Below, piece by piece: positions 1 through 64,000 of a stretch of DNA of 64,000 nt. The DNA is from Pseudonocardiales bacterium (GTDB lineage Bacteria; Actinomycetota; Actinomycetes; Mycobacteriales; Pseudonocardiaceae), in assembly GCA_019241525.1 (NCBI GenBank), contig JAFAWY010000014.1, forward strand, positions 1-64,000, given 5' to 3'. The number at the start of each line of letters is the position of its first letter. Positions within the stretch are counted from its first letter, which is position 1. Position numbers and translations under genes: made by a program. A model generated the notes under the pieces. It did not search any database and was not told the DNA's origin. It saw only the letters and a program-made list of their open reading frames with translations.

Positions 1-657
1 ATCAACGAGCAGGAAGCCGCCGCGCGTCTGCTGCACAAGCAGATCTCCGGGCAACTGCGTGAACTCGACACCAAGGAGGAGAACTTGATCGACCTCGCCG
101 CCGACGGCACGCTGCCACAAACCAAGGTCAAAGCCAAGCTCCGCGACATCCAACGCGAACGACGTCGCCTCACTGAGCGGCTCGACACCGCCAGCGCCGA
201 CCTCACCGACAGTGCTCGGCTCATCCACGCCGCTCTCAAGCTCCTGGAAGCCCCCGACGAGCTCTACCGGCGCTGCAACGACCAGCAACGCCGCCTACTC
301 AACCAAGCGATCTTCCACGGCCTCTACATCGAGGACGACCAGGTCATCGACCACCACCTCCACGACCCCTTCGGAGCACTCCACGCACTTCAACACGAAC
401 ACGTCCATGCGCCCACAAGCGTGACGCCCACCCGGCCGCTGCGTGGAGATAGCAAAAGGGCCACCCGCGCAGCGGGTAGCCCTTCGACTTCCGGCGTTAC
501 TCTCCTACTCAAAGGTGTTCACACAGGTCAGGGTTCTAATAAGAACCCTAGGGTGGAGGTGCCGGGAATCGAACCCGGGTCCTCCGTCGCCTCGTCAGGG
601 CTTCTCCGTGCGCAGTCCGCTGTGCCTCTACTCGGATCCACCGGTCTCGCGGACTAG
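1..657 (+). CDS. serine recombinase, C-terminal part (5' end outside window)
   Basis: The frame is open from base 1, so the N-terminal catalytic domain lies to the left. The visible part is a charged helical segment (about residues 1-100) and a QQRRLLNQAIF motif, as seen in the C-terminal coiled-coil region of large serine recombinases of phages and integrative elements. After about base 430 the frame loses recombinase character. It runs antisense through the tmRNA terminator and the tmRNA 3' end (PGIEPGSSVASS is a mirror of the T-arm) and stops inside ssrA. The last 70 or so codons therefore look like chromosomal read-through. This gene marks the edge of an integrated element at ssrA. Confidence 0.7.
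   Translation: MNEQEAAARLLHKQISGQLRELDTKEENLIDLAADGTLPQTKVKAKLRDIQRERRRLTERLDTASADLTDSARLIHAALKLLEAPDELYRRCNDQQRRLLNQAIFHGLYIEDDQVIDHHLHDPFGALHALQHEHVHAPTSVTPTRPLRGDSKRATRAAGSPSTSGVTLLLKGVHTGQGSNKNPRVEVPGIEPGSSVASSGLLRAQSAVPLLGSTGLAD
454..484 (-). terminator. rho-independent terminator of ssrA
   Basis: On the minus strand, bases 484-456 form a stem of AAGGGC and ACCCGC blocks (six bp each, one bulged mismatch between them) with a three-base loop, followed by four T. It lies about 65 bases beyond the tmRNA 3' end. A second short hairpin (AGGGTTCT, AATA loop, AGAACCCT) sits at 530-549. Confidence 0.6.
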
Positions 658-919
658 CCGGTGTGACGATCCCAGTCGCTGTGGGTGTCCCGCTCAGGCC
701 CCGCGACCGGTCCTGGCGGTGAGTCCCCTAGCTGATGCCGGAGTCCGGGGCGGGAACACCCCCGGTCCGACAGATCCGCACCTCGCTAGGCAGCGAGGGC
801 GAAATCATTCTGTTGCGCGTTGGCGCTTATTTGTGTGCGATGACGCTTACGGTGGTCTCTCGCCTGCACCGGCACGCTTCCCACTGACTCAACGTTCGGA
901 GTCGAAACCGTTCACCCCC
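551..919 (-). ncRNA. ssrA: transfer-messenger RNA (tmRNA)
   Basis: tmRNA rescues stalled ribosomes with SmpB. The minus strand begins GGGGGTGAACGGTTTCGAC near 919, the conserved 5' acceptor/D-like part. It ends with a T-arm, GGTTCGAATCCCGG type, followed by CACCTCCACC near 551. The tag reading frame is visible at 824-786: Ala-Asn-Ala-Gln-Gln-Asn-Asp-Phe-Ala-Leu-Ala-Ala then TAG, ending in the usual ALAA degron. Ends are placed by eye to within a few bases. smpB lies close by, as expected. Confidence 0.93.
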
Positions 920-967
920 TTGACGGGCTGGACAACCCACACAGGATAACGCCCAGACGCAGGCTCC

Positions 968-1882
968 TCATCCCTGCAGTAACCGAGCTGGAGTGTCGTG
1001 CAGGACAGCGCGCAGAAAGCCGATCCCCAGCCGGTCATCAGCAGCCGCCCAGCCCGCGATGGCCCGCAATTGCGTAGCGTAGTCGTAGGGAATGTTCGGG
1101 AAGTCCGTGCCGAGCACGACGCGATCCGCCACATCGACCAGACGAGCAGGCCAGTCGGCTGGCAGTGGCGCGAACGCCTCGGTGAACGGCACACCGACCA
1201 TCGTGGTGTCCAAGTGCACCCGGGGATAACGCCGCACCAATTGCAGAGCTCCGGCGTAGTCGGGTAGCCCGGCGTGCGCCAGTACCGCGACCAGCCGGGG
1301 GTGAGCAGCGAGCACTCCGTCGAACACGTCCAGCCCGGTGTAGCGCCCGGGCACTGGCCCGTCCCCGCAGTGCACCACCACCGGTACCCCCGCCTCAGCC
1401 AGCAGACCCCATGCCGGGTCCAGCACCGGATCTCGCGGATCGAAGCCACCCACCTGCACATGCACCTTGACGCACTCGGCGCCACCGGCAAGCGCTCGCT
1501 CCAGGTACTCGACGACGCCTGGTTCCGGGAAGAACGTCGCGGTCGGTATCGCCGGCTCAACAGCGGTGGCAAAGTCGGCGACCCAGCCGTTGAGCCAGTC
1601 CGCCATCCCGGGTTTGTGCGGGTAGACCAGCGGCGCGAAGACCTGCACGTCCAGCGCATGCAACACGGCCAAGCGATCATCCTGGGGCAGCCGGTAGTGC
1701 ACCGGCCACGGAATCCCATAGTGCTCACTAGCGCGGTCGAAATACGCCCACACCTTGGCCATCACCTGGTCGGGCAGGAAATGCACGTGCAGGTCGATCA
1801 GCCCGTCCAGCCCAAGAGCAGCAGTCCACGCCGCGACGTCGGAATCGTCGACCGGTGGCACGGTCAGCGGGTCGCGGCTCAC
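968..1882 (-). CDS. amidohydrolase-2 family metal-dependent hydrolase
   Basis: TIM-barrel hydrolase of the amidohydrolase_2 group, 304 residues. An N-terminal DLHVHFLP metal-binding pair (about residue 31), VVHCGDGP in mid-barrel, AHAGLPDYA and a late [12 protein letters not shown] supply the expected His/Asp ligands. The GTG start at 1882 overlaps the smpB stop by four bases (GTGA), so it is translationally coupled to smpB. The substrate cannot be named; relatives decarboxylate or hydrolyse small carboxylates and lactones. Confidence 0.85.
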
Positions 1883-2352
1883 CCCATGCCCTTGGCCCGC
1901 CGCCCCATTGCCCGCGCAATCTCGCGGTTCGCGTCACGCTGGGCCAGCGCGGCACGCTTGTCGTAAGACCGCTTGCCGCGGCCCAGGGCGATCTCCACCT
2001 TGACCTTGCCATCGGCGAAGTACATCGACAACGGCACCAGCGCCAGCCCCTGTTCTTTGGCTTTGCCGATCAGCCGGAGGATCTCCTTGCGGTGCAGCAA
2101 CAGCTTGCGGGTCCGCCGGGGCTCGTGATTGGTCCAGCTGCCCTGGGTGTACTCCGGGATGTGCACTCCGCGCAGCCATACTTCGCCGTCGTCCACGCTG
2201 GCGTAGGCGTCGGCCAGCGAGGCCCGCCCTGCCCGCAGCGACTTCACCTCCGTGCCGGTCAGGACGATGCCGGCCTCGTAGGTGTCCAGGATCTCGTAAT
2301 CGTGCCGCGCCCGCCGGTTCGACACGATTACCTTGCGCCCACGCTCTTTCAT
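1879..2352 (-). CDS. smpB: SsrA-binding protein SmpB
   Basis: Binds tmRNA and delivers it to stalled ribosomes. The 157-residue product has the whole family pattern: [10 protein letters not shown] near the start, [33 protein letters not shown], the [13 protein letters not shown] core and the basic C-terminal tail [12 protein letters not shown]. The ATG at 2352 (MKERGRK) is preferred over a ten-codon upstream extension because it matches family length. It lies beside ssrA and downstream of prfB-ftsE-ftsX, a common actinobacterial arrangement. Confidence 0.96.
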
Positions 2353-2389
2353 CGCGCCCGGTGGGCACCGTGTGCAAAGCACACCACCA

Positions 2390-3292
2390 TCACGTCCGCA
2401 CGTACAGCCGCAGTGTCAGGTAACCGGTCAGCGCCGCAACCGCTGCGCCTACCAGGAGCAGGATTGGCGCGACCGAGAAGATGTCACCGTAACCCAACCG
2501 CGGCACGATTGCCGCCTCGAATACCCCGGCGAGCACCCGGTCGACGAACGCGACCTTGCCGACCACCAAGCCGACGACTGCCAGCACGGCACCGACCACG
2601 CCGGCCACCACCGCCTCAAGAAGGAACGGCAGCTGGGTGTACCAGCGGGAGGCTCCGGTCAGCCGCATCACGCCAACCTCGGTGCGGCGGGTGAAGGCGG
2701 ACAGCTGGATGGTGTTGGAGATCAACAGAAGCGCGGCAAGCGCCTGGATCAGGGCAATGACAAAGGTTGCGTTGCGTAGCCCGTTGAGTGCCCGGAACAG
2801 CTGCCGGAGGTACTCGCCCTGGTCGGTGACCCGGTCCACGCCCGGCTTACCGGTGAACGCCTTGGCGATGGACGGGAAGCGCGCCGGATCGGAGAGTTGG
2901 ACCCGCAGCGACGCCGGTAACGCCTCGGGTCTGGCCAGCTGCAGCAACTCGGGCTGGCCCTGGAAGATCCGTTGGAAGCGAGCAAACGCGGCCTGCCTGC
3001 TCTCGAAGATCACCGACTGAACGCCAGGGGTGGACTCCAATTGGCCGCGCAGCGCTGAACAGGTACTCGACGTGCAGCCGGTGTCGTTCGCGCTGAGGTC
3101 CGCACTGAGGTACACCACGGTCTCCACGCGCTGGTAGTAGTCCTGCTGCATGCGGTCAATGGTGCGAACCACGAGCAGGCCGCTGCCGAGCAGACCGAGC
3201 GAAATGGCCGTAGTGAGGATCATCGCCACGGTCATCGTGACATTGCGGCGCAGGCCGGTCGCGACCTCGCCGAACACGAAGCTGGCACGCAT
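2390..3292 (-). CDS. ftsX: cell division protein FtsX
   Basis: Permease-like partner of FtsE; couples septal events to peptidoglycan hydrolase activation. The 300-residue protein has a cytoplasmic start, a first membrane helix (about 22-43), an extracellular domain of roughly 120 residues that includes a Cys pair (GCTSSTCS), then three membrane helices (about 170-195, 225-250, 270-295) with the family [17 protein letters not shown] segment. It follows ftsE after 57 bp in the same operon. Confidence 0.95.
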
Positions 3293-3349
3293 AGGCAGTG
3301 AACATTCCTCGGTCGGTGGTGAACGGTTCTCGCGCTGATGCTTTGTCGA

Positions 3350-4039
3350 TTAGCGGCCGACGCCGTACACGCCGCGGGCCTCGTCCCGGACCACTTGCCC
3401 CAAGTTGAGCTCCACAACCCGGCGCCGCATGGAATCGACGATCGCGTGGTCGTGGGTGGCCATCAGGACCGTGGTACCGGTCCGGTTGATCCTTTCCAGT
3501 AGCACCATGATCTCTTGACTGATGTCGGGATCCAGGTTCCCGGTGGGCTCATCGGCCAGCAGCACCAGCGGCCGGTTGACGAACGCCCGGGCGATCGCCA
3601 CCCGCTGCTGCTCGCCACCGGACAGCTCGTTCGGCATCCGGTCCGACTTGCCCTCCAGTCCCACCAGCTCGAGTACCTCCGGTACCACCTTGCGGATGGT
3701 GCGCCGAGGCTTGCCGATCACCTCAAGGGCGAACGCGACGTTCTCGGTGACGGTCTTGTTCGGCAGCAACCTGAAGTCCTGGAAGACGCAACCTACCCGC
3801 TGCCGTAGCTGCGGGATGCGGCGCTGGGGAAGCTTGCCGACGTTCCACTCCGCCACATAGACATCACCCGCGGTGGGCACTTCCTCTCGCAACAGCAAGC
3901 GCAGAAATGTCGACTTACCGGATCCGGACGGCCCGATCAAAAACGCGAACTCGCCCTTCTCGACATCGACCGTGACATCATCGAGGGCGGGCCTCGTTGA
4001 AGTCCGGTAGGACTTACTCACATGATGCAGCCGGATCAC
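3350..4039 (-). CDS. ftsE: cell division ATP-binding protein FtsE
   Basis: ABC ATPase that works with FtsX at the divisome. 229 residues with Walker A GPSGSGKS (about 36-43), Q-loop VFQDFRLL, signature [13 protein letters not shown], Walker [12 protein letters not shown] and switch His in MATHDH. The ATG at 4039 gives [11 protein letters not shown], the normal family start. It sits between prfB and ftsX. Confidence 0.96.
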
Positions 4040-4105
4040 GACGGGCGAGTGTACCCATCCGAGGTACCAACCGAACGCCGACGTGCCGGTGGAGCAAAAA
4101 AGACG

Positions 4106-5218
4106 TCAGCTGGCGACTCGCGCCTGTTGCTGGCGGCGCCACCGGATACCAGCTTCCAGGAAGCCGTCAATATCACCGTCAAGCACCGTGGCGGGGTTGC
4201 CGACCTCGTACCCGGTCCGCAGGTCCTTGACCATCTGGTACGGATGCAGCACGTAGGACCGCATCTGGTTACCCCACGAACTGCCCTCACCTTTGAGCGC
4301 GTCCAGCTCCGCCTGCTGTTCCTGACGCTTGCGCTCCAGCAACCTCGACTGCAAGACCCGCATCGCCGCGGCCCGGTTCTGGATCTGCGACTTCTCGTTC
4401 TGGCAGGACACCACGATGCCGGTGGGCAAATGGGTGATCCGCACCGCGGAGTCGGTGGTGTTGACGCTCTGCCCGCCGGGTCCGGATGATCGAAAAACGT
4501 CGATCCGGATCTCGTTTTCGGGGATATCCACGTGGTCGGCGGTTTCGGTCACCGGCAGCACTTCGACACCGGCGAACGACGTCTGCCGGCGCGCCTGGTT
4601 GTCAAACGGTGAAATTCGCACGAGCCGATGCGTACCTTGCTCAACGGACAGGGTGCCGTAGGCGAAAGGCGCTTTCACCACGAACGTCGCCGACTTGATC
4701 CCGGCTTCCTCGGCGAAGGAAATGTCGTAGACCTCGGTGGGGTAGCCGTGCCGCTCGGCCCACCGCAGGTACATCCGCATCAGCATCTCAGCCCAGTCGG
4801 CCGCATCCACCCCCCCGGCCTCGGACCGGATCGTCACCAACGCATCGCGCTCGTCGTACTCGCCCGACAGCAGGGTCCGGATTTCCAACGATGCGATCTC
4901 CTTGCGCAGCCGGTCGCGTTCCATCTCGGCCTCACTGCGGGCGCTTTCATCAGCGCCTTCCTCAGCCAGCTCGTAGAGGACCGCCACATCTTCCAGCCGC
5001 TGGCGCAGACCCTCCACGCGGCGCAGATCGCCTTGCTTGTGGGCGAGTTTGCTGTTGACCTGTTGCGCATGCTCGACGTCGTTCCACAAATCGGGCCGGG
5101 CAGCCTGCTCCTGCAGCTGCGCCACCTGAGCCCGCAACTGGTCGATGTCCAGTGCAGCCTCAATCCCAGAAAGGGTGGCGTCGAGATCTTTGAGGTCGGC
5201 GGCGACGTCGGCGTTCAC
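4106..5218 (-). CDS. prfB: peptide chain release factor 2
   Basis: Reads UGA and UAA stops and triggers peptidyl-tRNA hydrolysis. About 370 residues from a GTG at 5218. Codon-recognition SPF is at about 203-205 and the catalytic GGQ at about 248-250, followed by the usual [16 protein letters not shown]. The gene is one uninterrupted frame, so the autoregulatory frameshift of E. coli prfB is absent, as is usual in actinobacteria. A longer open frame upstream lacks family similarity, so the GTG is preferred. RF2 matters here because grdA and grdB need UGA to be read as selenocysteine. Confidence 0.95.
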
Positions 5219-5261
5219 GTCCAGCCAGGGTAGTCGCCCCACCGCTGCGGCCGTGGGGCGC

Positions 5262-5762
5262 TCAGTCCGTGGGGATGGCATCGAGCAACTTGAGCACCGC
5301 GCGCCAGTGCGCCACGGTGAACTCCGCGACTGCCTTCGCGTAGGGATTGCCGGCGGCTTTCGCGTCGGCCCTGGCTTCATCGAGATGATCCAGATAATTG
5401 GCCCGGGCGCTGTTGACCAGGTTGGCTCGCTGCTTTGCGGTGAGCTGCCCAGCGTGCATCAAGCGCAAGATCAGCGGGCTGCGGAGGTTGTCTGCCCCTG
5501 AGGGGGAGTTCAACCAAGACTTGAACGCACGCTTGCCGGCGGCGGTGAGGACATACTGCTGGCTGGACCGGGCTCCCTTCTTGCCGAGCCGGACCAGGCC
5601 GGCCTCAGCGAGCACCGGCAGCTCCCGGTACACCTGGCTACGGGTGACGCTGAAAAATGACCCGAACCGCTCACCCGCCGCCGCCACCAGCTGACCGCCC
5701 GTCATCGGCCCGGTGTGCAGCAGTCCCAGCAAGGCGGCCGAGGTGGCGTTCAGCTCCCGCAC
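5262..5762 (-). CDS. PadR-family transcriptional regulator
   Basis: Winged-helix repressor family. From GTG 5762 the product (166 aa) starts [25 protein letters not shown]. It has the PadR helix-turn-helix ([23 protein letters not shown]), a basic wing ([20 protein letters not shown]) and a helical C-terminal dimerisation domain. A GAGG ribosome-binding site lies just upstream; the frame extends 40 codons further without support. The ligand is unknown. It may control the adjacent oxidoreductase. Confidence 0.85.
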
Positions 5763-5847
5763 TACCTCACGGTGCCATCCCGCCCCGCCCCTTGTCCACA
5801 ATGGCCTTCCCAACCCGTCCACAGTGGCCTTTTGGCATAGGGCCCGG

Positions 5848-6903
5848 TCAAACGGGTGCCAGTAGTCCCCGAAGTCGCTCAATGAGACGGATTCGGTCGG
5901 CGGCGGAGTTGGCGAGCGGGGTGATGGTCAGGGTGGTGACGCCGGAGGCGCGTAATACCTCGAGACGTTCCCGGATGTAGCCGGCCGGCCCGATCAGCGA
6001 GATACCCCGAAGCAGCTGATCAGGCACCGCAGCGGCAGCAGCGGCCTTGTCGCCCGCCAAGTACCGGTCCTGGATCAAATCGGCGGCTGTCTCCAATCCG
6101 AACCGGCAGACAAGATCGTGGTAAAAGTTACGACCCTTGGCGCCCATGCCACCGATGTACAGCGCCAGCGTCGGGCGGATGCCGTCAAGCAACTGTTGGG
6201 CGACATGCTCATCTTCGGTGATCGCCAGCGGCGCGCTGATGACCACGTCGAGCTTGCCCAGCGACGGATCTCGCTTGGCGCGGCCAGCCGACAGCGAGTC
6301 GCCCCACACCTCAGCGACCAGCTCAGGCACGTAGAAGATCGGCTGCCAGCCCTCAGCGATCTCCGCGGCCAACGCCACGTTCTTCGGCCCGATCGCCGCG
6401 AGAACGATCGGAATCCGGTCCCGCACCGGGCGATTGATCAACTTCAGCGGCTTGCCCAGCCCGGTTCCCCGCTCTGCGGGCAGCGGGATCTGATAATGCC
6501 TGCCCTGGTAGACCAGCCGCTCCCGGCGCCATACCAGCCGGCAGATCTCCACCAGCTCCCTGGTTCGCCCCAGCGGCGCAGAGTAGGGCACCCCATGGAA
6601 ACCCTCGATCACCTGCGGTCCTGACGCTCCGATGCCGAGGGTAAACCGGCCGCCGGAGACGAAATCCAGCCCTGCTGCAGTCATCGCCATCAGTGCCGGG
6701 GTGCGGGTGTAGATCTGCAAGATGCCCGACGCGATCTCCAGCCGCTCAGTACGAGCAGCGATAAACCCCAGCTGGCTGACGGCATCGAAACTGTAAGCCT
6801 CGGGCACGAACACGATGTCGAGCCCGGCCTTCTCGTAATCGGCCAACTCGGCGACGGTCTCGGCGAAGCCACCGCTGTAGTCCAAGGCCAGCCCGATGCG
6901 CAC
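5848..6903 (-). CDS. LLM-class F420-dependent oxidoreductase
   Basis: Luciferase-like (beta/alpha)8 oxidoreductase, typically using F420 in actinobacteria. GTG at 6903 follows a strong AGGAGGAG site, giving 351 residues beginning MRIGLALDYSGGFAET. Visible features are VFVPEAYSFDAVSQLG, ASGILQIYTRTPALMAMTAA, RFTLGIGASGPQVIEGFHG and PIVLAAIGPKN, all typical of the F420 branch. The substrate is unknown. Confidence 0.88.
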   Translation of the reverse strand: MRIGLALDYSGGFAETVAELADYEKAGLDIVFVPEAYSFDAVSQLGFIAARTERLEIASGILQIYTRTPALMAMTAAGLDFVSGGRFTLGIGASGPQVIEGFHGVPYSAPLGRTRELVEICRLVWRRERLVYQGRHYQIPLPAERGTGLGKPLKLINRPVRDRIPIVLAAIGPKNVALAAEIAEGWQPIFYVPELVAEVWGDSLSAGRAKRDPSLGKLDVVISAPLAITEDEHVAQQLLDGIRPTLALYIGGMGAKGRNFYHDLVCRFGLETAADLIQDRYLAGDKAAAAAAVPDQLLRGISLIGPAGYIRERLEVLRASGVTTLTITPLANSAADRIRLIERLRGLLAPV

Positions 6904-6955
6904 GATGCTCCTCCTCGGCTGTTCCGACGACCTAGTGAACTGTCTGACCAGATCA

Positions 6956-7444
6956 TCACTGCCGTTGCAGCCGCGGTCGAAGGTCCGCGGCCGTAACGGC
7001 GTTACCTCGGTCGGCCAGCCAGCGGGCATGGCCGGCCAGGCCCGCGATGTCCAACCCGTGCGGGGCTTCGGCGGAGTAGGGATCGAGACGGTCAGCTGCC
7101 CTGCGCAACAGCGCCACGGCGCCTTTGTCGTTGCCCCGCTGAAGATGTGTCAGGCCGACCGCGAGCTGCGCCAGGCCTCGCCAGAGCTCCCGGTATGTGC
7201 CCGCAGTCGCCTTCCATACCCCTTCAAAGACCTCGTGGGCGTGGAAGGGGTAACCCTCGTCGATCAACTGCTGGGCCTGGCGCACGGCCTCATCCGGGCT
7301 GAGCGCAACGTCCTCGGGCACCCGGCCTACGCCGGGCGAACCGTACGGCAATGGCCGTCCCATGGCGTCCCGGGGACGTGCGTTGCGTGGTCGGCCCCCG
7401 CTGTCCCGGTCCCGGTCACCCACTCCAGCATGATGCCCGGACAT
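6956..7444 (-). CDS. DUF309 domain protein
   Basis: Small all-helical protein of 162 residues. The core FHAHEVFEGVWKATAGTYRELWRGLAQLAVGLTHLQRGN carries the HxxHE-type motif of DUF309 proteins. The N-terminus contains DRDRDSGGRPRNARPRD followed by GRPLPYGSPG, a pattern I associate with actinobacterial members, so the long start is kept. Function is not established. Genes on both sides run away from each other at 7445-7556, so promoters are probably shared in that gap. Confidence 0.8.
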   Translation of the reverse strand: MSGHHAGVGDRDRDSGGRPRNARPRDAMGRPLPYGSPGVGRVPEDVALSPDEAVRQAQQLIDEGYPFHAHEVFEGVWKATAGTYRELWRGLAQLAVGLTHLQRGNDKGAVALLRRAADRLDPYSAEAPHGLDIAGLAGHARWLADRGNAVTAADLRPRLQRQ

Positions 7445-7556
7445 TTACCGATTTCCACCCCGGCACGGAGACAGATCAGGGTTCACGAACCCGTTTTCAT
7501 CCCGATATGGCTCCATGCCGGGGCAGCGAGGTGACGGCCAGGGCAGGATAGAGACC

Positions 7557-8684
7557 ATGGATCACCATCGCGGTCAGGAGCACACGGGCCGCATCCGGCT
7601 GGCCGGCTGCCCGCTACCGATCGTCAGCCCGGCTCGGCTGTACGTCTGCGGCATCACTCCCTACGACGTGACACATCTGGGTCATGCCAGCACGTTCGTC
7701 TGGGCGGACGCAGCCGCTGCGGTCTTCCGGCTGGCGGGGGCCGAGACGGTGACTTCCCGCAACGTCACCGATGTCGATGACGTGCTTACTCTCGCCGCCG
7801 AGCAACACGGCCGGCGCTACGACGAGTTCGCGCTGGAGCAGGAATTCCTGTTCGGGCGTGATATGGCCGCGCTGCGGGTGCGCCGCCCCGAGCACGAGCC
7901 GCGAGCTCGCCATCACGTCGGGCGCGTCGTGCAGCTGGCTTCGGCACTGCTGACCACGGGCCACGGCTACGTGCGCGGCGGTGCGGTGTACTTCCGCGGC
8001 GCCGGCGTGCTGGAAAAGAGTGGGTTGACGCTGGAACAGGCCACTGAGCTGGCGACCGAATTCGGGGATCGACTTGACAGTCAGGACCGCGACGACCCGT
8101 TCGACGTCCCGGTGTGGCGGCCGTCAGCCGACCAGGCTCCTGGATGGCCCAGCCCATGGGGCCGCGGTAGGCCAGGCTGGCACGCTGAGTGCGCCGCCAT
8201 CGCGTTGGGCGTGCTCGGTCCCACGGTAGACGTCCTGGGTGGTGGCGCGGATCTGACCTTCCCGCATCACGTGTACCAGGCCGCCATGGTGGAGGCGGCG
8301 ACCGGCGTCGGCCCCTTCGCGCGCGCTGAGTTCGGCGTCGGGACGGTCACTGTCGGCGACGCAAAGATGGCGAAATCGGCGGGCAACCTCGTGCTGGTCT
8401 CTGACCTACTCCAGCGCTACCCTGCCGCGGCAGTGCGGCTGCTACTGCTCAACCGGCCATGGCACCAAAGCTGGGAATTCCAGACGGCAGACATCAACAC
8501 CCAGACCCAGACACTGGACCGGCTGTACTCAGCCGCGGGGAGGGCCCGGACCTCGCACACCGCGACGGATGCGGTCGTCGCTGCGCTGCTCAACGATCTC
8601 GATGTGCCCACGGCCCTGGCGCTCGCAGAGGAGTCCGGTGGTGATGCGGCACGGCTCGTGCTGCGCACGCTCGCTCTGGAGTGA
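7557..8684 (+). CDS. MshC/CysRS-like class I ligase
   Basis: Class I aminoacyl-tRNA-synthetase fold related to cysteinyl-tRNA synthetase and to MshC, which joins cysteine to GlcN-inositol in mycothiol synthesis. Starting at ATG 7557 (375 aa) it shows LYVCGITPYDVTHLGHAST (HIGH-type and Cys zinc ligand), NVTDVDDVL, GWHAECAAIA, LGGGADLTFPHH and KMAKSAGN (KMSKS-type). There is no anticodon-binding domain, which favours the MshC-like group over a true CysRS. It is shorter than usual MshC (about 410 aa), and the second KMSKS residue is Ala. Either a divergent MshC or a paralogue with another amine acceptor. Confidence 0.75.
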   Translation: MDHHRGQEHTGRIRLAGCPLPIVSPARLYVCGITPYDVTHLGHASTFVWADAAAAVFRLAGAETVTSRNVTDVDDVLTLAAEQHGRRYDEFALEQEFLFGRDMAALRVRRPEHEPRARHHVGRVVQLASALLTTGHGYVRGGAVYFRGAGVLEKSGLTLEQATELATEFGDRLDSQDRDDPFDVPVWRPSADQAPGWPSPWGRGRPGWHAECAAIALGVLGPTVDVLGGGADLTFPHHVYQAAMVEAATGVGPFARAEFGVGTVTVGDAKMAKSAGNLVLVSDLLQRYPAAAVRLLLLNRPWHQSWEFQTADINTQTQTLDRLYSAAGRARTSHTATDAVVAALLNDLDVPTALALAEESGGDAARLVLRTLALE

Positions 8685-8692
8685 CTCCTCGA

Positions 8693-8770
8693 AGCGACCC
8701 CGTGAAATGACCCATTGAAATGACCCATTGGAATGACCCGTTGGAATGACCCGTTGGAATGACCCCTAGA
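8693..8770 (+). repeat. 13-bp tandem repeat between mshC-like gene and sixA-like gene
   Basis: Six consecutive 13-base units with consensus AATGACCCRTTGG; the first and last are degenerate. The last unit supplies the ATG (8759) of the downstream phosphatase gene. Several units contain ATGACCCATTGA, a Met-Thr-His-stop mini-frame. Confidence 0.85.
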
Positions 8771-9256
8771 TCGACACCGACGCGCACGCTGATCCTGCTC
8801 AGGCATGCCAAGTCCGCGTGGCCGGCGGACACTCCGGACGCGCGGCGCCCGCTGGCTGCTCGCGGGCGTCGCGATGCCCCAGCCGTCGGTCGCTGGCTGC
8901 GTACACACATCCCCGCGATCGACCAGGTGGTGCACTCCCCCGCAGTGCGAGCAGTACAGACGTGGGACCTTGCCGGGGCCCAGCTAGCCACCGCCCCACC
9001 GGCGTCTTCTGACGAGCGGCTTTACGGTGCTTCGGCGGCATGCCTACTGGCAGTCACCCGAGAACTTGCGCCCGAGGCGTCGACCGCGTTGCTCGTGGGC
9101 CACAATCCCGGGCTCGAGGATTTCTTGACCCTGCTGACCGGTGCTACCGAACCGCTCAAGACGTCTTCCCTCGCCGTGATCGCACTGCCCGGCAGCTGGA
9201 CAGACACCACTCCCGATGCCGGGAGATTGGAAAAACTGGCAACCCCACGCGGTTGA
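8759..9256 (+). CDS. SixA-type histidine phosphatase family protein
   Basis: Phosphoglycerate-mutase-like phosphatase fold, 165 residues. It has LILLRHAKSAW with the phosphorylated His, GRRDAPAVGRWL, the VHSPAVRAVQTW segment and a late LLVGHNPGLEDF supplying the second catalytic His. The size matches the SixA subgroup of protein phosphohistidine phosphatases. The ATG lies inside the last 13-bp repeat and there is no clear Shine-Dalgarno site, only the repeated GACCC units. Substrate unknown. Confidence 0.85.
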   Translation: MTPRSTPTRTLILLRHAKSAWPADTPDARRPLAARGRRDAPAVGRWLRTHIPAIDQVVHSPAVRAVQTWDLAGAQLATAPPASSDERLYGASAACLLAVTRELAPEASTALLVGHNPGLEDFLTLLTGATEPLKTSSLAVIALPGSWTDTTPDAGRLEKLATPRG

Positions 9257-9336
9257 CCAGCGGTGCTGCGCTCTGGGCGCAAGAACCGTACGCTCGGGCT
9301 GGAGTCCCTGCGTTTGATCGATGGGGAAAGTGAGCA

Positions 9337-10050
9337 ATGGCCACGGCGAGCAACGGCCACGTAGCGGTACGCGATGCGCTGGTTGCGCTCAGGCCGCCGG
9401 GGATCATGTTCAGCTCCCTGACTGAGCAATTGGGCAACGTGCGGCGGTGGAACGCCGAGCGGCGCTGGGAGTTTGGCGCTGCCGATTTTCAGTCTGTTGA
9501 TCTCACGCCGCGCGCTGCGCGTGATCCGCTCGTCGTTGATGTCGTCGCGGTCTATCTCCCTGACACAGCCGAGTGCAACGGGGTGTTGCGAACCTGCCAG
9601 GAACTGTGGGCCGTGGCTGCCGAGCAGCAGCCGAATACCTGGTCGTGGGACTGGTACCGGGACAGTTGGCAGGACATCCCCAAGCCGGTGCGACTGATCG
9701 ACGGCCTGGTGCATCGTCCTGGCATCCGCCGGGTGACCCTCGATCTCCGCGCAGGCTATGTACCCCGACGCCATGTCCGTCCGATTGCTTTACGTGGTCC
9801 GGATTCGGCGCACGCTGAGGTGCTGGCTGCAGCTGCGCACTTCCCGCGGTGGGTGCGGGCCATGGACGGCAATACGGTGCCCTACACCTGGCTGGCGGGC
9901 TACGAGGTGATGATGGGAGGCCAGCGGACGCCTTTGCGCCTGCCGGCGCTGAGCTGGAGCCACCTACGACAGACGATGAGCCTGACGGCTGCCTGGATAA
10001 ACCATTCGTTCAGCGGCTGGTCCGCCCCGGTATGTATAGGCCGGTTGTAA
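9337..10050 (+). CDS. conserved-looking hypothetical protein, Trp-rich
   Basis: 237 residues, soluble, no signal peptide. Tryptophan clusters (VRRWNAERRWEFG, NTWSWDWYRDSWQDIPKPV) and an LDLRAGYVPRRHVRPIALRG segment stand out. ATG 9337 follows a GGGGAAAGTGAG site. I do not recognise the family. It sits between the SixA-like gene and a lipoprotein with no obvious operon mates. Confidence 0.6.
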   Translation: MATASNGHVAVRDALVALRPPGIMFSSLTEQLGNVRRWNAERRWEFGAADFQSVDLTPRAARDPLVVDVVAVYLPDTAECNGVLRTCQELWAVAAEQQPNTWSWDWYRDSWQDIPKPVRLIDGLVHRPGIRRVTLDLRAGYVPRRHVRPIALRGPDSAHAEVLAAAAHFPRWVRAMDGNTVPYTWLAGYEVMMGGQRTPLRLPALSWSHLRQTMSLTAAWINHSFSGWSAPVCIGRL

Positions 10051-10114
10051 CCGCTTTGCTGCGGAAAGTGACATCCGGCGAACACGCAGCGCGACGGGCC
10101 CCTATCCTGGCGCG

Positions 10115-11191
10115 GTGACAGCTTTAGGCGGTACCCGAACATTGTCGGTGTGGTCCGTCACCCCCGTCGCACTGGGCGTAGTGCTCACCGCAGCGTGTAC
10201 GGCGTCGTCAGGCCCCGGCCAGCAACAACGCCAAGGGCTGCCGTCGCTGCCATCGGACTGTAACCAGACGATCATGCGATCAGAAGATGTGCGTGTGGCA
10301 TTAAATGCCGCTTCTCCGGGCACTACCGTTTGCTTCACCGGTGGTGACCTCACCGATGCCAACCTGCTGATGAGCAGGTCAGGCACCCCGGATTCCCCGA
10401 TCAAACTCATCGCCGACGGCGCCAGCGTCGAAAATATCCACGTCACGGCCAACAACGTTGTCGTCGAGGGTTTCACCGTCGCCGGCGGGAGCGGGATAAC
10501 GCTCGAGGGCAGTGGGCTCACAGCACGGCACAACACGGTTCATGACACCCAGCGAGGCGGGATCGCTTGCGCGCCGTGTACTCACTCGACCATCACTGCC
10601 AACACCGTGCAACATGTCTCCACGGTCGGGATCTACATTTCTGGCCAGCAGATTACAGTCAGCGACAACACGGTGAGCAATACCGTTGCCGTCAACGATG
10701 GCGACGCCGATGGAATGCGCTTTTTCGGCAACGGCCACCGGATCACCGGCAACACAATCCGCGACATATCAGAGCGCGGTTACCGGGCCCCGCCACACCC
10801 CGACTGTTTTCAAACCTTTGACCATAACCTGGCCACTTACGATGTCGTCATCTCCGGCAATACGTGCCAGAACGTTGACGCGCAATGTCTGATCGCCACC
10901 GACGACCAGCCCGGCGGTAGCGGCGCGCCCATGGGAGTTCCGTCGATCACGTTCGGCGATAACACGTGCGCGCCCAACGGGGCTCAGGCAATTAATCTGC
11001 GTCACTGGCCTAATGTCACAATAACACGCAACAAGTTTTCAGGCCCCAATCTCAAACGAGACATTCTGATCATCGATGGCTCAACGGGCTGTATCGTGAT
11101 CGACAACACTACTGCTGGCAAGGTGCCGACCGTGGACGTCGATGGCGCGTCCCGAGCTGGCTTCCGTCAGAACGGCAACAGTCCGGCCTGA
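10115..11191 (+). CDS. right-handed beta-helix lipoprotein
   Basis: Secreted or anchored protein of 358 residues. A signal peptide ends in LTAAC (Cys about 29), a lipobox. The body is repeated beta-helix rungs (NNVVVEGFTVAGGSGI, LTARHNTVHDTQRGG, HSTITANTVQHVS, QITVSDNTVSN, HRITGNTIRDIS), as in pectate-lyase and NosD-like parallel beta-helix proteins. Catalytic residues cannot be assigned. Probably a surface polysaccharide-binding or -cleaving protein. GTG start at 10115. Confidence 0.82.
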   Translation: MTALGGTRTLSVWSVTPVALGVVLTAACTASSGPGQQQRQGLPSLPSDCNQTIMRSEDVRVALNAASPGTTVCFTGGDLTDANLLMSRSGTPDSPIKLIADGASVENIHVTANNVVVEGFTVAGGSGITLEGSGLTARHNTVHDTQRGGIACAPCTHSTITANTVQHVSTVGIYISGQQITVSDNTVSNTVAVNDGDADGMRFFGNGHRITGNTIRDISERGYRAPPHPDCFQTFDHNLATYDVVISGNTCQNVDAQCLIATDDQPGGSGAPMGVPSITFGDNTCAPNGAQAINLRHWPNVTITRNKFSGPNLKRDILIIDGSTGCIVIDNTTAGKVPTVDVDGASRAGFRQNGNSPA

Positions 11192-11229
11192 TCGCCAGAC
11201 GCCGGTGCGCAGCGCAAGTACGTAAGCTG

Positions 11230-11691
11230 GTGTCCATGCTGCTCAACGGGGTTAACCATGTCGCACTGCTCACCAACGACACCGATCGCCTGCACGCCTT
11301 CTACCGCGAGATCTTCGACGCAACGGTGTCCCATGATAACGAGATCGCGCCGGGTATGCGCCTGTCATTCGTCGACATTGGACCGAACACCGAACTGAAC
11401 GTATTCCAGGTCGACGGTAACGCTGAGGCACAACGCCAAACACCTATGTTCGGGCGAGGCCGCATCGACCATCTAGGCCTCCAAGCGGCATCGCTGGACG
11501 CATTCATCGAGATCCGTCAACGGCTTATCGATGTCGCTGCAAGTGACGGATTCGTCACAGATTTTGGACCAGTGTTGAGCATTTTCTTCCGGGACCCGGA
11601 CGGCCTGGAAGGTGAGGTCTGCGTAGCTAACCCTGATGCCCGGCCCGGTGTCTTCAACCCACCAGGAACGCGATCTTCCCGCTTTTCTTAG
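11230..11691 (+). CDS. VOC (glyoxalase-like) superfamily protein
   Basis: 153 residues with the paired beta-alpha-beta-beta-beta modules of the vicinal-oxygen-chelate fold. NHVALLTNDTDRLHAFYREIF opens module one, GRIDHLGLQAASLDAFIEIRQ opens module two, and FFRDPDGLEGEVCV closes with the usual metal-ligand Glu. GTG at 11230 or ATG at 11236 may be the start. The reaction is unknown. It converges on the efflux operon with only 25 bp between stops. Confidence 0.85.
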   Translation: MSMLLNGVNHVALLTNDTDRLHAFYREIFDATVSHDNEIAPGMRLSFVDIGPNTELNVFQVDGNAEAQRQTPMFGRGRIDHLGLQAASLDAFIEIRQRLIDVAASDGFVTDFGPVLSIFFRDPDGLEGEVCVANPDARPGVFNPPGTRSSRFS

Positions 11692-11716
11692 CTATACAGC
11701 TCAGGTGAACGAGGGG

Positions 11717-13453
11717 TTACACACCCTGGCGCAGAACGACTTGCTGGCCCTCCCGCAGTCCAGAGATGACCTGAGTACGGTCATCACCGACCAGGCCGGG
11801 TTGGAACCTGACCTGCTGCTGGTTACCGGCTGCATCAATGACGGTCACCGTGCTCTGGTCACCACGCTTGCGGACGGCTGAATTGGGGACGGTCAGCACA
11901 TCATCGACTTCGTTAGTCGTCACCCGAGCCTGAGCGGTCTGACCATTCTTGAGTCGCGGATCAATCTCGTTGAGAACTACGGTGACATAGTAGTTGATAA
12001 CGCTAGAAATGTTGCTGCCCGAGGGCGCCACTGACACGACAGTGCCAGCACGGTTAAGATCGGGAATAGCATCGAATGTGACGTTGACCTTTTGGTTCGG
12101 GGCGACCTTGGCGGCGTCAGACTCTTCGAAGGGAACCACCACCTGGAAAGTGTTGACGTCATCGAGAACCAAGAACTGCGTCCCACCGGGACGCGCTGCA
12201 CCGGTCGCGGGGTTACCCAGCGAAGTGCTGCTGTTCGACGTCACGCCGTTAAGTCCAGGAATGGGCGCGGTGCTACCCGGTGCGAGCGGGCTGACACCCG
12301 AGCTGGGTTGCAGGAACTCCCCAACCGTACCGTTGATGACCGACACGGTGCCCCCGACCGGCGCGCGGAGCACGGTGTTCTCCACATCTCTCTGCGCATT
12401 GGCGACCTGGGCCTGAATGCTCGCTACCAGGGCTACCTGCTGGTCAATGTTGAATGGCCGGTTAGTCGCCGCGGACACCAGAGTGTTCTGCGCGGTGACG
12501 ACACTTTGGCGGGCGTTCTCGATCGAGACCTGCCCACTGGCACGATCGACGTTGAGCCTCTGCTGGGCAGCGGTCAGCGTCGCCTTATCCGTCAACAGCG
12601 TGCGGCGAGCGTTGACAACATTGGTCTGGTCCGTTGCGACCCGATTACATGCCGGATTGCCACCGCCTGCACCACCACCGCTGCCATTTGCACCACCGGT
12701 ACCTGTAGTACCCGCGTACACCGGGCCAACCCGGGCAGGATCTTCGACCCCAGCCTCCGTTGGCCCAACGCCGACCGAAGATCTAGGCCCACTGCCAGGC
12801 CCGGTACGCGCCACCCCACCTGGCGTTGCGGCGGTACCAGGGGTGGCAGGGGTAGCAGGTATACCTCCGGTGGCCGCACAAGACGCCTGGTCGGCACGCA
12901 GGGCTTGCTCAGCCTTATCAAGCAAAAAGCTGTCAAAATCGAGCTGCCTATGCGCTTGGTCGACAGCCGTTTCATCGGCCTGCAACTGCGCCTGAACCGA
13001 CTTCTCCGTGGCAGCCAAGACTTGACGCGCCTGCTCCAAAGTATCGTGCGCTCCTGCGGCTGTCGGGTCGTTTATGGCCTGATCCAACAACGCCTGCTGG
13101 GCATTCAATTGGCCCTGCAGCTGGTTCAAGACCTGCCGGAACGCAAAATCATCCTCGCGTGCCACCACCTGGCCAGGGGTGACGCGATCCCCAACCTTGA
13201 CCAGCAGTTCCTTGAGCTGAGCACCCTTAGGGAAACCCACGTTGAGCTCTTTGATCGCAGACAACGACCCTGATGCCGAGACCCTCGTCACCACAGTGCC
13301 GCGCTCCACGCGTCCGGTTGGTGGCGGCGTCGGCTCAGTTCCACACCCAGCCGCCAAACCCAACGCGGCGACCAGCCCAATCGACACCATGACCCGGCCA
13401 GTTGAGCACCGGGCCGTGATCAGCGTCGATGGGCTGGTCAGGAAATTGATCAC
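11717..13453 (-). CDS. MacA/HlyD-like membrane-fusion lipoprotein
   Basis: Adaptor of an ABC exporter. From GTG 13453 (GGGGGA site 7 bases upstream) the product has 578 residues. A lipobox LAAGC follows a membrane helix, then a barrel-sandwich half motif (LNVGFPKGAQLKELLVKVGDRVTPGQVV). A long alpha-hairpin follows, interrupted by a Gly/Pro/Thr-rich insert (about residues 205-270) that is unusual for MacA. The second lipoyl half (NTVLRAPVGGTVSVINGTVGEF) and a beta-barrel with RVTTNEVDDVLTVPNSAV come last. It is third in a minus-strand operon after the ATPase and permease. Confidence 0.88.
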   Translation of the reverse strand: MINFLTSPSTLITARCSTGRVMVSIGLVAALGLAAGCGTEPTPPPTGRVERGTVVTRVSASGSLSAIKELNVGFPKGAQLKELLVKVGDRVTPGQVVAREDDFAFRQVLNQLQGQLNAQQALLDQAINDPTAAGAHDTLEQARQVLAATEKSVQAQLQADETAVDQAHRQLDFDSFLLDKAEQALRADQASCAATGGIPATPATPGTAATPGGVARTGPGSGPRSSVGVGPTEAGVEDPARVGPVYAGTTGTGGANGSGGGAGGGNPACNRVATDQTNVVNARRTLLTDKATLTAAQQRLNVDRASGQVSIENARQSVVTAQNTLVSAATNRPFNIDQQVALVASIQAQVANAQRDVENTVLRAPVGGTVSVINGTVGEFLQPSSGVSPLAPGSTAPIPGLNGVTSNSSTSLGNPATGAARPGGTQFLVLDDVNTFQVVVPFEESDAAKVAPNQKVNVTFDAIPDLNRAGTVVSVAPSGSNISSVINYYVTVVLNEIDPRLKNGQTAQARVTTNEVDDVLTVPNSAVRKRGDQSTVTVIDAAGNQQQVRFQPGLVGDDRTQVISGLREGQQVVLRQGV

Positions 13454-13549
13454 AGTGAGATCCCCCTGTGTCTTCGGCTTCACGCAATGCAACGCCTCAG
13501 ACGGCAGGGAGTTACGCGGTCTTGTCGAGCGGTCAGCTGACCTTGGTCG

Positions 13550-14776
13550 CTACTGGTACCGGAGCGCCTCGATGGGCCGAAGTCGCGCCGCACGGTTGGC
13601 CGGGTATCCTCCAGCAACCAGCCCGATCGCCAGACTGATGGCGAACGAGAGGATCACCGAGGGGATCGTCACAGATGGCGCGAAGGTGGCGAAAGTGGGT
13701 CCGAACGACGGCGCGACGTTCGCACCCAGCACCGACAACCCGACTCCCACCAGGACACCAATCAGACCGCCCAAGCCAGCTAGCAGCAGCGACTCGATAA
13801 GGAATTGTTCAAGGATTGCTCGACGAGTCGCTCCGATTGCCTTTCGAATACCGATCTCGCGTGTTCTCTCGGTGACCGAAACCAGCATGATGTTCAGAAC
13901 CCCGATCGCACCGACAACCAGAGAGATCGCCGCGACCGCCGCCGTGAACAAGGTAAGAATCCGCAAGATTTGGTTGAACGTGTCAAGCCGGCTGCGCAGA
14001 GATTGCACTTCGAAGTCCCGGTTCGCGGAATCCTTGATCCGGTGCCGTTCGGATAGGATGCGGATCACATCATTTTCGGCCGCAGGCACAGCGTTGGCAT
14101 CGCTCGCTTGCACGATCATCTGGTTGATCTTGTCACCGCCGCCGAAGATGTACCGGCGGACCGTTGGCAGCGGCATGGCGACGACACCATCGCCGGGTTC
14201 GCCGACGGACTGCATCACGCCGATGACCCGGAAGGTCTGCCGGTTGATCCGAACGGGTTTGCCCAGCGCAGCCGCAGGGTCATCCCCGTAAAGGTAGTTG
14301 GCCACCGCAGAACCCAGCACCACCACTCTGGCCGTGCTGCGGACCTGAGCCTCGTCAAAGAACGCGCCGGCCGACATGTCCTGGTTGTTCACCTCGAGCC
14401 ACTGCTCGGTAGTGCCCACAACATTCGCCCGGTACCGGTAGGCATCCCCGTCTACCAATGCTTTACCGCTGGTGGCGGGAATGACCGCCGCGATGTCGCG
14501 GGACAGTGTTTTATCTTGCAGCGCGGCGACGTCTGCGTCGATCAGGTCTTTTGGCGGGGCACCTCCGGGCACGTTCCCGACTGATGGCACCACAGTGATC
14601 AAATTGGCCAGCGGTTGGATTTTCTCATTGACCGAGGTCTGCACACCGTTGCCGAGAGCCACCAGCAGGATCACCGACGCAACACCGATGATGATGCCGA
14701 GCATGGTCAGCGCAGACCGCAACCGATTGGCGCGCAATCCCCGCAGTGCGACGCGGAGCGCCTCCCCGAGGTTCAC
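13550..14776 (-). CDS. MacB-like ABC transporter permease
   Basis: 408 residues of the MacB/FtsX type: one N-terminal membrane helix (LTMLGIIIGVASVILLVALGNG), a large extracytoplasmic MacB_PCD domain, then three C-terminal helices with the family signature VTERTREIGIRKAIGATRRAILEQF. Its ATG overlaps the stop of the upstream ATPase by four bases, so the pair is coupled. Substrate unknown; relatives export peptides, antibiotics or lipids. Confidence 0.93.
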   Translation of the reverse strand: MNLGEALRVALRGLRANRLRSALTMLGIIIGVASVILLVALGNGVQTSVNEKIQPLANLITVVPSVGNVPGGAPPKDLIDADVAALQDKTLSRDIAAVIPATSGKALVDGDAYRYRANVVGTTEQWLEVNNQDMSAGAFFDEAQVRSTARVVVLGSAVANYLYGDDPAAALGKPVRINRQTFRVIGVMQSVGEPGDGVVAMPLPTVRRYIFGGGDKINQMIVQASDANAVPAAENDVIRILSERHRIKDSANRDFEVQSLRSRLDTFNQILRILTLFTAAVAAISLVVGAIGVLNIMLVSVTERTREIGIRKAIGATRRAILEQFLIESLLLAGLGGLIGVLVGVGLSVLGANVAPSFGPTFATFAPSVTIPSVILSFAISLAIGLVAGGYPANRAARLRPIEALRYQ

Positions 14777-15465
14777 GCGCTGACCTCCGTCCGGATCCGC
14801 TGTGCCTGATCACTCACGATGCGCCCATCTCGCATCCGCACAATGCGCTTGGCGAACCGGGCGACTTCCTCTTCGTGAGTGATGATCACAACGGTGCGGC
14901 CCGCATCGTTAAGCGCACCGAGGATCTTGAGGATCTCTGCACTGGCTGCGGTATCGAGGTTGCCGGTGGGCTCATCGGCCAGCAGCAGCACAGGATCATT
15001 GATCAGCGCCCTCGCAATAGCAACCCGCTGTTGCTGGCCACCAGAAAGCTCATTGGGCATGTGCTTAAGACGATCGCCCAATCCCACTTGCTCCAGCGCA
15101 ACCCTGGCAGCATGACGCCGGATCCGCACGCCCGCGTAGACCAGAGGCAATTCGACATTACGGATGGCGCTGGTACGGGCCACGAGGTTGAACGACTGGA
15201 ACACGAAGCCGATCTTGCGGCTTCGGATTTTGGCCAGCCGGTTGTCAGACAGCCGGCTGACGTCAGTGCCGTCAAGCAGGTAGCGCCCGCTCGTCGGAAC
15301 ATCCAGACAGCCCACAATATTCATGAGCGTGGTCTTGCCTGATCCGGAAGGGCCCATGATGGCGACGAATTCACCATCGTCAATAGTGAGGTCGACACTT
15401 TCCAGTGCCCGCACCTCAACTTTGCCCATCCGATAGACTTTGGTGACGTCTTCAATCTGGATCAT
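14773..15465 (-). CDS. MacB-type ABC transporter ATP-binding protein
   Basis: Walker [11 protein letters not shown]-loop [26 protein letters not shown] (the LolD/MacB subgroup pattern), [26 protein letters not shown] and [10 protein letters not shown] are all present. ATG 15465 ([14 protein letters not shown]) follows a G-rich stretch; 40 further codons upstream are not conserved-looking. First gene of the three-gene exporter operon. Confidence 0.94.
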
Positions 15466-15681
15466 GCTAGCCCCCCATCCCCCAATTCCCCCTATCAAGC
15501 GGATCGCGTAGGGCCCGGTGTCCGGTAGGCAGCAACGCACCGACCGTCCGATCGGGACCTTGCGGCAGGAGGGGACGTCACCCACCGTACGCGGTCCACG
15601 CCAGACGCTACCGCGTTGAGCCCGTCACGGAAAGTGCAGGAGCACGCGAACGGGCGATCTTTAGCCGCCGATATGGATTTT

Positions 15682-15984
15682 TCACTCAATGGAAGCCGGG
15701 CGGATCTGTCCACGGTCAGCGAGCAACGCCAGCAGCGGCCGTAGCGCCTCCGGAATCTCACTTTCGCTTAACATCACCCGCCGTTCGTGGTCATCCCCGG
15801 CAGTGACGATCTCGTAGCGGAAACGATCCGGCCCCATGGATCCCTGGCTAAGACGACCCCAAGGTAACGCCCGCAGGGCCGCTTCGACGCGGGGAGCATC
15901 GGTCTCGGTGAGCTGACGGGTATCGAGGGTGGCGTGCAGGGAAACCCCGGCCACGCCACCACGGCGGGTCACGTCGACGCGCAT
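15682..15984 (-). CDS. emfourin-type inhibitor of M4 metallopeptidase
   Basis: 100-residue protein starting MRVDVTRRGGVAGVSLHATLDT, with PDRFRYEIVTAGDDHERRVMLSES and a C-terminal PLLALLADRG. This matches the protealysin-inhibitor (emfourin) family, which binds and blocks protealysin-like M4 peptidases. It lies 40 bp downstream of such a peptidase gene on the same strand. The start is chosen at ATG 15984; the open frame further upstream overlaps the peptidase antisense-free but without similarity. Confidence 0.85.
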   Translation of the reverse strand: MRVDVTRRGGVAGVSLHATLDTRQLTETDAPRVEAALRALPWGRLSQGSMGPDRFRYEIVTAGDDHERRVMLSESEIPEALRPLLALLADRGQIRPASIE

Positions 15985-16024
15985 GTGTTCAGTGTCCGGC
16001 TCGAGCAGCGCATCGCAGCAGCCG

Positions 16025-17083
16025 TCACAACGAGATTTTGACGGCTTCCCAACCCTGTTGCACAGCGTGCGCCTGGTCGCTGCCCGTGCCGTAGGTCTGT
16101 TGCGCCTGGCGCAAGGTGATCCGCGCGAAGTCACGGAACGTCGCGTTGGGACGAAGCTGGGGATCTGCCAGCGCGGCGTACCAGATCGGTCCCGCAGCGT
16201 CCCAGGCATACCCACCAAGCGCGCTAGCCATGACGTAGAACGCATGGTTGGGAATACCTGAATTGGTGTGCACGTCGCCGCCGGATACGTAGCCGTCCAT
16301 ATCCGCGGGTTGGTCGTCATAAGCATTGGCGGTACCTGGGCGCTTCATCGACCGCAGCGCCGGACGTAAGGCGGGACCGACAATGTCTGCCCCGATGAGC
16401 CAGTCCGAGTTATGTACGTCCTGCCCGAGTACGTATTGCTTGACTTGAATGCCGAAGACATCAGATACCGACTCATTGAGCGCCCCGGACTGCCCTGAGT
16501 AGGTCAGATTGGCCTCGTACTGGGTGACGCCGTGGGTCAGCTCATGCCCGATGACATCGATCCCGGCTGTCGTTTGGGTAAGGATTTGCCCATCGCCATC
16601 GCCGAAGAACATGTGACCTGCGCCATCCCAGAACGCATTGGCGTAACGCCGCCCGTAGTGCACCAGGCCAAGTAGGGGCATACCCGCCGCGTCGATGGAA
16701 TCACGCTCGAACACGGTCCAGTAATACGCATAGGTGGCCCCGAGCCCGTCATAGGCCTGATTGGCCGCTTCGTCCTGGCTCGGTGCTTGCCCTTCCACCC
16801 GGATGACCACTCCGGGTGTCTGCGACTCGCTACCCTGCTGATCGTAGATCGTCCGCTGCGGTTGGCCACCGGTCCGGCTGAACGTGACCGGCGCCGGCCG
16901 GTGGCGCAGCGTCGCCGCGCACTCAGCACGAGCCAGCCGGAAGCGAGCGTCCAGCGCCAGCGCGTTGAGGGCGGCATCGCGTACCGCCTCGTCAGCGGAG
17001 CGGGCCAGGCGGTGCAGCACGGACGGTGGCACGATGCAGTGCCGCACACTACTGGCGGTCATGGGTCTGGAGCTCCTGTTCAT
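16025..17083 (-). CDS. protealysin-like M4 family metallopeptidase
   Basis: Thermolysin-family zinc endopeptidase, 352 residues. HELTH at about 180-184 and the third ligand in GALNESVSD (Glu about 204) form the zinc site. HTNSGIPNHAFY holds the catalytic His. There is no signal peptide. A short leader with CIVPPSVL resembles the PPL-type propeptide of the protealysin group, so secretion may be unconventional or the enzyme may be intracellular. The emfourin gene follows in the same operon, a known peptidase-inhibitor arrangement. Confidence 0.92.
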   Translation of the reverse strand: MNRSSRPMTASSVRHCIVPPSVLHRLARSADEAVRDAALNALALDARFRLARAECAATLRHRPAPVTFSRTGGQPQRTIYDQQGSESQTPGVVIRVEGQAPSQDEAANQAYDGLGATYAYYWTVFERDSIDAAGMPLLGLVHYGRRYANAFWDGAGHMFFGDGDGQILTQTTAGIDVIGHELTHGVTQYEANLTYSGQSGALNESVSDVFGIQVKQYVLGQDVHNSDWLIGADIVGPALRPALRSMKRPGTANAYDDQPADMDGYVSGGDVHTNSGIPNHAFYVMASALGGYAWDAAGPIWYAALADPQLRPNATFRDFARITLRQAQQTYGTGSDQAHAVQQGWEAVKISL

Positions 17084-17259
17084 CCGGGAATACCTCGCGC
17101 GGGCGCGGCATCGGGGGCCGCCAAGCGAGGCGAGATCGTAGCTGCCTGCAACGCGGTGACGTCCACTTGAGGTTGTGCCTCCGCGCTGGGAAGTTTCCGC
17201 CAGGTGAGGCCGGCGGGGTCGGAGTTTTTTCTTTGCATACCTCGGGTACTTCGCACAGT

Positions 17260-17934
17260 GTGCTACTTCTGCGGCCCCCTGGCGTCTATCGAGCTGATAG
17301 CGACACGTCCTTATTGATTGAGGTCATGTGCGCTGGCCGTTATCCGGCTGGACGCCACGTGCTCGATATCGGCACCGGTACCGGCGCCCTGGCGTTGGCC
17401 GCTGCCAGGGCCGGCGCCGCCTCGGTCGCCGCGGTCGATCTCTCGCTGCGATCGATCGTGGCCACCTGGCTCAATTGCCGGATCCGCGGCGTTCGATGCA
17501 GGGTCTACCGCGGCGACTTGTTCGAACCAGTAGCCGGCCGGCGCTTCGACCTCATCGTGGCCAACCCGCCTTACGTGCCCGCCGCCACGAACGGGCTCTG
17601 CCGGCACCGGATCAGCCGGTGCTGGGATGGCGGCGTCGACGGGCGCGCTGTGCTGGACCGGCTGTGCGCCGGGGCGCGCGAATTGCTCAGTCCGCAAGGG
17701 ATGATGCTGATCGTCCACTCCGCGGTGTGCGACGACAGTGTCACGCTGCGCCGTCTCGCTGAGGCTGGCCTGCCCGCCAAGGTGCTGGCCCGCTCCACCG
17801 TCCCCTTCGGTCCGGTCATGCGGCTACGGGCAGCCATGCTGGAGTCACGCGGACTCATCGAACCCGGCCAACACGACGAAGAGCTGGTTGTCATCGCTGC
17901 CCGGGCATCTGCTGGAGGACGAGGTGCCCACTGA
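17260..17934 (+). CDS. HemK/PrmC-like N5-glutamine class I methyltransferase
   Basis: 224 residues from GTG 17260 (MLLLRPPGVYRADSDTSLL). SAM motif VLDIGTGTGALALAAARAGA at about 33, and the NPPY motif (VANPPYVPAA) that defines glutamine/asparagine and N6-adenine methyltransferases, are present. The short N-terminus suits the HemK2-like group rather than full PrmC. It is the first of three genes joined by overlaps (11 bp, then 4 bp), so it is co-expressed with the CDGSH protein and the haem-oxygenase-like oxidase. Confidence 0.82.
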   Translation: MLLLRPPGVYRADSDTSLLIEVMCAGRYPAGRHVLDIGTGTGALALAAARAGAASVAAVDLSLRSIVATWLNCRIRGVRCRVYRGDLFEPVAGRRFDLIVANPPYVPAATNGLCRHRISRCWDGGVDGRAVLDRLCAGARELLSPQGMMLIVHSAVCDDSVTLRRLAEAGLPAKVLARSTVPFGPVMRLRAAMLESRGLIEPGQHDEELVVIAARASAGGRGAH

Positions 17935-18163
17935 GCCCACCCGACGCCGGATCACCGTGACCGAGGACGGGCCAATCCTGGTGCAGGGACCGGTCGAGAT
18001 TGTGCTTGCCGACGGACAGGAAGTGATCTCTGACCGGGCAGCCACTGCACTATGCACCTGCCGTCGCAGCCGCCGATATCCGTTCTGCGACACCAGCCAC
18101 CGGCGGCGGGTGCGCACCGATCGGATCCGCGGTGCCGAGGCCGACCGGACGTGTGACCGGTGA
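17924..18163 (+). CDS. CDGSH-type iron-sulfur protein
   Basis: 79 residues. The C-terminal CTCRRSRRYPFCDTSHRRR matches the CDGSH 2Fe-2S pattern (three Cys and one His); the signature reads CDTSH instead of CDGSH. The N-terminal half (ITVTEDGPILVQGPVEIVLADG) is the usual prefix of this actinobacterial group. GTG 17924 overlaps the methyltransferase stop. Probable electron carrier; its tight coupling to the next gene suggests it feeds that enzyme. Confidence 0.88.
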   Translation: MPTEPTRRRITVTEDGPILVQGPVEIVLADGQEVISDRAATALCTCRRSRRYPFCDTSHRRRVRTDRIRGAEADRTCDR

Positions 18164-19212
18164 CGAGCGACACCGCCATGCCGGCTGTGGTGGCGCCGGG
18201 CCTTCCAGCTCCGCGGGGTCCGCTATCTGCTGCCGCATTCGATACGTTGCGGGGATCGCCTGGCGAGCAGATCGATGCGGCGGCCGTGGCGCAGGCTGAC
18301 CCGTACGGGGACGACCTCCAGTTGGCGCTGTACTGCTGCTACGAGCTGCATTACCGCGGTTTCAGCGGAGTAGGCGCGGATCTGGAATGGGACCCGCAAC
18401 TGCTCGGTCCGCGCCGGCACCTGGAACGGGCTTTTTTGGCCACGTTACGGGCCGACGTGCCCGGCGGGACCGATGTCTCCGCTGAGATCGATGCACTTCT
18501 GGTGGAGACGCCAGATGCCAGCGGTGTCTCGCATTACCTGCGCCGGTGCGGGCAGCTGTGGCAACTGCGTGAGTACGTCGCGCACCGTTCGCTCTACCAC
18601 CTCAAAGAGGCCGATCCGCAAGCATGGGTGATTCCCAGGCTGAGCGGGCCGGCCAAGACCGCGCTGGTGACCGTCGAGCACGACGAATACGGCGCGGGCA
18701 ACCCACGGCGTATGCATTCGCGGCTGTTCGGCGACATGATGAGCGAGCTTGGGCTATGCCCGCAGTACGGGGCCTACCTCGATGCTGCACCGGCCGCCAC
18801 CCTGACCGAAGTCAACTTCATGTCGCTGTGCGGGCTGCACCGCGCGCTGCGCGGTGCGCTCATCGGCCAGTTCGCCACCGTGGAGCTGACCTCTTCCCCC
18901 GGCTCGGACCGGTTGGTCCGAGCCATGCGCCGGTTGGGTTGCGGACCCGCCGCAATCGAGTTCTACGCCGAACATGTCGAAGCCGACGCGGCACACGAGC
19001 AACTCGTCCGGCACGGCGTGATCACCCCACTGCTTGCCAGCGAGCCCGAACTCGCCACCGACGTGGTGTTCGGCATCCAAGCCGCCACCCTGCTCGCTGA
19101 CCGTTTCTCGGACCTGCTCTTGCGGAACTGGACCGCCAGCCAACCCACGCTGCGCAACCCTTTACCGGACGCACCGAGCCAGGTCGCCACCCGACAAAAG
19201 ATTGCGCCGTGA
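18160..19212 (+). CDS. iron-containing redox enzyme (haem-oxygenase-like oxidase)
   Basis: 350-residue helical protein of the iron-containing redox family, whose studied relatives are haem-oxygenase-like diiron or mononuclear oxidases. ALYCCYELHYRGF supplies an early Glu/His pair, VEHDEYGAGNPRRMHSRLF a second Glu-His set and FYAEHVEADAAHE the last set of ligands. GTG 18160 overlaps the CDGSH stop (GTGA). Substrate unknown. The methyltransferase/CDGSH/oxidase trio looks like one pathway, possibly modification of a small molecule or peptide. Confidence 0.82.
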   Translation: MTSDTAMPAVVAPGLPAPRGPLSAAAFDTLRGSPGEQIDAAAVAQADPYGDDLQLALYCCYELHYRGFSGVGADLEWDPQLLGPRRHLERAFLATLRADVPGGTDVSAEIDALLVETPDASGVSHYLRRCGQLWQLREYVAHRSLYHLKEADPQAWVIPRLSGPAKTALVTVEHDEYGAGNPRRMHSRLFGDMMSELGLCPQYGAYLDAAPAATLTEVNFMSLCGLHRALRGALIGQFATVELTSSPGSDRLVRAMRRLGCGPAAIEFYAEHVEADAAHEQLVRHGVITPLLASEPELATDVVFGIQAATLLADRFSDLLLRNWTASQPTLRNPLPDAPSQVATRQKIAP

Positions 19213-19222
19213 ACTCGATGGG

Positions 19223-19684
19223 TTATTGCGGTAATTGCTCGCGGAATTCCCGGACGGCCTCAGCGATGGCGTCTACCTCCAGCACGTCGGCCATCAACCC
19301 AACCTGGTCTTCCCACACTTCGGAAGGCACCGCAGCGCGTGCCTCGTCTTCGAGGATGTGATAAACGGGGAGGCCCAACTGGACCCCGGCCAGCGGCCCT
19401 GCCCAACTCGGATCACCGAGCACCACCGTCTCGGCGGCGATCCCGGCGCTTTCCGCGTCTGGTGCGCCGAGCAGCACGATCAGCGAATCCGCGCCGTGCT
19501 CATCGGCCAGACGCTTGATCGTCTCTTGGGTGGACAGGTCCATGGCTCCAGCAGCCGTTCAAACGAAGCACTCGGTGGCGACATAAGCGACCGGGGCACC
19601 TGCCGCCTTGACACAGGTTGCGATCGCCGGGCCGGCGACTCCGTCGCGTTCGCCGATCACGATGACCTGCTTGCCGTCAAACAT
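19223..19684 (-). CDS. grdA: glycine/sarcosine/betaine reductase component A, selenoprotein GrdA
   Basis: Component A carries the selenol that is alkylated as the carboxymethyl-Se intermediate. Read through an in-frame TGA at 19561-19559, the gene encodes about 153 residues: [20 protein letters not shown], then ATECFV, selenocysteine at position 42, [11 protein letters not shown], and the conserved end [19 protein letters not shown] plus [18 protein letters not shown] lies exactly where the family has CFVU. The ATG follows AGGAGG and directly abuts the thioredoxin stop. Gene finders will usually report only the 106-codon part after TGA. Requires Sec machinery encoded elsewhere. Confidence 0.94.
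19544..19561 (-). promoter_or_regulatory. grdA selenocysteine codon and short SECIS-like hairpin
   Basis: TGA at 19561-19559 is followed after two bases by GGCT, loop GCTGG, AGCC, a four-bp hairpin. It is weaker than the grdB structure, so the SECIS role is tentative. Confidence 0.45.
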
Positions 19685-20032
19685 TCATACCTCCTGATTG
19701 GGCGCAGTTTGGAGCTTCTCTCGTGCACGTGACAGCCACGCGTCGACCTGCTCTGCGTTGAGATTGGGGTCGGTGATGCGATCCACCTCCTGACCATCGG
19801 AGAACAGCAGCATGGTGGGAAGGCCGCGCACCTGCAGCGACATAACCAGCCGACGAGCCTTGCTGGCGTCCAGCTTGACCACAGTCACATCGGGATTAGC
19901 ACTGGCGATGCTTTCCATATGCGGGGCCAGCGCAACGCAAGGGCGGCAGCTATCGGCCCACACGTCGACCAGCACCACACCTGATCCGACAAGGTCATGG
20001 AACGTCTCTTTGGTCGCATCCACTACAGCCAT
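19685..20032 (-). CDS. thioredoxin of the grd operon
   Basis: 115-residue thioredoxin fold: VVLVDVWADSCRPCVALAPHMESIA with active site Cys29-Arg-Pro-Cys32 instead of CGPC, and cis-Pro in VRGLPTMLLFSDG. In Grd systems thioredoxin reduces the oxidised selenoprotein A. The altered dipeptide (RP) suggests a dedicated, GrdA-specific partner. GGAGG lies 7 bases before ATG 20032, and its TGA touches the grdA ATG. No thioredoxin reductase is encoded in the window. Confidence 0.9.
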   Translation of the reverse strand: MAVVDATKETFHDLVGSGVVLVDVWADSCRPCVALAPHMESIASANPDVTVVKLDASKARRLVMSLQVRGLPTMLLFSDGQEVDRITDPNLNAEQVDAWLSRAREKLQTAPNQEV

Positions 20033-20034
20033 GC

Positions 20035-21462
20035 TTAACCTCCGTTGCGTTCCAGCAGCACGCTCATCCCGTCGGAGCGTTGGCTCATCCGTCCTAGAAA
20101 CAGGCTGCCCTTGGCGAGCAGCAGCACCCGCTCGGCGTCCCCGGCCGTCAGGCGGGTCAGCGCATGCGGCAGGTAACAGATCGCCGAGGCGAGATGTCCC
20201 TGAGTAGGGGCATAACCTGGCATACCGCGTTCCGCGACGAACGCATCAATACCCTCACGGCCGATGTCCTTGCGGCGCGCGGCCAGCGCCGCGATGGTGC
20301 GGTAGTTGCGGGCCGCGACATCGCCCGAGCCCTGCGGCTCGGTGATCTCCGGGTTGTGCAGTTCGGTGGCGTAGTCGTCGATGTCCAGCAGCCGGGCGCC
20401 AATCGCCTCCAGCGGCCGCACCGCCAGGTCATGGATGATCTGCGCCCCGGCGCCACCCGAGGACACCCGGTGGCTCCCGACGGCGTCGAGCCGGATCCGC
20501 GGAGAGATCCCGTCGTCGGCGGTGATGAGCAGCGCAACGCCGCCGAGGACGTCTTCCAGCACCGGCAAGCCATGGCGCAGGTGCCCCTCGAACTTCATCC
20601 CCAGCTTGGGTTGCGAGCCACCGGCGACAACCACCACCTGCTCGAAGACCCCAGCCACCACCAGGCTGGCAGCGATCACCACGGCAGGGAGCGGCGCGGC
20701 GCAGAAGTTCTTCACGTCGGCTCCGGAGGACTCGGTCAGGCCCGCAACGGAGGCGATCGTCTTGCCCATGTTGCCCCCGCCGCGCTGGTACCGATCACCG
20801 ACAGCTTCCTCGGAGCACGAGATCGTGTAGCCGATTCCGGCTGGATCAAGGCCGTGATCGTGCAGCAGGTGCAGCAACGCCAGCGCGCCGGTGGCCTTGC
20901 AGGCCAGGTTCTCCAGCAGCACGTGCGCGGTCAGTGACTCGTCCTCGGCATGCGCTGGGCGCAGCGCGCCGGCGACCGTGTCGGGCGCCAGATGCACCGG
21001 CAACGCGCCGCTGGCCAGCGCCGCAGTGACATCGCCGGTGGCTGCCGAGATCCGACCCAGGTCCAGGTACGCCGACAGCGGGTGTGACGCCAGCCGCTTA
21101 GCTGCCCGCTCAGCCACGTCAGCGGTGAGTACGAGCAGGTCGAACTCGTCGACCGCGGCCATCAGCCCGAGGAATTCCTCCTCCGGCATGAGCTCGCCGA
21201 ACGGCGCGAAGCGTTGAGCACCCGCCCAACTCGTGCCGACCCATGGGCGGGCTGGTAACTCACGCGGGTGACAGGCGCCCAGGAACGCCTGGTGCGGCGG
21301 GTAGCTGACGGCGTCGTCGAAGCTGCGCAAGCCGCTCAGGAACTTCGACGTCAGCTCGGCGTCTGCGGGTAGCGTCCGCATCGGCTTGGAACCATGCCGG
21401 GCCAGTCCCGGGGTGTGCGCCAGCACCAGGCTGGCCGCTCGGACGACCGCCGCATCAGGCAT
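20035..21462 (-). CDS. grdC: glycine reductase complex component C, GrdC-like subunit
   Basis: Component C takes the acetyl group from the selenoprotein A intermediate and releases acetyl phosphate. About 475 residues, similar to GrdC: AASLVLAHTPGLARHGSKPM at the start, LRSFDDAVSYPPHQAFLG, ISCSEEAVGDRYQRGGGNMGKTIA, a possible nucleophile Cys in DVKNFCAAPLPAVV, and FVAERGMPGYAPTQGHLASA near the end. ATG 21462 overlaps the grdB stop by 8 bases. Clostridial GrdC is paired with the PlsX-like GrdD; no grdD frame is present here. Confidence 0.88.
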   Translation of the reverse strand: MPDAAVVRAASLVLAHTPGLARHGSKPMRTLPADAELTSKFLSGLRSFDDAVSYPPHQAFLGACHPRELPARPWVGTSWAGAQRFAPFGELMPEEEFLGLMAAVDEFDLLVLTADVAERAAKRLASHPLSAYLDLGRISAATGDVTAALASGALPVHLAPDTVAGALRPAHAEDESLTAHVLLENLACKATGALALLHLLHDHGLDPAGIGYTISCSEEAVGDRYQRGGGNMGKTIASVAGLTESSGADVKNFCAAPLPAVVIAASLVVAGVFEQVVVVAGGSQPKLGMKFEGHLRHGLPVLEDVLGGVALLITADDGISPRIRLDAVGSHRVSSGGAGAQIIHDLAVRPLEAIGARLLDIDDYATELHNPEITEPQGSGDVAARNYRTIAALAARRKDIGREGIDAFVAERGMPGYAPTQGHLASAICYLPHALTRLTAGDAERVLLLAKGSLFLGRMSQRSDGMSVLLERNGG

Positions 21463-22756
21463 GGACAACACCGGCCTCAAAGATCGTCGGGTGCTCCACC
21501 GCGGTGGTCACCGCATCCAGCGCGCACTGCACCAGCTGCCGGCGCCACTGCTGCTCACCGGCTGGCGGCAGGCTCGGGTCGCCGGATGGGTACGGAATAC
21601 CCCGGCCCGGCACGATGCGCGGCGCGCCCACCTGCTCGGCGATGGTCACCAAGTTGGTGATCAGCGCGGTGGGGATACCGGCGCGCTCCAGCTCCTTGGC
21701 AAGCGTTGACCCGCAACGCGTTCCGGTTCCTCAAGTGGCGGTCAGGATCGCGGCTTGCACGCCGGCCTTGCGCAGCTCCGCGGCCCACTCGACGCCGAAG
21801 CGGCGGGCGGTGGCCACCGGCGTGCCGTTGCCCACGGTAACCAGGAATTCTTCGTGCAGCCGGCCGATCGTGCCCTCGCGCTCGAGGGTGCGCGCGGCAT
21901 CCAGGGGCACCAACCGGTTGGGGTCAGCGTTGGCGGCCGTGGTGGCGAACCCGCCAGCCACCGACTCCCACTCCCCGGAGGCGAGGCTGTCAACACCGTC
22001 GATCGGGTAGCGCAGCCAGCGGGTGGCCCGGGCCGATTCCAACCGGTCTGGGTTGCCGGCCGGCACGACCGCACCCTCGGTGACCAGCGCGACGGTCACG
22101 CTCGCGGCTTTGTCGATCGGCGCGGCTGGTTCCACCACACCGAACCCCCCAACGGGAACCTCGGTGGCCTCCCGATCGCCACCCAGCCGGCGTAGCACAA
22201 GTTCGACCGCCCGGGCTGCCGAGCGTTGCGTAACGAGCTGACCGATACGGGCAGCCGGGGTCACCTTGCCGTCAGCCGGGGTCAGCTCCTCACCAGCGGC
22301 CACCTTCACGACCGCAGCGGCCAAGCGCTGCACGCTCGGGCGCATTTCGCGCGCGGTGGCCCCCGAGGCGATCACCGGAGCTTCCCCTGCGTCGGATATG
22401 CCTGGATTGTCCGGGTGCATCGAGGCCAAGGCTGGTAACCCGGCGGACTGGGCCGCGGCAACCAACCGGGCGCAGGCCAGCCCGTAGCGACCACTGCCAA
22501 AGGCCGGGCCGGCGACCAATACTTCGGCACCGGCGTCGCGCGCCATCTCCAGCAGCTCCTGTGCGGCAGTAGCGTTGGAGGCCGCGTGGTCGTCGCCGCA
22601 GACGAGCGTCGCCACGATCTCGTGCTCGGCACCGAGCAACTGGGCCAGCAGCCGCCCAGGACCGACCGTTCCCTCGAGCATCCGGGGACCGATTCCTGCC
22701 GAATCCTCACCGCCGAGCCCGGCGTAGAACTGGTTGACGTAGTGCAGGACGCGCAT
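21455..22756 (-). CDS. grdB: glycine/sarcosine/betaine reductase component B, selenoprotein GrdB-type
   Basis: Substrate-specific selenoprotein that removes the amino group with the pyruvoyl subunit. Read through TGA at 21733-21731 it has 433 residues: MRVLHYVNQFYAGLGGED at the start, FGSGRYGLACA, then AAILTAT, selenocysteine 342, GTGTRCGSTLAKELERAGIP, and RIVPGRGIPYPSGDPSLPP. The TGA coincides with the family motif TUGTxTRCG. Two abutting frames (21731-22756 and 21455-21730) would be called separately if TGA is taken as stop. ATG shares one base with the grdE stop. Whether the substrate is glycine, sarcosine or betaine cannot be told from sequence. Confidence 0.94.
21703..21733 (-). promoter_or_regulatory. 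bacterial SECIS element of grdB
   Basis: On the minus strand TGA (21733-21731) is followed by eleven bases, then a perfect six-bp stem GCGTTG/CAACGC (21719-21714 and 21708-21703) with loop CGGGT. A GGU-containing apical loop about 18-20 bases after UGA is the classic geometry recognised by SelB in bacteria. Confidence 0.75.
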
Positions 22757-24060
22757 CAGGCTGTGCCTCCCAACATCTGACCGACCAACTTCTGATCGGC
22801 CAACTCTTGCTCTGCCCGGCAAGTCAGCCACCCGGCGCCGAGCGGGCTCAGGGCGGACAGGATCGCGGCGGTGGGAATCTCGACCGCGGCGGTGGCGTCT
22901 GCGTCGGCGATACGCAGCTGGGCGCCGCCGATCGCCCGGTCGACCGCGGGCAGTTTGATTCGTTGGTCGTAGTTGCCCGTGCTGACCACCGCGCCGCTTC
23001 GCGGGCCGGCAACCAGTGGTGGGCCAGTGCCGTCAGCGCCGGACAGCTCGGCGTACAGGGCCACCGCGGTCAGACCGTCGGCCTCCAGCGCGTCGACTTT
23101 GAGCATCAGGTCGTTGTCAGCGTTGCCAGCGCCTTCCTTGGTCACAATGACGGCGTCGAAGCTGGCGGCCCGGCACAGCCATGCGGCGTGTGTGGAGACC
23201 AGTTCCTTGTCGGCCTGCGCCACCGGCTCGGGGCACAACACCATTCCGGCGAAGCACAGATCTTGGCCATCGCGGGCACGCAGCTCGGCGATCACCGGGT
23301 GGTTCTGGTGCACGTACGTTGGATTGCGCAACGCTGGGTGCCCGTACTGGCCGCTGACCACGGCGCCGTCCTCGACCTCGACCGGATCGAACAGGGTCGG
23401 CAGGCTGCCCGTCATGCTTCGTCCGTAGACAAAGACGTCTTTGAACGCGCCCTGGGTTTGCAGGTTGGTGATCACACCGACACGGGGCAGTCCCCCGGTC
23501 GGCGTGCCTGGCCGGTGCGGTGGCGCCAGTTCCTCGATGGTGTCCGGCTCGGCGCTGGTGGCGGCATCGGCCAGGTGCACGGCCAGGCGCAGCAGCCCGC
23601 GGCGCAGCGCAACCTCAGCTTCCTGCCAGGTCGCCTCGTCCGCGCGGTCAAACTCGACAACCACGTTGTTCGTCCGGCCGAACGGGGATCGCTCGGCGGC
23701 GGGACCGGACATGTCGATCAGGCCCTCCTGGTTGCGCGGCAGGTACCCAGCCGCCAGGACCGCAGCTCCGCGCAGCACATGGGTGTCTCCGCCACGTGGC
23801 CGATTCACTGGCGCCATCCAGCCGGGAAACACGCCCCCCGCCGATCCTTTGGTGCGCGGCTCCACGACATCGAGCGGTGCGACGATCCGAGCCCGATCGC
23901 CGGGTGCTGCGACATGCACCCGTACCGACGCCAGGGCAGGATCAGCGAACAGCGCCTCGGCTTGGTCGCGGCCCACCATGAGCTGGTGTTGCTCGTACTG
24001 CGTGGCGGCACCAATTTCTATGGAGTGAACCTCGTGCACCATGCGCCGCAGTACCGGCAC
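22756..24060 (-). CDS. grdE: glycine/sarcosine/betaine reductase component B, GrdE-type pyruvoyl proprotein
   Basis: 434 residues. GrdE-type proproteins self-cleave at an internal Cys to give a pyruvoyl group that binds the substrate amine. Recognisable segments are IEIGAATQYEQHQLMVG, VEPRTKGSAGGVFPGWM, GVITNLQTQGAFKDVFVYG, NPTYVHQNHPVI, DLCFAGMVLCPEP (Cys about 269, the likeliest cleavage residue) and VIVTKEGAGNADNDLML. GTG 24060 follows GAGGGGAG. First gene of the five-gene operon; the promoter should lie in 24061-24330, shared with the divergent inhibitor gene. Confidence 0.9.
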   Translation of the reverse strand: MPVLRRMVHEVHSIEIGAATQYEQHQLMVGRDQAEALFADPALASVRVHVAAPGDRARIVAPLDVVEPRTKGSAGGVFPGWMAPVNRPRGGDTHVLRGAAVLAAGYLPRNQEGLIDMSGPAAERSPFGRTNNVVVEFDRADEATWQEAEVALRRGLLRLAVHLADAATSAEPDTIEELAPPHRPGTPTGGLPRVGVITNLQTQGAFKDVFVYGRSMTGSLPTLFDPVEVEDGAVVSGQYGHPALRNPTYVHQNHPVIAELRARDGQDLCFAGMVLCPEPVAQADKELVSTHAAWLCRAASFDAVIVTKEGAGNADNDLMLKVDALEADGLTAVALYAELSGADGTGPPLVAGPRSGAVVSTGNYDQRIKLPAVDRAIGGAQLRIADADATAAVEIPTAAILSALSPLGAGWLTCRAEQELADQKLVGQMLGGTA

Positions 24061-24348
24061 AGCGATCTCCCCTCGAACGGTGTCGGTATCTGCATAGTAA
24101 CGGTGCTCGGGAATTTCGCCGGATGGCCGATTTTATCGCTTCTCCGGGATCCGGCACGAGCCGTCGCAGCGTCTAACCATTGCCGCACTGCTAGCTGATC
24201 TTGGAGCGCCACCATACGGCCGCTGTTGCTCGGCGCTGGGGGACCTCATCATGGGTGTCGAGGGACGTAGCTCGAACCCCGACCACCGACCTTCAGATGG
24301 TGTGCGATCGCAAAGCGGCCTGCTCACCACGTGAAGAGGAGTAGCTGT

Positions 24349-24732
24349 ATGCGAACACTGGTGGTAACGGCGCTGCTCACCGGGATGGCCGCGGCCCTAC
24401 CGGCCGACGGAGCCACCAAGGCGATCGCAGCACCCGAGACGTTCCTCGTGTTAGGCGTTTCAGGGGATGGCCACTCGCAGTTCGTCACCCTGCACTGCGA
24501 CCCGGCCAGCGGAACCCATCCACATGCCGAAGCTAGCTGTGGAACATTGCTGGCGGCTGGCGGTGACATCAATAAGGTGATCGGCCAACCTGACACCTTG
24601 TGCCCGGATATTTACGATCCGGTGACAGCGACCGCTTCCGGTCGCTACCAAGGTGCGCAGCTGATCTTCCACCGCACCTACCCCAATCACTGCCAGCTGG
24701 ACACCAAGACCGCTCCGCTTTTCCAGTTCTAA
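24349..24732 (+). CDS. subtilisin-inhibitor-like (SSI family) secreted protein
   Basis: 127 residues with a signal peptide (about 1-27, cut near AIA-APETF). The SSI pattern is clear: LHCDPASGTHPHAEASC (Cys50, Cys64), AAGGDI, LCPDIYDPVTATASGRYQG and HCQLD, giving disulfides Cys50-Cys64 and Cys85-Cys115. In SSI the P1 residue lies two after the second-disulfide Cys; here it is Asp87 (P1' Ile88) instead of Met or Lys, which would not suit subtilisin or trypsin. AGGAG lies nine bases before ATG 24349. Its nearest neighbour downstream is tricorn protease. Confidence 0.9.
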   Translation: MRTLVVTALLTGMAAALPADGATKAIAAPETFLVLGVSGDGHSQFVTLHCDPASGTHPHAEASCGTLLAAGGDINKVIGQPDTLCPDIYDPVTATASGRYQGAQLIFHRTYPNHCQLDTKTAPLFQF

Positions 24733-24769
24733 CCGAGTACCGGGCTATCGCCGCGGATAAGGTGCTGGG

Positions 24770-27700
24770 GTGTTGAGCCCCGGTAACGACTCTTACCTCC
24801 GCTACCCCACCTTGCACGGCAACCAGGTTGCTTTTGTCGCTCAGGACGACGTGTGGCTCGCGCCCGTGACTGGCGGCCGAGCATGGCAGCTGACCGTAGA
24901 TCAGGCCCCGACCAGGGATCTGCGTTTCTCCCCTGACGGGGCACAGTTGGCTTGCGTCAGCCAGCGCGATGGTGCACCGGAGGTGCACGTTATGGCCACT
25001 GCCGGAGGCCCGTCGTTACGCACGACGTGGTGGGGCGACATGCACATTCGCCTGCTGGGATGGGCTGACGCGCACCGGGTACACGTGGCCTCAGCTGTCC
25101 GTGAGCCGTTACGCCACCGCACCTGGGCTCGTGCCGTCCCGCTGGACGGCGGCCCAGCCCCGCGCCTGCCGTACGGTCCGGTCACCGCGCTGGACGTCGC
25201 GGCAGCGGGCGGCGTAGTCCTCGGCACTGGGTTCGGCGGACGGCGCCGCGACCCCGCGATGTGGAAGCGCTACCGGGGTGGCACCGCAGGGCGGCTGTGG
25301 ATCGATCCCAGTGGCTCGGGGCTGTTCGTCCGGCTGCTGCCGGAGCTGGACGGCCAACTCACCGCCCCGATGTGGGTGGGTGGCCGGGTGGCGTTTCTGT
25401 CCGACCACCAAGGCGTGGGCAACGTGTATTCGGTGCTGCCGGACGGCTCTGATCTGCGCCGGCACACCGATCACGATGCCTACTACGCGCGGCATGCCAC
25501 CACCGACGGCGAGCGCGTCGTCTACGCCGCCGCTGGCGAGCTGTGGCTACTCGACGATCTGTCCGCCGACTCCCGGCCGCGCCGGTTGGAGCTGCACACC
25601 GGGGGACCCCGCGCGGCGCGCATCGCGGCTCCGGTATCCGCTGGCAAGCATCTGGGCGATGTCGCTGTCGACCGCGCCGGCCAGGCCAGTGCTGTCGAGG
25701 TGCGGGGCAGCGTGCAGTGGGTGACACACGCAGACGGTCCCGTGCGAACCCTGGCAGCTCAGCCGGGCGTGCGGGCTCGGCTGCCCCGGCTGCTCGGCGA
25801 ACATGTGGCATGGGTCAGCGACGCCCCGGGCGAAGACGCGCTGGTCGTGTCCGCCCAAGACGGTGCTGGTGCGCGAACGCTGGCAGCCGGCCGGTTGGGG
25901 CGGGTACTAGACCTTGCCGCCGCTCCGGACGGGAGCCGGTTGGCGGTGGCCACGCATGACGGTCGGCTGCTGCTGGTCGATCCTGCCACCGGCGCGGACA
26001 CCACGCTGGCCACCAGCGACAACGGCGCTGTGGGTGACTTAGCCTTCTCGCCCGATTCGCGGTGGTTGGCATGGACCCATCCCGGCCCATACCCGCTGCG
26101 CCAGATCAAGTTAGCCCGGCTCGCCGACGGTACCGTGGTCGACGCCACCGCGCTGCGCTTTGCAGACTTCGCCCCGACCTTCACTCTGGACGGCCGCCAC
26201 CTGGCGTTCCTGTCCAATCGCACGTTCGACCCGGTGTACGACGCGCAGGTGTTCGATCTGTCGTTCCTGCCTGGGATCCGCCCACAACTGCTGCCGCTGG
26301 CGGCCGACACACCATCGCCGTTCGCCCCCACAGTGCAGGGCCGCCTCCCCAAGCTCCCCAAAGACGGTGACGGCAGCGGCGGCAATGACGACGTCACCGT
26401 CGTGGTCGACCTCGACGGCCTGATCCAGCGTGCTGTGCCAGTACCGGTACCAGCAGCGCGGTATTCGTCACTGCTCGCGGTGAAGGGCGGTCTGGTATGG
26501 CTGCGAAAGCCCGTGCATGGCGTGCTCGGCGACGACCTCGCCACTCCTGACGACGAGGTCCCGCGTCCGGTATTGGAACGTCTGAACCTGGCCACTGGCG
26601 TGTCAACGGTGCTCGAAGAAGGTGTCAACGAGGTCTGGGTCAGCGGCGACGGCACTCGCCTGGTAATCCGTGACAAGGAGAAGCTGCGGGTGCTGCCCAG
26701 CGAGAAGCCGGCCAGCAAGGACGCCCAGCGTGGCGACCCGTCGGCAGCGATCGATGTGGACCTGTCCCGGGTGCGCGTGCAGGTGACGCCGGCCTCGGAG
26801 TGGCGCCAGATGTACGACGAAACCGGGCGCCTGATGCGTGACAACTTCTGGGTAGCTGACATGGCCGGGAATGACTGGACTGCCCTACTGGCGCGCTACC
26901 GGCCGTTGTTGGATCGGGTCGCCACCCGCGATGACCTGTCTGACGTCCTCTGGGAGCTGCAAGCCGAGCTGGGAACCTCACACGCCTACGAGACACAGCC
27001 CGAGCCGCCCAAGCAGAAGGAGCGGCGACTTGGCCACCTTGGTGTCGACCTGGAACGGGACTCCGACGGGCGTTGGCGGATTACCCGGATACTGCCAGGA
27101 GAGAGCTCCACGAAAACCGGCCGTTCTCCGTTGCGGGCACCGGGGACCGCGGTGCAGCCGGGCGAAGCGCTAGTTGCGGTCGACGGCCGGTCCGTTGACT
27201 CAGTGACCGGGCCGTGGCCGTTGCTGGTGGGCACCGCGGGCAAGCCCGTCGAACTACGGCTGCGCGCGGTGAGCTCTGCTGACGAGCGGACCATCGTCGT
27301 GGTCCCCGTGGCCGACGAGATGCCGCTGCGTTACCACGACTGGGTGGCCGGTCGCCGGGCTGCAGTGCATCGAGCCACCGACGGCCGGGTGGGATACCTG
27401 CACGTGCCGGACATGATGGCGCTGGGTTGGGCGCAGTTGCACCGTGACCTGCACATCGAGGTCTCGCGCGAGGCGTTGGTACTTGACGTACGCAGCAACG
27501 GCGGCGGCCACACCTCGCAGCTGGTGGTGGAGAAGCTGGCCCGGAAACTCACCGGGTGGGTCGTGCCCCGCGGCAAGCAGCCCTACACCTATCCGCGAGA
27601 CGTGCGGCGGGGCCCGCTGATCACCATTACCGACGAAAACGCGGGCTCCGACGGCGACATCGTCACCGCGATGATCCAGGAAAACGGGCTGGGGCCGGTG

Positions 27701-28009
27701 GTGGGCATGCGCAGCTGGGGCGGCGTGATCGGCATCGAGCCCGGCACCAAGCTGGTGGACGGGTCCACCGTGACCCAACCCCGCTACCCCATATGGATCA
27801 TGAACCGGCGCTGGTCGGTCGAAAACCACGGCGTGGACCCGGACGTGGAGGTTCCGGTGCCGCCACAGGCATGGGCCCAAGGGCTGGACCCGCAGCTGGA
27901 TACCGCGGTGGAGCTGGCGCTGGCTGCGTTAGCTCAGGCACCCCCAGCTACCGCGCCGACCACCCAAGATCGGCCGCCTACCTCGGCACCACCCTTGCCG
28001 CCGCGCTGA
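24770..28009 (+). CDS. tricorn protease homologue (S41 family)
   Basis: 1079-residue cytoplasmic peptidase that trims peptides made by larger proteases. An N-terminal six-bladed propeller (YLRYPTLHGNQVAFVAQDDVW onward) and a second seven-bladed region (to about 670) precede the core. The PDZ segment is near 760-850. Catalytic residues match tricorn: Ser737-His738 (LGTSHAYE), nucleophile Ser960-Asp961 (DENAGSDGD) and Glu1018 (SVENHGVDPD). The tail is Ala/Pro/Thr-rich. GTG start at 24770, 37 bp after the inhibitor gene, so possibly co-transcribed. Confidence 0.95.
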   Translation: MLSPGNDSYLRYPTLHGNQVAFVAQDDVWLAPVTGGRAWQLTVDQAPTRDLRFSPDGAQLACVSQRDGAPEVHVMATAGGPSLRTTWWGDMHIRLLGWADAHRVHVASAVREPLRHRTWARAVPLDGGPAPRLPYGPVTALDVAAAGGVVLGTGFGGRRRDPAMWKRYRGGTAGRLWIDPSGSGLFVRLLPELDGQLTAPMWVGGRVAFLSDHQGVGNVYSVLPDGSDLRRHTDHDAYYARHATTDGERVVYAAAGELWLLDDLSADSRPRRLELHTGGPRAARIAAPVSAGKHLGDVAVDRAGQASAVEVRGSVQWVTHADGPVRTLAAQPGVRARLPRLLGEHVAWVSDAPGEDALVVSAQDGAGARTLAAGRLGRVLDLAAAPDGSRLAVATHDGRLLLVDPATGADTTLATSDNGAVGDLAFSPDSRWLAWTHPGPYPLRQIKLARLADGTVVDATALRFADFAPTFTLDGRHLAFLSNRTFDPVYDAQVFDLSFLPGIRPQLLPLAADTPSPFAPTVQGRLPKLPKDGDGSGGNDDVTVVVDLDGLIQRAVPVPVPAARYSSLLAVKGGLVWLRKPVHGVLGDDLATPDDEVPRPVLERLNLATGVSTVLEEGVNEVWVSGDGTRLVIRDKEKLRVLPSEKPASKDAQRGDPSAAIDVDLSRVRVQVTPASEWRQMYDETGRLMRDNFWVADMAGNDWTALLARYRPLLDRVATRDDLSDVLWELQAELGTSHAYETQPEPPKQKERRLGHLGVDLERDSDGRWRITRILPGESSTKTGRSPLRAPGTAVQPGEALVAVDGRSVDSVTGPWPLLVGTAGKPVELRLRAVSSADERTIVVVPVADEMPLRYHDWVAGRRAAVHRATDGRVGYLHVPDMMALGWAQLHRDLHIEVSREALVLDVRSNGGGHTSQLVVEKLARKLTGWVVPRGKQPYTYPRDVRRGPLITITDENAGSDGDIVTAMIQENGLGPVVGMRSWGGVIGIEPGTKLVDGSTVTQPRYPIWIMNRRWSVENHGVDPDVEVPVPPQAWAQGLDPQLDTAVELALAALAQAPPATAPTTQDRPPTSAPPLPPR

Positions 28010-28334
28010 AAGCGACCGACGGGCAAGCGATCCGATTTGGTGATAGGTGAGCTGCACGATAACACTCTTAGCCGCGTTATCTTAACTTGCCGAACCCGAT
28101 AAGAGTCACAACAGCTCGTGCTTGATACACGCCAGGACAAATATATGTCGACCCGGCAGCGACTGTACACTACTCTCCTGCGCGACTCGACCCCCGATTG
28201 GTACAACGTAGCTGTTTCGTGATTTATATAGGCTTGCGCAGGATACCTCGCCAGGTCATACTAAGCGGACCACAACCACAGCCGTGCGGATCCTCCGATC
28301 CGGAGTTATCCGATTCTCATTGTGAGGGTGAATC
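28010..28334. other. intergenic, no gene seen
   Basis: Contains an inverted repeat ACTCTTA/TAAGAGT (28064-28070 and 28100-28106), possibly an operator or an imperfect terminator after tricorn. No convincing small frame. Confidence 0.4.
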
Positions 28335-29147
28335 ATGCATTCTGGCGGGATGCGTCGCTGCCTGGGAACGGCCCTTGTCGCGTGCGCAAGCCTGACATTT
28401 TTCACCGCATGCAGTAACGACCAGGCAGATAAGAGCGGAACATTCTTCGGTCCGTCTCAGAGCATCGGAAACGGCAGGGTCAAAGCCTATGCCATGCTGG
28501 ACAAATTTGGAAACCCGACCGAGGTCGGTGTTCGAATGTCGGCAGCAGCACTGGACGGACTCCCAGCAGAAGACGCGGTTCCTCCGCAGATGTTGGTTCT
28601 GCCCCTCCCGCACCAAGCCTCGGCGACCGCATTCGACCATGTTATGTTGAACTGGAATAGCCACGGACATCAGCCGGTGGAGCTTTTCGGCAAACCGCAC
28701 TTCGACATCCACTTTTATATGGTCAACCCGGCCGCAGTAGCTGGGATTGATCCTCGCAAGCCCGACTTCGCGACACGGGCCGCGCACCTACCCGACCAGA
28801 AGTACGTTCCACGAGATTACGTGCTTCCTCCAGGTTCACCAGCCGAAAACGCCGTACCTGCTATGGGACTGCACTGGGTTGACGCCACCGACGGGCTCGA
28901 GCCGCGCAACTATGACTTCAAACAAATCCTCATCAATGGCTCATGGGACGGCGCATACACCTTTGTCGAACCGATGATGACCCGCGAATGGATGCTAACG
29001 AAGCAGGCCGTCCAGGAAAAAGTTAAACAACCGCAGGCCTACCAGAAAAACGGCTACTATCCGACGACATATAGCGTCCATTATGACGACCAGGCGAAGG
29101 AGTACTCCGTTGCCCTGGGCGGGATGACCATGCGCCACGCATCCTGA
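28335..29147 (+). CDS. putative lipoprotein, TTHB210/DUF5602-like
   Basis: 270 residues. A signal peptide ends in FFTAC (Cys about 28), a lipobox. The mature part holds VKAYAMLDKFGNPTEVGVRM, MLNWNSHGHQPVELFGKPHFDIHFYM and AMGLHWVDATDGLEPRNYDF, with clustered His (HGH, HFDIHF, LHW) that could bind metal. I recall this pattern from the TTHB210-like/DUF5602 group of unknown function. GAGGG lies 7 bases before ATG 28335. AT content is higher than in nearby core genes. Confidence 0.7.
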   Translation: MHSGGMRRCLGTALVACASLTFFTACSNDQADKSGTFFGPSQSIGNGRVKAYAMLDKFGNPTEVGVRMSAAALDGLPAEDAVPPQMLVLPLPHQASATAFDHVMLNWNSHGHQPVELFGKPHFDIHFYMVNPAAVAGIDPRKPDFATRAAHLPDQKYVPRDYVLPPGSPAENAVPAMGLHWVDATDGLEPRNYDFKQILINGSWDGAYTFVEPMMTREWMLTKQAVQEKVKQPQAYQKNGYYPTTYSVHYDDQAKEYSVALGGMTMRHAS

Positions 29148-29418
29148 ACAGATACGTTGTCAAGGCGGCTCACGACGGCCCGTCATCGACTTGATCGAGG
29201 GCCAGCATCCCTGGCGGACTACCTAACTCCCTCACTGGCTACCTAGTCGACACTCGCCCTCACAACTAAGTGGTGCCGCATATATTTTTAGGGGCAGGTG
29301 GGTGTTGTCAGAGAACTTCCTCGGCGCCATGGTAGTGGAAGGGGTCCGGACCGGCAGCACCATCGATCGATTGGTGTGCCGTTGCGGCCTGTTCAAGGCC
29401 GCTGTGAGGGGGTTTCGC

Positions 29419-29652
29419 ATGCCTGATGTATTGAGCTTTGCGGAGGTCGATGGTCTCCAGGTAGAGCTCCTGCCTATCCGTACCGTTTTGTCGCTGTTCA
29501 GCGCGGGTGCGCAGGGCGGCGATGGGGGCCACAACGGCGGCGCCGGGGGGCTGTTCAGCATGATGTCCGAGGCGTTGGGCGGCCAGGTCAATAGCGCTGG
29601 AAACGGCGTGGCTGGCACCGGCGGCAGTGCTCATGCTGGCGATGGTGGATGA
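29419..29652 (+). CDS. small Gly-rich peptide, possible RiPP-type precursor
   Basis: 77 residues from ATG 29419 with GAGGGGG 7 bases upstream. An ordered-looking leader (MPDVLSFAEVDGLQVELLPI plus RTVLSLFSA) is followed by a Gly/Asn/Ala/His-rich tail (AGAQGGDGGHNGGAGG, later GGSAHAGDGG). Leader plus Gly-rich core resembles precursor peptides of some modified natural products, but no modifying enzyme of a known class is next to it. A longer GTG start at 29302 is possible but unsupported. Confidence 0.5.
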   Translation: MPDVLSFAEVDGLQVELLPIRTVLSLFSAGAQGGDGGHNGGAGGLFSMMSEALGGQVNSAGNGVAGTGGSAHAGDGG

Positions 29653-29735
29653 TTAAGTAACCCGCTGCGGTAGATACCGGCCTTGGTGCGACGAGTTCAG
29701 CCGTGCGGTAGCTTCCTCGACCGGAGGGGCCTGTC

Positions 29736-30782
29736 ATGGACGAACCAATCAAGATCGCTATCGTCGGCAGCGGCTACGGGAGGAAGGTAGCCCTCCCCGT
29801 CTACACCAAGCTGGCGGAATTCGAACCTGTGGCCCTGTGGTCGCGGCGGCCACAGCGAGCTCAGGAGCTGGCCGAGAAGGCCGGCATAGGGCTCGGCACC
29901 GCCGATTTCGAGGAGCTGCTGTCGGTGCCGGGCCTCGAAGCGGTGCACATCGCCACCCCCGTGACAACGCACGCGCAGTTTGCCGTTGCTGCGGCTGCGC
30001 GGGGACTCCATGTGATGTGCGAGAAGCCTTTGGCCGACAACCTTCGGGATGCTCAGCGCATCGTGGCTGCCATCCAGGCGGCCGGGGTGGTCGGCGTGAT
30101 CAATTACGGGCGACGGATGCAGCAGACCCGCCAGCGGGTCATCGAGCGTGCCCGGGAGGTCGTGGGACGACCCCGCATGGCGTCGGTTTCACTCGTCTCT
30201 TCTGATCACGCCGATCCGGACTCCCGTCCCTACACCTGGGTGCATGACGCCCGGCTCGGCGGTGGACGGCTCCAGGGCTACGGGGTGCACGACCTCGATC
30301 TCCTGCTGGAGATCTTCCCTGACGTTGAGGCCGTGGCCGCCGCCACCGAGGTTGGCGTGCCGGTCCGCAGAGCAGAGGACGGTGAGCTGCGGCGGGTAAC
30401 GGCCGAAGACTCCTACGGGCTGCTCCTGAGGTTCCGTGGCGGGGGGCTCGGCGTGGTGACCCTGGTCGCTACCGCACGGCACGGACGTGGCGACGTCGTC
30501 GAGATCTACGGAGACGAGGGCACCGTACGGCTCGACGGTGACCGGCAGGTCTGGTGGGGCCGCAGTGGTGAACAGCTGCGCAGTGAAGGTCCGCTCGACG
30601 CCAGCTCAACCGAGGCCTTCACTCAGGTGGCCCGCAACTTCTGGGCGGCAATCCGCAACGGGGCGCCGCCCGAGCCATCGCTGGAGGAAGGGCTGCGCGT
30701 GCAAGCTGTTTTCGATGCTCTTCGCACGGCTGACATCGAGCGTCGATGGGTACAGCCCGAGCCTGTCACCTTCTGTCTCTGA
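29736..30782 (+). CDS. Gfo/Idh/MocA family NAD(P)-dependent oxidoreductase
   Basis: 348 residues. Rossmann motif IAIVGSGYGRKVALPVYTKL at the start, VHIATPVTTHAQFAV, the family MCEKPLADNLRDAQ (catalytic Lys), and GGGRLQGYGVHDLDLLL with the conserved His of the C-terminal domain. GGAGGGG lies 7 bases before ATG 29736. It precedes a TIM-like gene by 52 bp on the same strand, suggesting a sugar or polyol pathway. Substrate unknown. Confidence 0.9.
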   Translation: MDEPIKIAIVGSGYGRKVALPVYTKLAEFEPVALWSRRPQRAQELAEKAGIGLGTADFEELLSVPGLEAVHIATPVTTHAQFAVAAAARGLHVMCEKPLADNLRDAQRIVAAIQAAGVVGVINYGRRMQQTRQRVIERAREVVGRPRMASVSLVSSDHADPDSRPYTWVHDARLGGGRLQGYGVHDLDLLLEIFPDVEAVAAATEVGVPVRRAEDGELRRVTAEDSYGLLLRFRGGGLGVVTLVATARHGRGDVVEIYGDEGTVRLDGDRQVWWGRSGEQLRSEGPLDASSTEAFTQVARNFWAAIRNGAPPEPSLEEGLRVQAVFDALRTADIERRWVQPEPVTFCL

Positions 30783-30834
30783 GGGTATGTAGGCACGGGC
30801 AAGCGCTGTCTGCAGACGTGGGCTCGGGATATCG

Positions 30835-31578
30835 GTGAAGTACCTGCTCGCCAACTGGAAGATGCACACCACCGTCGAGCAGGCGGTGGCCTTGGTCCAG
30901 GAGATACAGCACGGGCTGCGGGAGCGAGTGGCTCGAGGGCAGCAGCTACCCCACGTGATCATCTGCCCTCCATTCGTGTCGCTGGTGCCGCTACGGGCCA
31001 TGGCTGACGATCATCTGGTGAGCCTCGGCGCGCAGAACTGCCACTGGGAGGTGGAAGGTCCGCACACCGGGGAGATCTCACCGGCGATGCTGACCGGACT
31101 GGCGCAGTATGTGCTCGTCGGGCACAGCGAGCGGCGTGCCGCCGGCGAATCCGACGAGCAGATCGCCAGCAAGGTGGCGGCAGCTGCTGGGGCAGGTCTC
31201 ACTCCTATCTTGTTCGTCGGCGAGGACAAGCCCGGAGCCGGTGCGCGCGAGCAGACCGAGCTCCGGTTGAAACAGGGAATTTCCGGCATCAACGTGGGCC
31301 AGCAGGCTCTACTCGTGGTTTACGAACCTGCCTGGGCCATCGGCGCAGACCGTGCGGCCGATGCCAGCCACGTCGAAGAAATGGTCATAGCGATCAAGAA
31401 CCTGCTGCGCCAGCTCGGCATGTCCAGGCCTCACGTCCTCTACGGCGGGACCGTGACAAAGGAGAACATCAAGCAATTTCGCCGGCTTGACGTGCTCGAC
31501 GGGGTAGGCGCGACCCGAGCCAGCCTCAATGCAGACGGGTTTTTGGCGATGATCGACCGGATGGCCTTCCGTCGGTAA
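30835..31578 (+). CDS. triosephosphate isomerase-like protein
   Basis: 247-residue TIM barrel. Catalytic Lys in LLANWKMHTT, His in LVGHSERRAAGESDEQIASK and Glu in VYEPAWAIGADRAAD are all kept. Phosphate-binding YGGTVTKENIKQF and GVGATRAS are slightly altered from the housekeeping YGGSV and GGAS. Probably a second TIM, possibly acting on erythrulose- or related phosphates as in some polyol operons, with the Gfo/Idh enzyme upstream. GTG start. Confidence 0.85.
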   Translation: MKYLLANWKMHTTVEQAVALVQEIQHGLRERVARGQQLPHVIICPPFVSLVPLRAMADDHLVSLGAQNCHWEVEGPHTGEISPAMLTGLAQYVLVGHSERRAAGESDEQIASKVAAAAGAGLTPILFVGEDKPGAGAREQTELRLKQGISGINVGQQALLVVYEPAWAIGADRAADASHVEEMVIAIKNLLRQLGMSRPHVLYGGTVTKENIKQFRRLDVLDGVGATRASLNADGFLAMIDRMAFRR

Positions 31579-31623
31579 CCGCAGAAGCTGTGGCATAATT
31601 GTGTTTCGGTGCATCACTGGCCT

Positions 31624-31896
31624 TTATCGGTGATGGACGGCCGCTTCCATACATTCCACACCATCTGGTCCCACCGTTGCCGCATGTGGCGTACCAGCCG
31701 GAATATCGACGCGCTGGCCGGGATGGAGCACGATGTCCCCCTCCTTTAGATGGAACGTCACTTCCCCTTGCACGCAGTACAGCACCTTATCGTATTCATG
31801 CGAATGTTCTGCGTAAAAGTAGTTTGCGCCGTTGCTCCACGAGTGCGGTGACAACCCCTCGTCCGCGAATTTTCTCTTTATCTCCTCGCGCGTCAT
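31624..31896 (-). CDS. small cupin protein
   Basis: 90 residues from ATG 31896 (MTREEIKRKFADEGLSPHSW). Single cupin: YAEHSHEYDKVLYCVQGEV (metal-site motif 1 with HxH, E) and LHPGQRVDIPAGTPHAA (motif 2 with His). Converges on the TIM-like gene. Likely a metal-binding small-molecule sensor or enzyme; function unknown. Confidence 0.85.
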   Translation of the reverse strand: MTREEIKRKFADEGLSPHSWSNGANYFYAEHSHEYDKVLYCVQGEVTFHLKEGDIVLHPGQRVDIPAGTPHAATVGPDGVECMEAAVHHR

Positions 31897-31990
31897 CTCA
31901 GCAGCATAGAACTTGGCTAACCCGTGCCGCAGGTGCCCGGCACGAGCGGCAACCACAGCCCCGCAATCCGGTAAGCCGAGCACTGGATGC

Positions 31991-32191
31991 TCAGCGCCTG
32001 CGTCCAGTCTTGCCTTGTAACCTCTCGATGAGCTCAGACGCCTGAGCCTTGGTCAGATCCGCCGGGATGTCCACCCCGGCCTCCCGCGCCAGCGTCTCGA
32101 GGTAGCTGCGCTGTGGTCCAGTCATCGGCTCGTCACCGGTGACCCAGTCTTGAGGATCCTTCTCAGGCGAGCCCAGGGACGTGTCAGCCAT
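31991..32191 (-). CDS. DUF3072 protein
   Basis: 66 residues from ATG 32191. GDEPMTGPQRSYLETLARE followed by IPADLTKAQASELIERLQ is the DUF3072 signature (TxxQxxYLxTLxxEAG, LTKAxASxxI). Function unknown. An open frame continues upstream but without similarity. Confidence 0.85.
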   Translation of the reverse strand: MADTSLGSPEKDPQDWVTGDEPMTGPQRSYLETLAREAGVDIPADLTKAQASELIERLQGKTGRRR

Positions 32192-32550
32192 GCCGGCGCC
32201 ATACCCATCCGTCGTACTCACCAAACAGGGCAGCTGACACCGCGGCGCGTCAGGCTCTGCTGCAGCAGGTAGCCGGCTCGCCCTACGCCGAGCCACAGGG
32301 ACCTGATCCGCATACCGGTGCGCCCAAAGACCGCGGTGCTCCATACCTCGCCAGTAAACGCGCCCACTATTTTGAGGAGCTGTCGACTTCAGCCGCTCAG
32401 AGGTGTTTGTAATTGCATCAGTACGTGCATCCATCCCGTACTGCTCACTCAGGTGATAAAAGCGACCGAATGCGCAGCTGCACTTGCATATGCCAGAAAC
32501 GTCTGCGACGGTACGTCTCTGTCCCTGGTGACCTTTAAAGGAGTCCGACA
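32192..32550. other. intergenic, no gene seen
   Basis: Only chance frames. The last 20 bases carry the AAAGGAG site of the next small gene. Confidence 0.4.
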
Positions 32551-32766
32551 GTGGCTGAACTAGGTCGGCGTAGCGTCCTTAACGCGCCACACGGGACACT
32601 CGCCGGTTACCGGATGGGATGCGGATGCCTGTGGTGCCACGCGGCGTGTCAGGCGCACTTAGAACCCATCGGTCCCGCGGTAAAGCACGACGAGCAAAAA
32701 ATTCCTACACCGCAGCAACGGCCGCGATCCGTTCATCCGACGGCAAATAGACTTCATCATTCTTAG
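32551..32766 (+). CDS. small Cys-rich, putative zinc-binding protein
   Basis: 71 residues from GTG 32551, with AAAGGAG 7 bases upstream. The N-terminal APHGTLAGYRMGCGCLWCHA fits the HGTxxGYxxGCxCxxCxxA pattern seen in many short actinobacterial and actinophage proteins. Three clustered Cys plus His could bind zinc. The C-terminal half is basic and disordered. Function unknown. Confidence 0.6.
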   Translation: MAELGRRSVLNAPHGTLAGYRMGCGCLWCHAACQAHLEPIGPAVKHDEQKIPTPQQRPRSVHPTANRLHHS

Positions 32767-32965
32767 GTGCCTGGCGAAGCGCCGGCTCACCTTTTAGCCA
32801 GCTGACCGCCGGAGAACTGACAAGTGAATTAATCGAAGTCCGTATAAATGTGCTCGCGTACATGTTGATTGATTTAGATTGGCACAGGCACGCACCGGAT
32901 GTCGGCTGACCGGTCACCGAGAGAACGCCGGCCAGCTAGCGTGGCCCCACAACATCGGCAGGCCA

Positions 32966-33166
32966 TCAGGCCCGCGGAGGTGTACTGCCCACCTGTCCGT
33001 GGCTAGGTTCAGGACGGAAACTGATGGCCGCAGTGATCGCGTTGATTAGCGGATTGACCACCTTGCCGATGAACGCTGAGACGACCAACCCAAAAGCCAC
33101 CCCCTGACACGGCCACCGCGCGTCGACAATGTTGCTCCGTAGCAAGAAATCCTTGAAACCTGGCAT
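32966..33166 (-). pseudogene. mscL remnant
   Basis: Encodes MPGFKDFLLRSNIVDARWP, then GVAFGLVVSAFIGKVVNPLIN, which matches the first 50 residues of the intact MscL at 46753-47151. The LAVAVVI part of the first membrane helix is replaced, and the rest (loop, second helix, C-terminus) is gone. A decayed paralogue, unlikely to form a channel. Confidence 0.75.
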
Positions 33167-33483
33167 TTCTTTTCTTGTGGCTGATTTCAGGACCCCAAAA
33201 TAGTAGTTCGCCAACAGCGTCAGGCCCGCGGTTTGCCTCAACCGCGCACAGTGGGGAAACGTCAGATTAAAGACTCAATTTAGCGAAGATACCTGCCAAA
33301 GCGGTCATAACACGCGAATCGCAACCCTGGCGTACGTACCCTCGGTCAGTTCGTACATCCGCACACGACGGTTAGCAGCGAAATTTCATTCAACGGCAGT
33401 TCCGCTTGCGTTAACGTCTGATTACTGCGACCGTGACTGCACGACTGTCCGACCAACCATCCGGCGTGGGGGAGATTTGCATC

Positions 33484-34080
33484 ATGGGGTCTTTACGCAC
33501 GCGGGCGAGAAAGTCCATCCATGTTCCGCATTCACCGACGGCTGAGCAGGTCCACCGTGGCATAGGCACGGTAGAGGGTGATTGGCGCCCAGGCATCATT
33601 GCCTCATCATCGCTGCGGGTCGGCGGTGAGGTGGGCTTGCCCTCGGAGGTGGAGCAGCTGCTGCGGGCCGTGGTCGCTGACGGGTTCGTGCTGTATTGCT
33701 GCGGTCCACGGAACGCACCGCGTGCTCTGGTCGCGTCCTACTCCTGGGATGGCTACCTGGATCTGCTGACCATCCGACGCTTCGACCGCATCATTACCGC
33801 CCGGGTGCCCGACCCCAAGCACAACCGGGTTGACGCGTTTGCCCCGCACCTCGTGGTGTGGGCCTATGAAGGTCCGCCAGAGCCGGCGCTGCGGGCATTA
33901 CTTGGCTTGGTGCCTCCCCATCATCCCCACGCTCCGACCAATCCCTACCCCGCACCAGCCGGCTTGCAGATCTCTCGCGCCGAGCAGCGTCCGTTGACCA
34001 TCCAGCTTCCCCCGCCCGGACGCGCCGGCTATCGCGCCGCCCGCCTGAGCGCCCAGACGACGGAAACATCGCAGAAATAG
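33484..34080 (+). CDS. conserved hypothetical protein
   Basis: 198 residues from ATG 33484 (GGGGGAG 8 bases upstream). The centre is well ordered (VEQLLRAVVADGFVLYCCGP, LVASYSWDGYLDLLTIRRFD, RIITARVPDP, VVWAYEGPPEPALRALLGL). The tail is Pro-rich. I recognise the pattern as an actinobacterial family without assigned function. Confidence 0.65.
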   Translation: MGSLRTRARKSIHVPHSPTAEQVHRGIGTVEGDWRPGIIASSSLRVGGEVGLPSEVEQLLRAVVADGFVLYCCGPRNAPRALVASYSWDGYLDLLTIRRFDRIITARVPDPKHNRVDAFAPHLVVWAYEGPPEPALRALLGLVPPHHPHAPTNPYPAPAGLQISRAEQRPLTIQLPPPGRAGYRAARLSAQTTETSQK

Positions 34081-34586
34081 ACAGGCAGCACCACTGGCAA
34101 TGATCGACATTGCCGATCCTGGGAATGAGGGTCTTCGACGGCTTACGCGGAATTGCTCGAGGTCGGCTCGTCATACAGCTAGGGCGCTGCCTAAGATCAA
34201 AATCGCGCCCATCCGGCTGCTCACAGGATTATCACAGCTTACGCACGATCAAAAGCTACCAACCAAGCCAAGTGACAACAAGGTGCCTTCGGGGCGCGGC
34301 GAACAGGCTATGTCCTTGAGCAGGCGGCACTGTCCGCCGTGAGGGTTCATCCTATAGGTGTTCCAAGGTTGTCTTCCGACTCAACGGCAACTTATCCTGG
34401 AACGCGCGCTCGGGGCAGCACTATGGAGAGGGGTCGAGTATTAGGTCGCAGCCGTGCTGCACCCGTTTGTAATCACGGGCCGGAATCAACTCGGGTTACC
34501 GCATTAAATCTTAGCTCAGCTCTGTAACCAACTTCGCTTAGTAGCATTTGCCATTAGTTTTCATGGAGGTCAAGCCGGGGGGCCAA
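34081..34586. other. intergenic, no gene seen
   Basis: About 500 bases with lower GC and only short overlapping frames that lack ribosome-binding sites. Confidence 0.4.
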
Positions 34587-35078
34587 ATGGATTTTTACTG
34601 GGCGCAGTCTAATAGATTTCTGCTGGCCGTCACGGGGAGCGCCGCAACTCTCGTCGGTGTGTTGACCATTCTCGTCATTGGCCAACAGTACGACCAGAGA
34701 ACAACAGCCGCGGTGCCCACCGCCAGTGTTCGCGCTGGCGCGGACTGGGTGGCCGGTCCGGACGTGGTTACTCATCCCAACGCGACTACCACATCCGACC
34801 CCGCCAACGCACTAGCTGGGTCGGCCCCTCGTCCACCGCAGCTGCCACCCGCACCGCAGGTAACCACAATCCCCCTAGCCCCAGCGCTGGTTGCACCAGC
34901 GCCCCAGATCATCACGCCACCTCAGCCGGCCCCCCACAGGCTGCTCAAAGCGAAGACATTGCCGCGTCGCCGAGTGGACCCGGTGCCAGCATCGCCCCCG
35001 GTACCGCCGCCACCGCAGCCTAGTCCCGCCAAATCCGTCACTCCGGTGAAGCCAGGCGCACCACCGGAGATCTCCTAA
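34587..35078 (+). CDS. single-pass membrane protein with Pro-rich tail
   Basis: 163 residues from ATG 34587 (G-rich site 5-10 bases upstream). One membrane helix (about 10-35: RFLLAVTGSAATLVGVLTIL) is followed by an extracytoplasmic Pro/Ala/Thr-rich region ([29 protein letters not shown]). Likely wall-spanning; no domain recognised. The start could also be ATG 34563. Confidence 0.5.
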   Translation: MDFYWAQSNRFLLAVTGSAATLVGVLTILVIGQQYDQRTTAAVPTASVRAGADWVAGPDVVTHPNATTTSDPANALAGSAPRPPQLPPAPQVTTIPLAPALVAPAPQIITPPQPAPHRLLKAKTLPRRRVDPVPASPPVPPPPQPSPAKSVTPVKPGAPPEIS

Positions 35079-35243
35079 CAAACCAACGGTTGCACGTGTG
35101 GATGGCTGCGCCAGGAACCGCTGCGACCTTGCCATCACCACCAGGTCCACCTCAACGATCCCGGACAAAGTCGGTATGCACAGCCGCCGGCAGCTCGCGT
35201 GTGCTTCTAGCCCACCCGAGTGAAACGACCACATGTGTGCGCG

Positions 35244-36065
35244 TCACCTAGGTGGCCGGCGGCCCCATGCGATGATGTTGGCAAATGGCGCATCAATGAC
35301 CGCTGGTTCATCAAGCAGTGCCATGCCAGCCTCGTACTCGGCCTCAGACAACAATCCACGATCTACTAGCCCAGGGCGTGCCTGAGCCATGGTCATCCGG
35401 TAGGCCGCGTCATCCGCACCACCATCACCGACTGTCTTTACGGACACGGATATACCCAACTCAACCAGACCTACCTCGGCCAACGCAGCTGGCAGCCGCC
35501 GGCGGGCCCAGCGCAAGTCCGCACCATGCGACTCAGCAACCAGTTGCTCCACGGCATCCCCAAACCGCCTCAAGATCGGATGCGGCGAGGCGTCTAACGG
35601 CGTCCTATCGGGGTCCTCGATGACCAGCCAGCCGCCGGGGACAAGCCAGGTCACTGCTTTGGCCAGCACCTCCTCGCGCTCGGGCAGGTTCGCCAGCAGC
35701 CACCGGGCGTGGATGAGATCAAACGAACCGGCCGGAAAGTCCTCGGTTACTACGTCATGGCGCAACACCTGGAGATTCGGAGCAGACAACTCGGAAAGAA
35801 AGCAGGTATCACTGTCAGTAGCTACGACGTGACCATGCGGGCAGTAGCCGGCCAGCCAACGGGCGATCGAACCCGTACCAGCGCCCAGTTCCAAGCAGGC
35901 CCAGGAAGGCTGGATGCCACGCTGCTCCAGAATGCGAAAGGTGTCCGGATCGAGCATTTGTCCCAGCAGGTGCAGTCGCTGGCGCTCGGTGGGCAGCTGG
36001 TGAGCAATCATGCTCGTGGCATAACGGTCAGCCGTCGAAGACGTCGAATTGCTCAAAGCAGACAT
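35244..36065 (-). CDS. class I SAM-dependent methyltransferase
   Basis: 273 residues from ATG 36065. LELGAGTGSIARWLAG binds SAM, with acidic VVATDSD, FDLIHARWLLANLPERE and PGGWLVIEDPD as motifs II-IV. This is the UbiE/Tam-like small-molecule group; substrate unknown. It diverges from the manganese catalase gene across about 300 bases. Confidence 0.88.
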   Translation of the reverse strand: MSALSNSTSSTADRYATSMIAHQLPTERQRLHLLGQMLDPDTFRILEQRGIQPSWACLELGAGTGSIARWLAGYCPHGHVVATDSDTCFLSELSAPNLQVLRHDVVTEDFPAGSFDLIHARWLLANLPEREEVLAKAVTWLVPGGWLVIEDPDRTPLDASPHPILRRFGDAVEQLVAESHGADLRWARRRLPAALAEVGLVELGISVSVKTVGDGGADDAAYRMTMAQARPGLVDRGLLSEAEYEAGMALLDEPAVIDAPFANIIAWGRRPPR

Positions 36066-36371
36066 GACTGATTCCCCCTCTATGACCGGTGATCTATGTA
36101 CGGTCACAGGACTACGAGGTCCGTCACTTCTGAGAGATACAAACCAATATCAGCATCACCCGGGTGGGGACTCCGACGGCTCGAGCCCCGCCGGAGCCGC
36201 GGCGCGGCCGTCGCTGCCCTGGCCTCCTGGCCTCCGATGAGGATGAGGGGCGCTTGTGTGAGTTCATGAGTGTGAGGACGGTCAAAGTTGGTACTCCGGG
36301 GTTCGTGCCAGGGCCTGTTGTGTTGCAGCGCCCGTGGCTGTCCAGTACGCGACCGGAAGGAACCCTGTCTG

Positions 36372-37175
36372 ATGTTTTTGCACAACCCGAAAATGATGTA
36401 CACCGTGCGGGTTGACCAGCCGAATCCCGCTTTCGCCAAGATGCTGCTGGAGCAGTTTGGCGGCCCCAATGGTGAACTGGCTGCGGCCATGCGCTACTTC
36501 ACCCAAGGCTGGAACGAGCCCGACGGTCCACGCCGCAGTATGTTGCTCGACATCGCCACCGAGGAGCTGTCGCACCTGGAGATGGTGGCCCAGACCCTTT
36601 CGATGCTGCTCAAGGGATCACCCTCCCAGCTTGTCGACCAGGTCGAAGGCACTTACCTCGGTGAGCTGCTAGACGGCGAAATGCCCGACTACCTCACCCT
36701 GGCACTAAACAGTGGACCCAACGTGCTAGGCGGCGGAGGTCCGCGGCTGACCGACTCGATGGGTGCCCCATGGACTGCTGCCTACATCGATACGCTGGGC
36801 CAGCCGGTGGCTGACCTGTACTCCGACATTGCCGCCGAAGCGCGCGCTAAGATCGTTTACGAGCGACTGATCAAACAGTGTGACGATGCCGGTTGCAAGG
36901 ACACGTTGAACTTCCTCATGACCCGGGAGATCGCTCACCAAAAGATGTTCCAGGCCGCGCTGGACGCGATCGTGGACAACTTCCCGCCCGGTACCCTGCC
37001 AGGCGACCAGAAGCTCGGTCACACCTACATCGCCGACTCGGGTGACTTCAGTGGCGACGGCAAGGCCGATGGCTTCGAGCTATCCCAAGACAATAGCGAT
37101 TGGGGCTTCGAACTCGACACGCATCCCGTCGATCACGCCGCCAAGCAACAAGTCGGACCTCCATCAGCAACGTAG
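36372..37175 (+). CDS. manganese catalase
   Basis: Dimanganese catalase destroying hydrogen peroxide, 267 residues. The four-helix bundle ligands are visible: Glu in GGPNGELAAAMRYF, Glu and His in IATEELSHLEMVAQTL, Glu in AEARAKIVYERL, and Glu/His in MTREIAHQKMFQAAL. ATG 36372 (MFLHNPKMMYTVRVDQPNP) has GGAAGGA about nine bases upstream. Monocistronic with a hairpin after the stop. Confidence 0.93.
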   Translation: MFLHNPKMMYTVRVDQPNPAFAKMLLEQFGGPNGELAAAMRYFTQGWNEPDGPRRSMLLDIATEELSHLEMVAQTLSMLLKGSPSQLVDQVEGTYLGELLDGEMPDYLTLALNSGPNVLGGGGPRLTDSMGAPWTAAYIDTLGQPVADLYSDIAAEARAKIVYERLIKQCDDAGCKDTLNFLMTREIAHQKMFQAALDAIVDNFPPGTLPGDQKLGHTYIADSGDFSGDGKADGFELSQDNSDWGFELDTHPVDHAAKQQVGPPSAT

Positions 37176-37232
37176 CGAGAACCAGTCTCGTTCAGCAACG
37201 CCAGCGGTATTGCAATAAGGCAACGACGTGTG

Positions 37233-37256
37233 GGGGTGCCAGAAAAGCGGCACCCC
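37233..37256 (+). terminator. hairpin after manganese catalase
   Basis: GGGGTGCC, eight-base loop, GGCACCCC: a perfect eight-bp stem 57 bases after the stop. The T tract after it is poor. Confidence 0.5.
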
Positions 37257-37590
37257 TACTCCTCAATTAATAGCTTGCCGCAATGTCACTGCGCTGGCCT
37301 GACGACGCAACAAAGCACAACAGTTGCGTATCCCAGAAACCTGCTGGAATAAGTGTCTCGCTGACGCCTGACAACGTAGATCGGCAGCATCGGGGAAGTC
37401 GCAGCCGTACCGCGTTGACTCAGATCGGCCAAATGGTCTAATAAGCTGGACGTCCTTGATTCTGCGCGATCTGGTATGTCAGCTCCGAAGTGGATCCTGG
37501 CCAGGTTCCCCGCCCTCAGCTTGCCGCGCCAATTGTCCAAGGCGTTGCCCAAGCTTGCCCACGTTGCCGAGATCCGGATTGTCCCGGTTG
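37257..37590. other. intergenic, no gene seen
   Basis: No supported frame; it lies between convergent transcription units. Confidence 0.4.
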
Positions 37591-38262
37591 CTACCTCAAA
37601 TGCGCTTTGCTGTGCCGGTTACCGTGGTTGCGACCCAGGTCGCCGCAGTTTCCGTGGTTGTGATGTTTGCCATTGCCACCGTCGTCGCCATCTTTGTCAT
37701 TATCGCCACCGTTATTGCCGTTTTCCTTGTTGTTGTCGCCATTATCCGCATTGCCGTTGTTATCGTTGACACCCGTGCCGCCATTGTTGTTTCCACCGTC
37801 GCTAGCGCCGTTGTCGTTGGCGCTGTTGCCGTTGTCGCCATTATCTACATTGCCGTTGCTGTCGTTGGCACCGTTGTCGTTAGTGCCGTCAGCTCCATTG
37901 GTACCGTCAGCTCCATCGGTGCCATCGGTGCCATTGCCGATGTTGGAGGTCGATCCGCTGGAGATGAACATCCTATTTAAGGAATGATCTATGGAGGACA
38001 GTGCCCCGGTGGTGGAAACGGTGCCGTTGGTCATGGCGAGCCAATCACCAGGGGTCGCGCTGCCATCGTCGAACTGCACGCCGCCTGCCGCAGTGGCCGG
38101 AGGGAGGATCGCGGTGATGACGTCCACCGATCTCGGTAGTGCTGCGGCACTGGCCACTCCCCCAGTAAGCAAAGCTGCCGCGGCCGCGGCGGCGGCCACC
38201 AAGGTGCCCGATGCCAACCGAGTCAAAAATCCATTCTTATGCACGATATAACTCACTTTCAC
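37591..38262 (-). CDS. secreted protein with Asn/Gly/Asp low-complexity tail
   Basis: 223 residues. A signal peptide with a long Ala stretch (GTLVAAAAAAAALLTGG, cut after ASA) is followed by about 70 ordinary residues, then a tail built of NGTDG/NGADG and DNGNGN units, ending in a basic His-rich segment (GKHHNHGNCGDLG). GTG at 38262 or 38244 are possible starts. The tail could be a flexible spacer or calcium/metal-binding surface element. Confidence 0.65.
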   Translation of the reverse strand: MKVSYIVHKNGFLTRLASGTLVAAAAAAAALLTGGVASAAALPRSVDVITAILPPATAAGGVQFDDGSATPGDWLAMTNGTVSTTGALSSIDHSLNRMFISSGSTSNIGNGTDGTDGADGTNGADGTNDNGANDSNGNVDNGDNGNSANDNGASDGGNNNGGTGVNDNNGNADNGDNNKENGNNGGDNDKDGDDGGNGKHHNHGNCGDLGRNHGNRHSKAHLR

Positions 38263-38709
38263 TTTGCGATGGATGCACCGAATACAGGTTCATTCCACGA
38301 ATCCTGACTATGGAAACCCGAGTCGTCAGGGTTGCCGCTGTCAGGAATTTAGCAGCGGAGCCTTGCCCCCAACAGTAAACAATAGCCGGAGACGAGGCTG
38401 CAATTAACCCTACGGGGGACAACTACCCGGCGAACAAACGTGGATCATTCCGCGCGGCGGACCAGGAGTCCACAAGCCTTGTCAAGGTTCCTTTTAACTA
38501 ACGGGAAGCGGCCATCAAGCAATTGTGTAGCGCGTTTCCACGGCCCGCTGGGAGGAGGTCAAAGTGGCAGTCGCACTACCCCGTGAGTTATTCGGTGTTG
38601 TCCGTACCTCTGGAAGGCCGGCTCCAAGAACGCTCGCCTGCGAGGATCCGCAATCAGTAATTGCGCGACCATAGGAAGGATGCTAGGTGTCACACTGAGG
38701 CAATCGGCC
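38263..38709. other. intergenic, no gene seen
   Basis: Promoter regions for the secreted protein (left) and HicB-like gene (right); no supported frame. Confidence 0.4.
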
Positions 38710-38928
38710 ATGTGGCGCACTTTCACTGCCGCGGTAGGCCTGGAACAAGACTGGTGCATAGCGCAGTGCCTTGAGGTCGATGTGGCCGGCCATGGCCGCA
38801 CAATCAACGAAGCTTTGGGGCACCTTGCGGAAGCTGTCGCGCTCCACCTTGATGAGGCGGATGATCCACAGCAGCACGTGACCACCATTCCCGTCGTCAC
38901 CGCATTCCAAATTCCAGGCGCGGCGTAA
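38710..38928 (+). CDS. HicB-like antitoxin
   Basis: 72 residues: MWRTFTAAVGLEQDWCIAQC, then VAGHGRTINEALGHLAEAVALHLDE, the partial RNase H-like HicB fold. GAGG lies nine bases before ATG 38710. The C-terminal DNA-binding part is short. It precedes a decayed hicA, so this is an orphan antitoxin of a broken HicBA module. Confidence 0.75.
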   Translation: MWRTFTAAVGLEQDWCIAQCLEVDVAGHGRTINEALGHLAEAVALHLDEADDPQQHVTTIPVVTAFQIPGAA

Positions 38929-38934
38929 GTCGAC

Positions 38935-39120
38935 GCTTTCTCACCTACCACTTTCGCAAGATCGCCACTGTGGAGTCGCTCCGTTTGGCTCCGCGCTTAC
39001 GAAGAACAGCCACGCTGTCTACCGGCATCCAGATGGCAGCGCCGTTCGACCTGCTGTTCGGGAGTGAGGTGATCTTCGGCAACGATGTCAGAGACACCGA
39101 CGCGTCCGTTGGGAACAAGC
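38935..39120 (+). pseudogene. decayed hicA toxin gene
   Basis: Pieces in different frames resemble HicA: SHAVYRHPDG (39008-39037), holding the catalytic His region, and SEVIFGNDVRDTDASV (about 39060-39110), the C-terminal segment. A frameshift and a TGA separate them and no start is left. It directly follows the HicB-like gene, the expected partner position. Confidence 0.55.
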
Positions 39121-39124
39121 ACGC

Positions 39125-39410
39125 GTCGGCCTGCTCGGTCATCTGGCAGCCATGGCAGAGGTGGGGCTGGAACCATCCAGCGAGTTCCCCAAGCCGCTGA
39201 CCCGATGACGCGGTCCAGACTGCCGATGTAGTCATCACCATGGGTGTGGGGACGCCTGCCCGGTCTACCTCGGCAAGCGCTAGCTCGACTGGGACCTCCC
39301 CGACCCCGCCGGCAACACCCTTCCCGAGGTGCGCTCTATCCGCGACGAGATCGACCACCGGGTACACGCACTGCTTGAGGAAACTGCTGTCGACAGCGCG
39401 TGGTCGAGGT
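39125..39410 (+). pseudogene. decayed arsenate reductase (LMW-phosphatase type)
   Basis: HLAAMAEVGLEPSSEFPKPLT, then after a one-base shift DDAVQTADVVITM, then after another shift GCGDACPVYLGKR, an in-frame TAG, and LDWDLPDPAGNTLPEVRSIR plus DEIDHRVHALLEE. These match the C-terminal two thirds of low-molecular-weight-phosphatase arsenate reductases. The N-terminal CxxNxxRS loop is missing. The gene is dead but sits just before an arsenical-type permease. Confidence 0.75.
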
Positions 39411-39587
39411 TAAGCCCCTCCCACAGAAGTCTGCTCATAGCTGACCAAGATGCCCACCGGCAGGTGTCCTCACTTCGCCGGCTCCTGCTCACACAGCGCT
39501 GAGGTCATCTGGGTCGCCGTGACTACCGTGCGGAGGTGAGAGTCCTCGGAGAAATACCCCTCGGGTCCCTAGGAGGTGGCCACGGCT

Positions 39588-40832
39588 ATGGATGCGATCA
39601 GTCATGCGTTGGCCTTGGCGGGCTCGATGACTTGGGAAATCCTCTGGGCATTGGTTCTCGGGTTCGCATTGTCCGCCGTGGTGCAGGCGGTGGTGCCCAA
39701 GTCGACGATCGTGCGCCTAGTGGGTGACGACCATCCCCGGACCCTCGCGGTGGCCGCCGCGCTGGGAGCAGCCTCGTCGTCGTGCTCCTATGCGGCGGTG
39801 GCGTTGGCGCGGTCGTTGTTCCGTAAGGGCGCGCACTTCACCGCGGCGATGGTCTTCGAGATTGGCTCCACTAACCTGGTGCTCGAGCTCGGTGTGGTTC
39901 TGGCGTTGCTGATGGGCTGGCAGTTCACTGCGGCCGAGTTTGTGGGCGGTCCGATTTTGATCGTGCTGGTCGCTGTGCTGTTCCGGCTGTTCGTTCGTCA
40001 GTGGCTCATCGAGAAGGCACGCCAGCAGGCAGACAAGGGCCTGGCCGGCTCGATGGAAGGCCACGCGGCGATGGACATGTCCATCCAGGCCGAGGGTTCG
40101 TTTTGGCAGCGGTTGTTTTCAGCTGAAGGTGTCACCGCCGTGGCGCGCGTGTTCGTCATGGAATGGGCGGCGATCCTGCGCGACGTGGTGCTTGGCCTCC
40201 TTTTCGCCGGAGCGATCGGCGCCTGGGTGCCCGAAGAGTTCTGGCGCAGCTTCTTTCTCACCGACTATCCCGTAGCCTCCGCGCTGTGGGGGCCGATCGT
40301 GGGTCCGATCGTGGCGATTCTCAGCTTTGTCTGCTCGATCGGCAACGTGCCGCTTGCGGCGGTGTTGTGGAATGGAGGCATCAGCTTCGGTGGCGTGACC
40401 GCGTTTATCTATGCCGACCTGGTGATCCTGCCGATTCTCAATATCTACCGGAAGTATTACGGCGCGCGGATGGCGCTGGTGATATTGGGCACCTTCTACG
40501 CCGCCATGGTCGGTGCTGGCTATCTTGTAGAGTTCCTCTTCGGGATCACGGGACTGATTCCCACTCAGCGTTCTGCGAGAGTGATGGAAGAGGGCATCAT
40601 GTGGAACTACACCACCTGGCTCAACATCGTTTTTCTGGTCCTTGCCACCGTGCTTGTCGTTCGCTTCGTGCGCACCGGCGGGATCGCCATGCTGCGCATG
40701 ATGGGCGGCTCACCCGACGCAGCGGACCAGCACAACCACTTCCACAACCGCCACTCACACCACCACAGCGCGGAATCCAATGCAGCCAGCGACCACGGCA
40801 CAGGCCACGAGCACGACCGGAACCAGCCTTAA
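39588..40832 (+). CDS. ArsP/YraQ-type permease with His-rich tail
   Basis: 414 residues, about eight to ten membrane helices, DUF318 permease family, which includes organoarsenical exporters. AAALGAASSSCSYAAVALAR and LSFVCSIGNVPLAAVLWNGG carry the paired conserved Ser/Cys motifs. The C-terminal 35 residues are strongly His-rich (HNHFHNRHSHHH, GHEHD), suggesting metal binding. AGGAGG precedes ATG 39588. A decayed arsenate reductase upstream supports a metalloid role. Confidence 0.87.
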   Translation: MDAISHALALAGSMTWEILWALVLGFALSAVVQAVVPKSTIVRLVGDDHPRTLAVAAALGAASSSCSYAAVALARSLFRKGAHFTAAMVFEIGSTNLVLELGVVLALLMGWQFTAAEFVGGPILIVLVAVLFRLFVRQWLIEKARQQADKGLAGSMEGHAAMDMSIQAEGSFWQRLFSAEGVTAVARVFVMEWAAILRDVVLGLLFAGAIGAWVPEEFWRSFFLTDYPVASALWGPIVGPIVAILSFVCSIGNVPLAAVLWNGGISFGGVTAFIYADLVILPILNIYRKYYGARMALVILGTFYAAMVGAGYLVEFLFGITGLIPTQRSARVMEEGIMWNYTTWLNIVFLVLATVLVVRFVRTGGIAMLRMMGGSPDAADQHNHFHNRHSHHHSAESNAASDHGTGHEHDRNQP

Positions 40833-40921
40833 CGACGACTCCTTCGGACATTCACACGGAGGAAGGCGGAGGGTGGCGCTCAATCTTCGCTTATGTGCCT
40901 GCGGGCTGGCCCACAGGCGAT

Positions 40922-41563
40922 CTACTGCCTGCTCAGCAGGGCCTGCATTTCGGTGATCTCGCGCTGTTGGCTGTCGATAATGCGCTGGGCGAGTTGACGG
41001 GCAGCGGGATTTTGCCCAGCGCGCAGCTCAGTCTGCGCCACCGTGATGGCCCCTTGATGGTGGGTGATCATCATCTGCAGGAACATTCGGTCGAACTCAG
41101 GTCCGGTGGCTTGCTCGAGCTGCTGCATCTGATCGCCGGACATCATGCCAGGCAACGGGCCGCTGGCGTCGTGATCCATCTGGCCCATCTCGCCTTGTTC
41201 CGTGCCGCTCATGGGGCTGTCCGTGGCCGGTACCGGCTCGTGCCAAGCGCGCAGCCAGCCGCTCATCTGATCGATTTCGGGTTGCTGAGCGGCCTGGATA
41301 CGAGCAGCGAGATCTTTCACCTGAGGTGATACCGCCCGTTGGGCGGCCAGTCGGGACATGGCGATGGCCTGGGCGTGGTGCGGAATCATGTTCTGCGCAA
41401 ACGCGACATCGGGCTGGTTGTGGGCCTGGGCTACTGACTGTGAGGTCGTTGGGCTGCTAGAAGACGATGCTGTGGTGTTGGAGTCACAGCCGCCGAGGAC
41501 GACACCAACGGTCAGGGCGGCGGCCAAAGCCACAATGGGCATGATGATGCTGGGCGTGGTCAT
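40922..41563 (-). CDS. DUF305 lipoprotein
   Basis: 213 residues. Lipobox LGGC (about 25). Two DUF305 repeats with the paired-His motif: NMIPHHAQAIAMSRLA and QMMITHHQGAITVAQ, joined by a Met/Asp/His-rich linker (GEMGQMDHD, GMMSGDQM) that may bind copper. Such proteins are common in metal-resistance islands. Convergent with the permease. Confidence 0.9.
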   Translation of the reverse strand: MTTPSIIMPIVALAAALTVGVVLGGCDSNTTASSSSSPTTSQSVAQAHNQPDVAFAQNMIPHHAQAIAMSRLAAQRAVSPQVKDLAARIQAAQQPEIDQMSGWLRAWHEPVPATDSPMSGTEQGEMGQMDHDASGPLPGMMSGDQMQQLEQATGPEFDRMFLQMMITHHQGAITVAQTELRAGQNPAARQLAQRIIDSQQREITEMQALLSRQ

Positions 41564-41621
41564 AGGGATGTTCCTCTGCGAAGATGAGTTGGCTGAATCA
41601 GTCGCTGATCAATCAGCGGCA

Positions 41622-42084
41622 TCAGCGCCTCAGAACGCCGAGCTGGATAAATCGAACGGAGCCGGTAGGCGGTGCCCGCGCGGGAACGGCGCCGACCCCT
41701 ACCAGCAGATGCCCCGGCTCCCAGAGTCGTCGCCATGCTGTCACCAAGACCAATGCGGCGGCCAGGGCAGTCATCGCCGTCAAGACGGCCAAACCAACAG
41801 TGCCCCACCAGGTCCATCGGATCACAGCAGCAAGGGTGTGACGCCAGCACTGAGTTCGCGGCCACCCTCGCCAGAACCGGATTCACCGCGAGCCCAGCAT
41901 GAGAATGTCGGTGGGTGTCGGGCTCATCAGGGACAACCCGGGGCCTGCCGCTATGGTCATCGGCGTATGGGCGGACTGCCCTTCCTGGCCTCCGTGTCCG
42001 GCGACCAGGTGGCGCATGCCAATCAGGCCCGCGGCGATGGCAACAATCAGTAACCACTGATATCGGATCCTGTCGGTCCCTCCC
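41622..42084 (-). pseudogene. frameshifted DUF6153-like membrane protein
   Basis: The upstream part (about 42084-41883) encodes RYQWLLIVAIAAGLIGMRHLV and a linker, then TGA. The downstream part in another frame (41825-41622) encodes WWGTVGLAVLTAMTALAAALVL and ends PPTGSVRFIQLGVLRR, like the PxxxxxxLxVLR end of DUF6153 proteins. It lies next to DUF305, a frequent companion. Either a pseudogene or a sequence error. Confidence 0.45.
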
Positions 42085-42227
42085 CGCACGCGATCGACAA
42101 TAGTTGACCACCCGAGCTCCGCGAGGGCTGCCGTCGCCCATGGTGGTCGGGGATGACGCGCACGTCGGCCGCCATAAGCCATACGTCGCCAGTGGCCTGA
42201 TTCGCCAGGCCATCCCCTCACCCATCG

Positions 42228-42406
42228 GACGCTCCTCGGTCGCCTTCACTCAGCAGGTCTACATGCACGTCATCCCCGGCATGGACGCAGAGGGTGCGCG
42301 ACTCGCAGCGACGGCCATCCTTGGGACAATGTCAGCACCGAACTCACCCGGCGATGCGACCGTGACTAACTGCGTGACTACCAGGTCAGACTCACCCCTG
42401 TCATGA
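42228..42406 (+). pseudogene. tyrosine integrase C-terminal remnant
   Basis: Encodes FTQQVYMHVIPGMDAEGARL followed by AATAILG: the catalytic Tyr region and final helix of a phage-type integrase, without the rest. It ends about 60 bp before a tRNA-derived repeat, as a full integrase would at its attachment site. Confidence 0.7.
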
Positions 42407-42465
42407 GCCCCCACAGCAACGAGAAGGTCACTGAACAGCTGGTCAGGGCCTTCTGCGGTAGTAGT

Positions 42466-42502
42466 GGGGGCGGATTCGAACCGCCGACCTCTGGGTTATG
42501 AG
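42466..42502 (-). repeat. attachment-site-like tRNA 3'-half remnant (copy 1)
   Basis: 37 bases that, on the minus strand, give an anticodon loop CTCATAA (Met type), variable region and a complete T-arm GGCGG-TTCGAAT-CCGCC. No matching 5' half is present, so this is not a functional tRNA. A near-identical copy lies at 48363-48399 in the same orientation. Confidence 0.75.
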
Positions 42503-43167
42503 CCGTCCCAGGGTCGTCTCACCTGTACCGGCCCAACACCATGCTGGCCAGTACGACCGCTCGCTCCCATGTTATTTCGCTTTGTCTCAGCCGACTCACT
42601 CGGTCGCGCGGCGTCTCGTTACCACCGCCGTTACCTAGCACGGTCCCTACTCCCCTGGTCTGCCCCGACCGTGGTCGGCGACAGAGGCGAGGACCCTGCG
42701 ATTAACAGATGCAGGCAGACGCCTAGTCAGATCGCGTGACGTGGGTATGTGGCGTTCGCTGGGTGGTGTCCGAGTGCAGCGTGGTGCTGGTCGTTGCGGT
42801 CACAACTGCGGTCACCGCGGCTGGCACGCTCGCGGATTGATCAAGTCAGGCGCCTTTGATCCGCGGGCCGACTCAGCGCCAAGCTGCTGCCCATTCCCGT
42901 GCCAACCACGGTGCCCGCTCGTGAGTGAGGACATCCTAGATCTGGGTGATCTCTCACATGGCCGGTGCCGACTTGGCCATCCACCGAAGAGCGGTCAGCC
43001 AGAGTAGCGCAAATACATCTCGGTGGTTCTCACCGCTTCTCACTGCTACCCGACGTTTGACGAGCTGGAGATGGCCTGACGCTTGGTAGTCTCCCTCGCC
43101 TGTTCAACCACCCTCTGACGTCGTGTTGTGTGTACACCAACGACACAGCCGCTGCCATTGCTGGGTG
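42503..43167. other. intergenic with a 122-bp direct repeat, otherwise no gene
   Basis: Besides the direct repeat at 42695-42816 only chance frames are seen. The stretch at about 42918-42960 resembles 48590-48640, both following the tRNA-like repeats. Confidence 0.45.
42695..42816 (+). repeat. 122-bp direct repeat, copy A
   Basis: Starts CCTGCGATTAACAGATGCAG and ends TTGCGGTCACAACTGCGGTC plus ACC. It matches 44372-44493 over the same length with about a dozen substitutions and no gaps seen by eye. Confidence 0.8.
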
Positions 43168-43782
43168 TTAATGGCGCGTGCTGGGTGATGCGAGTGTGGG
43201 GAGTTTGGTCAAGACCCCGGACCTGATGAGAACCCACGCGCCGATGGTGATGAATATGGTGGGGATAAGCCAGCGCCCGGCGGCGCCCACCAAAGTGCTT
43301 ACCTTTTTATGGCTGCCGATCAGGGCCGCGGCAACGCACCACACGGCGAGCAGGACAAAAAATGTAGCGATGGTCAGCGCTTCGTTGCGGGGTGGCAGGG
43401 TGATGAAGTGCAAAACGTAGACCGTGACATTATCGATACCGTTGGCGATGGTCAGCACTGCCACCGATAGCGTGCCTGTTGCGGGGACGTAGGTGGGGTC
43501 GCGGTGACGGGCACGCAGCAAACCATGCAGCCCCAGCGCAAGAGGAAGCACACCGAGCAGCCCCACCCAGGCATCCGGGACTGGGCGCAGCCCGGCGGCA
43601 GCAAGAACGCTGACCGCCACCCACGCCATAAAGCCGAGGTATTGCCCGGCGACGATCTGGGCGAGTCGGGGAACACCGGTGCTGCGGCTTGCGGCGAACA
43701 GCAGGGTCAGCACTACAAACGCGTCGACATTGGTGATCACAAAAACGATGGCTGCTGTCCCCAGCACCGTCATTATCGCCAT
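43168..43782 (-). CDS. CadD-family cadmium resistance transporter
   Basis: 204 residues, five or six membrane helices. IVFVITNVDAFVVLTLLFA at the start and LTIANGIDNVTVYVLHF in the middle are the two conserved Asn-Asp motifs of CadD-like cation exporters. Located in the metal-related accessory region between the two copies of the 122-bp repeat. Confidence 0.88.
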   Translation of the reverse strand: MAIMTVLGTAAIVFVITNVDAFVVLTLLFAASRSTGVPRLAQIVAGQYLGFMAWVAVSVLAAAGLRPVPDAWVGLLGVLPLALGLHGLLRARHRDPTYVPATGTLSVAVLTIANGIDNVTVYVLHFITLPPRNEALTIATFFVLLAVWCVAAALIGSHKKVSTLVGAAGRWLIPTIFITIGAWVLIRSGVLTKLPTLASPSTRH

Positions 43783-44613
43783 GAGTCACACCAGTTGCAG
43801 ACCGATCACCGTTGACCAGCGGACACATCCGGGCACTGCATCTGCCCACGTGACCGCCTGAGGCATATCGGTCGCTGATCCCCGAAGCGGGGGCTGCTAT
43901 TCCTTCCCGCTGTGTCCATCCTTCGGGACGCTTGATCCATCTGCGGCACTCCGTTTCTGGTGTCAAGAACGCCACTGTGGGCGCACGTTCGCTACAGCGA
44001 ATGCCGCAGCCGCGATGCGAAGCTCCTGACGCCACCGCGGCCACGCACCGGCTCCCGCAACCGCGATCGTAATGAACGAACGGTAAACAAACAAAAAATA
44101 GACAGTTAACGTCATTGGTCGGTAGGGGTACCTAGGGACCGGTGACGGACACGGCGCCGACCTCCTGATCATGACCGCGGACAGCGGTGCTGACCAGCGA
44201 ACATTATTCGTTGTTGGTCAGCGTTGTATCTCGTTGTTGAGCGTCGTTTCGTCCGCTGAGACGGCCCACAGACGGCCCCGATCTGGAATCTTCAGCGCGA
44301 AATCGGTGCGTGCGCCGAGCGGCTGTGCTCGTTGGCTGTCGTGGCTTGGCAACTCGGCGCGAGAGAAAGATCCTGCGATTAACAGATGCAGGCAGACGCC
44401 TAGTCAGATGGCGCAACGTGGGTATGTGCCGTTCGCCGGGTCGTGTTTGAGTGCGGCGTGGTGCTGGTCGTTGCGGTCACGACTGCGGTCACCTGGTGGT
44501 GGCAGCGCGCGCCCTTGCGGGATGGCCTGCGGCGAGGCCACTTGATTCAGAGGTGCGCAATCTCCTCGGTACGACATCGGGCTTGCGCCGTCCCCGGTCA
44601 GCACAGCGCATGT
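43783..44613. other. intergenic with repeat copy B, otherwise no gene seen
   Basis: About 830 bases flanked by cadD and the DUF2249-cupin gene, with chance frames only, apart from the repeat at 44372-44493. Confidence 0.4.
44372..44493 (+). repeat. 122-bp direct repeat, copy B
   Basis: Second copy of the 42695-42816 repeat, same orientation, 1.68 kb away, bracketing cadD. Confidence 0.8.
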
Positions 44614-45237
44614 TTAGCTGTTCTGTTCCAGGGAGCTTCCGTTATTTAGTGGTGGTGCGGGGTTGAGGATGAGGGACTGGCGGCGTTGGTGGACGGTGAG
44701 ATAGCTCAGGCCGTGTGGTCCGGCGGACAACTGGCGCCGGGAACGCTGGGGCAGCCAGATCAGTGCTCCGGGGTGTAGGTCGATGGTGTGGATCTCGGTG
44801 GTGAGGTGGCCGGTTCCGTCGAGGACGAACAGCAGCACGTCAAGGTCGGGGCCGACATGCGCCCTGATGGAGGCACCCGGTGCCAGCCGGATGATGTTGG
44901 AGTCAAGGTCACGCCGATGCATCGGTAGCTTCCACGCGACACCCCACTGGGGCTGGCTGTGATGGATCATGGTTATCGTGTCGCAAACAACGCGGGGCAG
45001 TGGGGTGGTGGCCAATTTGCCGATTTGGATCCGCCACGTTTCGGGACCTTGATCGAGATATTCCCAGCCGTGGCTGCCGGGATGATCGGTATCGAACTCG
45101 TCGCGCAGATGATGCGGGTCGTGATCGGTAACGAGTACGACAGACTCGCCGACGGACAAAGCCTCGTAGGTCTGCAAGATTGCCGCGTGCCGGTCAGGTG
45201 CGGGTAGCGCGCGTACGTCGAGTTCCTTGTCGGACAC
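44614..45237 (-). CDS. DUF2249-cupin fusion protein
   Basis: 207 residues from GTG 45237 (AGAGGA six bases upstream). N-terminal DUF2249: VRALPAPDRHAAILQTYEAL, then VVLVTDHDPHHLRDEF and WEYLDQGPETWRIQIGK. C-terminal cupin: ASIRAHVGPDLDVLLFVLDG and DLHPGALIWLPQRSRRQLSA. DUF2249 proteins cluster with nitric-oxide and hypoxia genes. The fusion to a cupin suggests a redox or ligand sensor. An unsupported frame continues 170 codons upstream. Confidence 0.8.
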   Translation of the reverse strand: MSDKELDVRALPAPDRHAAILQTYEALSVGESVVLVTDHDPHHLRDEFDTDHPGSHGWEYLDQGPETWRIQIGKLATTPLPRVVCDTITMIHHSQPQWGVAWKLPMHRRDLDSNIIRLAPGASIRAHVGPDLDVLLFVLDGTGHLTTEIHTIDLHPGALIWLPQRSRRQLSAGPHGLSYLTVHQRRQSLILNPAPPLNNGSSLEQNS

Positions 45238-45442
45238 AGGATTCCTCTCGAGCCTCATTGGTACATGGCTGATTCGATGGGTTCGGTGAACTCCTATGAT
45301 GTCCATGGTTGGGGGGCCTGCCTGGGCGTGTCGGTCCAAGCGCACACTGAGCTGGGGCTTATGCCCTTTGTGACCTGCCCACGGGAAAGGGCACCATGAC
45401 TTGCTACATGACCTTCGTGCGCCGTCCAGGCCCGGCAGGTTC

Positions 45443-45868
45443 ATGACTGCGCCGCTGGCAGTTGCTTGTGCCGTCACGTTCGTGTGGCTGGGGATGGTGC
45501 TGGCCATCTCTTTCCTCGAGGCACCGCTGAAGTTCCGCGCACCCGAGGTGACCTTGCGGATCGGGTTGGGGGTTGGTCGATTGGTCTTTGGCGCCCTCAA
45601 TACCGTCGAGGCCGTCTTTGCCGCCACGCTCGTGGTGTGCGTCATCATCGCTCCCGCTGCGGCGTGGATCATGACTTCGGCGCTAGTCGCTGTCACGATC
45701 TTGGGGGTGCAGCTTGTGTTGGTGCGGCCGCGGTTGGCTCGCCGGACAAACCGCATCCTCGCTGGGGCACCGGCGCAACGCTCAGGCGGTCACCATGTCT
45801 ATGTCGCCCTGGAGACCGGAAAGTGCATGATGCTGATCATCTCCGGCATCCTATTGCTGTCGACGTGA
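45443..45868 (+). CDS. four-helix integral membrane protein
   Basis: 141 residues from ATG 45443. Four hydrophobic helices (VACAVTFVWLGMVLAISFLE; FGALNTVEAVFAATLVVCVI; AWIMTSALVAVTILGVQLVL; TGKCMMLIISGILLL), with charged EAPLKFRAPEV and GHHVYVALETGK between. Diverges from the DUF2249-cupin gene across about 200 bases. Such proteins are often near DUF2249 genes; function unknown. Confidence 0.75.
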   Translation: MTAPLAVACAVTFVWLGMVLAISFLEAPLKFRAPEVTLRIGLGVGRLVFGALNTVEAVFAATLVVCVIIAPAAAWIMTSALVAVTILGVQLVLVRPRLARRTNRILAGAPAQRSGGHHVYVALETGKCMMLIISGILLLST

Positions 45869-46085
45869 TTCGACGGGGAAACGTCGCATCCGCATCATGA
45901 TCGGTTCCATCCCTTCTGGTGCGTTGCGATGGCGCCACACCCATTGCCACGGTCGCGCACGCCCATCCACAGCGACGATCGACACAAACTCGATTTCTAG
46001 GAGCGCGAAACTTCCGCGTAACCCGCAGCGATAAGCGGTTAGGGACGGCGCAACGCTGGCTCTGGTTACTAGGGAGGGGCGCGCA

Positions 46086-46238
46086 ATGCGCGTATCAGAA
46101 GTGTTCATCGGTGGCTGGCGTCCGGCCGATCGAGACGACGACTGGCATCACCATGGCCGTCATCGTCATCACCACCATCGGCATTCGTGCGACCGGTGGG
46201 GCCACTGGCACGACGATGATTGGGATTCCTGGGACTGA
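46086..46238 (+). CDS. 50-residue His/Trp/Asp-rich peptide
   Basis: A short frame preceded by AGGGAGGGG at proper spacing and followed by an eight-bp hairpin. MRVSEVFIGGWRPADRDDDW is the N-terminus; the rest holds twelve His (HHHGRHRHHHHRHS, GHWH), five more Trp/Asp groups (DDDW, DSWD) and a single Cys. It looks like a metal-binding peptide, such as a nickel, zinc or copper chelator, within a metal-related island. Unrecognised; not a known family to me. Confidence 0.6.
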   Translation: MRVSEVFIGGWRPADRDDDWHHHGRHRHHHHRHSCDRWGHWHDDDWDSWD

Positions 46239-46258
46239 TCGTTAATCAAAGGACCAAT

Positions 46259-46289
46259 GGCGGGGCTGCTATCTGCACAGCGCCCCGCC
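46259..46289 (+). terminator. hairpin after His-rich peptide
   Basis: GGCGGGGC, 15-base loop, GCCCCGCC. It lies 21 bases after the peptide stop and supports that frame as a real transcript. No T tract. Confidence 0.5.
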
Positions 46290-46752
46290 GCTGGCATACT
46301 CCGACCCTGAGCTACGCACCTCAGTGGATAACCCCGCCAGCACCGCCAGTGCCCAGCACTGGGATGGCGGGCTCCTTCCGATGATTCAAACTCGCGCGAC
46401 TCTTATGCCTAGGATTCTTAGGCCGTGCTGGCGATTGTTCATGGATAGTGACGGCCCTGCAATATTCGTGACCGCAGCATCGGATCGGTCGGTACGCACA
46501 CTTCCCGGTGGGCACGGATCGCCGCGAGGGAAACTTCGCTCACTTACCGATCCAGGTAAGCACGCTGATATTTACGCGATCTGCCGCGGGAAGACAGAAG
46601 GGGGACCCGATACCTTTGGACAGTCGGCGAGGCTGCCTCGAGCACCCGACTCGTCAAGGTGGACCACCACCCCGGCCTGCTAGGTCTCCGGCTACCAACC
46701 CAGGGGATACCGGCTGGCTGCCCACAGCATCACTTTAAATAGAGCGGCGACG
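46290..46752. other. intergenic, no gene seen
   Basis: Chance frames only between the peptide hairpin and the mscL stop. Confidence 0.4.
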
Positions 46753-47151
46753 TTAGTCGCTGCGCTGCTGTTGGCGGAGTAGGTCGCGGATCTCAGCGAG
46801 CAACTCGACGTCGGTGGGTCCGGCAGGACCGGGCTCCTCGCCGCGCTCCCGGCGTGCCTTGATCATATTCATCGGCAGCACGATCACGAAGTAGACCACC
46901 AAGGCCACCAGCACAAAATTGATCACCGCGGTGATCACCGCCGCGACGTCCACGTAGGTGGTGTCCTTGCCGGGAATGACGGTGAAGCCTAGGCCCGGAC
47001 TATTGGCCGGAGTGATCGCGTTGATCAGTGGCTTGACGACCTTGTCGGTGAACGCTGAGACGACCAACCCGAAGGCCACCCCGATGACTACAGCGACAGC
47101 GAGGTCGACCACGTTGCCCCGCAACAGGAAGTCCTTGAAGCCTTTGATCAT
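46753..47151 (-). CDS. mscL: large-conductance mechanosensitive channel
   Basis: 132 residues. MIKGFKDFLLRGNVVDLAVA, GVAFGLVVSAFTDKVVKPLI (first helix with the gate), NFVLVALVVYFVIVLPMNMI (second helix) and a C-terminal bundle TDVELLAEIRDLLRQQ. Protects against hypo-osmotic shock. A truncated second copy lies at 32966-33166. Confidence 0.95.
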   Translation of the reverse strand: MIKGFKDFLLRGNVVDLAVAVVIGVAFGLVVSAFTDKVVKPLINAITPANSPGLGFTVIPGKDTTYVDVAAVITAVINFVLVALVVYFVIVLPMNMIKARRERGEEPGPAGPTDVELLAEIRDLLRQQQRSD

Positions 47152-47665
47152 CTCAATTTCCTTCCTCCGCCAGCTGAGCAGCGTAATGGAGCAGTGACGA
47201 GGAGCCACCAAAGGAGAACGCCCTTCACCGTCTGACGTCATCTCCGAAGGCAGAAAGCCCTTGCGGGAGCCAAGTGCGTACGGCTCCTAGCGGCGGCGAG
47301 AGCATATTTGTTCGACGGCGCTGCGGTTGTTGATGTAACGCCGCTGGGACAGCTCTGACAAGCGCTGCGGTGTTCAAGCTGGCCGGTGGCCTGCGAAGAT
47401 GCCGATTGATGTTGGTCAACGCTAGGTGGTATTGGGTAGTGCGGTTTGGACCCAATTTGTACCGAGGCAGTGCACGGAGGCCACCGGGCCAGAACCAAGC
47501 GCTTGGATCCGGGCATCCGTCACTATGGGGCGGCTGACGTCCCGGCCACTTCTTGCTGGACGAGGTTCAACTTGCGACTATGGTGAGCACCCAGGGACCA
47601 GAAGGCCCGTCTCGGGTTCGTGGCGTAGAGCCTGACACTGATCAATTCACTCTCACGAGGACGCT
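47152..47665. other. intergenic, no gene seen
   Basis: No readable N-terminal integrase part is found here although the integrase downstream lacks one. Confidence 0.4.
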
Positions 47666-48613
47666 ATGACGGGCGATGATCGGTTCTTTGCGCTATGGGT
47701 CCTCGAAGCGACGACCGGCATGCGGCGCAGCGAACTAGCCGGTGTGCACCGTGACGGAATCGATTTCGACATCAGCACTCTTACCGTCGGCTCGAACCGT
47801 GTCGTGATAGACGGCAAGGTCGTCGAGGAGGACGGCAAATCCGACAACAGCCGGCGCACCATCGCGCTGGATCCCTACACACCCGGCGTGCTGCGTTCCC
47901 ATATGAACATGCTTGACGCCGAACGCGCGGTGGCTGGCGAGCCCTATCAAGACCACGGGCTGCTGTTCTGTTGGGAAGACGGTCGGCCGCCACACCCGGA
48001 CACCATCACTACTCGCTTCAACCGGCTGGCTCAGGCTGCTGGGCTGCCCCGTATCCGGTTGCACGACGTTCGGCACAGTTACGCCACCGCTGGCCGGCTG
48101 GCGCGAGTCGACATCAAAGCATTAAGCCAACGAGTCGGGCACACGTCGGTGAGCTTCACTATGGAGACCTACATGCACGGCGACCTGGAAGTCGACCGCG
48201 AGGTCGCCCAGACGCTGGCCTCGGTGATCCTCGCTGGTCTACCGGACAAGTTGGCTCTGGTGAGACGCTATGAGCGTGGACAGAGCGTTACCAAATCCGT
48301 TACCACTGAACATGAAACAGGCCCGGCCTACGCTGAGACCGGGCCTGTTTTCCCTGGTAGCGGGGGGCGGATTCGAACCGCCGACCTCTGGGTTACGAGG
48401 CGAGTGGCGCCCGTCCCACACGTAACGTCGAGTCTCAGCATGTCCAGTTTAGCCAGGCATGATCGTCCATCGCGTCCCACGTTGTCCACGCTGTCCGAGC
48501 GCTTCCCACAACGTCCTTACTACCGTTTCTACTACGCGGCTGCCGCCTCAGAGATCTCCAGCGCCCGGCGGACATGTCGGAGAAGCCCTAGATTTTGGTC
48601 AGTCTCCTCCTAG
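47666..48613 (+). CDS. tyrosine recombinase/integrase, N-terminally truncated
   Basis: Catalytic domain of a phage-type integrase: LEATTGMRRSELAGV (first Arg), PRIRLHDVRHSYATAGRLA (HxxR), VGHTSVSFTMETYMHG (catalytic Tyr). The arm-binding and core-binding N-terminal domains are missing. ATG 47666 with GAGG six bases upstream would allow expression of the fragment. After about 48310 the frame runs through a terminator hairpin and the tRNA-like repeat (GGRIRTADLWVTRR), so the true C-terminus is probably near there. Possibly a remnant of a mobile element. Confidence 0.75.
   Translation: MTGDDRFFALWVLEATTGMRRSELAGVHRDGIDFDISTLTVGSNRVVIDGKVVEEDGKSDNSRRTIALDPYTPGVLRSHMNMLDAERAVAGEPYQDHGLLFCWEDGRPPHPDTITTRFNRLAQAAGLPRIRLHDVRHSYATAGRLARVDIKALSQRVGHTSVSFTMETYMHGDLEVDREVAQTLASVILAGLPDKLALVRRYERGQSVTKSVTTEHETGPAYAETGPVFPGSGGRIRTADLWVTRRVAPVPHVTSSLSMSSLARHDRPSRPTLSTLSERFPQRPYYRFYYAAAASEISSARRTCRRSPRFWSVSS
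48318..48351. terminator. bidirectional terminator between integrase and tRNA-like repeat
   Basis: CAGGCCCGG, 12-base loop, CCGGGCCTG then TTTTCCC on the plus strand; the minus strand also ends in TTTC. Confidence 0.7.
48363..48399 (-). repeat. attachment-site-like tRNA 3'-half remnant (copy 2)
   Basis: Same 37 bases as 42466-42502 except one in the anticodon position (CGT here, CAT there). On the minus strand it continues CCCCGCT-A-CCA, a plausible acceptor 3' strand, but no AGCGGGG 5' strand is found nearby. Confidence 0.75.
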
Positions 48614-49130
48614 ATGTGGGCGACCTTTCATCCGGGCCACGCACGACACTCGCCGCCGCGCAAGCTCAGATCCTCGCCAATTAAACACACTCGTAGTCCG
48701 GTTCTTCGTCCCGAGATCGGGGTCCGTTTGCGGTCGTCGATGCTGTCCTCAGTGCGTGGGTGTCCGCGTAGTTGAGGTTTTCCTTTGCCGCCCGGGCGAC
48801 GTGGTTGACCACGCTGTGTAGTTAACGGATGCCCACATACCCTGGCCCGCTTGACCGTTCGCGCGTTGCAAACGCCGACGAAGTCGAATAAGTAGATCAC
48901 ATTCTCAGATACGGTGTCCTGTGTCGTTCACATCCCGTAGAGAAATTTCTCATCTAGCCAAGTCGCCTCTGACCTGGCGAGATATTTTTCTGGATGCGGA
49001 AAACTCTCAGGCTATCGGCTAAAACTTTCCGGCCGAAAGGGACAAATCCGGCTTTCCTCGAGAAGCTACAAGATCAGTGCTGTATAACGATCGCATCACG
49101 GAAAGATAACGGAGTGGCCTAGAGGGCGAG
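48614..49130. other. intergenic, no gene seen
   Basis: Leader and promoter region of the large NB-ARC/TPR gene; lower GC toward its end. Confidence 0.4.
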
Positions 49131-52100
49131 ATGGTCATGCCGCATAAACCGGGTAGCAAGGCCTACCGCGAGCAGCAACGAGAACGTCTCGTAAGGCTTG
49201 GAGTGTGCGGCCGTCAAGCCATCGAACAGCTCGTAGCTGACTTGCTGTGCTGTGGATATCGGCCCCGTGAGGCTCGGAGGTTGGCTTGTGAGCTTACCCA
49301 GGACGAGGTCGCCGCGCGCTTCAACCAGCTCAGAAGAGATCCACATGTCCGTACGCGAGGCAGCCGTATCTGCGAGTACGAAAAATGGCCAAAAGGGGGT
49401 GTTCGACCGCCAGTTCGTGTCCTAAAGATCCTGGCTGCCATTTACGACACCACTTGGGACCAACTCGTCGATATTGACGATCTGGAGACGATGCCCGCCG
49501 GTGAATTGCAGGCGTTTCTGGATCTGACCGATCTGCGCCACGGTGATTCTCCGAACCCGTTAGTACCGCGACCAAAAACGGGGCGCCTAAGTGATTCACG
49601 TGACGATGAAAATCGACAGGCTAGCCGGTCGATCACCGAGAATAAATTGGTGACCGTCCCGACGCGCGGATCCTTACCTGAGCGGTCAAGTGGTGGGCTG
49701 CCTGGAGAGATTACGCACTTCACCGGCCGGGATGGTCCGATGGCCGAATTGCGCGAGCGGATCACCGAGCAGACTCCGCAAGGCGCCGTGGTAACTATCT
49801 ATGCTATTGATGGAATGGCGGGAATTGGCAAGACCGCCTTCGCGCGGCATGCCGCTCAGGAATTCGCCAGGAACTTCCCGGACGGGGCAATCTGGGTTGA
49901 TCTGTATGGCCACACTCCCGGCATGGCGCCACGAGAGCCCTCCAGTGCGTTAGAGCAGATGCTGCTTCAGCTGGGCCTACCACCTGAGGCGATCAAAGCC
50001 GACCCGGTCGAACGTCGAGAGCAATGGCGACATTACATCCATGGGCGGCGCATGCTCATCGTGCTGGACAACGTGCTCACCAGCGACCAGGTACTGCCAT
50101 TGCTGCCGGAAGCACCCAGTTGCCTGGTGCTGATTACCAGCCGGCGCAAACTGACCAGTTTGACCGACGCCTACCCCCTCTCGCTGGACGTCCTGGAGTG
50201 GGACGAGGCGGAGCGATTATTTATCAAGCTGGTCGGCCAGCACCGCTGCGACGACCACGAGGCGCTTCGGCAGATCCTGACCGCATGTGGTCGGCTGCCA
50301 TTGGCGATCCGGCTCATCGCTGGACGGCTGCGTCACCACCGCGACGAACTCCTTACCGACGTCGCCGCAGACTTGGCTGATCAGACCGCGGCGCTGGATG
50401 CGTTAGAGGCCGAGCATCTGTCGATACGAGCGGCGTTTCAGTGGTCTTACCAACAACTAACAGATGTGCAGCGTCGCGCTTTCCGTCTGCTCGGGTGGCA
50501 TCCCGGGTCTGCGATCACCCCGGTAGTGATCACTGCGATAGCTGACGTGCCCCCCGCCCAGGGCAGGCGGCTGTTGCGTGAACTTGTGGACCACAACCTG
50601 CTCGAGCAGCTGTCACTCGCGGGCGTTCCCGGCGGTCCGCGATACCGGATGCATGACCTGGTGCGCCTCTACGCTCGAGAACGCGCTGACGCTGAAGAGC
50701 CACCGACTGAGCGGGCGGCGGCGATCAATCGCCTAGCCGGTAGCTATCTGGCGATCACCCGTGAAGCCGACCGGTTGCTGCGTCCGTATGTCACGGATAA
50801 GGGCACAGCTTCCGGAGCTATGTTGGCCTTTGCTGATGCGGTGCAGGCACGCAGCTGGCTGACAATCGAGCGGCTCAATTTGCTCGGATGCATCCGCGCG
50901 CTGAGTCCCACCAGCCAAGCCGCTGACCTAGCGACTGTTTTAGCGGCGCACTTCTACGACTTTGGTTTTTGGTCCGACGTCCGATACCTCCACGGCCAAG
51001 CCTTAACCGCCTACCAGCACCTTGGGGACCAATGCGGTCAGGTGGACACGCTGTGGGGGCTGGGCGAAGTCGAGCACCTCATCGGCGAGTACGGCCAAGC
51101 CCGCACGCACTACACCCAGGCCTTGGCTCTTGCCCGGGAACTTGGTCACCGGCGCGGTGAAACCGACGCGCTCTGGGGACTAGGTGAGGTTGAGCGGCAA
51201 GTCGGCGAATACAGCCAAGCCCGGGAATATCACACCCAGTCCCTGGCCCTCGCCCGGCAACTCGATTACCGGCGTGCTGAAGCCGACGCCCTGTGGGGGC
51301 TGGGACAAGTTGAGCGCCTCGTCGCCGCATACGGCCAAGCCCGTGAATATCTCGCCCAGGCCCTGACCCTTGCCCGGCAACTCGGTTACCGATTCGGTGA
51401 AGCCAATGCCCTCTGGGCACTGGGCCAGGTTGAACGGCTCATTGGCGAATACGGCCTGGCCCGCGACTATTACACCCAGGCCCTGGTTCTGGCCCGCCAA
51501 CTCGGATATCGACGGGCGGAAGCTGAAGCGCTGCGGGGGCTCGGGCAGGTTGAGCGATGTGTTGGCGACTACGGCTTAGCCCGCGACTACTACACCGAGA
51601 CTTTGGCTCTTGCCAGGCAACTCGATTATCGGCGTGCTGAAGCCGATGCGCTGCGGGGACTGGCTCAGATCGAGCGACTCGTCGGCGACAGCAGCCTAGC
51701 CCGTGAATACGATACCCAGGCGCTGATCCTTGCCCGGCAACTCGGTTACCGGCGCGTCGAATCCGATGCGCTACGGGGACTGGGTGAGGATGAGCGGCTT
51801 ATCGGCGAGTACAGCGCGGCCCGCCAGTACCACACTCAGGCGCTGATCCTTGCCCGGCAACTCGGTTACCGGCGCGTCGAATCCGACGTGCTACGGGGGC
51901 TGGGCCACGTCGAGCGCAGTGTTGGCGAATACGGGCTAGCCCGTGAATACCACACTCAGGCATTGAGCCTCGCCCAGCAACTCAGCTATCGATTTGGTGA
52001 AGCCGGTGCCTTAAGGGGACTGGGCCAAGTGCAGCACCTCGTTGGTGAGTACAGCGCGGCCCGTAAATGCCACACTCAGGCCTTGGCCATCGCCCGGCAA

Positions 52101-52517
52101 CTCGGTGACCGGCGCGTTGAAATCGACGCACTGCGGGGAGCGGGTCAATTGGAGCGACTCATCGGCGAACACGGTCGGGCCCGCGAATGCCACACCGAGG
52201 TGTTGGCGCTTGCCCGACAACTCGGCTACCGGCGCGCTGAAGCTGATGCGCTGCGCGAGCTGGGCCACGTTGAATGTAGCGTTGGCGAATACGGCCTGGC
52301 CCGCGAATACCACACGCAAGCGTTGACCATCGCTCGGCAACTCGGTGACCGGCGCGGTGAAGCTGAGGCGCTGTGTGGATTAGGTTACATCGCTGCCGAT
52401 AGCGCACTGCGTGATCAAGCTTGTGAGGTCTGGCGGAAGGCCCTGGAAATTTATCAAGAACTCGCCGTTCCATTCGCCGAGTCCGTTCGCACGGCGATGT
52501 GTCAAGTTGGTTGTTGA
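49131..52517 (+). CDS. STAND-type NB-ARC/TPR protein with HTH-like N-terminus
   Basis: 1128 residues. The N-terminal 115 residues contain LACELTQDEVAARFNQL, RGSRICEYEKWPKGG and RPPVRVLKILAAIYDTTWDQLVD, an XRE-like DNA-binding region. The NTPase has Walker A GMAGIGKTA (228-236), Walker B MLIVLDNV (308-315), sensor LVLITSRRK and an MHD-like RYRMHDLVRLYARE. Residues about 640-1090 are eleven 40-residue tetratricopeptide units (YRRAEADALRGLGQVERLVG pattern) plus a degenerate twelfth. Such proteins act as regulators of secondary metabolism or in defence; the partner is unknown. Confidence 0.9.
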   Translation: MVMPHKPGSKAYREQQRERLVRLGVCGRQAIEQLVADLLCCGYRPREARRLACELTQDEVAARFNQLRRDPHVRTRGSRICEYEKWPKGGVRPPVRVLKILAAIYDTTWDQLVDIDDLETMPAGELQAFLDLTDLRHGDSPNPLVPRPKTGRLSDSRDDENRQASRSITENKLVTVPTRGSLPERSSGGLPGEITHFTGRDGPMAELRERITEQTPQGAVVTIYAIDGMAGIGKTAFARHAAQEFARNFPDGAIWVDLYGHTPGMAPREPSSALEQMLLQLGLPPEAIKADPVERREQWRHYIHGRRMLIVLDNVLTSDQVLPLLPEAPSCLVLITSRRKLTSLTDAYPLSLDVLEWDEAERLFIKLVGQHRCDDHEALRQILTACGRLPLAIRLIAGRLRHHRDELLTDVAADLADQTAALDALEAEHLSIRAAFQWSYQQLTDVQRRAFRLLGWHPGSAITPVVITAIADVPPAQGRRLLRELVDHNLLEQLSLAGVPGGPRYRMHDLVRLYARERADAEEPPTERAAAINRLAGSYLAITREADRLLRPYVTDKGTASGAMLAFADAVQARSWLTIERLNLLGCIRALSPTSQAADLATVLAAHFYDFGFWSDVRYLHGQALTAYQHLGDQCGQVDTLWGLGEVEHLIGEYGQARTHYTQALALARELGHRRGETDALWGLGEVERQVGEYSQAREYHTQSLALARQLDYRRAEADALWGLGQVERLVAAYGQAREYLAQALTLARQLGYRFGEANALWALGQVERLIGEYGLARDYYTQALVLARQLGYRRAEAEALRGLGQVERCVGDYGLARDYYTETLALARQLDYRRAEADALRGLAQIERLVGDSSLAREYDTQALILARQLGYRRVESDALRGLGEDERLIGEYSAARQYHTQALILARQLGYRRVESDVLRGLGHVERSVGEYGLAREYHTQALSLAQQLSYRFGEAGALRGLGQVQHLVGEYSAARKCHTQALAIARQLGDRRVEIDALRGAGQLERLIGEHGRARECHTEVLALARQLGYRRAEADALRELGHVECSVGEYGLAREYHTQALTIARQLGDRRGEAEALCGLGYIAADSALRDQACEVWRKALEIYQELAVPFAESVRTAMCQVGC
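51049..52410 (+). repeat. 120-bp tandem repeats encoding TPR units
   Basis: Eleven in-frame units of 120 bases, each with a CTTGCCCGGCAACTCGGTTA-like core, alternating strongly conserved and variable positions. Recent expansion by duplication is likely. Confidence 0.85.
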
Positions 52518-52987
52518 CCCGGCCGCAAGTCTGGGTTGATCGGCTCATGTAAATCCGCTGCACTGTTCCTGGCCAGCCTCGTTAATGGTGAGCACACGTC
52601 AGCCAGCCTGCAAGACTAGGCGCAACGCTGTCAGTGAACTCATCTGCGATGCGCGTGGCCCTAGGAAACCAGCATGATTGGCTTCTTCCGGTTTACACAG
52701 CACACGGCATCTGCCTTCCATCCTATCCTGAGAGGCCACGCGCCTGAGGAATGACAACCTCACGTGGTCTTATCGGAAACGATCTGCTTGTTAGGTGTGA
52801 ACTTCCGCGCCAACCGGGCAGGATTATGCCTGGTCAAGGCCATCTGGCCAACCGGTGAAATATTTCCATCCGTTGTGATCGACGCGCGGCGCTCGCAGCT
52901 ACAAAGATGATTGATACAGCCGATCGTCCGCGTCAGTCAACCAAAGGGCTCGAGCTGCCTGACCGGATCATGCAGAGGAGGTCAATT
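52518..52987. other. intergenic, no gene seen
   Basis: No supported frame. It ends with an AGAGGAGG site serving the four-codon leader at 52988. Confidence 0.4.
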
Positions 52988-53002
52988 ATGTCGACACAGT
53001 GA
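52988..53002 (+). promoter_or_regulatory. four-codon leader minicistron (MSTQ) coupled to next gene
   Basis: AGAGGAGG lies 6-7 bases before ATG TCG ACA CAG TGA, whose stop overlaps the GTG of the following gene (GTGA). The following gene has no own site at proper spacing, so translation may be by re-initiation. Confidence 0.45.
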
Positions 53003-53253
53003 TACTGCAAGTCCTCGGTGGCATCTTGTTGGTATGCTTTGGGCTCCTCTTAGGCTCAACCTGGACGATTCAGGCGTTGCATCCCAAACTTCGCCGCCAG
53101 GCCGAAGAGCGGCGCAGGCTTAATGAGGAGTGGGCAGCACTTCGCACTGTTCATGAGCAACGACAGCGATGTCCACGTTGTGGAATCCCGATGGATGAAC
53201 GTTACTGGTACATCGCACCCGCGATCGTGAATGAACCACCAGATGACGACTGA
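52999..53253 (+). CDS. small membrane protein with Cys-pair motif
   Basis: 84 residues from GTG 52999. One membrane helix (ILQVLGGILLVCFGLLLGST), a charged helix (LRRQAEERRRLNEEWAALRT) and CPRCGIPMDERYW, a CxxC that may bind metal. ATG 52988 in another frame carries the only good ribosome-binding site. Function unknown. Confidence 0.6.
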   Translation: MILQVLGGILLVCFGLLLGSTWTIQALHPKLRRQAEERRRLNEEWAALRTVHEQRQRCPRCGIPMDERYWYIAPAIVNEPPDDD

Positions 53254-53452
53254 ACAGACTCAACACCACGGAGCTGCCAGGACAAGTCCGACTATTCAAA
53301 AACTCGTCGAAGAGACGCGCGTTCCAGGCGAATTTCGAGACGCACTCTTCTTAATGCAGTACCGTCCAGATGGTTGTTGGCTCGTCAGCACCGGGCCAAG
53401 CAGGCCTGATCAGCGTCATGGTCAGCCCTTAGTCAAGGCGGACTACGCCTAA
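53243..53452 (+). CDS. small hypothetical protein
   Basis: 69 residues from ATG 53243, overlapping the previous stop by 11 bases. TIQKLVEETRVPGEFRDALF and LMQYRPDGCWLVSTGPSRPD look protein-like. Coupling to the membrane protein suggests they belong together. Family not recognised. Confidence 0.45.
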   Translation: MTTEQTQHHGAARTSPTIQKLVEETRVPGEFRDALFLMQYRPDGCWLVSTGPSRPDQRHGQPLVKADYA

Positions 53453-53587
53453 GGTGCCGAGGTGACGAGCGATCCGCGTTTCCGATGACTATCACTGTCG
53501 TGCCCAGTGAGAATGGTCCCGCAACCCGGCACGCCGGGAGGCACGATTGCTCTGCTTGGGTTGGTGACCTCCCCGGCGCCTCTCTGG

Positions 53588-54774
53588 TCAAGTTGATCTT
53601 GATGTGGGGTTGATAGGGTCAGTGGTGGCGGGTCCGGGAAGTGACTTGTCCGAAGAGTCGGTGGTAGGGGTTGAGCCGGCCGCGCTGGATTTTGTCGTCG
53701 CCCCCGGGTGTCGGCCCGGGCCCGTCGCGAGGTCGGGGTGGGCGTCGCGTACCAGGCGGCGGTAGACGACATCGGATAGGCGGCGTTTTAGACAGCGCAG
53801 CGCTTCTCGATGGCTTTTGCCCGCGGCGCGTTTGCCCCGGTAGTAGGCTCGACCGCAGGTGTCGTGGCTGAGTTGAGTGATGGCCATGATGTGCAGGCAA
53901 TGGTTGAGCTGGCGATTGCCGGCGCGAGAAAGCCGGTGGCGGACGATGTCACCGGAGGAGGCCTCGATCGGGGCAGTGCCGGTGTAGGAGGCAAACGCCG
54001 CGGCCGAGCGGAACCGATCGATGCTGCCGACCAGGGCAAGGATCTTGCCGGCCAGCAACGTGCCGATGCCGTGCAGTGCAGTCAAGGTGGTATCGCTGGC
54101 GGCCACCGCGGTGGCGATCTGCGCGGTGGCCGCGGTAATGCGCTCATCGAGCCGGCTGATTTCGCTGATCAGGTCGCTGGCCAGCGCATGCAGGGTCTGC
54201 TGCAAGCGAGCTTGGGGGTCAACGGTGGTGAGCAACTCGGCGGCGGCATGAGCGCTGAGGCGCTGAGGCGCCCCAGCAGGGATGAGCTGGATCAGCAACC
54301 GATGCAGCCGGTTGACCGTCTGAGTGCGGGCCTGAACCAGGTCGTCACGGTGGTCGACCAGGGCACGCAGCGCCAGAGCTGTCTCATCGATGACCAGGCT
54401 GCGCAGCCCGGTTGAGGTCAGCGCGGCGACGCCCACCGACAGCGCATCTGCAGCATCGCTTTTGCGACCGTGCCCTGGGAAAGCAGCCGAACCCGAGCGG
54501 CGAGCTTGGCTGGCACGTCCACCACCGTGATGCCGTCTTCCGACAACCGGGCCGTCAGCGGAGCCCCCAAGCCGCCGGCGCCTTCGATGGCCCAACTGGC
54601 CTGCGGCCACCGTTCGGCAAAACGCCGCAGCTGCTGGTAACCCGCCGGGCTCACCGGCACCCGCAGTGTGGCCACCGGCTGCAACGACGCAGTCACCGCC
54701 GCCGCAGTCCATGACGCCTTGTGCGGATCAATTGCAATGACTACCCGCTCAGTATTTTCCTCCGTACGCGACAC
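53588..54774 (-). pseudogene. IS110-family transposase, frameshifted
   Basis: The N-terminal DEDD part (from GTG 54774: VSRTEENTERVVIAIDPHKA, then VPAKLAARVRLLS) and the C-terminal part (GHGRKSDAADALSVGVAAL onward, with LHGIGTLLAGKILALVGSID and FASYTGTAPIEASSGDIVRH) lie in different frames that join near 54478 with a minus-one shift in CTTTCCCAGGG. Either a one-base deletion or a recoding site; no classical slippery heptamer is in register. The C-terminal Ser is in the TxPIEASSG motif. Confidence 0.85.
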
Positions 54775-55073
54775 CCAACCTCCCCAATGAGCAGTCCACA
54801 CACTCGCAACAAGTGACGGGGAGGGCACACCAACTTTGGGCAGCGCAGGCCTCTCTCTAGCCACTCCACCGGCAGCGGTGGCCGGGACGCAGGCCGAAGG
54901 ACAGTCAGCCCCACCCAGGGCGACAGGTGTGAACCGAGCAAACCCGACCACCGCCTAGAAGACCACGGCTGCAGACCACGACCTCCTTGTCGACGGCACG
55001 CGAAAAATGACCCCGGCGCGGCATCGGCGGATTCCAGTGATCGTCGCAACACCGGAGGTATTCGGGAGTTGCG

Positions 55074-56291
55074 ATGGCTGGCAGGGGTCGGCCGGGTTCG
55101 GCGCCGCAGACGGAAAAGCGGGAATGGTTTGCTCGGTTGATTGCTCAGGGTGTCAGTAGCTCGCAGGCTTGTCGGATCGTCGGGGTGAACCGGAGAACGG
55201 GGAAACGTTGGCGACACGGGCGAACAATCACCAGTTCCACCGGCAAGCGGCGGCACTATCCGCCGGTGATCAATGTCGGGAAGCGGGAGATCTCGTCGCG
55301 GTTTCTGTCCGAGGACGAGCGGGTGCGCATCGGGGATCTGCATCGGGCCGGCCACGGCGTGCGGGAGATCGCCGCAGAGATCGGCCGCAATGCTTCGACG
55401 ATCAGTCGGGAGCTGCGCCACAACCGCGACTTGGCCAGCGGCTCGTACCGGCCGTTTACGGCGCAGCGCATGGCGGTGGAACGTCGAGCGCGTCCTGGGC
55501 GGGGCAAGCTGATCCGGGACTTGCAGCTGCGCGGTTTTGTCGCCGAGCGGTTGACCAAGCGCTGGAGCCCGGAACAGATCGCCCACGCGCTGCGCATGCA
55601 GTTCCCCGACCAACCCGACCGTCACCTCGCCGCGGAAACGATCTACCAGGCGGTCTACCGCCCGGAGCTGGGTGGGCTAGGTCGCACGCTGCCCACGGCG
55701 CTGCGCACCGGACGGCGCCGCCGCAAGCCGCATCGGCGCCCGGACGCCCGCCGCGCCGGCCGGCTGGTGGACATGGCGATGATCGGCCAGCGCCCGCCCG
55801 AGGTCGCCGACCGCACCCAGCCGGGGCATTGGCAGGGTGACCTGATCACCGGCGAGAGCAACCGCTCGGCGATCGGCACCGTTGTGGAACGCAGCTCGCG
55901 GTTCACCGTCTTGCTGTACCTGCCCGGGCGACATACCGCCGAGGCGGTCCGCGACGCCCTGGTGCAGGCCTTGGAGCAGCTGCCGCCGCGGCTGCGTCGT
56001 TCGCTGACCTGGGATCAGGGTTCGGAGATGGCGCGACACGCCGAGATCACGCAGATCCTGGGGATGCCGGTGTTTTTCTGCGACAAGGCCAGCCCGTGGC
56101 AGCGGCCCAGCAACGAAAACACCAACGGGCTGCTGCGCCAGTACTTCCCTAAGGGCACTGACCTGCGCGTACACCAACCAGAAGATCTGGCTGTGGTGGC
56201 CGCTGAGCTCAACGACCGACCCCGCAAGACGCTGGGCTGGTCGGCTCCGACCGATCAGCTCGAGGCGTTCCTCCGCGTCGGAGCCGACTGA
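55074..56291 (+). mobile_element. IS30-family transposase
   Basis: 405 residues, intact. N-terminal HTH (RLIAQGVSSSQACRIVGVNR), second HTH (GHGVREIAAEIGRNASTISREL) and a DDE domain: GHWQGDLITGESNRSAIGT (Asp), LTWDQGSEMARHAEI (Asp), FCDKASPWQRPSNENTNGLL (Glu in SNENTNG), then FPKGTDL and LNDRPRKTLGW. Terminal inverted repeats were not found by eye. Adjacent to the IS110 copy; both sit in a mobile-element hot spot. Confidence 0.93.
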
Positions 56292-56323
56292 CCCAGCAGC
56301 GACGGCGCTGCCAGGATGGGCGC

Positions 56324-56989
56324 ATGGCGAACATGCGTCGGCGCAGCCCGCAACCACCACCAGGGATGCCGCAAATCGAGTTCAAGCCGGGGCTCGCCAA
56401 CGAGATGCTGCGCGAGCTGGCGCCACTGCTGGCCGAAGAAGGCATCGACGTCGACAACATCGACATCCCCGACCTCGACACCTTGCAACACGCGCTCAAC
56501 CGCGCGGTCGAACGTCGCAACCTGGAGTTGTTCAGCCCGCTCGGCCAAACGCGCGACATCGCATTGGTCACGCTACGGCTGGTCGTGGAGGCCATCCTCG
56601 ACGGCGACACCCTCCTCGCCGCCACGCTGCTCGACCAGGTGCAACCCGAGTCGCCGGACAACTCGACTGCCACCGTCGCCAGCTGCATCGGCATCGCCCT
56701 AGGACTGCTCGATCACTGGATGAGCGGGCAAACCCGCAACGCACCCACCCAGCTCGACCACCACACCACCCTGCCCGCCGGGCACTGGCGCGGGGAACGC
56801 GCCGCGACCGACATCCTCATCCTCGCCCGCAAAAGACGAGCATTCCGCTCGTTGGACAAACTGCTCACCCGCCAAGGCGGGCCACAAGTACTGGCCGGCT
56901 CCGCACTCGCCCTCGCCGCCGCTACCCACACCTGGGCTCAGCGCAGCGACACATCCCACGCAAAGCTCACCCCGACCATCATCCGCTGA
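56324..56989 (+). CDS. hypothetical helical protein
   Basis: 221 residues starting MANMRRRSPQPPPGMPQIEF. Middle: LANEMLRELAPLLAEEGIDV, DTLQHALNRAVERRNLELF and LRLVVEAILDGDTLLAATLL. Later: SFRSLDKLLTRQGG-like helices. Soluble, no recognised domain. It follows the IS30 gene by 32 bp and may have been carried or truncated with it. Confidence 0.55.
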   Translation: MANMRRRSPQPPPGMPQIEFKPGLANEMLRELAPLLAEEGIDVDNIDIPDLDTLQHALNRAVERRNLELFSPLGQTRDIALVTLRLVVEAILDGDTLLAATLLDQVQPESPDNSTATVASCIGIALGLLDHWMSGQTRNAPTQLDHHTTLPAGHWRGERAATDILILARKRRAFRSLDKLLTRQGGPQVLAGSALALAAATHTWAQRSDTSHAKLTPTIIR

Positions 56990-57092
56990 TCCCCGACTAC
57001 GCTCACGAGTCAGCAACAGTCGCTTGCGTTGCGACGATGCCTGGAATCCGCCCACACAAGAGGCTCACGTGGCGGTTCACGTTGCGTTCCGG

Positions 57093-58283
57093 TCAGGGCA
57101 GAACGGTTGCGCCGCGCCACAGCTGCGCGCTGGCGAGCTCCGCCCCATGGACCAGGCTTGCCAGCTTGGCCCAGGCCAGCTGCGGGGACACCGCCAGGAA
57201 AGAGGCGAATGAAGCGAATCCACAGTCGGTGCCGGCCAAGACGCGTTCCCGGCCGACCAGCGAGGCGTAGCGGGTGATGCGCTCGGCGATCAGCTCCGGA
57301 TGTTCGATGTAGTTGCTGGAGGTGTCGATTACACCGGGGACGAGCAGCTTTTCGTCCGGCACGCGAACTTGCTCGAACACTTTCCATTCGTGGGCGTGGC
57401 GCTGGTTGGCGGCCTCGAAGACCAGACCGTTCGGGCGTAGCCGCAAGATGATGTCGATGATGTCGCGCAGCTCAACATCGCGGTGATGCGGGCCCTGGTA
57501 GTTGCCGTAACACAGGTGCACCCGCACCTGCTCGGGATCGATATCGCGGACAGCGTGGTTGATCGCCTCGACATGCACCTCGGCGCGCTCCTGGAAATGG
57601 GGCAGCGGCAGATGCGCGTAGAGGATGTGGCGTCCCATGGCCAGGTCCGGTGCGTCGATTTGCAGCACGAACCCGGCCGCCACGATCGCTTCATACTCAG
57701 CGCGCATCGCCTCGGCCAAGGCGAACAAGTAGTCATCGCCGTTCGGGTAGTAGGTGTTTGGTAGGTAGAGTGCGATCACGCCAGGGGAGGCCGCGGTGAG
57801 AAACGGCTCCACTGCCGCATGCCCCTCGTGTTGGTTGTGCTCGGCGATGGCCGCGCGGAAGGTCGCCATGTCCGTGTGAAGCTCGTCGTATCCGGTGTAA
57901 CTAACTGGACCTGTGCAGGTCGGGGTGGCAGTGGTCAGCCCGGCCAGCGAGCTTTCGGCCATGCCGGGGTAGTCGTCGAGGTCGGCGATGCTCAAGCCAC
58001 CGCCTTCTGGCACCTCAGCTTCCTCGAATCCGGACAGCCGATCCTTCACGTAGGTCGCATAGCCGATCTTGCTCATTTCGCCATCACTGATCATGTCCAG
58101 GCCACAGCTCAGCTGCAATCCGACGACGCCGTTGACTGCCGCGCTGATCTGAGCGGGAAGCCGTGCGGCCGCATCCTTGATCAAGGTCTTGTTCTCTCGG
58201 CTCAGGATGGCGTCAGTCAGCTCAGGGGGCCGGGGAAGACTGCCGGCGTGGGTGGTCAGGACGCGTTCGGTGCTGCGCTTCAT
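57093..58283 (-). CDS. MetE C-terminal-like cobalamin-independent methyltransferase
   Basis: 396-residue single barrel related to the C-terminal catalytic half of MetE and to epoxyalkane:coenzyme M transferase. LTTHAGSLPRPPELTDAI at the start, QLSCGLDMISDGEMSK, VLQIDAPDLAMG, VHLCYGNYQGPHH (zinc-site His/Cys) and GRERVLAGTDCGFASFA (zinc-site Cys) are present. The thiol or methyl donor is unknown. It diverges from the phosphonate-type operon across a 14-bp palindrome, suggesting common control. Confidence 0.85.
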   Translation of the reverse strand: MKRSTERVLTTHAGSLPRPPELTDAILSRENKTLIKDAAARLPAQISAAVNGVVGLQLSCGLDMISDGEMSKIGYATYVKDRLSGFEEAEVPEGGGLSIADLDDYPGMAESSLAGLTTATPTCTGPVSYTGYDELHTDMATFRAAIAEHNQHEGHAAVEPFLTAASPGVIALYLPNTYYPNGDDYLFALAEAMRAEYEAIVAAGFVLQIDAPDLAMGRHILYAHLPLPHFQERAEVHVEAINHAVRDIDPEQVRVHLCYGNYQGPHHRDVELRDIIDIILRLRPNGLVFEAANQRHAHEWKVFEQVRVPDEKLLVPGVIDTSSNYIEHPELIAERITRYASLVGRERVLAGTDCGFASFASFLAVSPQLAWAKLASLVHGAELASAQLWRGATVLP

Positions 58284-58398
58284 CGGGATCGACTCCTGAG
58301 CCGGATAGCAATCTTGTCAACCGCCAGCAACGGCGCGGTATAGCCACACAAGGTACGACCTGGGTGGAGTTCGTTACCGAACAGAAGGTGAACTTTGA

Positions 58399-58412
58399 AA
58401 CGAAATTTCGTT
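58399..58412. promoter_or_regulatory. 14-bp perfect palindrome, likely operator
   Basis: AACGAAATTTCGTT in the 210-base divergent gap between the MetE-like gene and the PhyH/HD operon. A dimeric repressor such as a GntR or LacI family protein would fit. No regulator gene is adjacent. Confidence 0.6.
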
Positions 58413-58493
58413 ACATATGTTTGCTAGCCCTTGAACATCGTTTTCCTTCTGGTCTAACCTCAGCTTGACCCAAGACGACGCTGGGAGCGGTAG

Positions 58494-59297
58494 ATGGCGA
58501 TGACGGCCGGGTCAACGCAGAAGCCCGATCCGACGGCGGAGATCGACCTCGATGCTTTCGTCCGCGATGGCTTCGTAGGCGTTCCCAACTTCCTGAGTGG
58601 TGCCGGCCTGGAACAGCTGCGGACGTGGGTATGCGAGATCGAAGCGTGGCCACCGGGAGAAGGAACCTGGTTCCAACACGACGAGCTGGGGGAGCGCGGG
58701 GTCGTGCGCACGCGCACGGAGAACTTCTCCCCGCATCATGCCGGACTGCGCCAAATGCTGACTACTGGTGCTTTGCCACAGATGGCAGGTCGGCTGCTCG
58801 GTGAACCAGCGGTTCTCTACAAAGAGAAGGTCAACTACAAATACCCCGGAGGCGCCGCGTTCGCTCCACACCAGGATGCGCCCGCCTATCCGCAGGTGCC
58901 GGTGACTGTGAGTTGTCTTCTTGCGGTGGACGACGCCACCACCGAGAACGGTTGTCTTGAGTTGGTTGCTGGACGACATCATGCGCTGCTTCCGACCAAC
59001 GGTGAAGGATGCATTCCTGCGGATGTCGCAGAACGCCTGAGCTGGGTGGCCATGCCGGTCCCGGCCGGCTCGTTGCTGTGGTTCCACGGTCACACCCCGC
59101 ACCGCAGCGGACCGAACCGCTCACCCCACCCCCGCAGAGCTTTGTATCTGACCTACAACGCGGCGGCACTGGGAGACCTTCGAGAGGCCTATTACGCCCA
59201 TAAGCGCGCCACGTTCGCCAAAATGAGCGCCGCGAACGCCGGCCGGATCAGCCTGATCGGACATTTCCAAGGCACCACACCCCCTGGCGATGCGTGA
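58494..59297 (+). CDS. PhyH-type 2-oxoglutarate dioxygenase (PhnY/TmpA-like)
   Basis: 267 residues. Iron ligands His126-x-Asp128 (FAPHQDAPAYPQ) and His203 (HTPHRSGPN), with Arg in HPRRALYLTYN for 2-oxoglutarate and TENGCLELVAGRHH. The GGAAFAPHQDA pattern resembles PhnY-type enzymes that hydroxylate C1 of 2-aminoethylphosphonate or its trimethyl form. The stop overlaps the next start, so it is coupled to the HD oxygenase, the usual second enzyme of that pathway. Confidence 0.85.
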   Translation: MAMTAGSTQKPDPTAEIDLDAFVRDGFVGVPNFLSGAGLEQLRTWVCEIEAWPPGEGTWFQHDELGERGVVRTRTENFSPHHAGLRQMLTTGALPQMAGRLLGEPAVLYKEKVNYKYPGGAAFAPHQDAPAYPQVPVTVSCLLAVDDATTENGCLELVAGRHHALLPTNGEGCIPADVAERLSWVAMPVPAGSLLWFHGHTPHRSGPNRSPHPRRALYLTYNAAALGDLREAYYAHKRATFAKMSAANAGRISLIGHFQGTTPPGDA

Positions 59298-59899
59298 TGG
59301 GGGCACCAAGCTGGCTCGACGCACGGCCGGACACCCCTGCGGCGGTCGTCGATCTGCTGTTCGACCTGTACGCCCGCCGCGGGGGCACTTACTACGATGA
59401 AACCGTCACGCAGACCGAACATGCGCTGCAGACCGCAGCGCTTGCCCGGCAACACGGGGCGAGCACCGAGCTCGAAGTTGCGGCCTTATTGCACGACATC
59501 GGGCACCTCCTGGTCGACGAACACGCCGCAGCCGAGGGATTCCTCGATCAGGACCTGCACCACGAACGTCTCGGTGCCCGCCTGCTCAAGCAGTGGTTGC
59601 CACCTGCGGTCACCGAGCCGATCTGGTTACACGTGACGGCCAAGCGCTACCTCGTATCAACCGACCCCACCTACACACGCGCGCTGTCACAAGCATCAAC
59701 CCGCAGCCTCGCCGTGCAGGGCGGTCCACTGAGCGGCCCTGAACGCGAAGCGTTTGCCCAATCCCGCTACGCCGAGGATGCCTGCCGACTCAGACGCTGG
59801 GACGACGCGGCGAAAGCGCCGCATGCGATCACCGACGACTTCGAATACTACCGACGCACGGTCGAGTCACTCGTCAAAGCCGCCGGACCGGCCCGATGA
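59294..59899 (+). CDS. PhnZ/TmpB-type HD-domain C-P bond oxygenase
   Basis: 201 residues. Mixed-valent diiron HD oxygenases cleave 1-hydroxy-2-aminoethylphosphonates to glycine (PhnZ) or glycine betaine (TmpB) plus phosphate. Key residues match PhnZ spacing: Tyr33, Glu36 (gating pair Tyr24/Glu27), His43 (His34), His67-Asp68 (His58-Asp59) and LHVTAKRYL. Start is GTG 59294 or ATG 59297, overlapping the dioxygenase stop. Substrate methylation state cannot be told. Confidence 0.87.
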   Translation: MMGAPSWLDARPDTPAAVVDLLFDLYARRGGTYYDETVTQTEHALQTAALARQHGASTELEVAALLHDIGHLLVDEHAAAEGFLDQDLHHERLGARLLKQWLPPAVTEPIWLHVTAKRYLVSTDPTYTRALSQASTRSLAVQGGPLSGPEREAFAQSRYAEDACRLRRWDDAAKAPHAITDDFEYYRRTVESLVKAAGPAR

Positions 59900-60711
59900 G
59901 TGCCATGACGATGCTCGCTGTCGGCGACATCGTGGGCGCCGAGGCCGCCGCCTGGCTCGCCCAACGCCTACCGATCCTGCGTGACCAATATGAGATCGAC
60001 TGGGTGATGGTCAATGCCGAGAACTGCTCAGTCACCGGCAGCTCGCCCATAGACGGGTTCGGGATGACCACTGAAGTCGTCGACATGCTTCTCACCGCAG
60101 GCGTGGACGCGATCACCGGAGGCAACCACTCCTGGGACGGTCCCGACGTCGACAAAGTACTCGCCTACCCACAAGTGGTCCGCCCGATCAACGTGTCAGA
60201 AGCGCGCGGACAAGGCCTTGTGACGCTCGACGGCGCAGGTCGGACGCTGACGGTAATCAACATGCTTAGCCCAACCGCCGCCCTGCCCGGTATGCGCGCA
60301 CCGCAGCCTAAGCCGTTGTGGCCGTCCTGGACCGAACTTGCCGCCAGCACCTCACTACCCGGCGCAATCGTCGTTGACCTGCATGGAGAGTCTCCATGGG
60401 AAAAGGCATCATTCGCGACCGCGCTCGATGGCCGTGTCAGCGCCGTGCTGGGAACGCATACCCACGATGCATCCCTTCGTGGACACATCCTCCCAGCAGG
60501 TACCGGCTACATCGCTGATCTGGGAATGACCGGCAGACTCGGTTTCAGTGGCGGAGGCTTCGACCCCGCGTACTTCGCCGCCCAGCTGCGCGGAGACAAC
60601 CCCCACAAGCTCCCGGCCTACCGTCTGGCAACCGGACGCATGACCCTCGGCGCGCTGTTACTGCGACTGGACGCGTCCGGCCACACCAAGGCCATCACCC
60701 GAGTCAGTTAA
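59896..60711 (+). CDS. YmdB-like metallophosphoesterase
   Basis: 271 residues, calcineurin-like fold. Metal ligands: Asp in AVGDIVGAEA, Asn in MVNAENCSVTG, GGNHSWDG, VVDLHGESPWEK and GTHTHDAS. Similar to the TIGR00282/YmdB group. ATG overlaps the HD gene stop (ATGA). Third gene of the operon; perhaps removes phosphate from a phosphonate ester or a cyclic intermediate, which is an inference. Confidence 0.85.
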   Translation: MSAMTMLAVGDIVGAEAAAWLAQRLPILRDQYEIDWVMVNAENCSVTGSSPIDGFGMTTEVVDMLLTAGVDAITGGNHSWDGPDVDKVLAYPQVVRPINVSEARGQGLVTLDGAGRTLTVINMLSPTAALPGMRAPQPKPLWPSWTELAASTSLPGAIVVDLHGESPWEKASFATALDGRVSAVLGTHTHDASLRGHILPAGTGYIADLGMTGRLGFSGGGFDPAYFAAQLRGDNPHKLPAYRLATGRMTLGALLLRLDASGHTKAITRVS

Positions 60712-60781
60712 GCCGCGCGTAACGGCATCGCGAGGCCCCCTCCTGCCCCCCGACAAGTTCTTGACCAGCATCGTTTGTTTG

Positions 60782-61930
60782 TTAGTCGAGGTAGTCGCGA
60801 AGCGACTGGGAGCGGGAGGGGTGGCGCAGTTTGGACATCGTCTTGGATTCGATTTGCCGGATGCGTTCTCGGGTGACTCCGTGGACGTGGCTGATTTCCT
60901 CAAGCGTGTGCGGTCGGCCATCGATGAGCCCATACCTCAGCTGGACAATGCTGGCCTCTCGCGCTGAGAGCGTGGCTAGTACCAAGCGCAGCTCATCCTG
61001 GAGCAGGGTGAACGAGACCGCCTCCATCGCGACCACGGCCTGAGAGTCTTCGATGAAATCGCCCAGCTGCGAGTCGCCCTCGTCGCCAATGGTCTGGTCC
61101 AGCGACAGGGGCTCCCGAACATACTGCTGGAGTTCCAGCACCTTGCCCGGGGTGATGTTCATCTCGTTGGCCAACTCCTCGGCAGTGGGCTGGCGGCCGA
61201 GGTCTTGGAGCAACTCGCGCTGGATTCGGCCCAGAGCGTTGATTACCTCGCCGACGTGCACCGGGATCCGGATGATGCGGCCCTGTTCGGCCATTGCTCG
61301 GGTGAGGGCTTGCCGGATCCACCAGCTGGCATAGGTGGAGAACTTGTAACCCTTGGTGTAATCGAACTTCTCCACCGCCCGGATCAGGCCGAAGCTGCCT
61401 TCTTGGATCAGATCCAAGAAGGCCATCCCGCGGCCGGTATAGCGCTTGGCCAGCGATACGACCAGCCGCAGGTTGGCCTCCACCAGGTGGTTTTTGGCGC
61501 GCTGGCCGTCGCGGACGACCACGCGCAGATCCCAGCGCAGCCGCGGGGACAACTTCTCGGTCATGTCCTGAGCTCGCCTCAGCCGCTCGGCGGCATAAAG
61601 CCCGGCCTCGATGCGCTTGGCCAGGTCCACCTCCTGCTCGGCGGTAAGCAAGGCCACCCTGCTGATCTGCTTGAGATACACCCGTACCGAATCGGCCGAG
61701 ATGGCGTGCTCGGCGTCTTTGCGGGCTTGGCGCAACACCCGGGACTCCTCGTCCCAGACAACTTCCCCGGACTGCTCGCCTGCACCCACCGACTCGGCAG
61801 AATCCTCGTCGCTGTCCCTGCCACGCAGGACGTTGTCATCCGGCAGATCAAGTGACACTGGACTTGGTTTGCCGCGCTCGGCTTCCTCCTCGACTGGCAC
61901 CGTTTGCCTCGGTTTGGGCGCCTTGGTCAC
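60782..61930 (-). CDS. RNA polymerase sigma-70 factor, group 1/2 (HrdB/SigA-like)
   Basis: 382 residues from GTG 61930. Region 1.2 ([20 protein letters not shown]), region 2 ([40 protein letters not shown]), region 3 ([20 protein letters not shown]) and region 4.2 ([20 protein letters not shown]) are complete. Compared with principal SigA, region 2.3-2.4 reads QEGSFGLI and [10 protein letters not shown] instead of QEGNLGLI and ADQARTIRIP, and the N-terminus is short. Probably a SigB-like paralogue, although principal sigma is not excluded. Confidence 0.88.
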
Positions 61931-62589
61931 TCGGTGGCCTTCGCGGGATGCGCGGCGATGATCACTATCCTCAACTCCTCGACCCGGTTCCGGCGATACC
62001 GAATTTCTGGTGGCAACCTCACCGAGCGCTCGATGCGGGCAGTACAAATCCGGCGCCTTCAGAATTCCGGTGCTACCCGGGTACCACTGGACTGTACGGG
62101 AACCGAACACTGCCGACAGGCCCAACCGTGCTTGCCGAATCCCCGAGCCACGCAACCAGCAGTTTTTTAGACCGCCATGCAGGAGAAACCCGTCACCGCC
62201 CCGGTCGTGCTGCGCCGAGCCAACGCTCTAAGCGGGTCCTCGCGCTGACGACCAAGCGTGCAGATGCAGCTGACGTCCACTATCGACAGTCACCGTGGTT
62301 GAAGGGAAACCGCAGCGACCGCATCGCCGCCTCGTCGCGCTGAATGATCGGCTGCTGGAGCTTGGCCGCTTCGCGATTGCCATCGTGATGGAACAGATTC
62401 CGGGATGGTCGAGTCCTTGGCCTCACGTCAGTGAGGCCCGACGCCACCCGGCGCGTGTCTTGTCGCTCAGCCGCGTGGAACAACCCGTTATCCTGGCCAT
62501 GCGGTGTTACAGGATCAGTCAAGGTACGCCTTTCCTTGGTTCGCGGTTTGGTGCTATGCCTGGTGGCCGCACCACTCACTCCGGCGCGT
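61931..62589. other. intergenic, no gene seen
   Basis: About 650 bases upstream of the sigma gene with only chance frames. It may hold the sigma promoter. Confidence 0.4.
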
Positions 62590-62752
62590 TACACACCGTC
62601 TCGAAAGCGATTGCGGGCAGCGCTTCGGTCAGCTCCCGCATCGCGGCGATCGCTGGTACTTCTCCCACGGCAGCGCGCGCTCCCCGGGCCTGCTCGATGT
62701 CTGCCCACAACTTCTCCACGTAGTCATGGAGATCTGGCGGGCGTCTTCACTC
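62590..62752 (-). pseudogene. possible small helical protein, frameshifted
   Basis: From ATG 62752 the frame gives MSEDARQ, then, one base shifted, DLHDYVEKLWADIEQARGAR, GEVPAIAAMRELTEALPAIA and FETVCNAPE before TGA. The joined sequence is helical and protein-like, but it needs a frameshift, so it is either decayed or a sequence error. Confidence 0.35.
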
Positions 62753-62954
62753 ATTGTTCGCAGAGGTGGCCAGCAGGCTGATGCAAGTACGCCAGCCAGG
62801 CTCTGCGCCGACTGGCCTGCCAGCACGGTCAACAGGCCCCAAGAAGGTCCAGGGTAGCGGGTGACCATCCGAGCCCAGCACTCACCGTGGGTCAGAAACC
62901 GGCGGCCCTGTCATCACCAGCGATGCTCCTCGACGTCCATGATCTTCAGGATGA

Positions 62955-63377
62955 TCACCAATCGTGAAAGCTGACCGTTGCAGCGTCGGATCCCGCTAGA
63001 AGGCTGGCTTGGGCGTCCCGGACACGGTTTTGCAGTGAGCGGTACTCCTCGTTACCCGTCAGCCTCGTTTTCACCTTGAGTTCGAACATAGCTGGGGTTC
63101 GCCACGGTGATACCCAGTTACGGTTGACCTCGTCGGTGGCTTCTTGCTTGATCACGGCCATTCGCTCGCGCAGTTTCGTCACCTCGTGCTGCAGAGCATC
63201 CAGGCTGCTCTGGATGTTTGCACCATCTTGGTCGGGTGGCGCGGTGCTGTCGTGTGCCTGGTGAGGGTAAGCGCTGTGGTCGTGTCGGTCGTCCTCAGGT
63301 GTTTTCTGGGCAGGTGTGGTGGCAGCTTGTTCGTCGAGTAACTGTTGTCGGGTCTTGATTCTGTCGCCCATGGTCAT
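62955..63377 (-). CDS. hypothetical protein with coiled coil
   Basis: 140 residues from ATG 63377 (AAGGA eight bases upstream). MTMGDRIKTRQQLLDEQAAT, an acidic His-rich linker (DDRHDHSAYPHQAHD), a coiled coil (SSLDALQHEVTKLRERMAVI) and NWVSPWRTPAMFELKVKTRL. No recognised family. Confidence 0.6.
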   Translation of the reverse strand: MTMGDRIKTRQQLLDEQAATTPAQKTPEDDRHDHSAYPHQAHDSTAPPDQDGANIQSSLDALQHEVTKLRERMAVIKQEATDEVNRNWVSPWRTPAMFELKVKTRLTGNEEYRSLQNRVRDAQASLLAGSDAATVSFHDW

Positions 63378-63568
63378 GTGGGTGGTCCTTCCGATCGGGG
63401 GTGGGCGGAGATCACGGCAGTCGGCTGGCCAGGTGCGCCGACGGGACAGTGACATCGGCGGCCGACGACGCTGGAGGAGCCGTCCCGGCCCGGTCGGGGC
63501 ATGGCGTCCGGGGCCGCCATTGTTGTTGTCCGGGGACGCCTTGGCTTCTACCGTAGGGCCCCACCGGC

Positions 63569-63982
63569 TCAGACACGGGGCGCAGAGTGGTTGCCAACAG
63601 CAGCGGTGATGTCAGGATCGTGGCCCTCAGCCGCCGTCGTGAGCGCCCGTTCAGCGGTGATTTCCTCAGTGTCGAGTGGGATCAGGAGCAAATCGATCCG
63701 CTGGTCATCGGTGCCGACGATCCGGACCAGGTGAACACTTGAGATCCGGAACCAGTCCACGGCAATCTTTCCGCCGCTGCCGGGCAGGATTCGGCGAGGA
63801 GTGTTGTCCCATCCGGCCATGTTCAGCGCGATGCGACGGACCGGCACTCCGACTGCCTCGATTAGTGCGGTGAGCTCGATGGCGGGATCTGTCGACCGTG
63901 GCCACCATGCACCGTCGAGCGCACCTCTGGAGCAACCCTTCGGCTTGAGGCTCAGGCGTGCCGAGCGATCGCGGGCGCTCAC
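63569..63982 (-). CDS. DUF5994 protein
   Basis: 137 residues. RLSLKPKGCSRGALDGAWWP followed by ELTALIEAVG, RRIALNMAGWDNTPRRI and IVGTDDQRIDLLLIPLDT is the DUF5994 pattern common in actinobacteria. Function unknown. Confidence 0.82.
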   Translation of the reverse strand: MSARDRSARLSLKPKGCSRGALDGAWWPRSTDPAIELTALIEAVGVPVRRIALNMAGWDNTPRRILPGSGGKIAVDWFRISSVHLVRIVGTDDQRIDLLLIPLDTEEITAERALTTAAEGHDPDITAAVGNHSAPRV

Positions 63983-64000
63983 GCTGGGTGCATCGCTCTG

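Follow-up and report, generated by a model that had tools for sequence, protein, structure and literature searches.

Enzymes of the Grd family are known from fermenting anaerobes, which gain energy through them with acetyl phosphate as the end product. The 64,000-nucleotide stretch of a Pseudonocardiales genome analysed here (the window) raises the question of what such an enzyme does in an actinobacterium that encodes a haem-copper oxidase and probably uses oxygen. A sequence-only reading had proposed five coupled minus-strand genes for a selenocysteine (Sec)-dependent glycine, sarcosine or betaine reductase in an aerobic-looking genome; the oxidase agrees with that look, and Pfam and NCBIfam assigned the five genes to the families named, at the same positions. 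They form a tight operon, grdE-grdB-grdC-trxA-grdA (24060-19223, minus strand), in which adjacent genes overlap or abut, TGATG joining grdE to grdB and 8 bases being common to grdB and grdC. Its features are:

22756-24060, minus strand: grdE-like gene, 434 amino acids, GTG start; PF09338, 332.6 bits; binds substrate together with GrdB by family role
21455-22756, minus strand: grdB-like selenoprotein gene, 433 amino acids; PF07355, 354.8 bits; TIGR01918 above cut-off
21731-21733, minus strand: grdB Sec codon TGA, in TATUGTGTRCG
21703-21719, minus strand: grdB SECIS hairpin GCGUUG-CGGGU-CAACGC; conserved pairs, fixed codons, end-to-end alignment to Rfam SECIS_4
20035-21462, minus strand: grdC-like gene, 475 amino acids; NF040746 above cut-off, PF19364; nucleophile Cys254 in a predicted KAS III/thiolase fold; GrdD-less class by K26, R224 and Y225
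19685-20032, minus strand: trxA-like gene, 115 amino acids, CRPC; PF00085, 67.5 bits; predicted electron donor
19223-19684, minus strand: grdA selenoprotein gene, 153 amino acids; PF04723, 209.7 bits; NF040748 above cut-off
19559-19561, minus strand: grdA Sec codon TGA, in CFV-U-T (CFVU)
19544-19556, minus strand: weak candidate grdA SECIS hairpin, 78.4% of cells paired

In operon order (E-B-C-Trx-A) the products belong to PF09338, PF07355, PF19364, PF00085 and PF04723. GrdB qualifies as a Grd/Prd selenoprotein B by its scores with PF07355 and TIGR01918 (418.6 bits, cut-off 65.45) and by Sec at UGT, GrdC as component C beta by NF040746 (543.7 bits, cut-off 450) and the active-site Cys254, and GrdA as selenoprotein A by NF040748 (213.9 bits, cut-off 130), PF04723 and CFVU.

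The two TGA codons had been placed at the Sec positions of the families, and we found that exactly one in-frame TGA recurs in 95/95 GrdA rows and 91/92 GrdB rows from all loci compared, the lone exception being a 183-residue GrdB fragment. One in-frame TGA was likewise present in the GrdA matches of 5/5 genomes in the order sample and in GrdA of 15/15 over-cut-off genomes in the phylum sample, where a 16th, sub-threshold match had none. Because of the recurrence across the loci compared, a sequencing error is very unlikely, and we dismissed both an error and a plain stop. The Sec machinery on which the proposal depended was all found: a tRNA-Sec of 78.8 bits, above cut-off, with anticodon TCA, selA and selB some 2 kb downstream of this tRNA gene, and selD at 387.4 bits (cut-off 125). 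The host genome thus has the Sec-decoding trait (tRNA-Sec, SelA, SelB and SelD). As a companion marker of grdA, selB was uninformative, its model being over cut-off in 181/298 genomes of the order.

The proposed SECIS check succeeded for grdB and left grdA with a weak candidate. Past the grdB TGA a hairpin retains its 6 pairs in 240/240 cells of 40 distinct rows, its codons, some of them rare, are fixed across rows, and Rfam SECIS_4 aligned to it end to end with 19 bits, short of the gathering score (38). Comparison among these rows indicates that this is a real bacterial SECIS, selected at the RNA level. The signal comes from codon use and pairing, not from folding energy, which downstream of the TGA gave none in grdB and grdA alike, the means being weaker than background. 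In the grdA region, the candidate hairpin is paired in 78.4% of cells, no Rfam match was obtained up to E 1 and RNAalifold gave no consensus fold. These SECIS counts used 43/44 GrdB rows and 39/42 GrdA rows. A molybdopterin-domain search for further selenoproteins returned seven matches with no stop within the matched part; one (L237) has Cys in the region that holds Sec in formate dehydrogenases. Because of two other matches (L236 and L239), grdA and grdB are not callable as the sole selenoproteins. The Sec dependence of the operon itself is near certain.

One of the closest known systems is the clostridial glycine reductase GrdEABCD, with which the window shares homologues of GrdE, GrdB, GrdC and GrdA, Sec in GrdA and GrdB, and a thioredoxin within the operon. 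However, the order differs (E-B-C-trxA-A as against trxB-trxA-E-A-B-C-D in clostridia), GrdD and the pyruvoyl Cys of GrdE are missing, and GrdC carries other class residues. For GrdD, the acetyl-phosphate subunit, neither PF02504 (a true GrdD scores 243 bits) nor a GrdD protein query had any match genome-wide, in a genome 98% complete. Of 18 further actinobacterial genomes with Grd, 9 had PF02504 matches, none of them near grd. GrdD adjoins GrdC in 30/30 loci fetched from a Bacillota sample, these being the best of 84 over-cut-off genomes among 299. Outside clostridia, GrdD has been reported in Shewanella MTB7 (PMC10059138), and Synergistota maps with GrdD appear in the accessible part of PMC10838667.

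GrdC itself falls into two classes. Rows with no local GrdD, an absence that is weak evidence where contigs end, have K26 in 91/96 and R224-Y225 in 93/96, whereas GrdD-linked rows, sampled from Bacillota only, have T at 26 and [MIV]-N at 224-225 in 32/32 and K26/R224-Y225 in 0/32. The 93/96 is inflated for the rows of the 80 named loci, because these loci were the top 80 of 536 or more found with patterns including GDRYQRGG; the 19 rows gathered independently of this pattern, the window among them, have R224-Y225 in 19/19 and K26 in 18/19, L082 being the exception. Row counts contain at least these repeats: L113 equals L019, L115 equals L082, L092 equals L083, and L206 lies in the genome of L161. 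In the tree (96 rows, a quick method with SH-aLRT only, from which 18 rows that were fragments or near-copies and half of the clostridial set of 30 had been dropped), the GrdD-linked rows sit on one side of a single branch, so the class contrast counts as one evolutionary event.

The GrdC model (pLDDT 93.7, built from 60/99 rows) matched KAS III, thiolase or other condensing-enzyme-like folds among the 50 matches listed (Z 21.3-23.1; for thiolase 4zrc, Z 22.0 and rmsd 3.0 over 256 residues). Cys254 aligns on the KAS III nucleophile, and the modelled fold and the position of this Cys suggest a member of the KAS III (FabH)/thiolase superfamily. GrdC differs from KAS III near R224-Y225, where two of the three KAS III alignments listed show gaps some five residues long, and its 475 residues exceed the FabH/KAS III chains among the matches listed by at least about 110. 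Cys254, N386 and H423 are invariant in both classes (128/128 rows), which also speaks for classical acetyl-phosphate chemistry with an unrelated stand-in for GrdD, such as a phosphotransacetylase; we consider this rather unlikely, since nothing of this kind turned up among the genes that recur around the cassette. A distant or unrelated replacement for GrdD may nevertheless exist.

On the substrate side, GrdE of the window has Ala in place of the glycine-binding, pyruvoyl-forming Cys (SGQYGHPALRNPTY) and in this respect is not a classical glycine reductase component. HP[AGS]L, a motif that spans the Cys column and marks the absence of the pyruvoyl Cys, occurs in 40/82 aligned GrdE. Ser occupies the site in 5 of these 40 rows, and pyruvoyl groups can arise from Ser in other enzymes. 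The Cys is retained in the GrdD-less systems of Desulforhabdus (L134) and Syntrophus (L146), so the losses of GrdD and of the GrdE Cys are separate. No solved structure was related to GrdE by sequence; for its model (pLDDT 92.4) Foldseek found nothing at E <= 0.001, the best Z was 7.8, and we draw no claim from it.

The motifs of the window GrdB (GPAFGSGRYG, VAGGFAT and RLVPLD) do not fit the glycine and sarcosine GrdB motifs published in the accessible part of the survey PMC9751293. An ordinary clostridial-type enzyme, converting glycine to acetyl phosphate and ammonia with coupling to ATP, would share the protein families found here, including TIGR01918 and the GrdC and GrdA equivalogs above cut-off. 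We nevertheless hold it to be very unlikely: GrdE has no pyruvoyl Cys, the genome has no GrdD, the glycine GrdB motif is unmatched, and the equivalog TIGR01917 reached 380.9 of the 602.2 bits required. The original proposal stands as regards a Sec-dependent operon of the Grd family in an actinobacterium, but not as regards a clostridial acetyl-phosphate system.

Comparison with sarcosine reductase (GrdFG) gave the top NCBIfam model for GrdE, NF040793, and the second-best for GrdB, NF040794, but at 235.1 bits (780 required) and 405 bits (800 required), far under the cut-offs, and IHGGYDR is missing. Betaine reductase (GrdHI) resembles the window in that GrdI also lacks the processing Cys and is not a proprotein (PMC10838667, accessible part). 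The GrdD-less systems of Bacillaceae add a further link, with Ser at the Cys site and, in one case (L118), a BCCT betaine/carnitine/choline transporter adjoining Grd; in Lentibacillus (L130) no BCCT was among the four neighbours tested, so the link comes from that one locus. Against betaine, the GrdH model NF040795 gave 374.3 of 775 bits, below cut-off, no transporter was among the window neighbours tested, and the window GrdC lies in a different clade from that of Bacillaceae.

Fluoroacetate reductase is the third comparison. According to the accessible text of PMC10838667, FarE has no pyruvoyl Cys and FarB no CxxC residues adjoining Sec, and both statements hold for the window, where GrdB reads UGTGTRC, not UGTCTRC as in L161. 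A FarBE-like reductase whose substrate is a two-carbon acid, halogenated or otherwise amine-free, is nonetheless improbable, as the FarE model NF053623 scored 124.2 of 675 bits and neither an antiporter nor a radical SAM gene, the far partners in that same text, was among the seven window genes tested with Pfam.

The neighbourhood gave no substrate either. No recurrent substrate-indicating neighbour was found across 23 loci (clusters in at least 3) or 45 loci (clusters in at least 5). Apart from Grd genes, the clusters inspected comprised the operon trxA, antisense grdB frames, ABC ATPases, single-genus sets and an FAD enzyme common to that single genus and L112; the 23-locus analysis also held two small clusters, 7 and 8. 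The nearest window neighbours tested encode a methyltransferase, an iron-containing redox enzyme (PF14518), a thermolysin-like peptidase and a tricorn-like protease (Pfam). Since neighbours, those of the window included, recur in no substrate-pointing way, the substrate is a guess. The adjoining redox enzyme, the thioredoxin and the oxidase-bearing host could fit a complex acting mainly as a thiol or selenol peroxidase or in redox protection rather than in carbon metabolism, and one paper, cited in PMC3091704, reportedly deals by its title with peroxidase activity of GrdB. We give this little credence, as it leaves no role for GrdC, which is conserved and has an invariant nucleophile Cys, and the redox enzyme is in no cluster of at least 5 of the 45 loci.

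The copy had also been called unexpected, which proved too strong because the cassette recurs in the phylum, GrdA being above cut-off in 15/396 genomes sampled. It is present in four other metagenome-assembled genomes (L086-L089, three named Pseudonocardiales) with GrdC 87% identical, and a contaminating contig is thus unlikely. By blastn, which could miss diverged synteny, L088 is collinear with 13416-31391 of the window, whereas L086 and L087 share the operon and elsewhere only matches of 110 bases or less, a pattern suggesting that the cassette travels as one piece. Among actinobacterial Grd loci outside the window-type cassette, L043 and L045 retain the GrdE Cys, with trxA found in neither; L042, L044, L051, L150, L155 and L157 also lie outside the 30-row clade, which includes one row named Dormiibacterota (L105). 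The GrdD-less class extends to deltaproteobacteria and aerobic-type Bacillaceae as well as Actinomycetota (whole genomes searched), and to Chloroflexota and Rokubacteria by locus only. Its Bacillaceae (Alkalihalobacillus, Lentibacillus and Cytobacillus) have an aerobic lifestyle.

Judged by its sequence, the operon is a self-contained Grd-family selenium reductase: it encodes a thioredoxin and two selenoproteins, its GrdC has no GrdD partner, and its GrdE lacks the pyruvoyl Cys. As it has neither an acetyl-phosphate subunit nor the glycine-gripping residue, its target is probably another small molecule, and the product is probably passed on by another route. Our best reading, to which we give not quite an even chance, is a reductase driven by Sec and thioredoxin that acts on a betaine-like or other amine-free glycine analogue, the acetyl group leaving via GrdC, most likely to CoA. 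Thioredoxin would keep the Sec of GrdA and GrdB reduced. GrdE and GrdB would bind an X-CH2-COOH compound with a leaving group that can depart without a Schiff base; the most likely such compound is glycine betaine or a different N-substituted glycine. The Sec of GrdB would displace that group, the carboxymethyl unit would move to the Sec of GrdA, and GrdC would capture these two carbons on Cys254 as an acetyl thioester. As there is no GrdD to make acetyl phosphate, we propose that GrdC passes the acetyl to CoA, like KAS III in reverse, and so feeds a metabolism able to respire oxygen. The class of substrate, an N-substituted or amine-free glycine analogue, is likely; transfer to CoA is less certain than either this or the Sec dependence.

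More tentatively, the GrdD-linked glycine reductase may be one branch of a larger family, outside which lies a GrdD-less class whose GrdC (K26, R224-Y225) itself releases acetyl-CoA. The actinobacterial cassette would be a member that also gave up the pyruvoyl group, so that bacteria capable of respiring oxygen would employ selenium to convert a betaine-like compound straight into acetyl-CoA. The GrdB motifs in the accessible part of PMC9751293 would omit this cassette. The two classes of GrdC make the fate of the acetyl group directly testable. If the proposal is true, the GrdD-less class would represent a different exit for the acetyl group in oxygen-respiring-capable bacteria, actinobacteria would use selenium in carbon and nitrogen cycling, and the cassette may release amines such as trimethylamine, as a source so far overlooked.

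The grdE, grdB, grdC, trxA and grdA genes are tightly packed on the minus strand of the window (24060-19223), and in profile searches the encoded Grd proteins exceed the cut-offs of the shared-family models. An iron-containing redox enzyme gene (PF14518, 18160-19212) lies on the opposite strand and ends 10 bases from the grdA end. We found the in-frame TGA codons where a sequence-only reading had placed them:

21733-21731, minus strand, TGA selenocysteine codon of grdB
19561-19559, minus strand, TGA selenocysteine codon of grdA

Selenocysteine in both genes is real. The machinery for it is present in the host genome, with a tRNA-Sec (78.8 bits, anticodon TCA), selA and selB about 2 kb downstream of it (Pfam-supported), and selD at a separate place (387.4 bits). 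Across all loci compared, exactly one in-frame TGA was found in 95 of 95 GrdA rows and 91 of 92 GrdB rows, the exception being a fragment. Among 44 GrdB sequences that are of actinobacterial type or closely related to it, codons 4-9 after the TGA are nearly invariant (ACG 44/44, CGT 42/44, TGC 44/44, GGG 41/44), with TCA in 31/31 Ser rows and ACG in 40/40 Thr rows. Elsewhere in the same genes CGT makes up 6.6% of Arg codons and TCA 3.9% of Ser codons, a comparison whose p-values come from non-independent tests because the GrdB rows are related. The near-fixed codons form a hairpin, GCGUUG-CGGGU-CAACGC, in which all 240 cells across 40 distinct rows are paired, U-A to C-G and U-G exchanges among them; shifted by 1-3 columns as a control, it pairs in 24-57%. 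Rfam SECIS_4 covers this hairpin end to end from the first base after the TGA, at 19 bits (E 0.044), under the gathering score of 38. The hairpin after the grdA TGA, with a weak pairing signal, is a candidate.

For the window proteins, the models built for single substrates (glycine TIGR01917, sarcosine, betaine, fluoroacetate) all scored well under cut-off. In PMC9751293, the glycine-type GrdB motif is GPxF[NF]AGRYG and AHGGxD, whereas the window GrdB reads GPAFGSGRYG and VAGGFATTAANADPNRLVPLD at these positions. Most other cassette GrdB proteins have SVHGGFS, and the window's nearest kin VDGGFAT or VAGGFAT; after selenocysteine the window GrdB reads UGTGTRC, not UGTCTRC. In GrdE, we took the Cys of clostridial SACDKN (C249 in clostridial-type L161) as the pyruvoyl-forming site, matched by motif and by the papers' mention of a processed Cys rather than by a published numbered alignment. 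This column holds Cys in 14 of 82 aligned GrdE sequences and another residue or a gap in 68; the window belongs to 40 rows with HP[AGS]L there (A 24, G 11, S 5). A Schiff base is impossible for betaine and fluoroacetate. According to PMC10838667, betaine GrdI and fluoroacetate FarE have lost the processing Cys too. The window GrdE model (22756-24060) is confident (pLDDT 92.4) and gave no PDB Foldseek match at E <= 0.001; we do not claim a new fold.

Neighbour clustering in sets of 23 and 45 loci revealed no telling recurrent gene beside the cassette. Our best guess is a betaine-like, N-substituted substrate, because the sole functional hint is a BCCT transporter divergent from grd in a GrdD-less Bacillaceae locus (Alkalihalobacillus L118); none of four neighbours examined in Lentibacillus L130 is a BCCT gene. 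The GrdD-less Bacillaceae operons (L118, L124, L130, L163) contain trxB and trxA, with selB next to the operon and alongside the transporter at L118, and selD and selB nearby at L130. In Candidatus Microthrix (L159, 3121-16925), genes for GcvT, BKACE, an amidohydrolase and a Rieske oxygenase surround a Grd operon that retains the pyruvoyl Cys, and the whole resembles a cluster for breaking down a betaine-like compound. Elsewhere in the window, a PhyH-family dioxygenase gene is followed directly by an HD-domain gene (58494-59896), which we take to resemble phosphonate-degrading oxygenase pairs; a MetE-like gene lies on the opposite strand to this pair (57093-58283), and a tmRNA gene on the minus strand at 551-919.

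GrdD, the acetyl-phosphate-forming subunit of classical glycine reductase, is absent from the host genome by a PF02504 search, a model that gives a true GrdD 243 bits. PF02504 matches occur in 9 of 19 actinobacterial grd genomes, none close to grd. As a protein query, GrdD was found in 3 of 19 genomes, all Bacillota (G690, G691, and G695 in pieces), with zero matches in 12 and weak ones only in 4 (<=35.5 bits, 28-34% identity), which are most likely PlsX. At locus level it is visible at 3 of 80 named loci, the best 80 of at least 536. GrdD is not restricted to clostridia, since two papers report it from Shewanella MTB7 (PMC10059138) and Synergistota (PMC10838667).

GrdC differs with the presence of GrdD. 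GrdD-linked GrdC (n=32, all Bacillota) has T26, Q27 (31) or I27 (1), [MIV]224-N225, R251 and Q369, whereas GrdC without a local GrdD (n=96) has K26 (91), P27 (93), K251 (95), H369 (90) and R224-Y225 (93), the last count being inflated by a biased choice of rows, as the 80 named loci were found with patterns including GDRYQRGG. Cys254, N386 and H423 are retained in 128/128 rows, and GrdD adjoins GrdC in 30/30 loci fetched from the Bacillota sample. In a 96-row tree the GrdD-linked rows form one side of a branch (branch value 100), as do the 30 actinobacterial-cassette rows (99). Because the GrdD-linked rows fall on one side of one branch, the contrast counts as a single evolutionary event rather than several.

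The structure predicted for the window GrdC (pLDDT 93.7) resembles KAS III and thiolase-like structures, including 3lm6_B (Z 23.1, rmsd 3.4, 284 residues) and thiolase 4zrc_A (Z 22.0, rmsd 3.0, 256 residues), and profile alignment puts Cys254 on the KAS III nucleophile. In the FabH reaction, KAS III moves acetyl from CoA onto its nucleophile Cys. A step of this type reversed on Cys254 would yield acetyl-CoA without GrdD, and by this analogy we infer that GrdC may release acetyl-CoA. A figure legend in PMC8547467, seen in part, shows betaine giving trimethylamine and acetyl-CoA and names no GrdD-less route. The literature searched, with supplements (such as the PMC9751293 tree) and most subscription papers outside its scope, held no recognisable paper dealing with Grd of Actinomycetota proper or with a GrdD-less class; in the accessible part of PMC1794560 the sole 'actinobacterium' with GrdA/GrdB is Symbiobacterium.

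GrdA occurs in few genomes but is no singleton: it exceeds cut-off in 5 of 298 sampled from the order and in 15 of 396 sampled from the phylum (window genome included in both). Among 18 other loci the order is E-B-C-trxA-A in 10, E-B-C-A in 4 and different in 1, with grdA apart from grdEBC in 3 (one genus). In one actinobacterial genus (L046, L049, L050, L082-L084) grdA is solitary, with grdEBC elsewhere and no trxA detected beside it. The closest named relatives, with 87% GrdC identity, are four MAGs, of which three carry the name Pseudonocardiales. The cassette apparently travels as a whole, because one of these loci (L088) is collinear with the window across 18 kb but two others (L086, L087) have little in common with it beyond the operon.

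A gene for haem-copper oxidase subunit I is present in the host genome, which is 4.72 Mb in size and 98% complete. Of the sequence-only proposal, the selenocysteine-dependent Grd operon stands; its reading as a clostridial-style system that forms acetyl phosphate is not supported. The operon is a Grd machine without the glycine hook and without the acetyl-phosphate exit, in an actinobacterial host with a respiratory oxidase and likewise in many relatives.
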